From assembly GCA_949751835.1 (NCBI GenBank), contig CATKHK010000002.1, positions 744,001-808,000 of the forward strand: 64,000 bases of DNA, in the 5' to 3' direction. Below, one piece after another: positions 1-64,000 of this stretch. A model generated the notes under the pieces. It made no database searches. It was given only the letters and a program-made list of their open reading frames with translations, and had not been told where the DNA came from. This DNA comes from Blepharisma japonicum (taxonomy: Eukaryota; Ciliophora; Heterotrichea; Heterotrichida; Blepharismidae). The stretch's first letter is position 1. Each line of letters starts with the position of its first letter. Position numbers and translations under genes: made by a program.

Positions 1-69
1 CTACCTTTCTTTGACACTTAAAATTTACTAATATTGATTTATGATAAATTTATTATTGCTATTAAATTC

Positions 70-301
70 TTAATGAAGCCCTTCTCTCAATTCCTCAGTT
101 TTTAATACTAAACTATTGCTGCTCTTAAGCACTCCTTCAATTTTAATAAAATGATTAATAATTTCTAAATCACCAATTTTCTTTATTTCCAAATTTAATT
201 AAAGAATGATTCTTTATGGCTTAAATATAATAAATTTCCTCAAGCAATTCTACTAAATTATGATTATTTGGAATAAAAGTAGATAATTTTAGCGATTTTA
301 T
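70..301 (-). pseudogene. Coding-like fragments at window edge
   Basis: On the minus strand a 39-codon coding-looking stretch ends in TAA at 72-70 (it reads ...KIEGVLKSSNSLVLKTEEL...). Immediately upstream, the frame of the neighbouring 83-residue ORF stays protein-like for about 26 more codons after its own TAA (ending ...HNLVELLEEI). I could not join the pieces with 15- or 16-nt GT-AG introns. They may be the decayed or mis-modelled 3' part of the gene at 302-553, or a separate gene whose introns I did not resolve. Confidence 0.25.
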
Positions 302-553
302 TTAACCTCTAGTATCCTTCCTTGTTTTTATTAGACTGGATTCCTCATCGTCATCATTTGTTGAAATAGCATCTATACCTCCTAAGCAAGCAATCATAGT
401 CTGGAATTCTGGGCTTTTTATTAGAAATGCTGATGGATTGATTATCGTACTGGATAGCCTATAATTGAATTTAGCAGTTTGCATCTTAGGCATAGCAGTG
501 TGATACTTTGTCATAGCCCTGGAAAAGTATTTGGCATATGTGAATAACCCCAT
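302..553 (-). CDS. Hypothetical 83-residue protein
   Basis: A small open frame starting MGLFTYAKYF and ending in TAA. I do not recognise it with confidence. The middle (about residues 30-62, ...SSTIINPSAFLIKSPEFQ...) faintly recalls a PUB domain, but it is too short and too divergent to call. The C-terminus is acidic (DDDEES). Protein-like sequence continues in the same frame after the stop, so the true 3' end may lie further downstream, past an intron I could not identify. The start is the first ATG after an AT-rich spacer. Confidence 0.35.
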   Translation of the reverse strand: MGLFTYAKYFSRAMTKYHTAMPKMQTAKFNYRLSSTIINPSAFLIKSPEFQTMIACLGGIDAISTNDDDEESSLIKTRKDTRG

Positions 554-1076
554 ATTTTATAATTAAACTTATGAATTTTTAGCAGAGACAGATATGAAAA
601 TACACAGCAATAGTAATCTAGCATCACTTAAGGTAATTTATTTTAATATATTTTTTAGGATTGCCTGATGTTTTAACTATTAAAATCTTTGTATTATTGT
701 TTTGGATGATTAGCGAAAGCATTGATGAATGCTATTAATCTTTATTAGCTTAATATATTGCGTTTTAAACATAATCTATTAGAAGCTGCTAAAAATATAA
801 TAACCATTGATCATACATCCAAACTGTGTTTTACCTTAATATAGCCTATCAACATTTCACATATATATGCAAGGAATTTTGCTGTAAAGAATGCTATCAT
901 CCCACTTTTTCCTATCAAAAATATAATGATTTAAGAGATATATCAAAAAAATCATCATAAATAATAAAATCACAATTCAAAATATCAAATCCTTAAAAAA
1001 TAATTTTTCCATAATTAATGTGAAAGTTCTTATGATTTTTGATAATCAAACTTTTAATAAACGATCAGAAATATAA
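554..1076. other. AT-rich spacer
   Basis: Divergent spacer between the minus-strand gene on its left and the RING gene on its right. I see no long open frame with TGA read as Trp, no RNA gene and no clear repeat. It presumably carries both promoters. Confidence 0.5.
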
Positions 1077-1667
1077 ATGATATATGTTTTAGCCGCTTTA
1101 TTTAATTCCTCTTTTGGAATATCGTGTGAATGTCCAAATTTTAGCCAAAATAGTGATACATGTGATTTTCGATGCAACATCAGAAATTGCAATGAAAGTT
1201 TTTCTGAGCCAAATAATTTTGAAGATTCAAATGATGCCAATGAGCCTCTTGGAGCACTCGGATGTGCTGCAATTATCGTTGGGGTATCATCATTTTTGTA
1301 AATTTTATTTAGAATGTGTATATGCTGTATTGTTTGTAAAATAGTAAGCAGAAATGCTAATATTCATCATAGCAGAGAGAATGGTGATAATCTTGGGCAA
1401 AACAGAGATTATAGAAATCCTATAACAGTGGATATGATAAATAAATTGTATCCTATTGAAACCTATAAAGATGGGATATCGATTAAAGGTGAGCCAACCT
1501 GCACAATATGCTTGGTAGATTTCATAGAGGGTGAAAACGTTAGGATTACAAAATGCTTGCATACTTTTCATGTAGAGTGTTTTGATGAATGGCTTTGCTC
1601 TATGCATGCTCCAAAGTGCCCAAATTGTAATAAAATTGTAATAGAAAATGAAAACCATATTATATAA
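1077..1667 (+). CDS. RING-H2 finger membrane protein, likely E3 ubiquitin ligase
   Basis: Spliced length is 191 residues after removing a 15-nt intron at 1298-1312, which joins the membrane segment in frame. The order is a hydrophobic N-terminus (MIYVLAALFNSSFG) resembling a signal peptide, a Cys-rich ectodomain (about residues 17-40), one transmembrane helix (about 58-82, GALGCAAIIVGV then FLMCICCIVC), and a C-terminal RING-H2 finger from about residue 137 (CTIC, CLHTFHVEC, CPNC). The Cys3-His2-Cys3 spacing is complete. Proteins with a signal peptide, one TM helix and a RING-H2 are typically ubiquitin ligases of endomembranes. No PA domain is present and the ectodomain is short. The substrate is unknown. 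The RING call is firm; the ligase role is by family. Confidence 0.85.
1298..1312 (+). other. 15-nt intron of the RING gene
   Basis: GTAAATTTTATTTAG. If it is retained, the frame stops at once (TTG TAA). If it is removed, a continuous membrane helix results and links the ectodomain to the RING finger. Confidence 0.85.
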
Positions 1668-1900
1668 GCTACATAATAGAACCGACTCTAAGGAACTTTC
1701 CTGGAAGAAGTAAGGCATTGAGAATTAGAAATTTAAATTCAATTTAGCCTATTTTATTTATATTATGCTCTGGCAAGTTTAATAATATGCAACTACAATG
1801 TTTGCAGTAAAATGCTAATTCAATATGCAAGCATGATAATAGACTTATTAGTAATTAAAACTTTTTAAAAGATAATCAATATAAAATATTATTTAAGAAA

Positions 1901-2380
1901 ATGAATGACAATTCATTATCATCTAAAGCAGATAAAAGCATACCGTTCTTTAAAAACTCCAGAGTTGACACATGTTCTCACATTATCATGAAAAACGGAC
2001 AAGCAGTTGCTATGCCTTATATGACTAGTTCACCATGTAACTCCAGGAGTTTGTATTGTAACGATCTGAAATCAACAGAAAAAAGAAGTCTTTCCCATGA
2101 CGTCCATAGAGTTAGGCAAAACTTGCATGCTGGAATGCATTCAAAGCCTCTTGAACGATATTCTCCTGATGCACAAAGATCAAGGCTTAAGAGTGATGAG
2201 TTCATTATACCGTATAAAAATACTTCACAGATTGTTATTGGAGATCGAAACTCTAAATACAAAAGGCACTTTCTGACGACTGCTCAGAATTTATTAAAGA
2301 GGCCTTCAATCGAGCTCTCAACTAATCTTGGAATCCTCTCTGAAAAAACCAAGTGGATTAAATATAAAGAGGATAGTTAG
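1901..2380 (+). CDS. Hypothetical 159-residue basic protein
   Basis: Open frame from ATG to TAG, rich in Ser, Lys and Arg. I recognise no domain, and there is no membrane segment or signal peptide. The middle contains basic or polar segments such as HDVHRVRQNLHAGMHSK, and the composition suggests a disordered regulatory or cytoskeletal protein. The frame uses no TGA. Codon choice and the clean flanks support it being real; function is unknown. Confidence 0.55.
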   Translation: MNDNSLSSKADKSIPFFKNSRVDTCSHIIMKNGQAVAMPYMTSSPCNSRSLYCNDLKSTEKRSLSHDVHRVRQNLHAGMHSKPLERYSPDAQRSRLKSDEFIIPYKNTSQIVIGDRNSKYKRHFLTTAQNLLKRPSIELSTNLGILSEKTKWIKYKEDS

Positions 2381-2840
2381 TAATAAAATTATTTTGGACA
2401 ATTTTTTAAAAAGTGATAAAATAGTTATTTTGTGATCATTTAAGTAATAAATAAGTCATTCTGAATGATATTTATTAATAATAACAATTAATTTTTGATA
2501 AAAATTATTTTAGACATTCAATGCAAAAATTTAAAAATTTATTTTTAAAGGCAGCTAAAGAAATCCTTCTCTTCTATAATGATTTCCAAAATTAATCAAA
2601 TATTCCAGAGAATATTTCTTTCAAATTTTTGTGCCATTTTATAAACTTTATCTAATAATTTCATATTTTTATTTTAATATCACTATAATTTTCCATTTAA
2701 AAACCTCCTAAGACATATTTTAGGCTCCTGATCTCGTGAAAGGTTTTCAACATGTCGATTTCATCTTCTTCCTAATCTGAATCTTAGACTATTTATTTTC
2801 TGTTAAGCTTAATCTTTCTCATACCCCATCCTAATCAAAT
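2381..2840. other. AT-rich spacer
   Basis: Between two plus-strand genes. Nothing coding or structured stands out. The last 100 bases before the zinc-finger ATG are less AT-rich than the rest and may include the 5' leader. Confidence 0.5.
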
Positions 2841-3554
2841 ATGGCTAATATACGACTAACATCTGGCTCTGACACGGAATTAAAAATTCGACTTTCAGTA
2901 GACCTTCTTAGCAATGTCGACACCAATAAGCTTAAAGCTATGATTCACAATGCCAAGCTCTACTCTCAGAAGTACCAACCTGTCTTCGTAATGCTTGAGA
3001 AAACTCCAGAAGGCATCGTAGTAACTGAAGAGCCATTAAAGCCTCCAAAACCAAAAAATGAAGCAAAACCCAAAAAGCAATCTTCTGATATTGACGAAAA
3101 TCCAGTCAAAAAACATCATCATGGAGGTGGGGACAAACAGTATATTTGTCCAATGGAGACCTGTGGTAGGAGGTTTATGGATAATTCCAAGTTGTGCAGG
3201 CATATGCTTGTCCACACAGGGGAAAAAAAGCACAGATGCGATTTTTGTGGGAAAAGATTTTCGCTGGATTTTAATTTAAAAACACATTTAAGAATCCATA
3301 CAGGAGAAAAACCTTATCAATGCACATTCCCAGGGTGCACTAAAAGGTTTAACCAGTCAAGTAACTTGACTGCGCATGAGAAGAATCACTATATAGATGG
3401 AAAAGAAGAAAAACAAAGAAAGCCTAGGACTTATCAGCCAGAAGTGGTTTCGTTGCCTTCGATACCGCAGAGCTCGTTTTCTATGGAAGCTCAGCTTCCT
3501 ATGATTTTTGAATTTTCCTGCCTAAGTGCAGCACCAGCGTTGCCTAATAATTAA
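2841..3554 (+). CDS. YY1-like C2H2 zinc-finger protein
   Basis: A 237-residue protein with three consecutive C2H2 fingers at about residues 100-182. Fingers 2 and 3 match YY1 fingers 3 and 4 strikingly: [20 protein letters not shown] compares with the YY1 segment [17 protein letters not shown], followed by a CTFPGC...[11 protein letters not shown] finger. TGEK/TGEKP linkers join the fingers. The N-terminal 90 residues are unrelated to YY1 and include a Pro/Lys-rich stretch ([13 protein letters not shown]) and a short His run. YY1 fingers bind DNA and recruit Polycomb or INO80 complexes in animals. Here a sequence-specific nuclear DNA-binding role is likely, while partners are unknown. One fewer finger than YY1 is present. 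Confidence 0.85.
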
Positions 3555-3718
3555 TATAAAAATAGATATAAATTGTATTTATAATAATTTCTAGAAAGAT
3601 ATATAGAAAAAGAATGAACCGAATTATTCATTATACGAAAATATCTTAAATATTAATATTGACTAAAATTAGAGTGTTATATTATATTGTAGTAATTATA
3701 CGCTACTCTTTCCTGAGG

Positions 3719-3747
3719 AATAAAATCATATAAAATAGGATTTTATT
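3719..3747. repeat. 9-bp-stem hairpin in a convergent spacer
   Basis: AATAAAATC and GATTTTATT form a perfect 9-bp stem with an 11-nt loop. It lies in the 345-bp spacer (3555-3899) between two convergent genes, which otherwise shows nothing. A role in transcript ends is only a guess. Confidence 0.3.
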
Positions 3748-3899
3748 TACAAAAGAAATTAAGTAAGGAAGCTTAATTGATAATTAATGAACGCATAATT
3801 ATTTGTATTTATATATCTCTCAATAATAAATAAATCTAATAAATGCTATAAAATGTATTTTCATAATTATATTTAATTAAATTTTTGTTACAGGCATTT

Positions 3900-5753
3900 T
3901 TAGTTATTAAAAAAAGCCACATGAGTTTGGACCATACTTGCAATATCTTCAATTTTTATTTGCCCGAAATTTCCTTCAAGTTCTTTAATATCACAAATAA
4001 AGCCATCAACATCTTCATCCCCAAAATGCAATGTCCATAAATTAAAAAAATTCCTGATTTCTTTAAGAGAAACAGTAATTTCACCCTTCAATTTAAAATG
4101 AGTTTCAAATACAAATTTTGTTACTTCATAAGGTCTCAATTCGTATCCTAACAAAAACCTTTCAATAGCTGATTTAAAACTGCAGATGCATATATTATCA
4201 TTTTCATCTGGGGAGCATTCTTTACAAAACAACCTAAGCTCATCTCTATTAAGTTTTACCCCAAATAATTCTAATATCTTTTCAAGATTTCTAGTAGGAA
4301 TTGTTTTTAATTTTGTAGATGCTATAAGGAAAAATGTTTCTTCAGCAAATTTATCCATATTATTCAAAAGAGAAATTTTATCTTCCCCAGTTTTAGTACG
4401 TTTTACATCTCTATAAATCATTTTCAGTTGTCTATAAATTCTCACGGTTCTTTTGAATTTATTTTTTAATTTTTCGCATATAATTTCATTGATAATTTTG
4501 TGATCTTTCATTAATTCGATTTTTGAGGTAAAGCAGAGCCAGTATATGATTGAAGGAATTAAATATCATATTAATAGCAGCCATATGAAGAAAGACAATG
4601 AAAAAAGTATTGCATTTATATTGGATTGAGAATAGAAGGACGGAATATAGATAAGAACGCTTGAAGTTATTCATAAAGATGCAACCATTAAAAGTCCTTG
4701 AGTTGAATATAACAAAAATCGTGGACCAAAACTGTCAAATCAAAATAGTAATTCATGCCTATTGGGTGGACGACCTTGAAGAATATAGCAGCAGCTTAGT
4801 TTAAGTGGGTTAATTTGGCATAAACACAGTCTGCTTCTTGGTTCTGATATTTCAATATTTGGAATATCGCCGTCAAGATAGGAAGGATACTTGGTTATGT
4901 TTTCAATAAAGTATTTATTCATATTTTTTGTTAAACTCATTCTTACTTTATCTATAGGTATCAATTGTCTGTAAATTCCTTTCAATTTCTTTAAAAATAT
5001 TATAGAAATGCAAATTTCAAAAGCAGGAATAATTCATAAAAATATAATTTCAGCTTGATTTCCCATAAATAAAATTATTCTTCATAATAAAATAATAATA
5101 AGTGTAACTATAAACCCCATTCATGTAACATGAAATGATTCTTTAATTATTTTCCCCAATGATTTACCTAAATATTCTCCAAAATCAAAGCTATCATCAA
5201 GCATCATTTCGATAGGACATGGCTGATAATTTGTCTTTATAAAAGATTTCTTTATTTCTAAAATTTCTTCAATAAATTTATTTCCTTCAGGATTTATTTT
5301 TCCATCCAGAATATTTTTCCATTTTTCAATATACCCATTTCCTATTAAAACTAGTGAAAATCCTGTGAATAATCAAATTGAAATAAATAGCGCAAAGCCA
5401 ATTATTATAATATTTAGCTCATTTTCAAATTTTGGGAAAATATTCATGTAATAGAGAAATGAGGTTATAAATCATAGAACAACAAGGATTGATAAGTCAG
5501 CTAAAATTGAATGAAGAGGAGGTATTAAAGATTTTTGTAAATTTCTCTGGAAAATTTTGTAGAGATCTTGCAAAATCAGAAAAATAAAGCCAACTACTAT
5601 TATTTCGCCAGTCAGTATTGTGCTTTTGCTTAAAAGTCTTTCTTTTAAAGTTTGGACAAAATTGCTGGAAATAAAATCAACAAACCAACCATGACCATTT
5701 TTCATAGAAATTTTTCTGATTAGTAAAACCATACCATTGTATAAATGGGACAA
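3900..5753 (-). CDS. MLO-like multi-pass membrane protein
   Basis: One continuous frame of 617 residues once TGA is read as Trp; under the standard code it splits into several pieces. It has about seven hydrophobic segments: one near residues 50-62, several between 90 and 260, and a cluster at about 335-415. The segment HELLFWFDSFGPRFLLY followed by a helix matches the MLO-family signature 'FWF.RP...L' before a transmembrane helix. The C-terminal 200 residues are soluble and helical (ending ...TKFVFETHFKLK...), with no canonical EF-hand loop. MLO proteins are plasma-membrane 7TM proteins, and some plant members conduct Ca2+. The family match rests on one motif plus topology, so an unrelated channel or receptor remains possible. 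Confidence 0.55.
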
Positions 5754-5853
5754 AATATCATAAACTTATATATATAATATTATATCAAATATTTCAGAAA
5801 TAATTATCAAGATATAAGCGAGAACAAAAATTAATAAATAGTACTATTATAAT

Positions 5854-7641
<1,788 letters not shown>

Positions 7642-7896
7642 TTAAGTTTATAATTCCGCCGGATTAGTTTAAATTGAGAAATTTGAAAAATGAATTTTTA
7701 TTATTTTGTGAAATTTATGAAATTACCTTATAATTTGACTTTATAAGTAAGTATATTAAGAAATAGTTCTTTAAATTCAGATTTTAATTGGTGTGAGTAA
7801 TAAAGAATAGAATTTAAGGATAGACAAGCATTTTATTTACTTTAAAAATAATGAAAATTTGGCTGCAATAAATATAAAAGGTTATATTTAATATAC

Positions 7897-9297
7897 TTAA
7901 TGAGTTTTTTTCCAAAATAGAATAAATGCAGGGACCTTCATAAGAAATAGCAGAAAGCTTAAATATACTGAAAAATCTAAAATAGAGCTTGATGGATATA
8001 TTATGAATCATATGAAATCATATGCTAATGAAGCTATAACTAGCTTGGAAAGCTGCTTATACATTTTTGTCGTCTCAGATTTCGTTGCAATTTTAAAAGC
8101 TGCAAATATAAAAATCATAAGCTAAATAAATTTTACATTGACAAAATCAGGCCTTGAAATCATAATTAGCGTTGACATCAAAAGTAGTGAATAAATCAAA
8201 TAATGTGTAAAAGATTTTTGACTAGCGAAGCTTGGAAGCTCTATTTCTTTGGTAACAACATCAATTTTTGCAGATAAAATTGACTTTACTGAAGTCCTTG
8301 GAGTTCTTACTTCTTCTTTCAGCATTCATTCATTTGGGTGTTCTAAATTACTAAAAGGTTTAAATAATTTTCCGACCTGCTCTTCAAGCGATTTCAGCTC
8401 TTCTCCGTCAAACTCGATATTTTCGTTTTTCTGGTTAATCAAGTCTTCATATTGCCCAATTCTGCTTCAAACCCATTGCAATTTCAAGCGCAGTTCTCCT
8501 TGTTCTTTTCCTTTTGGGTCTTTATTTTTCAAGCTATAAAGCTGATCATGTTTCATTTGATCTTTTAATTGGCTTAATTTTATAGATACTTCTCCTAAGT
8601 AGTCATCATTATCTTCAGTATCTCTGTCCATCACTATGAGCTTCAGATTTCCAGTGCCATGTTCGATATTGAATTTGAATTCTTCATTCCACTTTGGATT
8701 TACAGTGGCCTGGATATGCTTGCTTTGAAATGTTTGGTTTTCACATTCCAGAATCACATAAGGGTCAGATAACCCACTAGAATCCATTGCTAGCAAATCT
8801 TGAGCATCAACTACATTAACTGTTAGCATGCTATCTTTCATGATCCCATACTCGTTTTTTTGTTCTTTTTCTCGAGCCTCACTTAGTTTTCCTTGGTACT
8901 CTTCGACAATTTTTTTATTATCCTTGATTTGCTTCTTTAGTTCCCGGATTCGTTTCATAACTATGTACTCAGCATCAACATATGACCCCACAAAGTCCCC
9001 AGCGGTAATAAGGGAGTCTCAATCTTTATCAATTCTTGCAAATAGTTCTTGGCATAAGCCTGCATCAAATGCCTCGTTTTGTTTGCTTGATAAAAATTCA
9101 TTGATTTCTTCAAATGTGAAAGCTTTATTCCCTGTTTTATCCAAGGTGTGGAATTCTTCCATAAGCTGATCATAACGATCTTTTAAGGAGCCAGTCATAG
9201 GGAAAGAGCCGATTGAGGAGCGAAGGCGAATTAAACTTAGAGATGGAGAACGCGTCCCTAATGTTGATCGCCTTTGATCTAAAAATGGATCAACCAT
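7897..9297 (-). CDS. EF-hand and C2-domain protein with C-terminal membrane helices
   Basis: Spliced length is 461 residues, with several TGA codons read as Trp and a 15-nt intron at 8122-8136. The order is: a disordered N-terminus starting MVDPFLDQRRSTLG; two EF-hand-like motifs (loops DKTGNKAFTFEE and DKDWDSLITAGD, the Trp being TGA-coded); a short coiled coil (KRIRELKKQIKDNKK); one C2 domain (LTVNVVDAQDLLAMD...SDPYVILE...NPKWNEEF), with the aspartates that bind Ca2+ visible; a linker; and three or four hydrophobic segments at the C-terminus. Translation upstream of the chosen Met is possible but lacks conservation. It suggests a Ca2+-responsive membrane tether of the extended-synaptotagmin or ferlin style, but no SMP domain is present. 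Function is inferred. Confidence 0.75.
8122..8136 (-). other. 15-nt intron of the C2 protein gene
   Basis: Minus-strand GTAAAATTTATTTAG. Retention gives an in-frame TAG. Removal joins ...PDFVN to LMIFIFAAF and adds about 75 residues with membrane helices. Confidence 0.75.
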
Positions 9298-9519
9298 AAT
9301 AATAGAAATTCTAATTAAAAATGAATCGAATAAGGTAGAGATTAAGGAAAGATAAGGATTCTTTGGATTTATTATTTTTGAAAGGATTGCAATAGGATTA
9401 GAGAGAATTTTTCGGTAATTTGAAGGCAAGCTATGTCTTAGAACAATTAATAAACAGTTAAAAATATTGGGGAAATATTTGTGGAGTTATGGATTAATAA
9501 AAAGAAATTTAGAAAAAAG

Positions 9520-9753
9520 TTAAATTTCGCAAGAGTTAATGTAAAGATATAATAATGGTCTGAATTGTTCTCTAAGGATCGAAAGATCTAGATCAAATTG
9601 TGTGGCTGACAACAATATCATTTTTTCGCTAGAATTCACTTTTTGGTTGAAATTTTCAAGGCTAGACATTTTTAAAGCCGCAGGAATTGCATTTTGATAG
9701 CCCAGAAAAAATCTATTACTTATTAATAATTTTAGACTAGCATAAAAAGTCAT
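9520..9753 (-). CDS. Hypothetical 77-residue protein
   Basis: Small open frame ending in TAA, with a mildly hydrophobic N-terminus (FYASLKLLISNRFFLGYQ) and a helical remainder. I recognise no family. On the opposite strand an ATG at 9753 opens 60 codons if TGA is Trp, so the call is uncertain. It may be a real small protein or part of the spacer between the C2 gene and the heat-shock factor. Confidence 0.3.
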   Translation of the reverse strand: MTFYASLKLLISNRFFLGYQNAIPAALKMSSLENFNQKVNSSEKMILLSATQFDLDLSILREQFRPLLYLYINSCEI

Positions 9754-9981
9754 GACATATCCATTCGACCACTATAACGAATTTCTTGATGGCTATCTGT
9801 GTTTTCCTTATAAGAGCATTATAGCCAAGCAGTCATTCCTTAATTTTTTATTTATCCTAATTCTCTGATTTTTCCATCACAAAAGAATCACCTATAAAAT
9901 AGCAGCTCAAGTTGCTTGTCTCCTAACTAATTAAATTGGTAACTAAAATATACAGCTAATGCATAGCTTTATAATTAATAA

Positions 9982-10785
9982 ATGCGCACCAAATCAAACT
10001 CTTCTGAAGCTCCTTGCTTTTTACAAAAAACTTATGATATGCTGAACAATGAAGAGAACGCTGACATTGTTTGCTGGACACAAGATGGAACTGCTTTTGT
10101 CATTAAGGATAAGAAAGAATTCTGCTTATCAGTCCTGCCCAAATACTTTAAACATAGCAACTTGGCTAGCTTTGTAAGGCAACTTAACATGTATGATTTT
10201 CATAAAGTTCGTCGATCTGGTTCTGAGGATATTTTTAAACACCCTTTATTTGTCCAGCAAAATCCTGATTTTTTAAAAGAAATCAAACGAAAATCAACTA
10301 ATGTTAATTGGCCAATAGTTCCTGCAAATACTCTGAATAAGCCTGATTTAGCACCAATATTGCAAAAAATGATGGATCTGCATATAGCTAATCAAGAATC
10401 TGAAATTATGATCAAAAACCTTGAAGAAAAAATTGATGAGCTTTCAACCCAAAGAGAAGTCCTCTCTATGCAATTTTGGGAAACTCAAGAAAGAATGAAG
10501 CAGATAGAGCATGCTGTCGTTGTATTAGCAAGTTTTATGCACTCAGGAGGAGATGATATAATAAATTATATGCAAAATGAATATGCTTCAAATGTAAGGA
10601 GCATTCAAACAGAAATCCCTCCTCCACCAAAAAAACAAAAAGTTGAGCATCTTGACATTGAAGAGCTGTTTGAAATCCCTCACGAACAAATCAAAGATGC
10701 TGAGAATTTAAAGGATTTGATAGAAAATCATGTTCCTGATGCTGATATTTTCGAAGAAGGCTTAGAATTCTTGCTAGAGTCTTAA
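9982..10785 (+). CDS. Heat-shock transcription factor
   Basis: 267 residues, no intron. The DNA-binding winged-helix domain spans about residues 10-105: CFLQKTYDMLNNEENADIV, then CWTQDGTAFVI, then VLPKYFKHSNLASFVRQLN with MYDFHKVRR, the recognition-helix region typical of HSF. A hydrophobic-repeat coiled coil (about 130-180), which mediates trimerisation, follows. Next come a basic patch (PPPKKQKVE, a likely nuclear signal) and an acidic C-terminal tail (DIFEEGLEF) that could activate transcription. HSFs bind nGAAn repeats upstream of chaperone genes. The length is short compared with animal HSF1 because the regulatory region is compact. Ciliates have several HSF paralogues, so I give no symbol. 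Confidence 0.93.
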   Translation: MRTKSNSSEAPCFLQKTYDMLNNEENADIVCWTQDGTAFVIKDKKEFCLSVLPKYFKHSNLASFVRQLNMYDFHKVRRSGSEDIFKHPLFVQQNPDFLKEIKRKSTNVNWPIVPANTLNKPDLAPILQKMMDLHIANQESEIMIKNLEEKIDELSTQREVLSMQFWETQERMKQIEHAVVVLASFMHSGGDDIINYMQNEYASNVRSIQTEIPPPPKKQKVEHLDIEELFEIPHEQIKDAENLKDLIENHVPDADIFEEGLEFLLES

Positions 10786-11389
10786 TATTATTTTAACAAC
10801 TTTTAATTGTAGCCAAAATGTTCGAGGAGAGGGATTTAGAAATCGAATACACATTTTGGGTTAATTAACTATTTTGAAAATTATTTAAACTTGACTTTTA
10901 TAATTTCACTATATATCATTGCCATTTTAAATCTTAATAATTGCAAAAACATTAAAGATTTTTAAGTAGCCTCTTGATTTATTTGAAGAAATTTGCCTGA
11001 TATTATTGAATTCAATCTTTTTATTTATTTTTTCTTATGCACAGAGCATTGATAATAAAATCTATCATTGCTTTGATAAATGGTTTTAATGCCTGACATT
11101 TTATATGGCATTACAAAATTCAGCATCTTTTATCATAAATTACTTTGGTGAAAGATTAAAATCTCTTAATATTTAGGCAGGGTTAAATTAGATTCTAAGC
11201 CTAATAAAAGTATCGTGCATGAGAATGCCCTTGAATTTTAAACCAACTGAGCTAGAGATATAACAGAATGATTATATAAGATAATATGACTAAATAATTT
11301 AAAAAGCCATTCCTATTCTTGAAAGCAAAAAAAATAATCAAATTTTTACTCTTTGCATATCTGTTTGCTTTGCCAATAATTTAATTAAA
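10786..11389. other. AT-rich spacer
   Basis: 600 bases between two plus-strand genes. No open frame with sensible composition and no RNA gene was seen on either strand. Confidence 0.5.
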
Positions 11390-11848
11390 ATGAGCAATGA
11401 AGGGTTCAAGGACAGGAGAAGGCGTCTAAGTTCTAGCAGTGATGAAGACTTTATAAAGCTTTCTGATGGTATTTCTTACAAAGACCAAGAAACCTATAAA
11501 AGTGAAGAAGAAAAAAAGCCTGAGAAACTCGAAATGAAGAAAAAGCCATCAAATTTCCAATATCAAAAACCAAGAAGGGGCAAAGGACGTGGAGCTAATA
11601 ATAACAATTGAAGAAGAGAAGACAAGCCAAAGCCAAAAAATAGTGAAAAACCTCAGACTCACTACAGAAAAAAGATCGTCCCCAAGTATGATCTCAATGC
11701 CCAAGAATTCCAGCCAAGCGGATTCAATGCAAATGCAAGCGATTTCGTAAGTTCTAGCCAGGTCCCCTCTGGATTTAACCCATCTGCTCAAGAATTCAAT
11801 CCACAGTTTGGCGTTGACGCTCCAGAGTTCAAGCCAGGCTTTCATTAG
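11390..11848 (+). CDS. Small protein with an array of PAM2-like motifs
   Basis: 152 residues; one in-frame TGA (Trp) near residue 74 joins the halves. The N-terminal half is charged and Ser/Lys-rich (KDRRRRLSSSSDEDF) and contains an RG-type patch (KPRRGKGRG). The C-terminal half carries four related short motifs: YDLNAQEFQPSGF, GFNANASDFVSS, GFNPSAQEFNPQF and GVDAPEFKPGF. These fit the PAM2 consensus (L/F-N-x-x-A-x-E-F-x-P), which docks to the MLLE domain of poly(A)-binding protein. The protein is therefore probably an mRNA-associated adaptor. Repetition of PAM2-like motifs in so small a protein is unusual. RNA binding is inferred from composition only. Confidence 0.7.
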
Positions 11849-12010
11849 CTTTTCAAAGTTGTTGCTTTTGATGAAGCCAAAAAGAGTTAGTAATCTCTTA
11901 CATGAATATTTGATTAAATATAATCTAAATTAGCAAATAAATCTCAAAATAACATATGAATTTATATATTATTTCTATTAATCGTTATTTTGATGCGAAA
12001 ACTAACAGCT

Positions 12011-13414
12011 TTAATTAAGGAGTTTTAACCGATTTTTTAATACCACAGCATCTGTTCCTAAAATAAAATCGCTGCATTGCAACTCTTCAAATTCTTTTGT
12101 CCCAGAATTAAAATTATAAAATACTTTTACCATATCTCCAGTCAAAGAATGAGGAAAACTCACAGGGCCGCTAAGCTTATTAACAGTCCCTAATGTTGGA
12201 TCATGAGAGTACAGCGCCCTTATTTCTCTTTTCAATACACTATTGAAAACTATTATAAAAAAATCTGTATCTTTGTGTCTATCTATAGTTGACAACATTA
12301 ATTCTCTCTGGTTCCTATGGAAATCCCCAGCTAAGCAGACTCCAGTTATTGCACTTCTAATTAGCCTTCTATTTGAGGACTTATTATAATTAATTTTTGG
12401 CAGGTGATTGTCCCTTTTATATTTTTCATCAATCAATTTTTTTACTTCTTCAGATTTTAAATTAATTGGTGATGGTGTCCGTCTTATCCTGTCTGAAGAA
12501 GGAGTACTGATCTTGATATTTCTATTTAAAGGTTTAGGGCTTGCATAAGGACTTTGTTGTGGACTTCTGCTTGGCGATTTTGATTGTTCCCTGTATTTTA
12601 ATTCTTCAATTCTTTTTAATTTTTTTTGTTCTCATTTTTTGAATTTTACAGCCCGCATTGAATCTGTGTCATTATTTACTAGTATAACAACTGGCTTGTT
12701 CCCTTTAGAGCTTTCTTCTGATTCTTCTTGTGAGTGGATCTCAGTTAATATTTTTACAGTGTTTTCTTCGACAATGTTGACTTCTTTGCCGAAGGATTTA
12801 AAACTTGTATATACATTATTGTCTTCACCAAAGCTGGGTGTATAGGTTTGATGGAATTCAGATGGGGATTCTTTACTTGACTGCTGGTTTTGTGTTTCTT
12901 GAAAAGCTTTAAGCAATTCTTGTCTAATACGATGCTTTTTCTTTCGCTTTTCATTAGATCGCCTGCTTATTGAATTTTGAATATTTTTCATTTGTGCAGA
13001 AACTTCTCTTTGAAAAGAATTTTTAATTGGCTCCACTGATGAGGAAATCATAAATTTAGACTGGGTTGTAGATAATGGAAAATTTAAAGAGTCTTGCTGG
13101 AAGCTTTCTTTAGAGCTTGATTGTGTAATAGAAGGTTCAGCAGATGCTTGTATACGTGATTCTGAATCAAAATCATCAGAGTAAAGTTCACTGCCACTTT
13201 CTTCTGACAAGGTTTCTTCATAGCTTTCATATGATTCACTTTCATTTGATGAGTTTTCATTTGTTTCTTCAGGAGATGATTCTTCTATTGATTCAGATTC
13301 AAACTCTTCTCCATTAGTATCTGTTTTTTCTAGAGTTTCTTCTTCATTGCTTGTTATTGTATCGTCATGTTTTATAGTGTTTTTCTTCCTAATTACTTCA
13401 TACACTTTTTCCAT
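12011..13414 (-). CDS. CAMSAP-type CKK-domain microtubule protein
   Basis: 467 residues, with one TGA (Trp) near residue 261. The first 260 residues are acidic and Ser-rich, then basic (RRSNEKRKKKHRIRQEL). A Ser/Pro-rich linker follows. The last 125 residues form a CKK domain: SNRRLIRSAITGVCLAGDF, then RNQRELMLSTID, FFIIVFN, REIRALYSHDP and KVFYNFNSGTKEFEEL, matching CAMSAP/Patronin in order and spacing. CKK domains recognise microtubule minus ends and protect them. Animal CAMSAPs also have an N-terminal calponin-homology domain, which is absent here. A role at basal bodies or cortical microtubule rows would suit a heterotrich, but that is inference. Confidence 0.85.
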
Positions 13415-13758
13415 TTCCGAATTGCATCCCTTTAATCATCAAATTTGTCAATGTGATAGCTTCTTTCTTTTTCATTATTTTAAAATAATATAAAATTATT
13501 CAATAAAAAATACTTATAGATGTGTCTAGGTATTTTTAAACAAATATATCATAAAATAAGTAAAAAATTGTTTTTAATTCAATTTTAATAAATAATCTTA
13601 ATATAAAATAATAATCTTTATGATGTATTTTTAGGGTATATTAATTAACAAATTTCATTTTTAATTGCCTTTGTTTTCCAGTATAGATGCCAAATAGATA
13701 TCAATTTTTAAAATTAATTATCAAAACCTCTTAATTACCATAAATCTACTTATTTATT
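13415..13758. other. AT-rich spacer
   Basis: Very AT-rich, with no coding frame or RNA gene seen. It probably holds the promoter of the CKK gene and the 3' end of nothing obvious. Confidence 0.45.
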
Positions 13759-14151
13759 TTAGTATTGACCCTTGCATTGCTTGAATAGATCGAGATAGTT
13801 TTGGCAAGCACCAATATTATTGTTGTTGTACTGCAAGCAGTTCAAAAAGTCTTGGTTCTGTTGGCTGCACATGTCTTGAACTGGCTGCTGAGGTGCTACT
13901 TGCTGCTGTTCGTGAGCTTCTGAGCCACTTCCTCCCATCAATCCTCTGACTGCGGTATGAGCGATTTCACTTCCTGCTCCAAAAGCCATCCCTTGCATGA
14001 CGACTCCACCAAGGCCTGACATTATTCCCGGTCTTTGCTGAGCTTGAGGGGCACTTTGCTGGGGTGATGGTGCTGGCCTTGCAGATCTTGAAGGTCCTGA
14101 AGATCTTGAAAATCCTCCTGATCTCATTCCTCCTCCACTTCTTCTTGGCAT
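13759..14151 (-). CDS. CHCHD2/CHCHD10-like twin CX9C protein
   Basis: 130 residues. A basic Arg/Ser/Gly/Pro N-terminus (MPRRSGGGMRSGGFSRSSG) looks like a mitochondrial targeting region and is followed by a Gln/Pro stretch. A Gly-rich hydrophobic segment (MSGLGGVVMQGMAFGAGSEI, about residues 44-63) comes next. The C-terminal CHCH domain carries two CX9C motifs: CSQQNQDFLNC and CQNYLDLFKQC. This layout is that of CHCHD2/CHCHD10/Mia40-imported proteins of the intermembrane space, which support cristae and respiratory complexes. The four cysteines form two disulfides in the family. No intron and no TGA. The call is confident at family level; which paralogue cannot be told. Confidence 0.88.
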   Translation of the reverse strand: MPRRSGGGMRSGGFSRSSGPSRSARPAPSPQQSAPQAQQRPGIMSGLGGVVMQGMAFGAGSEIAHTAVRGLMGGSGSEAHEQQQVAPQQPVQDMCSQQNQDFLNCLQYNNNNIGACQNYLDLFKQCKGQY

Positions 14152-14583
14152 TTTATTATTATAATTTGATTATATTTTTCTAAATTTTTGCACTGAATTT
14201 TAATAAGATTAAATTATAAGAAAAATCGTAACAAATTCGAAAGCTTTTAAGGCAAGTATTCTCAGTATAACAGATAACATTAATATAAATTGAAAATTTT
14301 ATAATTAGGGTAAAATATGATATAATTATTACATCAAAGAAAATTTTGAAGATAAATTTGTAAGTTAATCATCCAAATACTAAATAATTAAATAATTAAA
14401 ATCACTCTGTCCTTAAGAAATTTCAAATAATTACCTTTTCTATCTTAAAATCAATATCTCTTATAACTGTTCAAAACTATTTGTTTTGCTGCATTTAAAT
14501 ACCGATTAAATCAATCTATAGTTTGCGCAAGCAATCCTTTGTCAGTGACAACTTCAAACACTTTTTTTAATGATCCCAAATAA
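14152..14583. other. Divergent AT-rich spacer
   Basis: Between the CHCHD-like gene (minus) and a plus-strand hypothetical gene. It must serve both promoters. No motif or ORF stands out. Confidence 0.45.
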
Positions 14584-15171
14584 ATGGAAAGTAAGTTCCT
14601 TAAACGTTTTCGCGGACGGATTTTATCCCTAGAAAAGTCTGAAAGATTTGAATCCTTAGTTCCTATCAATAAAAACATAAAACCTTCTCAAATTTATAAA
14701 GATGACTCCCCAGATCCGACTCCAAGAAAATCTTCGAAATCAAGTTTTCACAGCTATCACCAAGATTCTTGGAAAAACGCAAATAAAATGACCACATCCT
14801 TTGAAAAGCCTCCAAGATTAAATGATTCACCATATGATATCAATTGAGCTGATAAGCACCAAAATGTAAGAATGAGTGTTGGGAATTCCCGACTTAAACG
14901 AAAAATGAAAACTTTGCGAGACGAATATTTTTCAAATACTCCGAAAATTGAAGGAATACCGAATCTTCCAATTAAATTAATAAACCCAAGCTATCAGATA
15001 GACACAGAGCAGAACTATAGCTTGAGATTTACACCGGTTATGAAAAAATATTCATATTCGATAAAGATGAGAAATAAAGATCTCTCGTCCCCTACTGATA
15101 GAGAATACTTAACACCGATAGGATATGATTATAGTCCTGTAATTTTTAGTAAAAACAAGTATAAATTTTAA
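14584..15171 (+). CDS. Hypothetical 195-residue protein
   Basis: Open from ATG to TAA when one TGA (Trp, residue 88, just after ...DSPYDIN) is read through. The two halves have the same frame and the same composition. It is basic, polar and likely disordered, with several Ser-Pro and Thr-Pro sites (DDSPDPTPRKSSKSS, LSSPTDREYLTPIGYDYSP) that could be phosphorylated. There is no membrane segment and no domain I recognise. It lies upstream of the eS7 gene on the same strand with a 207-bp gap. Function is unknown. Confidence 0.6.
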
Positions 15172-15378
15172 TTAAAGCGATTTTTAGCTGAAGTAAAGAT
15201 ACTGTATAGAAAACAATCATTCAGATGTTAAAATATTGAAAATAAAGCACTCACAATTGAAAAGCTCTAGAATGTCTATATATGATATATTTTTTAAATA
15301 TTTATAATTCCAAACATTTAACTAATTTCTCTCAATTCCCAAAATTCCATACTTTCCAATTAATCAAATAGAGGCCAC

Positions 15379-15969
15379 ATGTCAGATCCAAAGAAAAAGA
15401 TTATAAAGAAGGGTGCTGAGCCTACAGAATTTGAGTATCACGTCGCCCAAGCTCTTGGAGAGATAGAAGCCTCAGCAAGCGATCTAAAAGGTGAACTTCG
15501 TGATGTAATGATCACAGGAGCCACTGAATTCGAAGGAAAGTTCAGAGGATCTGTACGCCAAGCAGTCATTATTATGTTCCACTACAGATCTCTTCAGGCT
15601 GTCAAAAAAATTTACTCACGCCTTTTGGGAGAGCTTGAAAAAAGATTTTCAAGACCAGTGGCTATTATTTTCACAAGGACTATTTTGCCTAAATATCTTA
15701 AGTCTAAAGGACAACAAAAACGCCCTTATTCAAGAACACTCACTGCAGTCCATGAAGCAATTCTTGACGACTTAGTTTACCCAGCCTCAATTTTAGGTAA
15801 AAGACAGAGAATAAAGACAGACGGAAAAAGAGTTTTCAAAGTATTGCTTGACCCTCGTGACAGAGAAAAATTCGAAGACAGACTAGACACCTTGAGTGCT
15901 ATTTACAACAAATTGACAAACAAAGAGCTTGTATTTGAGTTCCCAGTGAGCAGAGAGTTCCCAGTTTAA
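15379..15969 (+). CDS. RPS7: 40S ribosomal protein eS7
   Basis: 196 residues, the usual length for eS7, no intron. Conserved blocks are present along the whole protein: the N-terminal helix, KGELRDVMITGATEFE, QAVIIMFHYRSLQAVKKI, LEKRFSRPVAIIFTRTI, RPYSRTLTAVHEAILDDLV and PASILGKRQRIKTDGKR, ending in a region that binds 18S rRNA expansion segments. It belongs to the small ribosomal subunit and acts in 18S rRNA maturation. Its codon usage looks less AT-rich than its neighbours, as expected for a highly expressed gene. The ATG follows a pyrimidine/AT leader. Confidence 0.97.
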   Translation: MSDPKKKIIKKGAEPTEFEYHVAQALGEIEASASDLKGELRDVMITGATEFEGKFRGSVRQAVIIMFHYRSLQAVKKIYSRLLGELEKRFSRPVAIIFTRTILPKYLKSKGQQKRPYSRTLTAVHEAILDDLVYPASILGKRQRIKTDGKRVFKVLLDPRDREKFEDRLDTLSAIYNKLTNKELVFEFPVSREFPV

Positions 15970-16070
15970 GTTAACTTATACAAGCTTCTAAAATTTAGTG
16001 CGTAATAATTTATTTTCTATATAAAATCTAATTTCTGCTAGCTCGAAAATTATTTTAATCAAGAAATATC

Positions 16071-16361
16071 ATGGACTCCAAAGCTCAAATGCTAGATATT
16101 GTTAACGATGACGTAAAGCTTCATTGTATCACTCAAGCAATTTTTGATGAGCACAATAGAAGTGGCAGCAACACAATTGGATTTGACCAATTCTATAGTA
16201 TAATTAAATCAATGAACCGAAACACAAGTTACAGGCCGACTCGTAAAGGTGAAGCCAGAGAAATTTTCAAAGAAATCGACACTGATAATGACGGATTAAT
16301 CACTTTTGAAGACTTTAAAATCCTAATCAGGCGCGTTCTTATGTGTGCTTTAGATATTTAA
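16071..16361 (+). CDS. Small EF-hand calcium-binding protein
   Basis: 96 residues with two EF-hands. The second loop, DTDNDGLITFED, is canonical (Asp 1, 3, 5; Gly 6; Ile 8), with Asp at position 12 instead of the usual Glu, which tends to favour weaker or Mg2+-competitive binding. The first (DEHNRSGSNTIGFDQF) is degenerate. The layout resembles half a calmodulin. It lies 101 bp after eS7 and 36 bp before the ankyrin-DHHC gene on the same strand; the tiny gap shows how compact the genome is. It is a likely cytosolic Ca2+ sensor with no known target. Confidence 0.8.
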   Translation: MDSKAQMLDIVNDDVKLHCITQAIFDEHNRSGSNTIGFDQFYSIIKSMNRNTSYRPTRKGEAREIFKEIDTDNDGLITFEDFKILIRRVLMCALDI

Positions 16362-16397
16362 TGATAAAATAATACTTCATGTAGAATCTGTATTAAA

Positions 16398-17990
16398 ATG
16401 GACGTCGCAGACAAAGAAAGGTACTGCGAATTCATTTCTTTAGTATATAAGAACAATGTTCCCCAAATTTATACAATACTCAGAGACTACCAAATTGACC
16501 CTTTTCTTCCTACGGACTCCAGAGGATACTCTGCTCTTCACGTGTGTGCACTAAATAACAGTACCACAATCGTGAAGTTTCTTATAAGATATGTCCAAGA
16601 ATTCTACAAAGAAAAATCCCAAGAAATCATTCGCAATTGGGTCAACCTTAAAAATTTTGACGGCTTCACTTGCCTTCACCTTGCAGTTTTCAGAGGAAAT
16701 CTTGTAATTCATAATTAGAAACTTATAAAGCTTTTGATTAACCTTGGAGCAGACCCAAAAGCAGTGACAGGCCATGGGCTTGGAGTAATTCACATAGCAG
16801 CTCAAAATGACCAGATTATGATGATGGTTTATTTTAAAAGTCTGGGATTTACGCATGAAGATCAGGATTATAAAGGGGCGACTCCTTTGCATTGGGCTTC
16901 TTATCTTGGCTCAGAAATGGCTACTTGTGTGCTTTTATCGTGGGGGGTAAATCCAAACTGTAGGGACGAAGAAGGACAAACGCCTTTGCATTTGGCAAGT
17001 ATTAATGGGAATGCAAGGATTGTTAGAAGTTTGTTATTAAAAGGGGCTGAGCCAAATGTGTCAGATTCTAAAGGAAGAACTCCAACAGAATTGGCAAGGG
17101 AAAACGGGTTTGAGTCTATTGTAAGCTTGTTGAATAAACCAGGGTGGCTGTCTATATGTGGAATAAAGCCACCACAGAGGCCTGTAAAATATAGAAGAAC
17201 TTTATTGGTTTTATTTTTAGGATTATTGATTTTTGGCTGCGTATCAAATTTATTAATTATCCACCAAAATTTGGAATTTTTTATATTAAACGGTTTTGAG
17301 CTGTTTTTATTTTTTATTATTTGTCATAAAAATCCTGGGTATTTGAAGAAAAATCCTGAAACTACTCTGCTGTCTTTATGTGAGGAATATGAATGCAATC
17401 AAATTTGTCCTGAATGTATTTTGAAAAGAAAGCCGAGGTCAAGACATTGCCAGATTTGCAATAAATGTGTAGAAAAATTTGATCATCATTGTCCTTGGAT
17501 TAATAATTGCATAGGAGGGAAAAATCTTGGACTTTTTTATATTTTTTTATTAGTTACAATTGCATTTTTGTTATGAAATTCATTTATGCAGCTTCAAATT
17601 ATTTGGCATACTGAGTTTTCTTCAATAATTGAATGTCCGCTATTAATCAAGCAAATTATTTCAGGAATTTCAGCGTTTATTTCTTTAGGATTTTTCATGC
17701 CAGTTTTACTTTTATTTACTGTGCAGACAAAAAATATATGTTCTAATACAACTACTAATGAAAGATATTCGAGGACTGCCAGGGGAAGCTTGCAAGGCTA
17801 TGAGAGATCGGATTCTGATACTTTGGTTAAGAGAGATAACTGTCTTAGGAACGTTATTGAGATGTGCTGTAATTCTAGTCAAATTAAGAGAGAAAATACA
17901 GAACTGAATGAAATGTATGAGAATAATGATGTCCGGTACACTTGGGTAGCAAAAGAGTATGAATCATTAAAAAAAATGCTATTGGAGTAA
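16398..17990 (+). CDS. Ankyrin-repeat DHHC palmitoyltransferase
   Basis: Spliced length is 525 residues, using a 15-nt intron at 16704-16718 and a Trp-coding TGA at 17574-17576. The N-terminal half holds five or six ankyrin repeats (for example GYSALHVCALNNSTTIVKFL, GATPLHWASYLGSEMATCVL, GQTPLHLASINGNARIVRSL). Two hydrophobic segments follow, then the DHHC cysteine-rich domain (CPECILKRKPRSRHCQICNK, CVEKFDHHCPWINNCIGGKN), then two more membrane segments and a cytosolic tail. This is the layout of HIP14/Akr1-type protein S-acyltransferases, which use the DHHC cysteine to transfer palmitate from acyl-CoA. All zinc ligands and the catalytic Cys are present. It is expected in Golgi or vesicle membranes. 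Confidence 0.93.
16704..16718 (+). other. 15-nt intron of the ankyrin-DHHC gene
   Basis: GTAATTCATAATTAG. Removal gives ...FRGNL|KLIKLLINLGADP, a perfect ankyrin-repeat junction. Retention gives an in-frame TAG. Confidence 0.93.
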
Positions 17991-18326
17991 GTTTAATATA
18001 TTTATATATTTTTAGTATGATAAATCTTAGCTTAGGCAGTACCTTCTACTGGTTTTTTTTATTAACACCCAATGATTGTATATTTTTGAAATTGAAAATT
18101 TTATAAAATTTAAATTAATAATTAATATGTAAATGAACTACTTTGTAAACAGAGCACTTGCAAATAGGAATATCTTTTTTAATTTAACTTGCAATGCATA
18201 TTAGTATGAAATTAACTTTGAAAACAAATTAATGGCAGAATTTAAATTTTCAGCCTAGCAGCCTGCACCTCAAAATCTGCCACCATTAGCATTATTCCAA
18301 TCTATATAAATTTCCTTTAAATTAAT
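17991..18326. other. Convergent AT-rich spacer
   Basis: 3' ends of two convergent genes meet here. Nothing else was seen. Confidence 0.45.
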
Positions 18327-18743
18327 TTAAAAATTAGGAAATGGGTCAAGTAGAAGATTCACTGATATCCTCCTATTGTTCAGCATTTTCACTTGGTTTT
18401 TATTTTTATTTGTTTTCAGTCGATTTTTCATTGTTGGCATATGTCCAATGCTATGATTTGCTTTAATAACCCTTGGTGTGCTAAATTCATTATGATCAAA
18501 GTTGAAAGAGAAATCTTCAATGATCTTAATTTCTTTCCGTCCTCGGGGCGAATAATGCTTTATTTTATTTGAATTATTTGTGATTTCAAACTTCTTTTTT
18601 AAAACTGGAGATTCGCATTGAATAGAATTTGGAATTTTTTGAGTTTCCAGAAAGTGGATTGGGCTTGTAAGTTTTCTCCTTACAAGAATAGTTTCGTCCA
18701 TATTTTTATTATAAACTCGCCTAGTTTTCATTAATTTTATCAA
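18327..18743 (-). CDS. Hypothetical 138-residue basic protein
   Basis: Open frame without TGA, ending in TAA. It is Lys/Arg/Asn-rich and disordered-looking, with Ser/Thr-Pro sites (KHYSPRGRKEIK, FSTPRVIKANHS). No domain is recognised. Its start lies only 51 bp from the start of the divergent Kelch gene, so the two likely share a promoter region. An alternative start five codons in (MKTRRVY) is possible. Function is unknown. Confidence 0.5.
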   Translation of the reverse strand: MIKLMKTRRVYNKNMDETILVRRKLTSPIHFLETQKIPNSIQCESPVLKKKFEITNNSNKIKHYSPRGRKEIKIIEDFSFNFDHNEFSTPRVIKANHSIGHMPTMKNRLKTNKNKNQVKMLNNRRISVNLLLDPFPNF

Positions 18744-18794
18744 AAGCGAAGGTTTTTATATAAGAAGGTAATTTATTGTCAATTATTAGTAAAG

Positions 18795-20708
18795 ATGATA
18801 ACTTATGATACTCAGCAATCTAAAAGTCTAAAGAACAATGATATTTTTGTTAAAAATTATTTAAAAGCCAGTGCTTCACTACCGCATTTATCACCAGAAA
18901 ACACATATAAGTTAAAATTGCCACCTGCTGCTTATGAAATTCATAAGCGGAGTTCATCAAGATTAGAAGAATTTGATACTTTATTTTCAAAAGGATATAT
19001 TTCTATTACATCTAAAATTCCTGAAAAAGAAATTCCTAAGCACCAGCCTCAGGCAAAAATTTTTAAGCCTAATATAATTAACACAGAAAAAACTAATGCA
19101 ATATTTGAGATCTGTATTGGCAAAGGAAGATTACGAAAAACTATAAGTATTGGATGTTTGATAACTCAATCTATAGCATTAACAACAAACTTATCAGTCT
19201 CATCTCAATTAGATGCAGAAAGATACCAACTTGTATTTTTTGACCCCTTACAATCAGAAAGCTGTTTTAATCCTTCAGCATTCTTTTACACTGATCCAGT
19301 TCTTAATTTTACTTTGGTAGCAGTCGAAAAACATCCTATTGCAATGAATAAAAAATACTATTTTCCAATAATAAGGAATTTTAATCTAGCAGAGGGCAAT
19401 AAAGTTGTAACTTATTTCCAAAGGTTTGAATATGCAGATATTGATATGATAGAAGACGATTATTTTTATTTTAATTCATTTTCAAAAAATCCAAATGGCG
19501 CTCCAGTATTTACAGAAAAACTAGAATTCCAAGGAATTCAGGTGGTTGCAACACCAAATTATAACACAAAGCAAGCACTCAGAATTGATGCCATTTTTAA
19601 AGCACTTTGAGATATCAGATATAAGCTTAAAAATCAAGAATTAATTGATATGCTTGAAGAATCGGAACTTGGAGAAAAGCCAAATAACCAACTCGGTCAC
19701 GATTTTTTCTGATTTGAATGGCTGACCGCCAATATTTACTATTATAATTTTACAAAGCAATCATGAAAAAAAATAAAACCCGAAAATTCGAGAGAAATCA
19801 ATATGTGAGATAATTGGCATTTTAATTGGAATAGCAGACTAGGAGTTGATGCAAAAGGAAATTGAATAATTGCAGGAGGTATTGAAAATAGTAATGGAAA
19901 TCCAAGTAGTGAAATTTTTTTATACAAATCAGAATCAAATATTTTGCAAAGGCTACCTAATATGCTTGAGCCCAGAGAAGAGTGCTCAGTTGTATGCATT
20001 TCTCATTTTATTTATATACTAGGAGGTAAGAATAGCAATGGAAGCTGTGAAAGATATAATAGAAATGTAGAAGAATGAGAATTAATCTCACCTATGAATT
20101 TTGAGAGATTTGGTCATGCAGCCCATGCAATGAATGCTGAACAAGAAATTTTTGTTTTTGGAGGGAATCCACAGGAAATATCGACCAAAATTGAAAAATA
20201 TAATATAGGTGATGGAAATTGAGAAGAAATCCAATTGAGACTTGCAGAGCCATTTATACAAGGAGGGTTATATAAAATAAATGAAAATAAATTGATATTG
20301 CTTGGTGGATCCCATTCTAATCGAGTCAATGTATTTCAAATAAATGAAGAATCATCAAAAAGTGCTCAAGAAAATAACTATAAATACTCTATAAATAGAA
20401 TAAAAAAGCTAGCCGAAAATATTCAAACATTTTTCCCTACATTTTTAGATTGAAGCCAGAACTCTATAATCATTATGAATGGAACTGAAAACTTTAACTC
20501 TTTTCAGGTATCAAAATACTCCTATGACAACTATACCGCATTTGAGAGAAAAACCAATAAAACAAAGAAATCTCCACAATCATATAAGAGGTTCCCAGAA
20601 TTAACTATTTTGCATTCCCCACGATTTTTGCCTCCATTATCAAACAAATACACTTCAGCATCTATTCCATTGCCTCCAAAATTTTCATACAGGGGATTTT
20701 ATTATTAA
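18795..20708 (+). CDS. Degenerate trypsin-like domain fused to Kelch repeats
   Basis: 637 residues with many Trp-coding TGA codons; under the standard code it would be cut into at least four pieces. Residues about 95-270 resemble the chymotrypsin-fold domain of trypsin-like proteins (ISIGCLITQSIALTT, LNFTLVAVEKHP, NGAPVFTEKLEFQGIQVV). The positions expected for the catalytic His, Asp and Ser appear changed (no His after the LTT strand, LNF for LDF, GAPVF for GSPVF). Residues about 330-490 carry Kelch repeats (WIIAGGIE, FIYILGGKN, EIFVFGGNP, KLILLGGSH). The remainder is polar. A non-catalytic scaffold combining two beta folds is the best reading. The protease alignment is by eye. Confidence 0.7.
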
Positions 20709-20778
20709 GTGCTACCTTATTACTCTTAAAACATCAGTATATAATTAATTTACTTTATTATAATAAATACATGTTAAA

Positions 20779-23106
20779 TTAAGTATCAACTTTTACTTCT
20801 TCTGGCTCATCATGCTGCTCGTCCTCTTCATCACTCATTTCTTCTATAATAGGATCGCTATATTGAAATAGATCTAGTGTCCCTTTCTCTTTAAGTAAAT
20901 CCAATAAAACCGGCCCATCTACACAGGAGTGAAAAACAAGCTCAAACCTGTTTTCTGGAATTATTTCACTTGCAAGCCCAGTTGCTGCTCTTTTTTGGGT
21001 AGAAATTGGCTCTTGAAAAATCGAGTCCAGCGCAATCCTAAATGCATTTTCCAGCATTGAAGGAATAATCCTTCCTAAATGAGTTGAAGAAAGTTCAAGG
21101 CATGGGTTTGTGTTGACTTCTAGCAGCCAAGGCTTTAAATCTTCATCTAATAAAAAGTCATACCCAAATATTTCAAAGGTATGGATCCTATGGTTAGGGT
21201 CAAGCTTCAAATAAACTGCTTGAATTGTGTCCTTTACCATTGTCCTTATAACAGGTAATACTTCTTCATTAAAATTTCTCTTTTTATCATTGCAGTTTTT
21301 ATCCAGGTATCTTTGAAAATCTGAATACGTCATTTTATTACCATTTTCGTATTTTCCATAATCTTCAGAATTTTTTTGGACTGCATCATTTGTAAGGTGG
21401 ATATATTTATTTGTAATATTGCTTATAGAAAACCCTTTAGAAGCTGTCCTTAAATATCCTTCATTATAAAAGTAGCCTTGGACGACACCGTTATAACATG
21501 TAATTAATGCATAGCATCTTATATCAAATTTTCTTTTATTTATAAGAAATGGCCTTTCTATGTATTTTTGTACAATAAAAGTATGTTTTCCAGTGCGAGG
21601 ACAAGGATTATTTTTTAGTTCTTGTTTCACTTGGTCAATACTTGCACATACATTAATCCCAGTTCCTCTATTTGTGTTTTCCCCTGGTTTTACAATCCAA
21701 ATATTCAAGGGTTTTTTCCCTTGGTCTTCTCTTTGTGAAATTTCATTAAATGCTTGCTCAAATTCAGCAAAGGTGGGGTCTTCTTCCCCATCTTTTATGT
21801 GATAAGTAATTGGGGTATAATTAAATACATTTTCTCCTGTCGCTGTATAATATTGTTTCAAATTTATAAATAAAGCTTTTTTATTTGATAAATGGTAGTT
21901 TCTCTCAAGCTTGTTGTGCATTTTTATTTCATTGCAATTGTAGGTTTGGCTGCATGACAAATGTGAGTAGCTTTTTGCTTTTGTTATTGCGTCAAAGCCT
22001 AAAGGAGTTAAATCAACAATTTTAATTTGCTGGGAGCTAGTGGATGAGGCTGGGTCTAAATATCTGACATTGGTAGAAATTGTGATTGGAGGAGTGGGTT
22101 CTACTTGATGCTCAACTTCTGGAGGTAAAATTGGCAATTTTTTTAAGAAGTCACGGTCTTTTCATTGGGTTCATATCAAATTTGCAGAGTTCATGTCTTC
22201 TTCTTCGACTCTTGACCACCAATATCTGGTGCTTAAGCATTGTTTAACTAATGCTGAATTATTTCCTTTTCCTAAATAATATTTATAAGTAAAATAATTT
22301 TCTGTAGGGGTAACAAGAGTCATCCCATTGCTCCAATTTAGCTGTAAGGCAAAATCTTTTAAGATTTGACCTTTTGCTTTTGCAAGCCATTCTTTGTCTC
22401 TCATTGTTTCTTTAACTGATATTTTTTCAATTTTTTTGAAAACAGGCTTGCGTGGCTGTGGGGTCAGGGTCGATTTTCGCACCTCAACCTGCTTTGCAGG
22501 CGTTTTAGCCTGGCTCACAAAAGGAGCTCCATTGGTCTTCGGCTTCCTCAAATTGTACGCTTCATAAGCTGCAATTTTGCTTTTCTTAATTATCAAATAA
22601 TTCGATTTGCTTGGGATTTCTGATTTGCTCTTAAAAGTTTCAATGCCATCAATACTGTTCCCTTCTTTTTTCCTTTCATCTTTTCCCCCATCTTCTCCTA
22701 CAGAGCTTATCCCTGCAACTTTTTCATCAATAAAAGAAATATTTGTGGCATACTTGATTTTGTTTATCTGCATTCCATGCTTTAACAAGTTCGCATGGGA
22801 TTTGTTGTCTTTACTAGGGATTGAGTTTCTAGGCCATAGACTTTGGATATCTGGAGTATTTGTGGTGGATTTTATGATTTTCCGCTCAATCCGAGGGGTC
22901 AGGCCTGTCCTTGGTTTTGATCTACCGAGGAGTTTTTTTACTTTGTGAGGATAAACTGTGATTAATGGGGAATCTAAATTTTGAGGTATTTGTGAAGCTC
23001 TTGAAGAGTCAGCTGTGCTGATACCTAGAAGTCTGCGAGATGGAGATGGGTACTTTTTATTACGGTTAAAAGGGGAAATTGTACGAAAAACTGTAAACTC
23101 AGACAT
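20779..23106 (-). CDS. Tubulin tyrosine ligase-like (TTLL) enzyme
   Basis: 775 residues, with TGA read as Trp at 22171-22173 and 22162-22164. The N-terminal 230 residues are basic and disordered. The catalytic ATP-grasp region runs from about residue 290 to 690: ALFINLKQYY, NIWIVKPGENTNRGTGI, FIVQKYIERPFLI, RKFDIRCYALI, NKYIHLTNDAVQK, and FEIFGYDFLLDEDLKPWLLE followed by VNTNPCLE. ATP- and Mg2+-binding residues of TTLLs are in place. TTLLs add glutamate or glycine chains to tubulin tails, modifications abundant in cilia. The pattern resembles the ciliate polyglutamylase/glycylase group, but which amino acid it adds cannot be read from sequence alone. The C-terminus is acidic. Confidence 0.9.
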
Positions 23107-23197
23107 TTATATAGATTTTAGGTAGTAATTTTGTTAGGGAAATATTAAGCAAAATTTATATAAAAATAATTAGAATATTTAATAATCACTGAGATTA

Positions 23198-26100
23198 TTA
23201 AGGGTTATAATTACTTGTCATATGACGTTTCAAACTTTGACTGCCTTTATGAATACTGCTTGCAAGATGAGAAGCTGGTTTACTATCATCTGTATGTATT
23301 TCAGTTTTGAATGGAACCAAAATAATTACAAATCTCCACACAATTGGGACAAATCCCCAAGCTATACAAATAAACCACTGTTCAACAGTAAGACCGTCTA
23401 GATGGCATCCCATCGCCCAACTCCCAACTTGGATCATAATAACTTGTATGCCAAAGGTAAAGAACCATATAGCCATAAATAACCAACTTTGAAGTATATT
23501 TGACATAATATTCCATTCTTCTAGTAATTTCCTTGAGTTTATTTCATTGAATAATTGAAACAGCACAAAAACGTTGAAAATAAAAGTCATCATCCTACTT
23601 GGGCCTATATCAGGATCATTATACAGGTCATAATAATCTTTTGAACCATCAAAATGATAGTCTCTTCCTGACCTCACATAATCTTTGCTCCTTGGGTTGT
23701 ATAAAATTCTTTTCCCAGAGCCATATTCAGGGATAAAATATTCTCCTGCGTACATCATGGCGAATAATATAGCGATTTGAATTATAGCTTGACCAAAAAT
23801 CTGCTTAAACATTCTCGGGGTAATTATAAAATCTGATAAATTGTGAGGTTTTCTCATAAGTAAAGCATCTGTTGGGGGCTCAGTTGCAAGAGCTAAAGAA
23901 GCAAAGGTGTCCATAATTAAGTTGACCCAGAGGAGTTGAACAGCTGTTAACGGAGATTGCTTGATAGTAACAGCTCCTACAATAGCGCATGTGACAGCTA
24001 CAACATTCACAGTAAGTTGGAATTGGATGAATCTTTGAATGTTATCGTAAATGCTTCTTCCCCACATCACAGCTTTTACAATTGAATTGAAGTTATCATC
24101 AAGCAAAATGATATCGGCGACTTCTTGTGCTAGCTCTGTTCCTGCAATTCCCATAGCAAAACCTACATTTGCTTTTTTGAGAGCTGGAGCATCATTAGTT
24201 CCATCTCCTGTAACAGCAACAACGCTTCCCATTTGTTTAAGTCCAGTCACAAGTGTATATTTATCTTCTGGCTGAGATCGAGCCAGTACATCAAGATGTC
24301 CAATAATTCTCTTGAAATTTTCGAAGTTCCCAACCACATCATTTCTTACTTTTCTGTCGCCAGCGTTTTTAGAGTTTCTAGGACAGTCACAGAGTTCAGT
24401 CTTGCATTCTTCACAGATAACTCCGCCGACTTCTTTTCTGAAGTCTTCTCCAATCATAGCGATACTGTTATCATCAGCAATTCCTATACTTCTCGCAATA
24501 GCTAAAGCAGTAATAGGATTATCACCAGTAACCATACGGACTTTTATATAAGCATTTTTACAATCTTGGATAGCTTTGGTTACTTCATCTCTTGGAGGGT
24601 CATAAATTCCGAAAATTCCCAACAGTGTTAATCCGCTTTTTTCAAGAACTGGGACACCTTTTTTGTCAACTTCATTTAATTTGTCCATTTCATCTGCTGT
24701 CAAATCTTTGAAGGCAATTCCTAGGGTTCTTAAGCCTTGTCCAGCCATAGTTTCTATGTCTTTCTTAAGATTTTGTCTTCTATCTTCATCTACTTCCACC
24801 AAAGTAGCATCTAAAGTCAGTTGCCTTTTGCTTGATTTTACAAGATACTCTGAAGCTCCAACGACATATATTCTTACTAAATCTTTTGAGTAGCCAACAA
24901 TGACGCTTCCTCTTTTTCTTTTTGAGGCAAATGGGTTTGTCACCATAATGCTTTTTATGACATTTTGCCTGATTTGCATATAATCATCATGTCCAAGAGC
25001 TACTAGCATCTTTATCATGGCTAATTCAGTTTTAGACCCAATTTCAACAATTTTTTCTTTATCGTCTCTTTCAAGCCTTGCAGTTGAAGTTAAGCATATA
25101 GCATCTTTTAAGAAGGCAAAGTAATCTTCATGCCTCTCAAACATGGTCTTAAATTTGGGTTGATCATACAGATTTCCATCAACTGAGTATCGTTGGACTT
25201 CCATGACGTTTTTTGTTAGAGTTCCAGTTTTGTCTGAGCAAATGCAGTCTGCTCCTCCCATGGTTTCACAAGCATGAAGTCGTTTGACTAAGTTCATATC
25301 TTTTTGCATTTTTCTGACTGAATAAGCTAATGAAATAGTGACAGCGAGTGGAAGACCTTCTGGGATAGCAACTGCAATAACAGTGATGCCGACAATTACA
25401 GCATAAATTAAGTCAGTAATGCTATCTCCAGTATCCCATTCATTCGCTCCAGTGCCAAGTTCAATAACAAATCGAAGCCACAATATTAAAACGACAAAAA
25501 TGCCTGCTCCTAAGCCAAGTCCTGAAATTCTATCAGCTAAGTTCTCAAGTTTGATTTCTAAAGGAGTCATTTCTTCATCTTGCTCTGCAAGACCTGAAAT
25601 TCTTCCTTCTTTTGAGTAATCCCCAACTGCAATTGCAACCATGTCTCCACTACCTTCAACAACATTAGTTCCTGAAATTACAATAGGTGAAGGAATTTCT
25701 CTTTTTGCGTGGTCTCCTTCAGCTTTTGTTCCTTTCTTCATCCATTCTTTAAGTCTCTTTAAGCACTCTTCGTGGCCTTCTTTTTCCACATTGTCATTTT
25801 CACCTGTAAGAGCAGATTCATTTGTCTGCATTCGTTGAGCTTTAAGAAGAATCCCATCAGCAGGGATAATTTCTCCTTGGACCAGCTTTACAATATCCCC
25901 AACTAATATCTCGCTTGGGTGCATAGTAAGAATTTGCCCATTCCTTATAACTGATAAATGAGATCTGTTCTTGTGCATATTTTTCAGCTCAGAAAACTTT
26001 TTCTGTTTAAAGTAGTTGTTTGTCGATGACACCATCACAACAATGAAGACGGCCATTAAAATAGCAAACCCTTCTATCCAGGCATATTCTGGATGGCTTT

Positions 26101-26461
26101 CAAGCGTAGCGCCAATAATAAGACTTAAAGTCCCCATGACCAGAAGGATTCTGAGAATTTTGTCACCTAGTGCATCCCAGCATAGCTCGCAAAAAGTATC
26201 ATTCTTTTTTTCTTCCCTTTTATTTGACCCGAAGGCAAGTATTCTATCTTCGTTTAAATCACTAGTTCTGAGACCTACACTAAAGTCCACAGCCAGAAGA
26301 TCTTGGAAGGCATTAATTCCTCCCAGATCTTCAATTTTGGTAATTTCCTCATCGAATTTTCGATCCATGTATGTATCGACTAGCTTAATTAGCTCCTCCT
26401 TTGAGATAAACTTGGAAGCGGCTAACAGCGTTCTTGATGCTTGTTCTTGTTGTTCAGCCAT
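23198..26461 (-). CDS. Plasma-membrane-type Ca2+-transporting P-type ATPase (copy 1)
   Basis: 1087 residues from MAEQQEQASR; an upstream in-frame ATG would add 15 residues, but the chosen Met aligns with the tandem paralogue. It has ten expected membrane helices. Key sites: the TGES-like loop (SALTGENDNVEKEG), VAIPEGLPLAVT in M4 (Ca2+ site), the phosphorylation motif CSDKTGTLTKN, the nucleotide-binding KRKRGS region, MVTGDNPITA, and the hinge VTGDGTNDAPALKKANVGFA. These fit PMCA (type IIB). The C-terminal tail after the last helix is short (about 45 residues), with a basic patch (GSQSLKRHMT) but no clear long calmodulin-binding site. It exports Ca2+ from the cytosol or into alveoli. No intron. 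Confidence 0.95.
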   Translation of the reverse strand: MAEQQEQASRTLLAASKFISKEELIKLVDTYMDRKFDEEITKIEDLGGINAFQDLLAVDFSVGLRTSDLNEDRILAFGSNKREEKKNDTFCELCWDALGDKILRILLVMGTLSLIIGATLESHPEYAWIEGFAILMAVFIVVMVSSTNNYFKQKKFSELKNMHKNRSHLSVIRNGQILTMHPSEILVGDIVKLVQGEIIPADGILLKAQRMQTNESALTGENDNVEKEGHEECLKRLKEWMKKGTKAEGDHAKREIPSPIVISGTNVVEGSGDMVAIAVGDYSKEGRISGLAEQDEEMTPLEIKLENLADRISGLGLGAGIFVVLILWLRFVIELGTGANEWDTGDSITDLIYAVIVGITVIAVAIPEGLPLAVTISLAYSVRKMQKDMNLVKRLHACETMGGADCICSDKTGTLTKNVMEVQRYSVDGNLYDQPKFKTMFERHEDYFAFLKDAICLTSTARLERDDKEKIVEIGSKTELAMIKMLVALGHDDYMQIRQNVIKSIMVTNPFASKRKRGSVIVGYSKDLVRIYVVGASEYLVKSSKRQLTLDATLVEVDEDRRQNLKKDIETMAGQGLRTLGIAFKDLTADEMDKLNEVDKKGVPVLEKSGLTLLGIFGIYDPPRDEVTKAIQDCKNAYIKVRMVTGDNPITALAIARSIGIADDNSIAMIGEDFRKEVGGVICEECKTELCDCPRNSKNAGDRKVRNDVVGNFENFKRIIGHLDVLARSQPEDKYTLVTGLKQMGSVVAVTGDGTNDAPALKKANVGFAMGIAGTELAQEVADIILLDDNFNSIVKAVMWGRSIYDNIQRFIQFQLTVNVVAVTCAIVGAVTIKQSPLTAVQLLWVNLIMDTFASLALATEPPTDALLMRKPHNLSDFIITPRMFKQIFGQAIIQIAILFAMMYAGEYFIPEYGSGKRILYNPRSKDYVRSGRDYHFDGSKDYYDLYNDPDIGPSRMMTFIFNVFVLFQLFNEINSRKLLEEWNIMSNILQSWLFMAIWFFTFGIQVIMIQVGSWAMGCHLDGLTVEQWFICIAWGFVPIVWRFVIILVPFKTEIHTDDSKPASHLASSIHKGSQSLKRHMTSNYNP

Positions 26462-27681
26462 ATATTGATTATAGGCCTTCAAATGCGGTGAGAAATAAAT
26501 CAACACAAAGGGAGTAGAAGTAGTGAAAATCTAATTAGAGAAAGCTTATGAAGAGAACAAGCGAATTTTGTAAGGATATTTTTTAAATTCGGAAATTTCG
26601 GATTAAGATTTTTTTGAGGGTGATGTTTTTTATTTCTAACAGAAATTGACAATCTTCCAAGAAAAGCGATCAGAATGGATTTCAGTATAATTTTAGATAA
26701 AGAATTTCAAAATTGAATTAGTTTATTGGTTTTATTCTAGATCATTGGATGCTTACTACTCCGAAATATTGCAGTAACTGATATATTTCTAAGTAGCATC
26801 AAGATAATCTGCACCAATAAGAAAAATCATAAAGACATATAATGAATGCTTACTTCCTCAATAGAATAATAAAGTCACAAAGTAGACCGTATCAATTTTT
26901 TTAAGTAAGAGGAAGCATGCTTAAAAGTAGAAAACATACTTAAATTGTACAAAAATATTAAAGCATTATTTTGAAGTTGAACTATTTATCTTTAAACAAG
27001 CAAATTTCCTTAGACACTTATATATTTTATTTGATATACGCAAATTAAATATAAAACCTTACTTATAAAAACTTTGTTTAAAAAGTCCTTTAAGTTATTT
27101 AATTTAATAAATGCTCTAGGCTAGACCATTTTTTGTAACACCTGTAATCATCATAAAAATTAGTCTCAATCCATAATGGTAAATCACTAATTTTTACTTA
27201 CTTCATTTAAATTATCAAGTAAATAGCCTACGATGTGTCTGTCCCCATAAGTAAAGAAATATTGCTTTTTTAAATTTATTATAAATTATAAGCTTGATTT
27301 ATTTAAAAATATTCAAATAGTAGGCCGTATCATCATTAATATTATAGATTTTGCCATAAGTTCAAAAAAGAGCATCATATGAAATTACGCTAACTATATA
27401 AAGAAAAATCAGCAATATTTCGAGAAATGAGATCTCTAATTACATAAAATTTCAGAAGTATTTTTTTTGATTATTTTTATAAAGAGGGAAAGGAGAAAAA
27501 AATGATCTTTCAAGCTTATTTTGCTTGGCTATAAACTCATACAGTAATATTTGGATCTGCAGTTTTATTTTCGGATTAAAATAGTGGCTATAACCTTTTT
27601 CATAATATCTAAGATTATAGTTAATTATTATTCTCGCAATTTATTTAAAAATAATTAGAATAGTTAATAATCATGAGATTA
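26462..27681. other. Spacer between the two Ca2+-ATPase copies
   Basis: About 1.2 kb. The first 50 bases after the copy-1 start, and a roughly 70-base block near 27475-27545 rich in GAAAGGAGAAAAAAA, resemble sequence at the same distance upstream of copy 2 (near 31800-31890). The duplicated unit therefore carried about 1 kb of 5' flank. No credible gene is seen. The last 40 bases (27645-27681) match the 3' flank of copy 1. Confidence 0.5.
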
Positions 27682-30600
27682 TTAAGGGTTATAATTACTT
27701 GTCATATGACGTTTCAAACTTTGACTGCCTTTATGAATACTGCTTGCAAGATGCGATGCTGGCTTATTATCATCAATTTGTATTTTAGTCTTGAACGGTA
27801 TCAAAATAATTAAAAATCTCCACACAATAGGCACAAATCCCCAAGCTATACAAATAAACCACTGTTCAACAGTAAGACCATCTAAATGACATCCCATAGC
27901 CCAGCTGCCAACTTGGACCATAATAACTTGTATTCCAAAAGTAAAGAACCATATACCCATAAAAAGCCAAGTATGACAAATATTTCCTAATATCCACCAT
28001 TCATCAAGCAATTTCCTTGAATTTATTTCATTGAATAATTGAAACAATACAAAAACATTAAAAATAAAAGTCATCATTCTGCTTGGGCCTATATCAGGGT
28101 CGCTATACAAATCATAATAATCTTTTTCGCCATCAAAATGATAGTCCCTTCCTGACCTTACATGATCTTCACTCCTCGGATTATATAAAATTCTATCTCC
28201 TGATCCATATTCAGGAATGAAGTATTCTCCTGCGTAAAACAATGCAAATAATATAGAAACTTGCATAATAGCTTGACCAAAAATGTGCTTAAACATTCTT
28301 GGGGTTATAATAAAATCTGTTAAATTGTGAGGTCTTCTTTTTAATAAAGCATCTGTTGGAGGCTCAGTTGCAAGCGCTAAGGAAGCAAAAGTGTCCATGA
28401 TTAAGTTGACCCAGAGGAGTTGAATAGCCATAAGTGGAGACTGCTTGACGGTGACAGCTCCTACAATTGCACATGTAACAGCTACGACGTTAACAGTAAG
28501 CTGGAATTGGATGAATCTTTGAATGTTATCGTAAATGCTTCTTCCCCATTTCACAGCTTTTACAATTGAACTGAAATTGTCATCAAGTAGAATGATATCG
28601 GCAACTTCTTGTGCTAACTCTGTTCCTGCAATACCCATAGCAAAACCTACATTTGCTTTTCTGAGAGCTGGAGCATCATTAGTGCCATCTCCTGTAACAG
28701 CAACAACACTTCCCATTTGTTTAAGACCAGTCACAAGTGTATATTTATCTTCTGGTTGAGATCTAGCTAGCACATCAAGATGTCCAATTATCCTCTTAAA
28801 ACTATCAAAGTTCCCAACTACATCATTTCTAACTTTTTTATCTCCAGCGTTTTTAGAGTTTCTCGGGCAGTCACAGAGCTCAGTCTTGCATTCTTCACAG
28901 ACAACGCCTCCAACTTCTTTTCTGAAATCTTCTCCAATCATCGCTATACTATTATCATCAGCAATTCCTATACTTCTGGCAATAGCTAAAGCAGTAATAG
29001 GGTTGTCTCCAGTAACCATACGGACTTTTATATAAGCAGTTTTACAATCTTGGATAGCTTTGGCAACTTCATCTCTTGGAGGGTCATAAATTCCAAAAAT
29101 CCCCAGCAGTGTTAACCCATTTTTTTCAAGAACTGGGACACCTTTTTTGTCAACTTCATTTAATTTGTCCATTTCATCTGCTGTCAAATCTTTGAAGGCA
29201 ATTCCTAGGGTTCTTAAGCCTTGTCCAGCCATAGTTTCAATGTCTTTCTTTAAGCTTTGTCTCCTATCTTCATCAATATCTACCTGAGTGGCATCTAAAG
29301 ATAACTGCCTTTTGCTTGATTTTACAAGATACTCTGAGGCTCCGACGACATATATTCTCACCAAGTCTTCAGAATAACCAACAATCACACTTCCTCTTTT
29401 TCTTTTTGATGCAAATGGGTTTGTTACTAAGACACTTTTTTGAATGTTTTGCCTAATTTGCATATAATCATCATGTCCAAGGGTTACTAGCATTTTAACC
29501 ATAGCGAGCTCAGTTTTAGATCCAATTTCAACTGTTTCATTTTTTTTATTTTTTTCAAGTCTGGCAGCTGAGGTTAGGCATATAGCATCTTTTAAGAAAG
29601 CAAAGTAATCTTCATGCTTTTCAAAAAGACTCTTAAATTTTGGTTGGTCATATACAGATCCATCTACTGAGTATCTCTGAACCTCCATGACATTCTTTGT
29701 GAGAGTCCCAGTTTTATCAGAGCAAATGCAGTCTGCCCCTCCCATGGTTTCACAAGCGTGAAGTCGTTTGACTAAGTTTTGTTCTTTTTGCATTTTTCTG
29801 ACTGAATAAGCTAATGAAATAGTGACAGCTAGAGGAAGACCTTCTGGGATGGCGACAGCAATTACAGTTATACCTACAATAACAGCATAAATTAAGTCAG
29901 TTATGCTATCTCCAGTATCCCATTCATTCGCTCCAGTGCCAAGCTCAATAATAAATCGAAGCCACAATATTAAAACGACGAAAATACCTGCTCCTAAGCC
30001 AAGTCCTGAAATTCTATCAGCTAAATGCTCAAGTTTAATTTCTAAAGGAGTCATTTCTTCATCTTGTTCTGCAAGACCTGAAATTCTTCCTTCTTTTGAG
30101 TAATCCCCAACTGCAATTACAACCATTTCTCCACTTCCTTCAACAACATTAGTTCCTGAAATTACAATAGGTGAAGGAATTTCTCTTTTTGCGTGATCTC
30201 CTTCAGCTTTTGTTCCCTTCTTCATCCATTCTTTAAGTCTCTTCAAGCATTCTTCATGACCTTCTTTTTCCACATTGTCATTTTCTCCAGTAAGAGCAGA
30301 TTCATTTGTCTGTAATCTTTGAGCTTTAAGAAGAATCCCATCAGCTGGAATAATTTCCCCTTGAACTAGCTTTACAATGTCCCCTACCAATACTTCACTT
30401 GGATGCTTTGAAGAATATTCTCCATTTCTCAAAACTGTTATAAGTGCTCGGTTTTTATGCTCATTCTTTAATTCAGAAAACTTTTTTTGTTTAAAGTAGT
30501 TGTTAGTTGAGGTTACCATAACAACAATGAAGACTGCCATCAAAATAGCAAAACCTTCAATCCAGGCATATTCTGGGTGCTTTTCAAGTGTAGCTCCAAT

Positions 30601-30945
30601 GATGAGGCTTAGAGTCCCCATTACCAGAAGGATTCTAAGAATTTTGTCACCTAGTGCATCCCAGCATAGCTCGCAAAATGTATCATTTTTTTTTTCTTCT
30701 TTTTTATTTGATCCAAAGGCATTTATCCTTTCTTCATTAAGGTCTCCAGTTCTCAGGCCTGTATTGAAGTCTACACCCAAAAATTCTTGAAATGAATCGA
30801 TTCCTCCTCGGTCTTCAATTGTGGTAATTTCCTCATCAAATTTTCGATCCATGTATGTATCCACTAGCTTGATTAATTCTTCTTTGGCAATGAATTTAGA
30901 AGAATGTAGTAGCATTCTTGACGCTTGTTCTCCTTGCTCAGCCAT
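27682..30945 (-). CDS. Plasma-membrane-type Ca2+-transporting P-type ATPase (copy 2)
   Basis: 1087 residues, the same length as the gene at 23198-26461 and very similar over its whole length. Long blocks are identical, including the last 23 residues. The same catalytic motifs are present: CSDKTGTLTKN, MVTGDNPITA, GDGTNDAPALRKANVGFA and VAIPEGLPLAVT. Differences cluster in the N-terminal 60 residues, the loop after the phosphorylation site and the M7-M8 loop. Most DNA differences are at third positions, as expected under selection to keep the protein. It is a tandem duplicate in the same orientation, so dosage or stage-specific use is possible. Both copies look functional. Confidence 0.95.
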   Translation of the reverse strand: MAEQGEQASRMLLHSSKFIAKEELIKLVDTYMDRKFDEEITTIEDRGGIDSFQEFLGVDFNTGLRTGDLNEERINAFGSNKKEEKKNDTFCELCWDALGDKILRILLVMGTLSLIIGATLEKHPEYAWIEGFAILMAVFIVVMVTSTNNYFKQKKFSELKNEHKNRALITVLRNGEYSSKHPSEVLVGDIVKLVQGEIIPADGILLKAQRLQTNESALTGENDNVEKEGHEECLKRLKEWMKKGTKAEGDHAKREIPSPIVISGTNVVEGSGEMVVIAVGDYSKEGRISGLAEQDEEMTPLEIKLEHLADRISGLGLGAGIFVVLILWLRFIIELGTGANEWDTGDSITDLIYAVIVGITVIAVAIPEGLPLAVTISLAYSVRKMQKEQNLVKRLHACETMGGADCICSDKTGTLTKNVMEVQRYSVDGSVYDQPKFKSLFEKHEDYFAFLKDAICLTSAARLEKNKKNETVEIGSKTELAMVKMLVTLGHDDYMQIRQNIQKSVLVTNPFASKRKRGSVIVGYSEDLVRIYVVGASEYLVKSSKRQLSLDATQVDIDEDRRQSLKKDIETMAGQGLRTLGIAFKDLTADEMDKLNEVDKKGVPVLEKNGLTLLGIFGIYDPPRDEVAKAIQDCKTAYIKVRMVTGDNPITALAIARSIGIADDNSIAMIGEDFRKEVGGVVCEECKTELCDCPRNSKNAGDKKVRNDVVGNFDSFKRIIGHLDVLARSQPEDKYTLVTGLKQMGSVVAVTGDGTNDAPALRKANVGFAMGIAGTELAQEVADIILLDDNFSSIVKAVKWGRSIYDNIQRFIQFQLTVNVVAVTCAIVGAVTVKQSPLMAIQLLWVNLIMDTFASLALATEPPTDALLKRRPHNLTDFIITPRMFKHIFGQAIMQVSILFALFYAGEYFIPEYGSGDRILYNPRSEDHVRSGRDYHFDGEKDYYDLYSDPDIGPSRMMTFIFNVFVLFQLFNEINSRKLLDEWWILGNICHTWLFMGIWFFTFGIQVIMVQVGSWAMGCHLDGLTVEQWFICIAWGFVPIVWRFLIILIPFKTKIQIDDNKPASHLASSIHKGSQSLKRHMTSNYNP

Positions 30946-32162
30946 TTATTGATTATAAGCCTTTAAAATTTGTTTGAAATAAGTCAACATTAAAAGAACA
31001 GAAATTTTTATAAAGCAAATAGAATTTGCTGAAATAGCTGCCCCACGAATGACATATGAATATTTATGGAGACGGGGAAAATTTTAATTAAAAATCAAGC
31101 TTGAAACGAATTTTGGCAGGGTAGTTTCAATTGCTTCTAACAAAAGCTGATTGTTTGATAGACTAGGTAAAGGGAAGGTTTATCAGAAAATATTTTTAAA
31201 AAATTGTAAATTAAGAGTCCATTCTTTTAAATGTTTCTATTGGAAGTTTACAATTTCAGCATGTTGAGTTACATTTTGTCTTTCAGCTCCATTTGATCAA
31301 TTTCTGTCGATAATTAAAAGTTTCAGAAATGGACCATAAATTGCTTAGGAAAGACGATAAGTTGCTATTAAAATTGTTAAAGCTTAATCTTAGAGAGCAA
31401 AACCGATTTTGATACGAATTTTAATCATTAATTCTCACTTTTAAAACATGGCTCGATGACACAATTGCCATTTTTGTAACAGCTTTTCTTTAACTCAAAT
31501 TCTAGAATTCTAAAAATGGCTTGAAATTAAGATAAACAGAAAATTGATATCAGTTTGCCTTCCAAATAATCGTTCAATTGAAATATTTACCTCTAAACAT
31601 CAAAATATTAAGATTGAATAGCTCAAAAGGAAATTTTAAAGTTTATTATCTATCCTAAATAAAAAATGAAGACTTTTGGCAAAGAAAACGAAAATTGAGG
31701 ATTTAAATAGATCCTTCAAATTAAACCGAAGACATAGGAAGACAAAAGACTATAGTAATGATGAGTCATTATCAAGCTGAATAGATAAGCATAAAGCATC
31801 ATTTTTTAAAAGTTATTTTAAGGAAGAGGAAAAGAAGAAAAAATATTATTTTAATTCGATGCTGATTAGCTATGAACTTAGAAAAGTGCTACAAGATTCT
31901 ATGAAACTCATACTCCTATTAGGAGAATGATTTCCCTGAATATCTAATAATTGATTTAAATTTTAGCAGACCTAAAATATTTCCCAATAAAACTCACAAA
32001 GTAAAAGCCTATAAAGCAACTCTCTATGAGCTGATTCAAAGTAATACAAGCAAAAATATTTCCAATCTAGAATAGTGTTTTTTTCCTTATAATTAATTAA
32101 ATTCAATATTTTAATAATTAATTCACAAAATATTAGCAGGTTTAATTAGATGTGACATAAAA
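30946..32162. other. Spacer upstream of Ca2+-ATPase copy 2
   Basis: About 1.2 kb. On the plus strand 31640-31966 is open for 109 codons with TGA as Trp, and charged in the middle (KEEEKKKK), but its first ATG comes late and part of it aligns at DNA level with the spacer upstream of copy 1 where the frame is not open. I therefore read it as flank DNA and not as a gene. Confidence 0.45.
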
Positions 32163-32477
32163 TTAATATTCGTATTTTGTTTCTGGCCCAGTCTCTGTAG
32201 CAATCACTTTTTTTGATTTTTTATTCTTAAAGCAGCGACAAAGGCCACTCGCAAAAATTGCAAATGATCGCCCCTTTGCATTTTTTTGAGAACCTTTGGG
32301 TTTTTCATCAGTATCCAAAGTGCTATCTTTTTCTGTGATATTTGTTTGATCAAACAATGAATTGCAATTGTGTTTTGAAGAAATTTGTATAGATGGTAAT
32401 CTAAAGGTTACCGGCTCTCTTGGGTCAGGATGAATCACTATAACTGGAGGAGTCAAACTTCGATTCATATTTAACAA
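32163..32477 (-). CDS. Hypothetical 104-residue protein
   Basis: Open frame ending in TAA, without TGA. The N-terminal part has a Pro-rich hydrophobic stretch (LTPPVIVIHPDPREP). The C-terminal part is basic with cysteines (SGLCRCFKNKKSKK), which could be a lipid-modified membrane anchor. No family is recognised. It lies 281 bp from the stop of PMS2 on the same strand. Confidence 0.45.
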   Translation of the reverse strand: MLNMNRSLTPPVIVIHPDPREPVTFRLPSIQISSKHNCNSLFDQTNITEKDSTLDTDEKPKGSQKNAKGRSFAIFASGLCRCFKNKKSKKVIATETGPETKYEY

Positions 32478-32758
32478 ATTTTTTATTTGAGAATAATTGG
32501 TTTTGATTGAGTTAGATCTGAATTAAGCTATGTGTGAAGAGATTATTTATTTTTTGGTTGAGTTTGCGTATTTTTGATATCAATAAAATTATTTACAATA
32601 AAAAGAGTGCAGCCTGTAAATTAATTTAAAGCATTAATAATTTGCTATTTATTTATAATAAATTCTGAATAAATATTTACTATGACTCTCAATATTTGAA
32701 TGATAATTGGAAGAAAATTTGCTTAATTTAACATTATATAAATACTTATAACCAGTTA

Positions 32759-34882
32759 TTAAATCATCCAATTAGTATTTTTAAATTTTTTCCCAACATA
32801 TTTATATTTCTCATTTTCTAAGTTCTTCAAAAGTCTTAATGTAGGTCTCCCATGAGGACAGTTTCACGGTTGCTCTAATTTTGAAAGGTTTGCCACAATT
32901 TCTTTCATATGTCTCATTTCTAAAGAATCTCCAATCATAACTGCTTTTCTGCAAGCCCTTGATGCAAACATAGCTCGATATTTGTTTGGTCTTATAAGCC
33001 TTGCAATAGAATTTTCATCTTGTATAAAGCAAACTTTTTTAAGTTTTTCTATCATTTCATATAAATCGTCTATATCGAAAACTATATTTTTACTAATAGG
33101 AACAGCACAAACTGTTAATCTCGACCCAGGCTCATTATTTTGGTTATATTGCAATGAAAACCCATTCATTCTTAATATTTCTAGATAATCAAAAAGCCAA
33201 ACTTCATCACTAGGGCTGAGTTTTAGAGATTTTGGGATGACAAATGGCTGGATGTCTATAGAAGTTGACATTTGGAGGGTCTCAAATTGGTATTTCTCAT
33301 CTGCAGCGTGCTGGTCTATGATAAATAAATCATTAGTTGAGGGAAGCTGGGCCATGATAAATCCTTTGTTAAATTGTCCAAGAACTTCAAGCTTAGTAAA
33401 CGTAGATTTATGGAATTCAGAAGATAAGCTCGGTACACTGATATCTGATTTTGCTGAAATTTCATTAAAAACGTCTGGGATATTCATAGGTGCTTCTTTC
33501 AGTTTTGGTATTTCTCCTTTAATTTTTGAAAAATTCCAATCAATTGTTACTGTTTTTGGTTTTAAATGTATTGGTTTTAGTATGGTTTGAATTTTTTCTT
33601 TTGGAGTTTCATGATGCATTATTTTTTCATTATTAATTTTTATTGGCTCAGCTTGACTCTTAGAAGCTTCCATAGGTATATCTATATCACTAGGCATTTC
33701 AATTACCTTTGCAGACACTGCTTGACTCTTAGAAATAGGCCTCAATGGTCCTATAGGTATTTCTATAATTTTTGGCTTCTTCTCAATTTCCTCCTCATTT
33801 ATTCCTTTAAATCTTTTAAGTCCATTAAACGTAACATTTTCCTCTTGTGTGCTTGCAATTTCTTTTTTCATAGGCAAAGATTGAATATTTTCTTTACAAA
33901 GATCAAGAATTTTAATTCTGATTTCTCGGGCTAAAACTTCTTCATTTTGTATATAAACTTCTGTTTTATCAGGAGTCAAATTGCAATCATACCCTTCTTC
34001 AGCTTCAAAACAAATAATATAAATAGGAGCTTTCATTGAAAAATCTTTATATAAGCTTGCAATAGCTCGTTTTATTTTAATAGGAACCCCAACGATTCTT
34101 TTATTAAAATAGCAATATTGGAAATCTTTTTTAAATTTAATAGCACAATTCGGCTTAGAAATATATCCATAGTATTTTACATTATCAGCTTCTCCATAAA
34201 ACTCATTCATAGATTTTTTAATGTCTCTTCCAAATAAATTAGCAGCTTGTTCTAATACAGATTGTGCGGGTAGACTATTAATTAGTTCATCTCTACGGTT
34301 TCCTTCAATATGTGTTAGGAAAATTCTTTTGTCAATACTAATTAGTGCATAGGCTTGTACAAGCTCTATGATTTTTTTAAGGTAAACTTTAGATTTATTG
34401 CTGAGATCATTCAGTCTGACTGGAAAATTATTAAAAATATTGGTCACTTTTACAGTGGTCCCAATAGATCTGCTAACGTCTTCTGTGATTTTTTCTATTA
34501 TTCCATCATCTCCGTATACAAGTTTATGCCCAGTTTCGGAGTCTTTATGCCGCGTAATTATTTCCATTTTGCAGAGCTTAGAAATAGAAGCAAGAGCTTC
34601 TCCTCTGAATCCCATGGTTTTTATAGTTTTTAGGTCATCAATAGTAGCAAGCTTAGACGTAGCCCCTTTTAAGCACAATTTTTGATAGTCATTAGGATGA
34701 ATTCCGACTCCGTCATCATATACTTCAATCCCTCCAATTCCACAATTGGTAAGTGTGACTCTAATAGTAGTGCATTTTGCGTCAATTGAATTATCAATTA
34801 ATTCTTTTACTATTGCTGGCATATCAGGGATGGCCTGCTCAGCACATATTCTATTTGATAATTCTCCTGTTAGCTTTATCAT
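32759..34882 (-). CDS. PMS2: MutL-family mismatch repair protein PMS2
   Basis: 707 residues; a Trp-coding TGA at 32864-32866 hides the last 35 residues under the standard code. The N-terminal GHKL ATPase has all motifs: VKELIDNSIDA (Asn for Mg-ATP), DDGVGI and MGFRGEALASI. A linker of about 200 residues follows. The C-terminal domain carries the metal-dependent endonuclease motif DQHAADEKYQFE (DQHAx2Ex4E), then SRACRKAVMIGD and NCPHGRPTLRLL, which complete the zinc/manganese site. It is therefore a nicking-competent PMS2/PMS1p-type subunit expected to pair with MLH1. It acts in nuclear mismatch repair and probably meiotic repair. The ATG sits 115 bp from the next gene. Confidence 0.95.
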
Positions 34883-34996
34883 TTATCTGTATTTTCTCTT
34901 TTGTATTGTTATAATTAATTAGTACCTTTATTCAATTATAATTAATAACCCCTTATGTAAATCGCTTTTTTCAAATAAATAATTAATATAATTACT

Positions 34997-35641
34997 CTAT
35001 TCTTTATCTGGATCAATCCTCGATATTTCTCTTACGGCTTCAGAAAAGCAATTAATAACAGCTGCATGATAATGCATTTCTGCATTAATCAAATGTGAAA
35101 GCATATATTTCAAATCTGTCACATGAGCTTTTTCATTCTCCCTAATACTTTTTTCTAGCTTTAAATTTGCATCTTGAACAGCTTTATCTTTATCCAAAAC
35201 ATTTGTTGATGCCCTATGGATTTCTTCTGGCTTGATATCCCTTGAATCAGGCCTTTCTTGGATTTTATTTAAATTTTTGACACTTTGCATCATTTCTTTG
35301 TCAGCTCTTTCTTTCACAGATAAAGAGCGCCTTTGGTCTTTGATTTTTACAGGATAAGCTTTTAAGGCTTCTTGAACTACAGTTTTTAAATGAATTACGC
35401 TGTCTCTGTGGGCTCGGTCTATTCCATCTAATGAAGTGGCATAACAGTTAAAAGACATTGATAATGATCTATGGGTTTCTAAAGCTCCGACTTCAAGCCA
35501 TTTCTTACGAAAAGCTCCTCGGGCGTGGATGATGTTTTCTTCTGATTTTACCATTTTTTTGAGAATTGAGTATAGTGCTGTGAATTCGGCGGATTCTTTG
35601 TCAAGTTTTTCTTTATATCGCCTGCTTCTTTCGTCAGTCAT
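34997..35641 (-). CDS. CIBAR (FAM92)-like BAR-domain protein
   Basis: 214 residues, almost entirely helical. The C-terminal part (LEKSIRENEKAHVTDLKYML then INAEMHYHAAVINCF) matches the end of the FAM92/CIBAR BAR domain in pattern: a long charged helix, then 'EM.FH..A...' and a short terminal helix. The mid part (LKTVVQEALKAYPVKIKDQR) aligns with the CIBAR helix that ends in 'PLKTY'. CIBAR proteins curve membrane at the base of cilia and act with CBY1. The neighbour in the opposite direction is an outer-arm docking-complex-like gene, which fits a ciliary role. The family match is by eye and moderate. Confidence 0.6.
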   Translation of the reverse strand: MTDERSRRYKEKLDKESAEFTALYSILKKMVKSEENIIHARGAFRKKWLEVGALETHRSLSMSFNCYATSLDGIDRAHRDSVIHLKTVVQEALKAYPVKIKDQRRSLSVKERADKEMMQSVKNLNKIQERPDSRDIKPEEIHRASTNVLDKDKAVQDANLKLEKSIRENEKAHVTDLKYMLSHLINAEMHYHAAVINCFSEAVREISRIDPDKE

Positions 35642-35689
35642 TTAAAAATGGAATTTATTCAATGGGTTCATTATTTAATTTATTAATCT
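35642..35689. promoter_or_regulatory. 48-bp divergent intergenic region
   Basis: The start codons of two probable ciliary genes lie back to back with only 48 bp between them, so both promoters must fit here or reach into coding sequence. I see no named motif. Confidence 0.4.
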
Positions 35690-37267
35690 ATGAGACCAGC
35701 TACTGTTATGTCTAACCCGATATCCCAGACTTTCCATCATTCGAAAACCCGTAGTTATACTCCAGGTCTTACCCGATTTTCCACATCAAGAAAACATGCT
35801 AGAAATGCTTCACAGTTAGATAGTTATATAGCACCTTTGGCTGGGATTCATAACTCCCAGTTTCCTCCTAAAGAAAGTGAAAGACGAGAAATCACTGGCC
35901 ATATGGGAGCACTAAAAAAAATTTTCAATTCTTTTAGGGAAGATTATGACAAAGCTGATAAAAAATTAGACGCTTTAAATTCACAGTTTTCTCAATACAG
36001 CACAATGCAAGAAATCTGTGAATATAGAGCAGCAAGACAAGAAGGAAAAATAAAATCATTGGAAAAGAAAACCGAAGAAACAAAAAGATCTCAAATTGAG
36101 GAAAATTTCAATCGACAAGTAAACCTCCATGTACTAGAAAGGATGAGGCAGACCAAAATTCATATGGACTTTAAAAAAAATTCTATGAAAGAACAAATAA
36201 AAGTGCTGGATTATTATTTGAGAGATGAACAAAGAAAACAGTTGACAAGCAGAGATGGGCAGTTTAAAGGAATTTTTGCATTTAAAAGTTTGCTGAAGAA
36301 CGTAAATGATGAGCAGAAAGCACATAATTTACAATTAGAGATGATTGAGAAAGAATATAAATATACAAAAAAAGCTAATAATAAAAGAGAAGATAGGAAA
36401 CATAGACAGGAAGAAATTGCAGAAGCCGCCGCAAATGAAGACCGTGACCTGAGATACAACAAAACCAGAGAAGCTTTAATGCTCAACAAACTATGGTACA
36501 AATACCTCGGAAATGCCTTAAAAATTCAAATGGAACAATCAAAATCAATAGAAGAAGCTTTCCAAAAAATCAGAGTCGTCACTGGTCTTTATGATATTCA
36601 AGAAGTAGTCCAGCGATTCCTCACAAGAGAGCAATCATATGCCCAGCTTGCAGCTATGGTAACTGAATGCAAAGCAATATGCAATAATTATAAAAATAAA
36701 AATACCGAGCTCTCAGACCTTATTTATGAATTTAAATTAGCCGAACAAACAAATAAAAACGTTAACACAGAAATTTTAAAAAATAAAATTTCTGACTGCT
36801 ATGATGACCTGACAAAAGAAAAAGATAAATATTTTCGCACAAAAAAGACAAGAACCAATATTTTGTTATGAGCTAAAAAAATGCTGGTGAAATTCAATAA
36901 AGGGCATACAGACCAAAAGAATGAGGATATTAAAGAAGTCATGCAAAGTTTAGCTAATGAGGTGAAATTTGCTATACAAAAGACAAAAGAACTGGGCGCT
37001 CCTTTGAATATGGCGAAGAAAGAAAGCTTGAGCGAAATTCAAGGAATTTTTAAAAGACTTAACCCAGAGCTACAAGTGAAAATGATGAGAATTGATCCGG
37101 AGGAAATTCTTAAAAAAGAAGCCTCAGTTGAAGATTTAGCTCCAGCGTCGTATAGTCCTGAAATAGTTGAAGAAATCCCAGACAAAAAATATAAACTCCA
37201 CCCATTTGTTCCAGAAAAAGACAATCCAAGTTCATTTAGACACTCTAAATATGACAAACATAAATAA
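35690..37267 (+). CDS. Outer dynein arm docking-complex-like coiled-coil protein
   Basis: 525 residues, with a Trp TGA at 36869-36871. Residues 1-60 are basic and disordered; after that it is nearly continuous coiled coil to about residue 410. The block AFQKIRVVTGLYDIQEVVQR followed by FLTREQSYAQLAAMVTECKA (about residues 300-340) is the signature of the ODA1/CCDC114/CCDC63/CCDC151 family ('AF..I...TG..D..EVV..F...E......L....'). These proteins anchor outer dynein arms on doublet microtubules, so it would act in the axonemes of somatic and oral cilia. The C-terminus is less regular and acidic or Pro-rich. Which of the family members it is cannot be decided. Confidence 0.72.
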
Positions 37268-37419
37268 TCTTCCCAATTTTTTATTTCTCCAGCATCATTT
37301 ATTAAATAATTCCTGCTTGATTTTATTAATTTTTGCATAATTATCCATTAATTTAATTTCAATCTATTTATTTTTATAACTAGCTCTAAGCATTATTATT
37401 CAATAAAAGAAGTTAATAA

Positions 37420-38313
37420 ATGTCAATGCTACTATCTAAAGAACGCATTGACTCCCAATACATCTTCAATATGATGCAATGCTACCCCAATAAACACTTG
37501 ATTATTGACGTTCGTGACCAAGCTGATTTCAATAGCATGCATCTAGTACACTCAATAAATATCTCTTATAAGTCAAGATTTTCCAACTCCCCAGACATTG
37601 AAGAACTCAAAAGCAATATTAGAGGAGACTCAAGTCTTTTTGATAGGAGAAGAAGGCTAATGATTATTATTGTATATAGCCCACCATCCATTGTATTTTC
37701 AAGAGAAGTTGAATTTATACTCACAAAGGACAAATGCAGAGAAGTTTACGTGCTTGAGGAACCGTTTTCAAGCTTTGCTGAAAAATACCCATTTGTGTGT
37801 GAGATAGAAGGAATGGCTTCTTTTGAGATGCCGAGGTATGGGTATCCTAATGAAATTATTCCGAATAAGCTGTATTTGGGGAATTTTCACCATGCAGAAG
37901 ATGCTGTGGTGCACCAAAATTTGAAGCTGACACATATATTGAATGCGACTAATGGGTTTTCTCATAAGTTTGAATCAAAAGGAGTGGTGTACCTAAGATT
38001 AGGCGTTGAAGACTTAGAAACAGAAAATATAAGCGAATATTTTCAAATAGCGTTTGAGTTTATTGATAACATAATTTCTAGTGAAAAGTCTCGTGTTCTT
38101 GTACATTGCGCACAAGGTGTAAGTAGATCTGCAGCTTTTGTAATTATGTACATTATTAAATCTATGAGTGTCAGCTACGAAGAAGCTTTTCAGTTTGTTA
38201 AGAGGCATAGAGAAATTATAAAGCCAAATGATGGATTTGCATGCCAGTTAAGATCATTAAAAAGTATTTCTGAAGAAGTCAGTAATACAATGGTGAAGGT
38301 CAGCATAGATTAG
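37420..38313 (+). CDS. Rhodanese-like plus dual-specificity phosphatase (MKP type)
   Basis: 297 residues. The N-terminal rhodanese/Cdc25-like domain (residues about 20-130; HLIIDVRDQADFNSMHLVHS) has no active-site cysteine in the loop (IIIVYSPPSIVFS), as in MAP kinase phosphatases where it docks the kinase. The C-terminal DSP domain has the P-loop HCAQGVSRSA (HCx5R), the general-acid Asp in GVEDLETENI, and conserved IIPNKLYLGNF and HILNATNG. All catalytic residues are present, so it should be active on phospho-Tyr/Thr, probably of MAP kinases. It is an intact single-exon gene. Its neighbours do not suggest a pathway. Confidence 0.9.
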   Translation: MSMLLSKERIDSQYIFNMMQCYPNKHLIIDVRDQADFNSMHLVHSINISYKSRFSNSPDIEELKSNIRGDSSLFDRRRRLMIIIVYSPPSIVFSREVEFILTKDKCREVYVLEEPFSSFAEKYPFVCEIEGMASFEMPRYGYPNEIIPNKLYLGNFHHAEDAVVHQNLKLTHILNATNGFSHKFESKGVVYLRLGVEDLETENISEYFQIAFEFIDNIISSEKSRVLVHCAQGVSRSAAFVIMYIIKSMSVSYEEAFQFVKRHREIIKPNDGFACQLRSLKSISEEVSNTMVKVSID

Positions 38314-38463
38314 TGTATTTAGACTTCTTACTTAATCAAATTAGATTTAATTTCTATTTAAAATAAAGTTGAATGAATTAAAAAAAGCCAAAAAATAATA
38401 AATTGTGTTTTCGCATTATTTAAGCAAATTTTTATTCGCACGTACAAGAAGGAAAAAATTCAA

Positions 38464-39312
38464 CTATAAAAGTTCAAGGAGCCGGATTTTTTTGAAATCT
38501 TTTAATTTGGAAGTATTATGCAGCCTATATGGCCTTAAATCTACGTCTAATTTGTTTCTCATACTTACGTCAGGCTCAAAATCACTTTTAACTCTGAAAT
38601 GATAATAATTTTTCATTTTTAAGCTTTTTTCACTTGTGTATTTTTTATGTTCATCAAACTCAATGTCTCTAAATGAATGAAAATTGTTGTTGATTTTTGA
38701 AATGCTTTCGGATCTCCCAATTTCTCTATATGATTTATTTCTCTTTTTGGTTCTTTTAACTAAACTTTCGTAGGAATCCGCTTCTTTATAAGGTCGAGGA
38801 TAGATTACTTCTAATCCTGAGTAATAATCTCTTGTAGGAGATACACTTTTATTCGAGCTTTTGGGGCTTAATTTATGATGTTTTATTTTAGGATTTTGTA
38901 CAGGAGGAGGGCAACCAACTAGATGCACAAACATGACTTCTTTGTCATTACCTTTGTGCATAATAGGTGGGTATAAGTGGCATTTCTTTCTTAATTCATG
39001 AAATGGGGTTTCTTCAATCATGGAGATAGATTGTGTCGATTTATGCTTTAGTCTGGAATCAAAATTTATGGTCTGCACACCTTCATCATGTACTCGCTTT
39101 TTAGGCTTTTGCATTTTTTTAAGAAGGTGCTGGAGGTAAGCATCTTCTAACTCTTGCATTTTGAAGTGTGCATCTTTTCTTTTTTCGCTTTCTTCTCGGG
39201 CTTGAGATTCTTTTTCTTCCTTCATCCAATTCTTTAATTTTCTTACTTCTGCAGCTTTCCTTGCTTTTAATTCTTTGTATTCAAGCAATTTTCTTGGGTT
39301 CGGGTACATCAT
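38464..39312 (-). CDS. Hypothetical 282-residue charged protein
   Basis: Open frame without TGA. The N-terminal 70 residues form a strongly charged helix (EYKELKARKAAEVRKLKNWM and following), after which the protein is basic and probably disordered, with Ser-Pro sites (KLSPKSSNKSVSPTRDYYSG). No known domain. Such coiled-coil plus basic-tail proteins are common among ciliate cytoskeletal or basal-body proteins, but there is no direct evidence here. Its 3' end faces the phosphatase gene. Confidence 0.55.
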   Translation of the reverse strand: MMYPNPRKLLEYKELKARKAAEVRKLKNWMKEEKESQAREESEKRKDAHFKMQELEDAYLQHLLKKMQKPKKRVHDEGVQTINFDSRLKHKSTQSISMIEETPFHELRKKCHLYPPIMHKGNDKEVMFVHLVGCPPPVQNPKIKHHKLSPKSSNKSVSPTRDYYSGLEVIYPRPYKEADSYESLVKRTKKRNKSYREIGRSESISKINNNFHSFRDIEFDEHKKYTSEKSLKMKNYYHFRVKSDFEPDVSMRNKLDVDLRPYRLHNTSKLKDFKKIRLLELL

Positions 39313-39488
39313 TTTACTGAAATTAATGCAGTCATTTTATCAGTTATCTTATTATCTTTAGAAATGATAACACCTGTCTTTTACAAGTAATAATGCTTAT
39401 ATAAGGCTATCTCTTTTTAAATAACTATTTAAATTTTCTTTAAAAGCTTTATTTATTAAGTATTTACTAATCATTATTTATTCTTAAT

Positions 39489-40331
39489 TTAAGGGCAAAC
39501 TGCTGGAAGTATATCTTTGATTTCATCCGATTCGCTTGGATTCATCGTGAAATACGACCATATCGATTTTTCCAGGATATCGTCAATGAGGTCTTCGCTT
39601 TCTTGTACAGGACGCTCAGGGAAATATGTATAATCTCTCACTCTATCAAGGAACTTCACCCCTGATTTCTCACCAGCAAACAATGAGAATTCAGAGGCTC
39701 GTTTCTTCAGGATGACCGATCCAATGACTTCACCATTGGAATTGATCCATTCTAAGTTTAAACTCTCTTCTGATCTGAAGGTTTCTATAGTCTTTCTAGC
39801 CGCAGAATGACTTGAGAAATTGAGAATGGCATAATCACCTTTGATCTCAATGTTCTTGATTCGTGAGAAGTTGGAAAATAGGGACTTTACAAAATCTGTG
39901 GTCATCGGAAGCTTAGTCCCAGAAATTTTTATGGTTTTGTTCAGAGAATTTCCTGTAGGAACCACTTGCTTCTTCAGACTTTCTAGGAGATTTTCGTATT
40001 TTGAGGCATCACTTGAAAAAAGATGCTGATACTTGATTAAAAGCTCACAGGCTTCTTGTGTCTTGCCTTGCTGGTGTAATACACCTGCCAGGTCTTTTAC
40101 TGAACTTTCCACTCTTTCGCCGTTGGAAATTGCAGTTTTGTAATAAAATTCAGCCTTTTCGAGATTTTTCTCTATGTATTCAGCTTTTTTGGCCCAAGAA
40201 TACGGGGATTCTTTGCGCGGAATTGGATATAAGGGGTGTTTTCGTTGCGTTTTTGAGGGGCAGCTTAAAGGCTGTGATAATTTGTCTATCAAAGGAATTT
40301 CTGATCCTCTCAGAGAGCTGATGGTTGCCAT
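39489..40331 (-). CDS. TPR plus RRM-like protein
   Basis: 280 residues. Residues about 45-120 read as helical TPR-type repeats (YIEKNLEKAEFYYKTAISNG, VLHQQGKTQEACELLIKYQH). Residues about 130-205 fit an RRM fold: TIKISGTKLPMTTDFVKSLF for beta1/alpha1 and GDYAILNFSSHSAARKTIE for beta3/alpha2. The RNP aromatic residues are only partly present, so RNA binding is uncertain. The C-terminus is acidic. A role in RNA metabolism is likely but no specific orthologue is recognised. The base composition looks somewhat less AT-rich than the flanks. Confidence 0.6.
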   Translation of the reverse strand: MATISSLRGSEIPLIDKLSQPLSCPSKTQRKHPLYPIPRKESPYSWAKKAEYIEKNLEKAEFYYKTAISNGERVESSVKDLAGVLHQQGKTQEACELLIKYQHLFSSDASKYENLLESLKKQVVPTGNSLNKTIKISGTKLPMTTDFVKSLFSNFSRIKNIEIKGDYAILNFSSHSAARKTIETFRSEESLNLEWINSNGEVIGSVILKKRASEFSLFAGEKSGVKFLDRVRDYTYFPERPVQESEDLIDDILEKSIWSYFTMNPSESDEIKDILPAVCP

Positions 40332-40770
40332 ATTATATGAATTATAACAGCAGGTACTGGCAAATGAATAAGACGTTGATAAGCCAAAATTTTCGAAATA
40401 ATTTTAATTGAAAATTTTGACGAATAAACATTTTTATGTATAATTCTAGGCATATTTATTAAGATTAAAATATTAATTGATGAAAATATGAATTATTTTG
40501 GAGAAAATTGGAAAGGTTATATTTATTTAAGACACCAAAAATGCACCTTAAGTAAATTGGATAATAAATAATTTATATTTGATTTTAAGTGGAATCCTAT
40601 AAAGGAATCTCTCACAAATGATTTTTAAAATCTTATGCATATTTTTAAATCAACATTTTTATTTCTCCTTATCTTTTGTCAAATTTATTATCAGTTATCT
40701 AAGCAAACTTATTATGTTCCAAATGATTTTTTATAAAAGATTAGCAATCTAAAGATGCTTAATGTTAAGT
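40332..40770. other. AT-rich spacer
   Basis: Between two minus-strand genes. Nothing is resolved beyond AT-rich DNA. Confidence 0.45.
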
Positions 40771-41379
40771 TTAGACTGACCTGACTTGCTGTACGATTCT
40801 GCTATAAAAAACAGCACGCAAGACACTAAGTTCTCTTCTTTTATCTGCTGGGACAGCAACTGGAGGTGTAATTGCAACAATAGCCCTTAATTGACTACTA
40901 TGGTCATCAATTGGGATAAATTGGACTAATAAGAAATTCAATCTAAAAGCTCTTTCACTAGGCAATTCAGGAAGATAAGCATCAGATATGATTTCTTCCA
41001 CGATCCCATCAGCTTCTGCTCTTCTAGTATGATAAGCCCATAGATGTTGGCTACCTTGAGTGAAATTTAATTCTTCATGTGACAGTTTGGATCCATCTGG
41101 GTAAACTTTTTGAATTTCACTTTTCTTAACAATCCCTGCTAATTCTTCTTGGAACTGGTTCCAGTGTCCTTCAAAATACTCAAGCGCTGCTTGAGCTGGC
41201 TTGTTAAGAGGACCTTCAACTTTGATATTCCAGGTTGGGTCTTCGTCAGAACCCACATATGATTTTACAAACTCATCTGAATACAGCTCTCCCCACTCGT
41301 GAGACCTTGCCAATGCGGCCACCGCAGCCCTATAAGCTTCCTCGTTTTGAGCTATTAAGGTTTCTTGTTCAGATGCCAT
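40771..41379 (-). CDS. Conserved-looking 202-residue protein, possible START-like fold
   Basis: Open frame, no TGA, Ala/Glu-rich N-terminus, balanced composition and codon use that suggest good expression. The pattern of alternating strands ending in a long C-terminal helix (DKRRELSVLRAVFYSRIVQ) and segments such as FRLNFLLVQFIPIDDHSSQL recall START/SRPBCC lipid-binding domains, but I cannot align catalytic or ligand residues. It has no signal peptide or membrane helix and is likely cytosolic. Treat the fold suggestion as weak and the gene as real. Confidence 0.6.
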   Translation of the reverse strand: MASEQETLIAQNEEAYRAAVAALARSHEWGELYSDEFVKSYVGSDEDPTWNIKVEGPLNKPAQAALEYFEGHWNQFQEELAGIVKKSEIQKVYPDGSKLSHEELNFTQGSQHLWAYHTRRAEADGIVEEIISDAYLPELPSERAFRLNFLLVQFIPIDDHSSQLRAIVAITPPVAVPADKRRELSVLRAVFYSRIVQQVRSV

Positions 41380-41932
41380 TAAAATTATATTTGGTGATAG
41401 ATATATCTCCTAATATCCATGAAATAAAATTTTAATTTTATTGGTAAACTTGGGTATTAAATATAATCAAAGATTTATAGATTTATAAATGAAGATAATT
41501 GAGGTGATTTATTTTAGCATTTGCTTGGGATATAAAATTAAACCGTTAATCAAAGTTGTATTGAGAGTTTGATTTTAATTTCATAAAAGGAGTTTCATAA
41601 ACAATTAAGTAAGAATTTGGCAAAATTATTGGGAAAATGAGATCAGATTTTGTGTTATGAAGCTAAATCTCTTTGTGGAGAAAATTTGGCTGAGGTTATG
41701 ATATAAATGTTTGGACATAAAATGGAATAGATATAATGATGTCATCAATAAATGCAATTATACCTATAATAGAGGATATCATATACTTAGAGAGAATAAT
41801 GCAATTAATTTCAAATTATTTAGTAATAATTTGAAATCATTTCTAAATTTTTTAACTTTTAGTCCCTAGTGATAATGATCCCAGCATTCCATATTTTATT
41901 TATATAAAAAGCTAATAACTTACTTGAAATCT
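41380..41932. other. Divergent spacer with one strong hairpin
   Basis: Lies between the minus-strand 202-residue gene and the AGC kinase. It is AT-rich. The only structure noted is the 13-bp hairpin at 41808-41837. Confidence 0.45.
41808..41837. repeat. Perfect 13-bp inverted repeat, 4-nt loop
   Basis: ATTTCAAATTATT and AATAATTTGAAAT are exact reverse complements around TAGT. It sits about 95 bp upstream of the AGC kinase ATG and could be a dyad protein-binding site or a hairpin in the leader. Confidence 0.5.
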
Positions 41933-43033
41933 ATGGGAAGTTGCAATTTTAAGTCAGAAGACGCAGATCCAACAGTTTCTATCTCCAAAACCCATTTCCA
42001 ATTTCACTATGTAATCGGAAAAGGAGGTTTCGGCAAGGTTTGAAAAGTCGAGCTAAAAAAGACAAGAGAGATTTTTGCAATGAAAGAAATGTCAAAAGCC
42101 AGAATCCTTGCAAAGAAAAGCGTGAACTCAGTCTTAAACGAACGACAGCTATTGGCAACACTTAAACATATGTTTATAGTGAATATGCAATATGCTTTCC
42201 AAGATAAAGAAAACATTTATCTTGTTATGGACCTGATGCCAGGAGGTGATCTTAGATATCATCTAGGCCGACAAAAAAAATTCACAGAAGCTCAAAGTAA
42301 ATTTTTTATCGCTTGTATTTTAATTGCTCTAGAATATTTGCATAACAGCGGAATTTTGCATAGAGATGTAAAACCAGAAAATCTGGTTTTAGATGAAAAA
42401 GGATACGTAAGATTAACAGATTTTGGAATTGCAAGAGTGTGGAACCCTGATAACGCTAAAGACACTAGCGGCACCCCTGGATATATGGCACCAGAAGTGA
42501 TGTGTCGGCAAAATCATGGAGTTGCTGCTGATTATTTTGCCTTGGGGATTATTGCTTATGAGTTTATGAATGGGACAAGACCTTACCAGGGTAAAGCTAG
42601 AAAACAAGTAAGGGAGCAGATATTGGCTAAGCAAATCCAAATAAAACAAGAAGAAATCCCTGAAGATTGGTCAATTGAAGCTGCTGATTTTGTTAATAGG
42701 GTATGAGTTATATAGCTTATCCAGAGAAAGCCTGTTAACCGATTAGGATTAAACGGCCCTGATGAAGTGAAAAATCATCCTTGGTTCCGAGACTTTGATT
42801 GAAAAAAATTAACTGATAGAAGAATGGAATCACCATTTATTCCTAGTCAGAATGATGATAATTTTGATTTAAAGCTTCATCTCGCAGATGATCCTTGAAA
42901 AGATGCAGAAAGCGAATCCTATCAGCAGAGCGTCGAGCTTCTGAGGACTCCTTCAACACAAGCACTTTTTGCTGGATATTTCTATGATATTAATCAAAAT
43001 CCTGGCACAGAAAGTGAATCCACAAAAAATTAA
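41933..43033 (+). CDS. AGC-type serine/threonine protein kinase
   Basis: Spliced length is 361 residues, with Trp-coding TGAs (the first in the Gly loop, GKGGFGKVWKV) and a 15-nt intron at 42701-42715. The kinase domain runs from about residue 25 to 280: Gly loop, AMKEM Lys, HRDVKPENLVL, LTDFGIARVW, GTPGYMAPEV, and after the intron NRLIQRKPVNRLG. The C-terminal tail (about 80 residues) includes ...FDWKKL and FIPSQNDDNF, as in the AGC extension, but no clear FxxF hydrophobic motif. The N-terminus MGSCNF offers Gly2 and Cys4 for possible myristoylation and palmitoylation. All catalytic residues are present. It resembles the cAMP/cGMP-dependent or YANK-like branches without a regulatory domain. 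Confidence 0.9.
42701..42715 (+). other. 15-nt intron of the AGC kinase gene
   Basis: GTATGAGTTATATAG. Removal restores VNRLIQRKPVNRLGL, a conserved block in kinase subdomain XI. Retention ends the protein at the TAG. Confidence 0.92.
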
Positions 43034-43362
43034 AATTATGCATTAGTAATTTTAAATCAATACAAAATTACAAATATAACGATAATAATTTTCTTAACTT
43101 TCTTGTTGTTTTAAAAAAGTGTTTAAACTATTAATCTTTAGGAGGCATTTTTCATGTAAATTATCTGATTTTAAATCTTTAAATCTATAATTTACTCAAC
43201 AGCCTTTTTTTGCTTTAACCACTTCAATAAATACTTTATTTTTTGTTTTATTTTTCCTTTAAGCGCATCTAAAGTTATTCTGCTGCTTGAATCTATCTAT
43301 TAACTGTAACTAACTTCAATATCCACATCATTTTATGTTTATGGCTTATGGCTTCTAAATAA
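43034..43362. other. AT-rich spacer
   Basis: Between the AGC kinase and HIBCH, both on the plus strand. Nothing is resolved. Confidence 0.4.
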
Positions 43363-44490
43363 ATGTTGCGTAGAATCTGCACTCGATTATTTACTACCGC
43401 TGAAGAAGCACCCTTGCTTATTTCAGATCATAGTTTTGTCTCGCAAGTAAAATTATATAAACCAAAAGCTTTAAATTCTCTTGACTTAGAGATGATTTGT
43501 TTACTAGAACAAGCCATCATCAACTTTCACAAAGACACAGAAAACAAAGCATGCTTATTTTTAGGCTCAGGCAAAGCTTTTTGTGCAGGTGGCGATATAA
43601 GAGCTTTATACATGGCCAAACAATCAGAAGACAATTCCTATATTCTTTCCGAATTCTTCAAGCGAGAGTATATAGTTGACTATGCGCTAGCAAAGCTCAA
43701 CCAAATGCAAATCTGTATTTATGACGGAATTGTAATGGGTGGCGGAGTTGGGATTTCTATACATGCACCTATTAGAATCGCGACTGAAAACTCTATATTT
43801 GCAATGCCTGAAAGTGGGATTGGATTTTTCCCTGATGTTGGAGGAAGCTATTTTCTACCAAGATTGCAAGGAAGTCTAGGGTATTATTTAGGAATAACTG
43901 GCAGCAGATTGACTGGCTACCAGCTTGTTCAGGCAGGAATTGCAACCCATTTTGTCTCAAAAGATAAAATCAGCGCTCTAAGAGATGCATTAATAAGAGA
44001 TATAAACGCTAATACAAAACCAGATGATATTATACAAATCGTCAATAGTTTTAGTGATAAGCCACAAGAACCTTTCACAGAATTAGAAGAAATTGAAAAA
44101 CATTTCAGTGGAGCTACTTCAGTAGAGCATATTTATAAAAAGCTTGAGGAAGATAAAAGTGAATGGGCTCAGAAAAAAAAGAAAAGATTAGATATCATAA
44201 GCCCTTTGTCACAAAAAGTAATTTTTGAGCAAATAAAGCGTGGGAAAAATCTATCTTTGGAAGATTGCTATGCAATGGAATATAGGCTTTCACAACAGTT
44301 TATGGCAGGAAAAGAATTTTTTGAAGGCGTGAGATCAACAATTATTGATAAAGATAAAAATCCTGTGTGGGAGTATAAAAATATTTTTGAAGTACCAGAT
44401 GAAGTAGTGCTGAAGCACTTTGAAAAAATTACCCCAGATTCACCTGATTTAGATGTGAAAGCGGAGCGTGATGAGCTTTTAAAGCGTTAA
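43363..44490 (+). CDS. HIBCH: 3-hydroxyisobutyryl-CoA hydrolase
   Basis: 375 residues of the crotonase fold. The N-terminus MLRRICTRLFTTAEE is basic and suits a mitochondrial presequence. Hallmarks are KPKALNSLDLEMI, FCAGGDIRALY (oxyanion-hole loop typical of HIBCH and not of enoyl-CoA hydratase), DGIVMGGGVGISIHAPIRIA, FAMPESGIGFFPDVGGSYFL (catalytic Glu and Asp), and LGITGSRLTGYQLVQAGIA. The C-terminal extension with DCYAMEYRLSQQF and FEGVRSTIIDKDKNPVW is also HIBCH-specific. It hydrolyses 3-hydroxyisobutyryl-CoA in mitochondrial valine breakdown. The length is as expected and there is no intron. Confidence 0.95.
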   Translation: MLRRICTRLFTTAEEAPLLISDHSFVSQVKLYKPKALNSLDLEMICLLEQAIINFHKDTENKACLFLGSGKAFCAGGDIRALYMAKQSEDNSYILSEFFKREYIVDYALAKLNQMQICIYDGIVMGGGVGISIHAPIRIATENSIFAMPESGIGFFPDVGGSYFLPRLQGSLGYYLGITGSRLTGYQLVQAGIATHFVSKDKISALRDALIRDINANTKPDDIIQIVNSFSDKPQEPFTELEEIEKHFSGATSVEHIYKKLEEDKSEWAQKKKKRLDIISPLSQKVIFEQIKRGKNLSLEDCYAMEYRLSQQFMAGKEFFEGVRSTIIDKDKNPVWEYKNIFEVPDEVVLKHFEKITPDSPDLDVKAERDELLKR

Positions 44491-45021
44491 TAGTCTTTTA
44501 ATAACAATAATCAATTTAATAGCTATTTATTTTGACATTTTTATGTGAATTTATAAATTCTATTATAATCTACAGATTTAATAAGGCATTGAGAAATGTA
44601 AAATGGAATCAAATTTCTGATGAAATTTATAAAGTGCTTTATATGGGCTAAAACCTCATGAAATTATTAGTTTCTAGGTAAATTGATTTAAAAATTTGAA
44701 TAAAAATTGAAAACTACAAACCCAATTTATTTTCTTATGAAATTTGATGATTATTTAAATATAAATTCTATACATTTCTTAGTAAAGAAATTTTAAAGAC
44801 TCATATTAGATAGAATTTCAAATAATCCCATTTACATAATCCCAAGACGCTCAATTATCCAACTGGAGGAAATTGAAATTAATTAAATATAAGGCTAATT
44901 TATCTAATTAATAATTAATACTGAAGCTTATGCATTGGGGCCGATTTTAGATTTTCTAATATCTAAAATTTAATGCAACAAACACAATAAACTCTATTTT
45001 TTTTTGTCAATAATTTAAATA
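44491..45021. other. AT-rich spacer
   Basis: 530 bases between HIBCH and the TPR gene. No frame of interest. A T-run precedes the TPR start. Confidence 0.45.
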
Positions 45022-46395
45022 ATGGCGGATATAGGTATCAAGGAGGAAAGAATTCCAGTGGCCTTTTTCAAAGATAAGAGCAGGATTGAAACTTTGAAAA
45101 AGTCGGCTGAAAAATATTCCGACCAAGGCAACTTTCATAAAGCATGCAATGCTTATGAAAACATAGTTCAAAAAGATCCTTTAAGCGAAAAATCCTGGAT
45201 TTCTTTAGGGCATTGCTATTATATAACTCAAGACTACAAGAAGTGTTATGCTGCCTACCAAAAAGCTATGAACATTCCTAAAGGGCGCTTAAACCCTCAG
45301 CTCTGGTATGGCTTAGGAATCCTTTGTCAAAGATTTTCTTATTATAGCCAGGCCGAAATGGCATTTCTGGAAGCATTAAAATGTGATCCAGAATTTGAAG
45401 AAAAACAAACCATATTATTAAAACTTGGGATTTTGTCCAAACAAGCTCAAAAATATGAAGAAGCTATCAATTTACTTAAAGGCTGCATACAATGTGATAG
45501 CAGAAATATCAATATTGTAACGCAAGCTTACTGCTGTATGGGATTTTGCTATAATCAGCTTAAGAAATTTGGCGAATCCTTGATGTCTTATAGATATGCG
45601 GTTTCTGTAGAGGCAAATCAATATACATTGGCATGCCTTGCATGGGAACTGTTTACCTTAGGCCATTTTGATGAGGCCCATCAGTGCTTGGAGTTTGCGA
45701 ATAAAGCTGATAAAAAAATAGAGAACTATGAAGAGAAGCTTTATTATATGTTGGCTATGTCAAATTTACAAAAAAATAAATATGAGATTTCATCAGAATA
45801 TTTTGAGAAAATATTAAAAAAAAATTCATGCCATTTTTCCGCTTGCTGCAGCTATGGAATTTTAAAAGCTAAAGAATCAAAACAAGCAGAAGCAGTGCAA
45901 CTCTTTTTCAAAGCTGACCAAGCAGGGAATAAAGCAGAAGCTTGACTAAATCTCGGAGTATTATATGAACAATGCGGCCAAATACAAGATGCAACTATTG
46001 CTTATCAAAAAGCGCTAACGTTGAAAAATTATGAATTAATTGCGCAGGAAAGAATTAATAATGTTGGAACTGGCAAGTGCAACTGTGAAATGCTAGTTCA
46101 TCCTTTATTTGACCCTACAGAAATTCCTGTAGCAAAAATTGATAATAATCCTTTAGACTCAAAAACTAATAAATTTATTTGGATTCCTCCCCCTGAATTT
46201 TTCGCATGGCATGCAGAAAATTTTTATCATGGATTTGTGAATTTTATGCAACATATGAGAAGCTGTGGACAATTTGATGGAAGCATGATAAAAGAAAACA
46301 GTTATGAGGAACAAGCTTCTGAAATTCAGAAAAGAGAAAATGATAGAGGAGCAGTTCAAGAAGCAAAAGGAAGAAAAAGAAGAAAAATAGAATAG
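45022..46395 (+). CDS. TPR protein resembling Cyc8(Ssn6)/UTX repeats
   Basis: 457 residues, with one Trp TGA near residue 309. About eight tetratricopeptide repeats cover residues 25-345, for example LSEKSWISLGHCYYITQDYK, PQLWYGLGILCQRFSYYSQA and TILLKLGILSKQAQKYEEA. The 'LWYGLGILCQRF' repeat is typical of the Cyc8/UTX subgroup, whose yeast member is a transcriptional corepressor with Tup1. The C-terminal 110 residues leave the TPR pattern, contain a WIPPPEFFAWH segment, and end in a Glu/Lys/Arg tail with a nuclear-signal-like GRKRRKIE. This tail is duplicated in decayed form at 49781 and 53903. Corepressor function is inferred from repeat similarity only. Confidence 0.72.
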
Positions 46396-47705
46396 AAGAT
46401 ACAATGAATTTATCAATAATTATCTGATAATTATAATTTTAATAGATTCTAGGTGAGATTTTAATTTATTGAATAACTTATAATAAAGTTATAATTAAAG
46501 AAAAACTTTAGAAATGATGGCGACATCAAATAGGATTGTACGACAAATCACTGATTCAATGGATAGAGGCAGCCAAATTATTTGCTTACTTAATGATAAT
46601 TATCCTAATATTAGCTATAAGCAGCTGAAGCAAGATAAGGCATCTATTAAAATTTTGTTGTCTGAAATGGGAAAGAAAGATGATATGAATTATTTATATC
46701 TTGCTTTCAAATATTTTGTTATTCTGAATTCAGCACCTTTGAAATGGCAAGAATTAAACTCTATTTTAAAAATAGCAATCAAACTTAAAAGAATTTTGAA
46801 GGGATAATGGATTCTATAATTTCAGATAATTTAAGTATAATCACAAATTGCATTAGAACTACTGACGAATTAGAAGGTATTTTAAAATTATCAGAGACAA
46901 TTGAAAAATTATCAAAAATTAATTCTGAATATGAATCATTTTTTAAAAAATCAATTGAAAACCAATTTAATATAATTTGCACATCAGAAGACAAAATTAG
47001 CCTCAAAAAAAGCCTTCATTTTCTATCAAGAATTAAAAATATTGCAAAAAGTAAACTAATAAAAGCAGCAATTATTTCTGTATCATCTGTTTCCTTAGAT
47101 TGAGTTAAGCACGAAATAGAAATTTTTTCCCAGATCGGAGAAGAAAACGTTATTAGTGAATTTGAGAATGACTGCGCGGAGTTTATCGAGCTTATTGATG
47201 GAATGCCAATTAAAAGCAAAGTGTTTTCAGACAAAATAAATTCTGTAAAAAGAAAATTACCAAAAAAGAAAACTAATATTCCTGCTAAAGCTAATATTAT
47301 AAGTGAGGAAGTGGAAGATAGTAAAGAAGATTTTTGCTCTGTTTTCGAAAATGAAAGATTGCCAATTGATCAAATTTATTTTACTGAAACTGTTTCTGAA
47401 GTTTTTTGGTATAATGGGGAAAATCTGCTTGTTCAAATCATCAAGGGTTTATATAATGGTGGAACTATATGTGTAAAGCTTTATCATCAAAAATGCAAAA
47501 TCCCATGCGAATCCTTTTTAAATGATTTATTAATTACAAAAATTCTTAGTGAAAAGCATCATTGTTTTTTGAAATATATTGGATGAAGCTATTATTGTGA
47601 AAACCTTCACATACTACAAAGTAAACATGTTTATTCAATAATAACAGAAGATTTTACTTGTACATTGATGGATGATATAATTGCTCGATATGAAAGCAAT
47701 CATAA

Positions 47706-47948
47706 ATACAATAGAGTACAAAATAATAAAAAAAAACAAAATTTATTAAATTCTAGGCTATCTTGCCTATTAAATTGATTTCAGTCAAAATTGAACACAT
47801 GAAACCACTCAAAGAATAATATTTGAAAACTAGAAAGGAGGACAGAGCTCTTGAAGATAATGTGATATTGAATGTGTAATGTAAATATCTTATTAATTTA
47901 TTGTATGTATGCTATTAAATTGATTACAAAATAGCATATTTATTGTAT
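47706..47948. mobile_element. About 240-bp insert with 8-bp terminal inverted repeats (MITE- or IES-like)
   Basis: The insert interrupts copy 1 between the codons for ...NHKY and TYKEYSEI, which are contiguous in copies 2 and 3. Its ends are ATACAATA (47706-47713) and TATTGTAT (47941-47948), exact reverse complements, flanked by TA-containing sequence. Inside are two near-direct repeats of CTATTAAATTGATT and of TACAAAATA. It has no coding capacity. Either a small non-autonomous DNA transposon or a germline eliminated sequence kept in the somatic genome would fit. Confidence 0.5.
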
Positions 47949-48540
47949 ACGTATAAAGAATATTCAGAAATCGTTAAAAATCTTTTAGAAGCATTTTCTA
48001 TAATAGAATCAGAAAATTTTCATCATCTAGACTTAAAACCTCAAAATATTCTTATGACTCAAGCTAAGAAGGTCAAAATTGCAGGATTTAATGTTTCTAA
48101 ATTCTATGTTTGAGATAATAATCTTTTATATTCGAAAACCAATAAAACGATATGGAATGATTATTTTATGGCTCCTGAAATTTATCAAGCTTGCTTTAAT
48201 AGTAAAAGAACAATAAGAATTGAAAAAGAATTTGCGAAAAAGCAGATATTTATTCACTTGGACTTATTTTTATGCAAATGTACTCCTTACTTCCAATAGA
48301 AGAATTAAACACCCCTGAATATTTTGAAAAAATCGATAATTATTTATCAACTTTTAGGCCAAAAAATGTAGCTAATTTGCTGAGAGGCATGCTTATTATT
48401 GATAGCTCTCAAAGGGTGAGTTATAGAGAGAGTTTACAACGCTTTATAAATGAAGAAGTAATAAAAAGCAGTGATATATAAGTGAAATCTTTTGAATCAT
48501 TAAAAAATTCTGCTTTAATTGATAATACTAAGATTAACTA

Positions 48541-48830
48541 GTATTTAAAACTTGACTAACCTAGTAAGCAATTTTAAGTTTTCTTTTAAATATCCTATCA
48601 GTCGCTACCTTATCGATATAAAGAGGGTGTTTGCTTTGTCAGGTAGTACCTACTCCAGGATAGATTTTCTCTTTTTCCTTTTATCAATAACTACTAGTTA
48701 GGAGCACTCTATATCAAAACTCAAGTATTCATCTATAGGAGTTTTACGTAAGACTAGGCTTCTCCTTAGCATGCAACTTTTAATTGTGTTTTAATTAAAA
48801 GCTATCTTGCAAATTTAATACAGATTGACG
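48541..48830. mobile_element. Second, non-homologous insert in copy 1
   Basis: About 290 bases with no match in copies 2 and 3 lie between the segment for SALIDNTKIN and the region that resumes before LPDGVSLDFKKGF. It contains a 9-bp-stem hairpin (CTTTTAATT/AATTAAAAG, 48777-48801) and the short palindromes AGGTAGTACCT and AACTACTAGTT. The composition is less AT-rich than its surroundings. The ends are only roughly placed and terminal repeats are weak. The origin is unknown. Confidence 0.35.
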
Positions 48831-49780
48831 AGAGAAAACTAGAAATCAGCATAGATTAAGAGGATTTGGCGATAAATTTACCCGATGGAGTTAGTCTCGA
48901 TTTCAAAAAAGGATTTTATAAAGGAAGCCCAGTTCTTATTAGAATTTTCAAACATCAGAGTGAAATTAAATTATATCCTTATTTTGAAGAAGCTAAATAC
49001 TTAGCATTTAAGAAAATTTGTTGTCTAATAGAAGGGGTAAATTTCATAAATGCAATTTTTATAAAAAAAGATATTTAGTAGATATCTGATTAATTTTTTT
49101 AATAAAAATTATGTTAGGTGTACGCTCATATAATTAAGGGAGATATTATTATAACATTTATTATTTATAAATTATAAATTAGACTTATTTTATTCAAAAG
49201 AATGGTTTTATTAAAAAAATTACTACATGGCTTTAATTTCTCAAAAATTTGTAATTTTTCTTTTGATTTGCTTACTTATCAGAGAATTAAAATTTTAACA
49301 AGATTGCACACTATTATTATAAACTACTATGGCTTGATTTATGATAGATCATAAACTAATTCACTCTTCCTTATTCAGAATTATGTAACAGAAGATTAAT
49401 TACAGAAATCACAAATCAGAGGAATCAAAGAGAATGCTTTGACGAAAATCATCTAAAATCTTATATTAGATTACTTTTAGGAGGTTTTAAGGAACTTAAG
49501 AAGTTATATATAAGTCATGAAAATATAAGTTCTCACAGCATTTTGTATAATGCAAAAAATAGTCTTAAAATTACTTATTCATCGTTCCAAAAACAAAATT
49601 AATTAGTAGTTGCAAATTTCCTGATAATGAAATAAGCTTTTTTCAAAATGAAGAAGGATATATGTCTCCAGAAATAGAAAAATATAATGGGAGCTCTCAA
49701 GTTAATATCGAAAAATCTGATGTCTATTCACTTGGTCTTGTATTTTGACAGATAGTCACACTTTGTCATGCTGGGTTTGT

Positions 49781-49990
49781 TTAAGCTCGACCCATTTTAT
49801 GCAATACATGAGAAGATGCGGACAATTTGATGAAAGCATGATAAAAGAAAACAGTTATGAAGATGAAGAGCAAGCTGCTGAAATTCAGACAGGAGAATAT
49901 GATAGAGATGAAGCTCAAGCAGCAAAGGAAGAAAAAAAAGAAAAATTAAATAGAAGACACTATGCATCTATTAGCATTTATCTGAAAACT
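49781..49990 (+). pseudogene. Decayed copy of the TPR gene tail (unit 2)
   Basis: Encodes HFMQYMRRCGQFDESMIKEN and then an acidic tail (SYEDEEQAAEIQTGEYDRDE), matching FMQHMRSCGQFDGSMIKEN near the C-terminus of the TPR protein (46245-46390). It begins abruptly after the wreck of copy 1, where GGGTTTGTTT meets ATTTTATGCAA, close to GGATTTGTGAATTTTATGCAA of the TPR gene. It lacks a start and the TPR domain, so it is not expected to be a gene. Confidence 0.8.
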
Positions 49991-50125
49991 TTAATTTTTA
50001 ATTTAAGGCATAATTTAAGATTTTAACTTATTGTCCAAGTGGGAGGATTTTTTATAGTCGCAATAAAGATTTTGGCTTACCGAAATATATCACTTTTTAA
50101 TTATAGATTCTTGCATTATATTAAG

Positions 50126-52712
50126 ATGGTTACGCCTATTAGAACTATAAAGGAAATTATTGATTCAATAAGCAGAGGAAAAGAAACGTTGGCTATTCTG
50201 AAAAAAGATTATATGATAACCAGCTTTGAGCAACTAAAACAACAAAAAGAAATTATAAAGGATATTTTGTCACAGAAAATTAGATCTAAGGAGGATGCAA
50301 ATAATTTATACCATGCTTATAAAATATCTCTTGCCTTCAAATCTCCTTGCTTTACATGGAAAATTTGTGCTTCGGCTTTAAATGCAGCCATAAAGCTCAA
50401 AAAATATTTCAAAGAAATATTAAAAACAATTATTTCAAATAATTTAGGAAATATCAAAAGTATTCTAAGCGATTGCTATGATTTAGAGGCTACTTGGAAT
50501 ATCTCAGAAGCACTTAGTTGCATCTTTCCATCTATAGGTGAATTTGAAAAATTAACCTTAGAGAAATCGATTAAAGAATCCTTTGACTTAATTTGGAATT
50601 CGAAAAACGAAGATATTTATGAAAAAAGTCTCAAGTTTCTATTACAAGTAAAAACAGAAAGAAGAAGTGAGCTAATTAGAGTAATTAATTATGTGTCATG
50701 CTCCTCATTAGATTGAATTGAAAGCTCAAATAGGACTTATAAAGCTGTAAGCGATGCAGAAATTTTAAAAAAATTTGTGATTACTAGCAAAAAGCTTATT
50801 GGACTTGTTAAAGAAACCAAAATAAAAAATGCAGAAATATCAAAACTGTTAAAAGTTTCCAAAAATATTATATCAAAAATGGAAGCTAATATTGCCAGAA
50901 TTAGCAAGAGAGGTGAGGATATGAACGAGAGCAAGAATGATTTGCCAGAAAAAGAAAAAATAAAAAATGAAAATATCGAAAAAATAGAGAGAATCTGCGA
51001 AATTTCAGACTATATGGGAGAAAATGTCATAGTTTCAATCTGAAAAGGCGAATTAAAAAAAAAAAATATCCAATATGCATAAAATGCTATTATTATATAA
51101 GTGAAACTCCATGCAAGCTATTTATAGAAGATTTATTTCTTACTAGATATCTTAGTGAGAATCATGATTTATTTTTAAAATATTATGGCTGATCTTTCGA
51201 AAATCAAATTCGAGTGAAAGGAGGAGTCTATTCTCGCTATTCAATAATAACAGAAGACTTTGAGAGCACATTGATAGATGATATTATTTTTCGATATGAA
51301 AATAATAAGAAATATTCATATAAAGAATATTCAAAAATTATTATGCTTCTACTAGAGGGATTCTCATGGCTAGAATCAAAAAAACCCCTCATCTTAACCT
51401 AAAGCCTGATAATATTCTTATAACTTATGATAAAAAGATCAAGGTTGCTGGATTTAATGCTTCTAGAATATGTGCTAAATATGAAGATCTCTCTTTCTCA
51501 AGCAACAAGCTATGAAATGATTTTTATTTTGCCCCCGAGTTCTATCTTAATAGCGAAAGAGAAGATAATTTCGATTCAAGTTTTGCAAAAAATGCTGATA
51601 TCTATTCTTTGGGGCTCATTTTTATGCAAATGTATGCTTTACTTCCTATAAAAGAATTGAACACTCCTGAGTATTGTAGAGAGATCGACGATTATGTATC
51701 CCTCTTTAAGCCAAAAAATGTAGCTAACTTGCTTAAAGGTATGCTTGTTATTGATAGTGCTCAAAGAGTCAGCTTTAAAGATAGTTTAAGTAGTTTTATT
51801 AGTGAAGAAGAGAGAAGAAATATGGAGATAGAAGTTAAAATCGAAGAGCCAATAAAAATGTCTAATTTAATTGAAGACCATCTTATAGGCTTTTTAAGGA
51901 TCGAAACAAGCCTACTTCGTATCCAAGAATATATTCGCAGTGAAATAAGGACTTTATCTGATGGAGTGAGTCTTGAATTTAAGAAAGGGTTTTATAATAA
52001 GAGACAAATTCTCATTAGAACTTTTAGACATCAAGATGAAAATAAATTACTTCCATATATTGAAGAAGCAAGGCTACTGCAAAATTTAGCAGGAAGACAT
52101 TCTATTTTTATGGACTATTATGGCTTGATTTATGATAGTTCACAACCTGGCTCGCTTTCACTTATTACAGAACTTTGCAACTTTAGTTTGATGTCAGATA
52201 TCACACTTCGGAAGAAAATAGGAACTTATTATGGTGAAAGTACTTTAAAAAATTATATTGAATTACTTTTACAAGAATTTGCGCTTCTTAAGCAGTTTAA
52301 CATAGATCATAAGAATATAAAGCCTCATAATATTTTGTTTGATGCAGAAAATAAACTGAAGATCACTGGGTTTGTTGTTCCAAATACAGAAATTATTAGT
52401 ATTTGCAAATCTCCTGAAAATGAAAGAGACTTTTTACAAACTGAAGAAGGGTATTCCTCTCCAGAACTGATAAAATACAATGGTAGTTCTCAAATCGATT
52501 TCGAAAAATCAGATGTCTACTCACTTGGTCTTATAATTTGGCAGATGTGCACACTTCGTCACACATCAGAGTTTATCCCTGAAGGCTTAAGCTGTATTAG
52601 ACTTGGATGAATTTGCCAAATATTAGAATCAATGCTGCGCATATACCCGAACATGAGAAAAAATTTTGCTTCTTTGCATCAAGTATTGACTTCTATTAAA
52701 ACAAGCAACTAA
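50126..52712 (+). pseudogene. Tandem kinase-like gene, copy 2 (two one-base breaks in A-runs)
   Basis: Starts MVTPIRTIKEIIDSISRGKE and ends ...LTSIKTSN, very similar to copy 3 throughout. The frame slips once in a run of twelve A (51055-51066) and once in a run of seven A (51378-51384); everything else is open with TGA as Trp, and the last 330 residues are clean. The order is: helical N-terminal region (about 290 residues), kinase-like domain 1 (HLNLKPDN, AGFN), kinase-like domain 2 (HKNIKPHN, TGFV). Both breaks lie in homopolymers, so assembly error is a real alternative to loss of the gene, and so is slippage during expression. If intact, it would be about 860 residues. Confidence 0.65.
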
Positions 52713-52931
52713 TCGTCTAATAAGCAATCTAATTATTTATTTTATTAATTTAAAATTTTCAATTCCTAGATTATTATAGTATTTTTTATGATATTTCAAT
52801 GATTTATGCAATTTTTATTATTTAAAAAAAGAACGATTTACTTATATGTAATATAAAGCATTTTCTTAAATTTTTTGAGTTCATACTTCTGATATCAAGG
52901 TGCTTACTTTTTTATAGAGCAAAAAAACTCT

Positions 52932-52957
52932 ATTTTGTAAGGAAAGCCTTACAAAAT
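52932..52957. repeat. Perfect 11-bp inverted repeat, 4-nt loop
   Basis: ATTTTGTAAGG, loop AAAG, CCTTACAAAAT. Beyond it the arms continue imperfectly (AAAAAACTCT against GGGGTGTTTTT), giving a hairpin of about 50 nt. It may mark the end of an inserted element or a terminator-like structure. Confidence 0.55.
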
Positions 52958-53239
52958 GGGGTGTTTTTACCCTATAAAACTGATTATAATCATAGCTATA
53001 AGACCTATTTTAATGGCAGGGGATAATTGTAATCAATATTCATTATTCCTCTATTTCACTTTTTCGTGCTTGAACTCATACAGAGCTTAATATATATTTG
53101 TCTCAATTTATTATATATATGTAGAAAAAGGGAATGAACACAAAAATATGCCCTGAACTGCAGTCAAAGATTATGAGTTTGCTATGGAACCATGGATTAA
53201 ATCGATTCAAAGAATTATTTTAGTGACTATTAGCATTAG

Positions 53240-53560
53240 GAAGGTGAAATTGAAGGAGTTAATGACTTTTTTGACGATTTTTTTGAAGACGAGTACAAAG
53301 ATAATGGTTGGAGCTTAATGAGTATTCTTTCAGGTCTGAATTTTTACGAACTGTTGGTGCTTAGAGCACTCAGAATCTGAGAAGAATTATTGGATACATG
53401 ATAAATATTTTAGGTTTTGACAAGGATAATGCAGCACCAACCTAATTGATTGCCTTGAATCAGAAAGATGGCTGAGGGGAGAGCTAAGCGACCCAGAGGA
53501 AGAAAATCAAATATTTAAAGAAAAATTGGAGCATTTGAAACGGGAATTGAAATAGAAATT
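53240..53560 (+). pseudogene. Degraded coding remnant, unknown family
   Basis: Two protein-like pieces in different frames: EIEGVNDFFDDFFEDEYKDN with WSLMSILSGLNFYELLVLRA after it, and later CLESERWLRGELSDPEEENQ followed by a charged helix ending in TAG at about 53554. No start codon context is left. I cannot name the parent gene. It shares nothing I see with the kinase-like copies. Confidence 0.35.
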
Positions 53561-53902
53561 TAAAACATGAATTGAAAAATAATTTGAAGGTCAGGAGAAA
53601 GGGAAGCAGAAAGAGAGACAGAAATTTAATCAAATATTAAATTGAGTATAAGCAGAAAGTGAATGGAAATAGAAGTAGAAATAGGAGCAGAAGTCGAAGC
53701 AGAAATCGAAGCATTAAAATATAAAGAAGAGAATCATAAATAATGTAGAAGAAGAGCTGGAAAACTAGAAAGAAACACAAAGTTTACACTAATGAGTAGC
53801 ATAAGCTACACTAAGTCATTGCATTTTAAAGTAATTATAATTATAAGTCTCAATTTACACAATTTATGTATTTTTTCATGTGCAACCTTTTTTATATAAT
53901 AT

Positions 53903-54046
53903 GAAGAAAATTTTTTATAAGGATTTGATAATTTTATGTGAAATATGAGAAACTGTGGGCAGTTTGATATGAATAGGATAAAGAAAGATATTATGAGAAG
54001 CAAACTGCTAAAAATTAAAGAAGAAAAAATTGAGATGGAAATATAG
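53903..54046 (+). pseudogene. Decayed copy of the TPR gene tail (unit 3)
   Basis: Reads GFDNFMWNMRNCGQFDMNRIK and a Lys/Glu tail ending in TAG, matching GFVNFMQHMRSCGQFDGSMIK of the TPR gene with the Trp from TGA. It is more diverged than the unit-2 fragment. The match begins a little further upstream (GAAGAAAATTTTTTATAAGGA against GCAGAAAATTTTTATCATGGA). It has no start codon. Confidence 0.75.
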
Positions 54047-54193
54047 CAGTAAAAGCAGGATATATTATAAGTAGTACAATGAATTTATTAGAATATCTGA
54101 AATTTAATTAGACTCATTAACTAATTGAGGCATTTAACTTATTAAAATAAGCTATTGCCAAAATTTATTTATAGAATCTAATATTATATTAAT

Positions 54194-56767
54194 ATGGCCA
54201 CGCCTAATTGAACTATAAAACAAATTGTTGATTCAATAAGAGGAAAGGAGATCTTAGATCATGTTGAAAACGAATATAAGATATCCTCCTTTGAACAACT
54301 GAATCAAGAAAAAGTGCACATAAAATATGATTTGTCACAATTTATTAATGAGGTTGATTCTAAACATCTATATCATGCTTACAAAATAAATCTTGTCTTT
54401 AAGTCTCAGCAATTAGCATGAAGAGCTTGCATTTCTGGTTTAAAAGCTGCCATGAAGCTTCAAAAAACATTTAAAGGATTTTTGCAAACTATAATTTCAG
54501 ATAATTTAGAACAAATTAAAAGTAATATCAATGAGTGCAAGGAATTAGAGGGTATTTGGAAATTCTCAGAGGCGATTCATTTTATGTCAAAATATATTAG
54601 TTCATTATATATATCAATCCTAAAAAAATCAATTGATGATTCCTTGAATTCAATTTACTCTTTAGGAGACAAAGATACTCTAAAAAGAAGCCTTAAATTT
54701 TTATCAGAAGTCAAGACAGAGAGAAAAAGTGAATTAATTAAAGTGATTATCTCGGTATCGTTTTCTTCATTAGATTGAATTAAAAACCAAAAAAAAAGTT
54801 TAAGAGCACTCAGAGATCCAAAAATATTAAAAATGTTTGAAGATGATAGTTGAGAGCTGATTGATCTTATTGATTTAATACCAATTAATAGCAAAAATCT
54901 ACAAGAAAATGTTAATACTGTAAAACAAATGCTACCAAAAAGAAAAGTTGATAATATTAGTATAAGTAGAAATGGAAATGAGCTAATGAATGAGAGCAAA
55001 ATTGATTTTTTGTCAGATGATAAAAAATTATTAAGTGAAAGAGTTGAAAAGATAGCAAAAATTTATGAAACTTCAGACTATATGGGAGAAAAAATAATGG
55101 TTTCAATCTGAAAAGGTTTTCTTGATAGTAATGTTCCTATATGTATTAAATGCTATTATCATAAAGCTAAAATCCCATGCGAACACTTTAAAGCTGATTT
55201 ATTGCTAACTAAATATCTTAACGAAAAACATAATTTGTTTTTGAAATACATTGGCTGAACTTTTGAAGATGCAATTCAATACAAAGATGGAATCTATTTT
55301 CGTTATTCAATTGTAACAGAAGATTTTGAAAGTACATTGATAGATGATATTATTACTCGTAATCAAAACAATCAGAAATATTCATATAATGAATTTTCGA
55401 ATATTGTTAAAATTCTTTTAGAAGGATTTTCATTTTTAGAATCAAAAAAAATTCTTCATCATAACTTAAAGCCCCATAATATTCTTATAATTCAAAATGG
55501 AAACATCAAAATTGCTGGATTTAACGCCTCTAGAATTTATACCCCAAACGATGACTTGTCATATTCAAATAACAACAAATGGCACGACCTGTATATTGCA
55601 CCTGAGATCTTTCTTAAAAATAAAACAGAAAAAAAATTTGATTCAAGTTTTGCAAAAAATGCAGATGTTTATTCTCTGGGGCTCATTTTTATGCAAATAT
55701 ATTCTTTACTCCCTATAGAAGAATTGAACACTCCTTATTATTATGGGAAAATTGATAATTATGTATCCCTTTTTAAGCCAAAAAATGTAGCTAACTTGCT
55801 TAAAGGTATGCTTGCTATCGATAGTACTCAAAGAGTCAGCTTTAAAGATAGTTTAAGTAGTTTTATTAGTGAAGAAGAGAGAAGAAATAGAGAAATGCAA
55901 GTTAAAATCGAAGAGCCAATAAAAAGTTCTAATTTAATTGAAAGCCATCTTATAAACTTTTTAAGAATCGAAGCAAGCCTACTTCGTATCCAAGAAGATA
56001 TTTGTAGTGAAGTAAGGACTTTATCTGATGAAGTGAGTCTTGAATTTAAGAAAGGGTTTTATAATGAGAGACAAGTTCTCATTAGAACTTTTAGACATCA
56101 AGATGAAAATAAATTACTTCCATATATTGAAGAAGCAAGACTACTGCAATTTTTAGCAGGAAAACATTCTATTTTTATGGACTATTATGGCTTGATTTAT
56201 GATAGTTCACAACCTGGCTCGCTTTCGCTTATTACAGAACTTTGCAACTGTAGTTTGATGTCAGATATCACACATCGGCAAAAAAGAAAAATTTATTTTG
56301 TTGAAAGTGATTTAAAAAATTATATTGAATTACTTTTAAAAGGATTTGCGATTCTTAAGCAATTTAACATAGATCATAAGAATATAAAGCCTCATAACAT
56401 TTTATTTGATGCAGAAAATAAACTGAAGATTACTGGGTTTGCTGTTTCAAATACAGAAATTATTAGTATTTGCAAATTTCCTGAAAATGAAAGAGACTTT
56501 TTACAAACTGAAGAAGGTTATTCATCTCCAGAACTGATAGAATACAATGGTAGATCTCAAATCGATTTCGAAAAATCAGATATCTACTCACTTGGTCTTA
56601 CGATTTGGCAGATGTGCACGCTTTGCCACACATCAGGATTTACTTATGGAGGCTTAAGCTGTATTCAACCTGAATGAATTTACTTTATATTACCATGAAT
56701 GCTACGCCAAGGCCCGAACAAAAGGAAAAATTTTGCTTCTTTGCATAAAATTTTGACTTCCTTTTAA
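54194..56767 (+). CDS. Tandem pseudokinase protein, copy 3 (open)
   Basis: 857 residues from MATPNWTIKQIVDSIR to ...ASLHKILTSF, open throughout when TGA is Trp. Residues 1-300 are helical and match no domain I know. Kinase-like domain 1 (about 300-560) has a kept beta3 Lys (VPICIKCYY) but HHNLKPHNILI for HRDLKPEN and AGFN for DFG, then APEI and DVYSLGLIFMQIYSLLP. Domain 2 (about 610-850) has Arg for the beta3 Lys (VLIRTF), HKNIKPHNILF, ITGFA, SSPEL and DIYSLGLTIWQMCTL. Both lack the catalytic-loop Asp and the metal-binding Asp, so phosphotransfer is unlikely. It is probably a scaffold or allosteric regulator. It is the only undamaged member of the array. Confidence 0.85.
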
Positions 56768-56909
56768 AATAAATATTTAATTATTTAGTAAGCAATCTAA
56801 TATCTCGATTATTAGATGGTTTAATGAATTTTAACAAGATTTCAATGATATATGTGATTTTCATTATTTAACAAAAGAGCACCATTTATTTATATGTAAA
56901 ATAAGTGAT

Positions 56910-57449
56910 TTATTTTAGGTCTGGAGCGTAATCCCATGAAGATATATCTTGAAAATCCAAATCTACTTTTGTATTTTGGATTTTATATAAATTTAAATTA
57001 CTATGTGATCCTTGCGATTGCAGATTTGATTGTATCCTTCTTGGATTCAAAGACATTGCTAGTCTTGACTTCCTTGCATTAATTTTTGGTGTCCGAATTG
57101 TCCTTTTTTGCTTTAATTTCTCAGAATTTTCAAAATTATCATGCATATGAGTAACAATCAAGCTTTTTCTTAGCTTTGAATCATTAAAACTTTCTTCTTT
57201 TGATCATTGAGAAACTCCAAACTTTTGTCCTTGGATTCTTCATATTGAATTATTTTCTATTTTAGTTACTGGCAAGGTAAGTCTAGGTCTATTCAGTCTT
57301 ATTTTCTGATGCCCAAATCTATCAAATTTGTAATGGTGAAATATATTATTATGAGTTCCTTGTGAAATTGCTATAAAAGATCGTAACGGCAAATGCTCAG
57401 GTTTATCATTTGGGGATGCACCTAAATATACACCTTTGCAATAGTTCAT
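56910..57449 (-). CDS. Hypothetical 179-residue basic protein
   Basis: Open through two Trp TGAs (after ENNSI, and in SQW). It starts MNYCKGVYLGASPNDKPEHL. Basic and polar, with motifs such as HYKFDRFGHQKIRLNRPRL and TIRTPKINARKSRLAMSL. No domain, signal peptide or membrane helix is seen. It converges on the copy-3 pseudokinase gene with about 140 bp between stops. Function is unknown. Confidence 0.5.
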
Positions 57450-57825
57450 TTTAATTCGTATTAATTATTCTTAAAAATTATTAATAGATTTAAAAATAAT
57501 TTTTATTATTTCCCCTTAATTACTATAATATGTATGTGTAAAGAAAACAAATAATTTTAAGTATTTTCATTGGTTTTATATATATTAAATTTTGCAGAAA
57601 TAAACCAATTTTTAAAAATTATTATATTTAAGACCTAAAGCTATGATATTTATTGAGGACATCTGGAACAGGTTATTTTCGATTTAAAGCAGCCAAAATC
57701 AATAATTAATCATTGAAAATTTAAGTATAATTAATTAATCAAACACCCTAATTTCTATCATACCCCAAATTACATTTGCTAATTAACTAAATATGGAGAT
57801 ATAAAAGCTTTCATAATAATTTACA
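57450..57825. other. Divergent AT-rich spacer
   Basis: Between the hypothetical minus-strand gene and VPS33. Nothing beyond AT-rich promoter-like DNA. Confidence 0.45.
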
Positions 57826-59595
57826 ATGGAGCAGCCCGAACCTACAGTAAAATTCCAGGTTTTACGAGAGCAAGCCAGAGTGCGCATCCTAGAAATCCTC
57901 GATTTAATCCAAGGTCCCAAATTTTTAGCAATTGATCCTTGTCTTATTGGTCCTCTAAGTCTGATCATTGAAATGTCTGTTCTCAAAGATCATGGGGTTA
58001 GTAAGGTAGGTGCCGTTATTTCCAACGACATGGACTTCGACTGTCGTGATGTCATATACATAGTCAGACCTACAATCCAAATGATGCAAACCCTAAGTTC
58101 ACAAGTCCACGAATGCATTGCTAATGGTGACAAAGACCACAGATATCACTTATATATGTGCCCAAGAGTGACGACAGTCTGTGAAAAAATCTTAATGAGC
58201 AACGGCGTTATGGGAGAATTCGACATTATCGAGCAGCTTATGATTTATTTAATTCCTCTTGAAAATGATCTTTTATCAATGCAGATGGAAAGATCATTCA
58301 GAGAACTTGTATTAGACCGAGATTTTACCATGTATCACTACATAGCCCGAGCTATTCTTCAGCTAGAGCACGTTTTTGGCCCAATTCCTATAAAAGAAGG
58401 CAAAGGTATCGCATCTTCGCACGTCTTAAGAATCCTAAAAATGCTTGAAGAAGAAGACCCAGATTATGTCTCTGAGCATCCTATCAGTGAAATTCAAGGT
58501 GCTATTTTAATTGATAGAGAAATTGATATGATAACTCCTTTATGCACCCCACTTACATATGAAGCCCTTATAGACGAAGTTTTTGGTATCGCTAATAACA
58601 TTATAAAAGTCGCTCCAAAAGTATTAGAAAAAGATGACACTGATAAACCTATTCAAGTCTCTTTAACCTCTAGTGACTCAGTTTACCAAGAAATCAGAGA
58701 CCTTAACTTCTGTGTGCTAAAACCTTTACTTGTAGAGAAATTGGAATATATTGATAGCACTTATAAAGAAAAAGACCAACAGAGGACTGTAGAAGATTTA
58801 AGCAAATATATGAAAAAATTTAAGCAGGCTCACAAAGAAGCAGCATCAGTACAGAATCATTTGCATTTGGCGATCCATATAACGAATGAGACAGTTAAAA
58901 ACCCTTTTTTCAATCAAAATTTGGATATTGAGCATTCAATTATTATGGGAGATACAGATCCAATGATATTAGACCATATAGAAAGACTTATTGGTATGGG
59001 CGAAGACCTCTATACAGTCCTCCGCCTTCTTTGTCTTATATCAGTAACCCAAAACGGCCTTAAAGGCAAAACTTTTGATTTTTTCAGAAAAGAAATAATC
59101 CAAAGCTACGGCTTCGAAACCATTTTAACATTATCTAACTTAGAGCGTGCAGGACTGCTTAAAAAGCAAGAGGTCAAAAGCAATTGGAGTAATTTAATGA
59201 AATCATTTAGACTTATAAATGAAGATGTAAATCAAAGAGTCCCTGATGATATTGCTTATGCTTATGCAGGATATGCCCCACTTTCCTTAAGACTTATAGA
59301 AATGCTTTATTCCACTGGCTGGGTAAATGAAGCTGTAAGGTCTTTACCTGGAGATTATCATACCATCAGATATGATATTGATGAACAAAACAACCCAGGA
59401 AAACCTGTAGTAATTTTATTTTTCTTAGGAGGGATCACCTTTGCTGAAATCGCTGCTGTGAGGTATCTAAATAAACGGACAGAATCAAGAAAAGAGTTTG
59501 TGATTGCTACGACACATATAGTGAATTCTCATACATTTTTGACATCAGTGAGTGAACAAATTCAAAATGAAATAGAAAGGAGTAGCATAGATTAA
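57826..59595 (+). CDS. VPS33: Sec1/Munc18 protein VPS33
   Basis: 589 residues, no intron, no TGA. Domain 1 (about 1-150) includes GPKFLAIDPCLIGPLSLIIE and the VIYIVRP motif. The central part has GAILIDREIDMITPLCTPLT followed by YEALIDEVFGI, which is the VPS33 signature (other SM proteins have DR..D..SP..HE.TYQ). The C-terminal region carries the VPS33-typical YAGYAPLSLRLIE and VILFFLGGITFAEIAAVRYL. VPS33 is the SM subunit of HOPS/CORVET and templates SNARE assembly for fusion with lysosomes and late endosomes. In a phagotrophic ciliate it would serve food-vacuole maturation. The length is normal for the family. Confidence 0.93.
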   Translation: MEQPEPTVKFQVLREQARVRILEILDLIQGPKFLAIDPCLIGPLSLIIEMSVLKDHGVSKVGAVISNDMDFDCRDVIYIVRPTIQMMQTLSSQVHECIANGDKDHRYHLYMCPRVTTVCEKILMSNGVMGEFDIIEQLMIYLIPLENDLLSMQMERSFRELVLDRDFTMYHYIARAILQLEHVFGPIPIKEGKGIASSHVLRILKMLEEEDPDYVSEHPISEIQGAILIDREIDMITPLCTPLTYEALIDEVFGIANNIIKVAPKVLEKDDTDKPIQVSLTSSDSVYQEIRDLNFCVLKPLLVEKLEYIDSTYKEKDQQRTVEDLSKYMKKFKQAHKEAASVQNHLHLAIHITNETVKNPFFNQNLDIEHSIIMGDTDPMILDHIERLIGMGEDLYTVLRLLCLISVTQNGLKGKTFDFFRKEIIQSYGFETILTLSNLERAGLLKKQEVKSNWSNLMKSFRLINEDVNQRVPDDIAYAYAGYAPLSLRLIEMLYSTGWVNEAVRSLPGDYHTIRYDIDEQNNPGKPVVILFFLGGITFAEIAAVRYLNKRTESRKEFVIATTHIVNSHTFLTSVSEQIQNEIERSSID

Positions 59596-59616
59596 TAAAA
59601 TTCAATTAATTATAAA

Positions 59617-61158
59617 ATGAAATGCAAAGAAGAGTACAGTGGATGGTCTTTAGGCCGACAGCTGCAGGTTTCTTTTGTAACAACTACGTTTTTCTTAGCA
59701 GCGCTACTAGTTTTGATCACAAAATTCCAATTAGACTGGCTTAGAGACAGTCTTTTATCAAAAACTCATGATGTTCTTGCAAACTCAATTACAGACCAAA
59801 TGGGAACTTTAGCAAGAGAAAAATCTGCTGTAATCGAGCAAGAACTAGACAATGACATTGATTTTGTACAACAGCTAAAAGAGCTAGACAAAACTATGCT
59901 GGGATGAGGAAGTTACAAAGATCCTATTATTGTCCCAGATGCGCCTATTACTGATAATGATATTTCTTCATCTTCATTATCTTTAAATGAATATGGGGTA
60001 AAAGTTACATATTCCACAGGGGTTTTTCAGACAAGAATTGACCCTATTTCAACTGAGGGTGAACTGCTTATGAATAACTCAGCTGCGATGGACCAGATAT
60101 ACCCAGCCCTTAATAGAAAAAGATATTTAGCAATGTACGCAGGATTTGCAACAGATGAAATTATACATTATTATCCTGGGAAAATTTTTAGTGATTCTTC
60201 ATATACACCGATAGTCCAAGAATGGTATTATAGCGGTATTAATAAAGAAGGGTCTATTATAATAACTGAGCCTTATACAGATACAGACTCAGGAGAGCTG
60301 ATATTTTCAATTTCTACAGCTATCTCAAATGCTAAAGGTGTTTCTGGGATCGATATTTTAGCTTCTTACCTCCAGCAGCCCTTTGTAAATGTTACCATTT
60401 TAGACTCAGGGTTCATGTTTCTTATAAGTTCAGGAGGAGTTGTAATTTACGCCCCAGAGTCCTGGGCTTATATGGGTACCGCATTCAGAATTTATGACCA
60501 AACCTTAACTGGGATTTCCCAAAGCCAATGAAATAGCTGAATTTTTAACCCAGACCCATACAATAGGTTTTCATTCTCAGATATAAACGGGACTAAATAT
60601 TATGCTGTAATAAATCCTGTATACCCAGAAAATATGCCTAATATAACCCATTATGTTATGTCGTGTGCTGTACAAAGTGAAACTGAAGATATGCTTGATA
60701 GTATTTCTAATAATTACCAAAATACTTATTATACCATTTTCTTTGTGATTCTTGGGATTGCTGTAGCTGTTTTTATAGTGATTACGACTTCTGCTTATTT
60801 TATTACAAGGAAAACTAGCAGACAATTGAAAAATATTGAGACTGTTTTTTCGAGGATTACTCATAAAGGGCTTTTTCCGAATTTAATCAAAGGAATTGGG
60901 GCTGATGTATTATTGGCTGACTCTTCAGGGATGAAAAATTTGATGGAAGCTTCACTAGATAAGGTGGATAAGATAAGAGATTTAGAAGACCAATATGAAA
61001 GCTATGAATGGGGACTTACGAGACCTGCTGATAAGTACTTGTTTACAAGATGGAATGAAAGATTGTATCCTTTGAATTGGCATAATGAAAAACAAATGAG
61101 CTGGAGACATGTATTGCCGAAGCTTACAAAAATTGGCCAAGAAACAAGGCCTGGTTAA
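59617..61158 (+). CDS. Double-Cache-type membrane receptor without output domain
   Basis: 513 residues, with Trp TGAs at about 59905 and 60529. One transmembrane helix near the N-terminus (residues about 17-40, QVSFVTTTFFLAALLVLI), then a roughly 310-residue extracytoplasmic region. This contains WYYSGINKEGSIIITEPYTD with GELIFSISTAI and GVSGIDI, the classic Cache/PDC-sensor core. A second helix (about 365-390, TIFFVILGIAVAVFIVITT) leads to a HAMP-like linker (RQLKNIETVFSRIT) and a 90-residue cytosolic tail without kinase, cyclase or MCP domain. It is likely a small-molecule sensor signalling through partners. The start lies 21 bp after the VPS33 stop. Confidence 0.72.
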
Positions 61159-61267
61159 ATTATTCATAATTATTAGTTTGGTGACTAATAATATAAAGGT
61201 TTTTATTAGATTCTTTTGTAAATAGACAGTGTTTTAATTAATTTTAAACAAGCTATTAATTAAACAA

Positions 61268-62158
61268 TTAATATTTATCTTTTTGGATTTGCTTTTCAGG
61301 TCTTGGTATGCTATTTAAAAATTTTAATTTTTTTTCAAATTCTTCTATATCCTCATACAAATCATTTTCAGGAGTTTCAATTATTTTAGAAATCGGTGAA
61401 TTGCTATGTGATCGATGCTTTACTGATCTAGGCTCAAGTAATTTGTAAGCACCTTCTAATTCTCTTGATATTTCTTTAGAAGAAATTCGAGATGAGTTAA
61501 TTGGGCTGGGGATTTGAATTGATTTTTGAGAGGAAGATCTAGCAATAAAAGAACCGGCTTGGCTTATATGAGATTCATTTAATTTACGTTTAAGCCCTTC
61601 TAGCTGGACATTTAGATTTTTCATAGAGTCTGAGCCTGTCCTTGTAATGGGCTGCTTATGTTCAACTTGGAATGTAAAAACACCAGAAGCTTTGTTGAAC
61701 TCAGATTTATTTAAAGCTTCGTGGTATTTTTTGTAGTAAGGGGCTTGATATTTTATATTTGGCCGCTTATCAGCTAATAAATCTAATAAATCTGTAGGAC
61801 GCAGTGAAAAAAGATCATAAGTCAATTTCGTGTCTTTGAACGTGAAATCCTGATATTCAAATTTTGTCTTTTCTTTTAAGTGGTCGATTTTTCGATTATT
61901 AAGAAAGTTCGCTGTATCTGCATTTTTTGCTAGATTTGGGCTGTGTTTAAGTATTTCTGAATGTCTTAGGTCAGATTTTAGCAAGGTGCTTTTTGAGGTT
62001 TGTAATGGATTTTCTGGGCTCATGCCATAAGTCAAAGCAGGGCACAAAACTTTAGGCCCAATTCCAGGTGGAGGAGATATAGAATGGCATTTGGTGTGTG
62101 GGATATGAAAAAATGTTGGAGCATCTGGAGAAATTGAGGTTTTGTCAGTTTTATTCAT
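61268..62158 (-). CDS. Hypothetical 296-residue protein
   Basis: Open frame without TGA. Pro/Ser-rich N-terminus (SISPPPGIGPKVLCPALTYG), a charged middle, a short predicted coiled coil (NLNVQLEGLKRKLNESH) and a Ser-rich segment with several SP sites, then an acidic helix near the end (DIEEFEKKLKFLNSI). No domain is recognised. The mixture of SP-rich and coiled-coil parts resembles ciliate cytoskeleton-associated proteins, but that is only an impression. Confidence 0.55.
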   Translation of the reverse strand: MNKTDKTSISPDAPTFFHIPHTKCHSISPPPGIGPKVLCPALTYGMSPENPLQTSKSTLLKSDLRHSEILKHSPNLAKNADTANFLNNRKIDHLKEKTKFEYQDFTFKDTKLTYDLFSLRPTDLLDLLADKRPNIKYQAPYYKKYHEALNKSEFNKASGVFTFQVEHKQPITRTGSDSMKNLNVQLEGLKRKLNESHISQAGSFIARSSSQKSIQIPSPINSSRISSKEISRELEGAYKLLEPRSVKHRSHSNSPISKIIETPENDLYEDIEEFEKKLKFLNSIPRPEKQIQKDKY

Positions 62159-62293
62159 AATGGAACTTATTAATAAGCTTAGATTTCTAAAAGATTATAA
62201 CTCTTAGAGAGAAATTATAGTTGTGTAGGAAGAGAGAGACTTTTTAAAAAGAAAAATCAATGGAATTCGGATAGGATTATTAGGTGAAAAAAA

Positions 62294-62374
62294 CGACAAC
62301 AGCAGGATTCGAACCTGCGCGGGAGAACCCAACAGATTTCGAGTCTGACGCCTTAACCACTCGGCCATGTTGTC
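62294..62374 (-). tRNA. tRNA-Ser(CGA)
   Basis: 81-nt minus-strand gene: acceptor GACAACA pairs with TGTTGTC, D-arm GCCGAGTGGTTAAGGC, anticodon loop CTCGAAA giving anticodon CGA (reads UCG), long variable arm of the class II type, and T-arm GCAGG-TTCGAAT-CCTGC. The discriminator is G, normal for serine tRNAs. No intron. CCA is not encoded. Confidence 0.95.
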
Positions 62375-62529
62375 GGTCTACTGTTAATATGTTATGGTAT
62401 TTAAATAATTGTTCAATTTAGGATTTAATATAGAAGATTTGATTTTATTTATTTCTATAAAAATGTAGTATTTTTTTAACATTGAAAAATAAAAGATATA
62501 ACAAAAAAATTATGTTAAATTAAGAGATA

Positions 62530-63786
62530 CTACACTAACTCATCTTCGTCAGGAAATTCATCTGCAAAGCTTTCACCTGCAGAGCTTTCTTCGTTAAAAC
62601 TTACAGCATACCCTGTTTTATTTTCAGCTAAACTTGGATTTTTCAAAATTTGGGAAATATTTTCTGTTTGGCCTATCAGAAAATCAGGGATTTTTTTTTC
62701 GAAGCTTGACTTCTCAGTGTCACTTTGTTTAATTGAGGAAGATTTTCTGTGCGTATTCTCGGAATTTAGCATTGGGTTAGCCTTAGAAATTCTATCAAAT
62801 GAAGAAACGAAAGGTTTTATTTCAATTTGCTGATCTTCTGTTTTTTGATAGTAATTAGGCTTTGGTAAATCTTTTTTTGGATTTGCTCCAGGCAAGATTT
62901 CTTTGTTTGAGGGCATTAAGAGCCTATCAGTCATTGATACGAAAGGACGATAAGGTGTAGTAGAGTCTTCTTCTTCATGGGTTTTTTCAGTTTTGGGATT
63001 TTTAAAATTAGAAATGCCAACTTCAATTTGTAATTCTTCAGAGCCAAATTCTTTTATAGGACTTTCAAGCTTTGTTTTTTCAATCTTTTCTCTTTGCAAA
63101 TTGATTTCAAATTTCTGACGTTCCTCTGCTTTGATTTTTTTTAATTCGCCAAGCTCATTCAAAACCTTTTCGTGCTCATTTTTCAATTTTCCAAGTTTAT
63201 CTTCGCTTTCTTTAAGCTTTCTTTTTAAATTCTCATTTTCATCACGCAAAATCTTATTTTCAGCTTCTGTTTGCTGTATATTTTCTTTTTGATTTTCCAG
63301 ATCCTGGGATTTTGCTATGCTTGTGCTCTCATCGTCTATATATTCAAAAATACTTCCTTCCTCACTCTTTCTCATTTCAGCTTTTATAAGTTGTGATTTA
63401 GCATCTCGATATTTTTCTTCAAAAATTTGTTTCATTCTCAATGCATGCTCAAACTTTATTTTCAGATCAGTGATATCTTCCAATTCTTCAGACTGCTGCT
63501 TCAGTCTTGAATTTTCTTCTTTTAAATACATAAGTTGTGCTTCTAGCTCTTCAATATTTTTATAATTAATTGGAGAAAGCTTCTTTAGCTCTGATTCTAA
63601 TATCCTTAATTGTTCTTTATAATGCTCAGTCTCGCTTTCTTTTGCCTGATAAACTGCTTTCATTTCACTTAATTTGACTTCCATTTCGCTAACTTGTGAG
63701 ATATAATACTGGTTTATCCTTAGTAAATTATCCTTTTCAGCCTTGGTATTTTCAGCTTGATCTTTAGAATTTGTCCTATTTTTCAT
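62530..63786 (-). CDS. Coiled-coil protein, 418 residues
   Basis: Nearly continuous coiled coil from about residue 15 to 235 (for example NQYYISQVSEMEVKLSEMKA and ENENLKRKLKESEDKLGKLK), then a disordered tail with two related motifs, PYRPFVSMTDRLLMPSN and EIKPFVSSFDRISKANP, spaced about 50 residues apart, and an acidic end (ESFADEFPDEDELV). The PFVSxxDR repeat could be a short binding motif. It is probably a structural or centrosomal/axonemal component. No orthologue is recognised. It diverges from the FEN1-like gene with 50 bp between starts. Confidence 0.6.
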   Translation of the reverse strand: MKNRTNSKDQAENTKAEKDNLLRINQYYISQVSEMEVKLSEMKAVYQAKESETEHYKEQLRILESELKKLSPINYKNIEELEAQLMYLKEENSRLKQQSEELEDITDLKIKFEHALRMKQIFEEKYRDAKSQLIKAEMRKSEEGSIFEYIDDESTSIAKSQDLENQKENIQQTEAENKILRDENENLKRKLKESEDKLGKLKNEHEKVLNELGELKKIKAEERQKFEINLQREKIEKTKLESPIKEFGSEELQIEVGISNFKNPKTEKTHEEEDSTTPYRPFVSMTDRLLMPSNKEILPGANPKKDLPKPNYYQKTEDQQIEIKPFVSSFDRISKANPMLNSENTHRKSSSIKQSDTEKSSFEKKIPDFLIGQTENISQILKNPSLAENKTGYAVSFNEESSAGESFADEFPDEDELV

Positions 63787-63836
63787 AATAAAAAATTTAA
63801 ATGAGATTTTTCTTATAGGCCCCTTATATTGAATTT

Positions 63837-64000
63837 ATGGGGATCAAAAAACTACTAGAAACAATTACAGAAAAAGCACCTAGAGGTATCCGAGAAGTCC
63901 CATTAGAGCACTATGCAGGAAGAACTGTAGCCTGTAATGCTTCATTAACCATGTATCAATGTTTAATTACTACACAATATATCCCTAGCAGAGGTGCAGG
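63837..64000 (+). CDS. FEN1-like nuclease, N-terminal part (runs off the window)
   Basis: 54 residues visible: MGIKKLLETITEKAPRGIRE then HYAGRTVACNASLTMYQCLI. This aligns without gaps with FEN1 ([39 protein letters not shown]), including the N-terminal MGI that becomes Gly2 at the active site. FEN1 removes 5' flaps in lagging-strand maturation and base-excision repair. At residue 34, where FEN1 has a metal-binding Asp (AIDAS), this protein has Asn (ACNAS). Other catalytic residues lie beyond the window. It is either a divergent FEN1/XPG-family paralogue or an enzyme with altered metal binding. Confidence 0.85.
   Translation, partial: MGIKKLLETITEKAPRGIREVPLEHYAGRTVACNASLTMYQCLITTQYIPSRGA

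Follow-up and report, generated by a model that had tools for sequence, protein, structure and literature searches.

A tandem array of genes with two kinase-like domains in Blepharisma, at three stages of decay and with sequence exchange between copies

Kinase-fold domains in series, or joined to a helical part, are known from several groups of proteins. The JAK kinases combine a pseudokinase (JH2) with a kinase (JH1), the second domain being the active one, GCN2 also has kinase-fold domains in series, and MLKL consists of a four-helix bundle followed by a pseudokinase. In kinetoplastids, the kinatases are described as joining a dual-specificity phosphatase to a pair of pseudokinase domains, with leucine-rich repeats as well (PMC2175518), and 92 plant tandem kinase-pseudokinase proteins (TKPs) are described as pairing a putative kinase with a pseudokinase, with no other conserved domain according to that account (PMC6170490). 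A massively expanded kinome has been reported for Stentor (PMC9371601, citing a preprint).

Our study examined a 64,000-nt stretch of Blepharisma DNA (the window), in which a dual-kinase-fold gene was found in three homologous copies lying head to tail by repeat search, self-BLAST and three-way alignment (Table 1). The preliminary description had reported such copies in series at three stages of decay, namely a wreck with inserts, a copy with two homopolymer breaks and a fully open copy of 857 codons, and all of this was borne out, the breaks of copy 2 being located at an A12 and an A7 run. The start that it gave for the array, 46200, falls within an upstream TPR gene whose tail belongs to the duplicated unit, and so had to be revised. 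Self-BLAST placed the left end of the unit in the 3′ tail of this gene, from about 46198, and the repeated unit exceeds the kinase-like gene, comprising the TPR-gene tail, the intergenic region and the kinase-like gene, three times in tandem. One piece of the spacer between units 2 and 3 (53255–53389, 45 residues) had no Pfam match above cut-off. A second tandem pair is present in the same window.

Table 1. Features of the array and its surroundings, in window coordinates
Feature	Position	Strand	Basis or remark
Upstream TPR-repeat gene, intact, 457 aa	45022..46395	+	ORF; Pfam TPR_2 7.7e-24
Copy 1 (dual-kinase-fold pseudogene)	46517..49784	+	alignment, frame analysis
Insert 1 in copy 1, 239 nt	47707..47945	+	TA at both ends; inverted repeat TACAATA/TATTGTA
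Insert 2 in copy 1, 276 nt	48514..48789	+	TTTAATT direct repeat on both flanks
Insert 3 in copy 1, about 276-287 nt, GC 0.19	49007..49293	+	approximate boundaries
TPR-tail relic, head of unit 2	49794..50033	+	self-BLAST, 79% match to 46241-46471
Copy 2, architecture unchanged, frame broken twice	50126..52712	+	ORFs, alignment
Frame break 1 of copy 2, A12 run	51055..51066	+	alignment, run count
Frame break 2 of copy 2, A7 run	51378..51384	+	alignment, run count
Homogenised tract in copy 2 (partner 55642-56620)	51575..52553	+	changepoint analysis
Spacer, units 2 to 3	52864..53827	+	hairpin with 33-nt arms (52910-52979) and decayed low-complexity stretch
TPR-tail relic, head of unit 3	53888..54174	+	self-BLAST, 66% match to 46198-46500
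Copy 3, intact gene, 857 aa	54194..56767	+	ORF, TGA=Trp
Helical N-terminal domain, copy 3 residues 1-280	54194..55033	+	AlphaFold2 pLDDT 81.7, pTM 0.76
Copy 3 kinase-fold domain 1, about residues 284-566	55043..55891	+	Pfam Pkinase 2.3e-20
Homogenised tract in copy 3 (partner 51575-52553)	55642..56620	+	changepoint analysis
Copy 3 kinase-fold domain 2, within residues 571-857	55904..56764	+	Pfam Pkinase 2.3e-20

Copy 3 is a single open frame in which eight TGA codons are read as Trp. Each of its kinase domains, taken alone, scored 73.6 bits against a cut-off of 31.7 (Pfam PF00069), which places both in the eukaryotic protein kinase superfamily. A PDB sequence search with copy 3 returned 2229 matches at E≤1 (best 3.1e-11), the best 60, which were those listed, bearing kinase names, and the 50 PDB matches listed from a fold search with the full-length AlphaFold model were all kinase-named; the model itself was poor (pLDDT 49, kinase C-lobes below 50). 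Nine NCBIfam matches to copy 3 all lay far under their own cut-offs, the strongest being to prokaryotic kinases. By sequence, a domain is counted as a pseudokinase when at least one of the VAIK Lys, HRD Asp and DFG Asp is lost. Domain 1 of copy 3 retains the β3 Lys (ICIK), the KPxN segment, APE and DVYSLG, with HRD changed to HHN and DFG to GFN, and in domain 2 the VAIK Lys is replaced by Arg, HRD by HKN and DFG by GFA, so that both are pseudokinases by this definition; domain 1 of copy 1, which retains an HRD-type Asp (HHLDLKPQN), is one through loss of the DFG Asp only. The earlier label of a dual-pseudokinase gene is supported for copy 3, both domains of which lack the HRD and DFG Asp, and for domain 1 of copy 1 it depends on the missing DFG Asp. 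The motifs kept in domain 1 of copy 3, together with the HRD-type Asp of copy 1, could be taken as signs of an unconventional but active kinase, although this is highly improbable, given that the HRD Asp is Asn and the DFG Asp is Gly in domain 1 of both copies 2 and 3, and that GFN stands in place of DFG in all three copies. This distribution, with the DFG Asp gone from every copy and the HRD Asp from copies 2 and 3 only, suggests the sequence in which domain 1 lost these residues, with the caveat that the pseudogene copy 1 could have regained its HRD Asp by chance. The two domains match one another at 24.5 % over 261 residues (pairwise E 2.8e-19), and their matches to the one other in-window kinase compared were weaker (3e-10 and 5e-9). 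Because K-I-x-G-F is common to both at the DFG site, one of the domains is probably derived from the other via internal duplication after loss of the DFG Asp.

The roughly 300-residue helical domain that had been proposed ahead of the kinase domains was recovered by structure prediction at about 280 residues, AlphaFold2 giving, from four aligned rows, an all-helical fold with 14 helices in residues 5–246. No fold match was found for it at E≤0.001; the best Foldseek hit was a designed helical protein (E 0.057), and the query TM-score reached at most 0.34 among the best 50 of 551 matches. Pfam gave no match above cut-off and the PDB sequences none at E≤5, and a search for internal repeats with windows of 25 and 35 residues found a best offset, of 46, that did not exceed position shuffles. 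Neither a profile match above cut-off nor a significant fold match pointed to an MLKL-like or other named N-terminal domain.

Compared with the described systems, copy 3 resembles the kinatases in having two pseudokinase domains within one protist protein, in the replacement of the HRD Asp in all kinase domains and in the regulatory role proposed for both (kinatase features as described in PMC2175518), but it has no Pfam phosphatase or leucine-rich-repeat match (857 residues, E≤1) and carries the helical domain instead. With plant TKPs such as WTK1 it shares a succession of two kinase-fold domains, of which one or more is degenerate; however, both are degenerate in copy 3 and a helical domain lies ahead of them, which puts it outside the TKP definition as given in PMC6170490. 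The series of kinase-fold domains is likewise reminiscent of JAK kinases and GCN2, although neither domain of copy 3 has the catalytic residues, and the FERM and SH2 domains of JAK were unmatched at E≤1. As in MLKL, a pseudokinase comes after a helical N-terminal region, but copy 3 has 14 helices over about 240 residues and two kinase-fold domains, and MLKL was absent among the fold matches listed for the N-terminal model (best 50 of 551). Pattern searches gave 6 matches in viral contigs and 26 in bacterial and archaeal genomes, none confirmed by tblastn, and no relative was expected in either. Literature searches on dual or tandem pseudokinases and on Stentor coeruleus pseudokinases gave, among the matches listed, no title that concerns a ciliate protein built in this way. 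As in the preliminary description, the full layout could not be assigned to any named family; two pseudokinase domains in one protein have a precedent in the kinatases (PMC2175518). The layout can be called new only in the sense that no match to it was retrieved, which falls short of proof, and in its architecture copy 3 represents a variation on multi-pseudokinase proteins already known.

Copy 1 has four single-base losses relative to both other copies (near 46794, 48241, 49376 and 49575), several in-frame stops and three insertions of roughly 240–290 nt each. Its 3′ end is also missing, the copy being truncated where unit 2 starts (~49785), which adds to the damage first described. Insert 1 is a tentative candidate for a retained internal eliminated sequence (IES); its terminal inverted repeat is 7 nt including the TA, with ends chosen near the alignment gap. 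Blepharisma IESs are described as bounded by direct repeats of the TA type, with inverted ends that vary and non-periodic sizes above 115 bp (PMC9942856).

Comparison of copies 2 and 3 revealed a tract of ~980 bp that is 7.8% divergent, between flanks that are 31% and 28.5% divergent. One changepoint gained 71.5 lnL units, whereas 300 shuffles reached at most 7.4; two changepoints gained 111.8, the shuffle comparison having been made for one. Since the tract is far closer than the ~30% divergent rest, we infer that the two copies exchanged sequence over it, by gene conversion or a like process, and because of this homogenisation the 3′ halves of the two copies do not count as separate lines of evidence. 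The tract is alike enough that it could confuse a short-read assembler, and three copies could thus be an artefact of assembly; however, outside it the divergence between copies 2 and 3 is about 30%, dS among the three copies (N-terminal domain and kinase domain 1) is 0.56–1.10, as for distinct sequences, and units 2 and 3 each open with their own, different tail relic. Divergence, dS and relics all speak against an artefact, which is very unlikely indeed, with next to no probability left to it. The relic of unit 2 is 12% divergent from the real TPR tail up to 46400 and 42% beyond, the stop codon ending at 46395 (changepoint gain 30.2, shuffle maximum 8.0). The array probably arose by unequal crossing-over, every new copy bringing its own upstream region, and its history would be one of birth-and-death plus gene conversion; it looks like ordinary birth-and-death evolution, or gene-family turnover.

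Copy 2 consists of three open frame pieces, each without an in-frame stop, and its spacing from copy 3 takes the values 4068, 4066 and 4067, so that, modulo three, the second break moves the frame in the direction of the first and the two do not cancel. An intron was rejected as their source: the regions 51030–51110 and 51350–51410 held a single GT..AG stretch of 15–16 nt, at 51032, which is coding in copy 3 and whose removal would not restore the frame. It is possible, though doubtful, that copy 2 is a working gene and the breaks are homopolymer assembly errors, which would make the array two live genes and one pseudogene. Both breaks lie at A-runs between open pieces, and the A12 run exceeds all 43 runs of at least 7 (maximum 10) in ORFs of 200 or more codons outside the array. 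In addition, the singleton ratio over residues 1–482, before the tract, is 0.51 in copy 2, near the 0.55 of copy 3 (0.79 in copy 1). However, the second run is only A7, and 30 such runs in other ORFs, which were chosen as open, keep the frame, as do four runs of 7–9 in copy 3. Inside the tract the singleton ratio is 0.70 in copy 2 versus 0.36 in copy 3, on few changes. PacBio HiFi reads, described as the basis of the B. stoltei assembly (PMC9942806), would also speak against such errors, a point relevant only if that is the source.

The NG86 dN/dS between copies 2 and 3 was 0.51 overall (CI 0.41–0.63), 0.50 in the N-terminal domain (CI 0.34–0.75), 0.34 in residues 281–560 (0.23–0.49), the last part of which lies within the tract, and 0.82 in kinase domain 2 (CI 0.54–1.48). 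A ratio of about 0.5 would be weak constraint for a working gene, and the value for kinase domain 2 is compatible with an absence of constraint since the exchange. This weak overall constraint, undetectable in kinase domain 2, may suggest that the whole family is decaying and that copy 3 is the least damaged member and not a working gene. We consider this unlikely, as copy 3 keeps 857 codons open at a GC of 0.286, its singleton ratio is 0.55 ahead of the tract and 0.36 within it, and its helical domain is predicted to fold confidently, from four aligned rows.

Taken together, the reading that we favour, with moderate confidence, is an array produced by unequal crossing-over, evolving by birth-and-death with gene conversion and encoding a dead tandem-pseudokinase scaffold or regulator. 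Judged by its motifs, the copy 3 protein is likeliest to be a catalytically dead scaffold or allosteric regulator, in which the helical domain would be a putative partner-binding module and kinase domain 2 a rigid docking module. Domain 1, in which the β3 Lys and the KPxN Asn are kept, could still bind a nucleotide without phosphotransfer. The exchange tract is a warning that whole-gene trees from arrays such as this would mislead. A broader conjecture, which we regard as having rather little chance of holding, is that heterotrich-specific dead tandem-pseudokinase scaffolds diversify by birth-and-death, with exchange largely limited to the second kinase module and divergence in the first kinase module and the helical one, like receptor/decoy families, and that dead copies record germline insertions no longer removed by somatic editing. 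Should copy 3 be expressed, its product would combine a pair of dead kinase domains with an unmatched helical partner domain, in a group of ciliates that includes Stentor with its reportedly expanded kinome.

Three units, each comprising the tail of a TPR gene (or its relic), intergenic DNA and one copy of a dual-kinase-fold gene, were located head to tail by direct repeats and self-BLAST of the window, bearing out the tandem series of three copies proposed in the preliminary description. Unit 2 (49794-52863) matched unit 3 (53931-56911) at 76% across ~3.1 kb, while unit 1 matched each of these two piecewise (61-77%). The left ends of the units fall within the 3' tail of an intact TPR gene (45022-46395), and therefore the copied segment consists of TPR tail, intergenic DNA and kinase-like gene; unequal crossing-over or segmental duplication would yield such units. 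The description of one wreck with inserts, one copy with two homopolymer breaks and one fully open copy also held. Copy 1 has lost single bases near 46794, 48241, 49376 and 49575, contains stops and three insertions, and lacks its 3' end; copy 2 is broken at an A12 run and an A7 run, which shift the frame in the same sense modulo three by repeat spacings, and copy 3 reads uninterrupted for 857 codons. The genes are open when TGA is read as Trp (eight codons in copy 3 by ORF translation) and the GC of the window is 0.316. PMC9942806 reports UGA as Trp, 66% AT and introns mostly of 15-16 bp for B. stoltei, from a HiFi-read genome, and the window is consistent with a macronuclear contig of Blepharisma.

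Positions of the gene copies, copy 1 insertions, TPR-tail relics and tract of probable exchange
Feature	Position	Detail	Method
Copy 1	46517-49784 (+)		
Copy 2	50126-52712 (+)		
Copy 3	54194-56767 (+)		
Insert 1 in copy 1	47707-47945	239 nt; TA at both ends, 7-nt inverted repeat (TA counted in)	
Insert 2 in copy 1	48514-48789	276 nt; 7-nt direct repeat TTTAATT on either side	
Insert 3 in copy 1	49007-49293	boundaries and features less clear than in inserts 1 and 2	
TPR-tail relic, unit 2	49794-50033	matches 46241-46471 at 79%	self-BLAST
TPR-tail relic, unit 3	53888-54174	matches 46198-46500 at 66%	self-BLAST
Low-divergence tract	51575-52553 (copy 2) / 55642-56620 (copy 3)		

Blepharisma internal eliminated sequences (IESs) are described in PMC9942856 as having TA-type boundaries and varied inverted ends, with about 70% intragenic. 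Insert 1 is a candidate IES by these features and inserts 2 and 3 are only suggestive; the reading stays a lead because insert ends were picked by search close to the alignment gap, without a chance control.

Along 3002 aligned columns, divergence between copies 2 and 3 was 31%, then 7.8%, then 28.5%. One changepoint gained 71.5 lnL units, against ≤7.4 in 300 shuffles, and two gained 111.8, the shuffle control covering the one-changepoint model only. In windows of 60 codons, synonymous difference per site stood at 0.38-0.59 as far as codon 510, fell to 0.21-0.25 in the two windows that follow and to 0.05-0.17 later; as it drops in parallel, the similarity of the tract does not come from protein-level selection alone. 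The two copies probably exchanged sequence over this tract, by gene conversion or a similar process. A second stretch of this kind links the TPR tail with the unit 2 relic, which were 12% divergent up to 46400 and 42% past it (changepoint gain 30.2; shuffles reached at most 8.0). The contrast could partly reflect constraint on the tail as coding sequence, although the unit 3 relic is not closer to the tail than the surrounding sequence is. In the two remaining pairings of units, the 5' halves gave no changepoint above shuffles (6.5 vs 8.3; 5.9 vs 8.8).

As simple counts partly near saturation, NG86 dN/dS values between copies 2 and 3 were 0.50 for residues 1-280 (274 codons, CI 0.34-0.75), 0.34 for 281-560 (276 codons, CI 0.23-0.49), 0.82 for 570-857 (284 codons, CI 0.54-1.48) and 0.51 overall (843 codons, CI 0.41-0.63). 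Singleton ratios, likewise simple counts, were 0.79, 0.51 and 0.55 for copies 1, 2 and 3 before the tract (469 codons) and 0.56, 0.70 and 0.36 within it (317 codons; few changes in copies 2 and 3), so copy 1 was the most relaxed ahead of the tract and not within it. By these counts, copies 2 and 3 were under modest constraint through most of their separate history.

Within the spacer of units 2 and 3, the segment 52876-53078 contains a hairpin with 33-nt arms (52910-52979), flanked by possible TGAGTTCA/TGAACTCA ends spotted by eye, and is possibly the relic of a small mobile element. This segment is followed at 53100-53850 by low-complexity, decayed DNA without a long frame, one 45-residue piece of which had no Pfam match above cut-off. 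The window holds a second tandem pair, of P-type cation ATPases (23198-26461 and 27682-30945, -), both intact at 1087 aa and 90.3% identical end to end. A protein encoded at 59617-61158 (+) resembles Cache-type sensor domains (Pfam dCache_1 42.8 bits, cut-off 45; MCP-like_PDC_1 27.9 bits, cut-off 27).

The N-terminal domain (copy 3 residues 1-280) was modelled alone by AlphaFold2 from four rows (copy 3, copy 2 and two copy 1 pieces), giving pLDDT 81.7, pTM 0.76 and 14 helices within residues 5-246, in agreement with its earlier description as helical. When this model was compared by Foldseek with PDB and viral models, nothing reached E≤0.001; among the PDB matches listed (E 0.06-0.91) were designed helical proteins, importin alpha, adaptor/coat subunits, 14-3-3 and others, and a solenoid-like fold would be a guess. 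No sequence family was above cut-off in Pfam or NCBIfam, and PDB sequences gave no match at E≤5.

Each kinase-fold domain, searched singly, matched Pfam Pkinase at 2.3e-20. By sequence alignment, domain 1 of copy 3 retains the beta3 Lys (ICIK, 319), Asn 429, APE and DVYSLG, with HRD replaced by HHN (Asn 424) and DFG by GFN (Gly 442); in domain 2, Arg 631 replaces Lys, HRD is HKN (Asn 730) and DFG is GFA (Gly 748). In copy 2 the same residues are gone (HLN and GFN in domain 1, HKN and GFV in domain 2). Copy 1 has GFN at the DFG place of domain 1, and in domain 2 HEN at the HRD place and a DFG place destroyed by a frame break. The suggestion of two pseudokinase domains is supported for copies 2 and 3, but in copy 1 the HRD-type Asp of domain 1 is still present (HHLD). 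Domains 1 and 2 are 24.5% identical across 261 residues (pairwise E 2.8e-19), a better match than either gives to the kinase at 41924-42712; an internal duplication is likely, though not proved, because the yardstick is one outside kinase. That kinase gene (41924-42715, +), labelled AGC by eye, lies 3.5 kb upstream of the array and retains HRD, DFG and APE; its frame stops near profile position 243/263, perhaps at a tiny intron.

Neither domain of the copy 3 protein retains the two acidic catalytic residues, which speaks against phosphotransfer, and domain 1, with Lys and Asn retained, may bind nucleotide. In PMC2175518, kinetoplastid kinatases join two pseudokinase domains to a phosphatase and leucine-rich repeats, and Tetrahymena proteins joining kinase and phosphatase are noted; in PMC6170490, plant TKPs pair one kinase with one pseudokinase. 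Copy 3 shares two pseudokinase domains with kinatases, yet it misses a defining feature of kinatases and one of TKPs as these sources present them. Going by its sequence, the layout appears to be a variant of known multi-pseudokinase proteins; for the copy 3 protein, a scaffold or allosteric regulator would be the simplest role.
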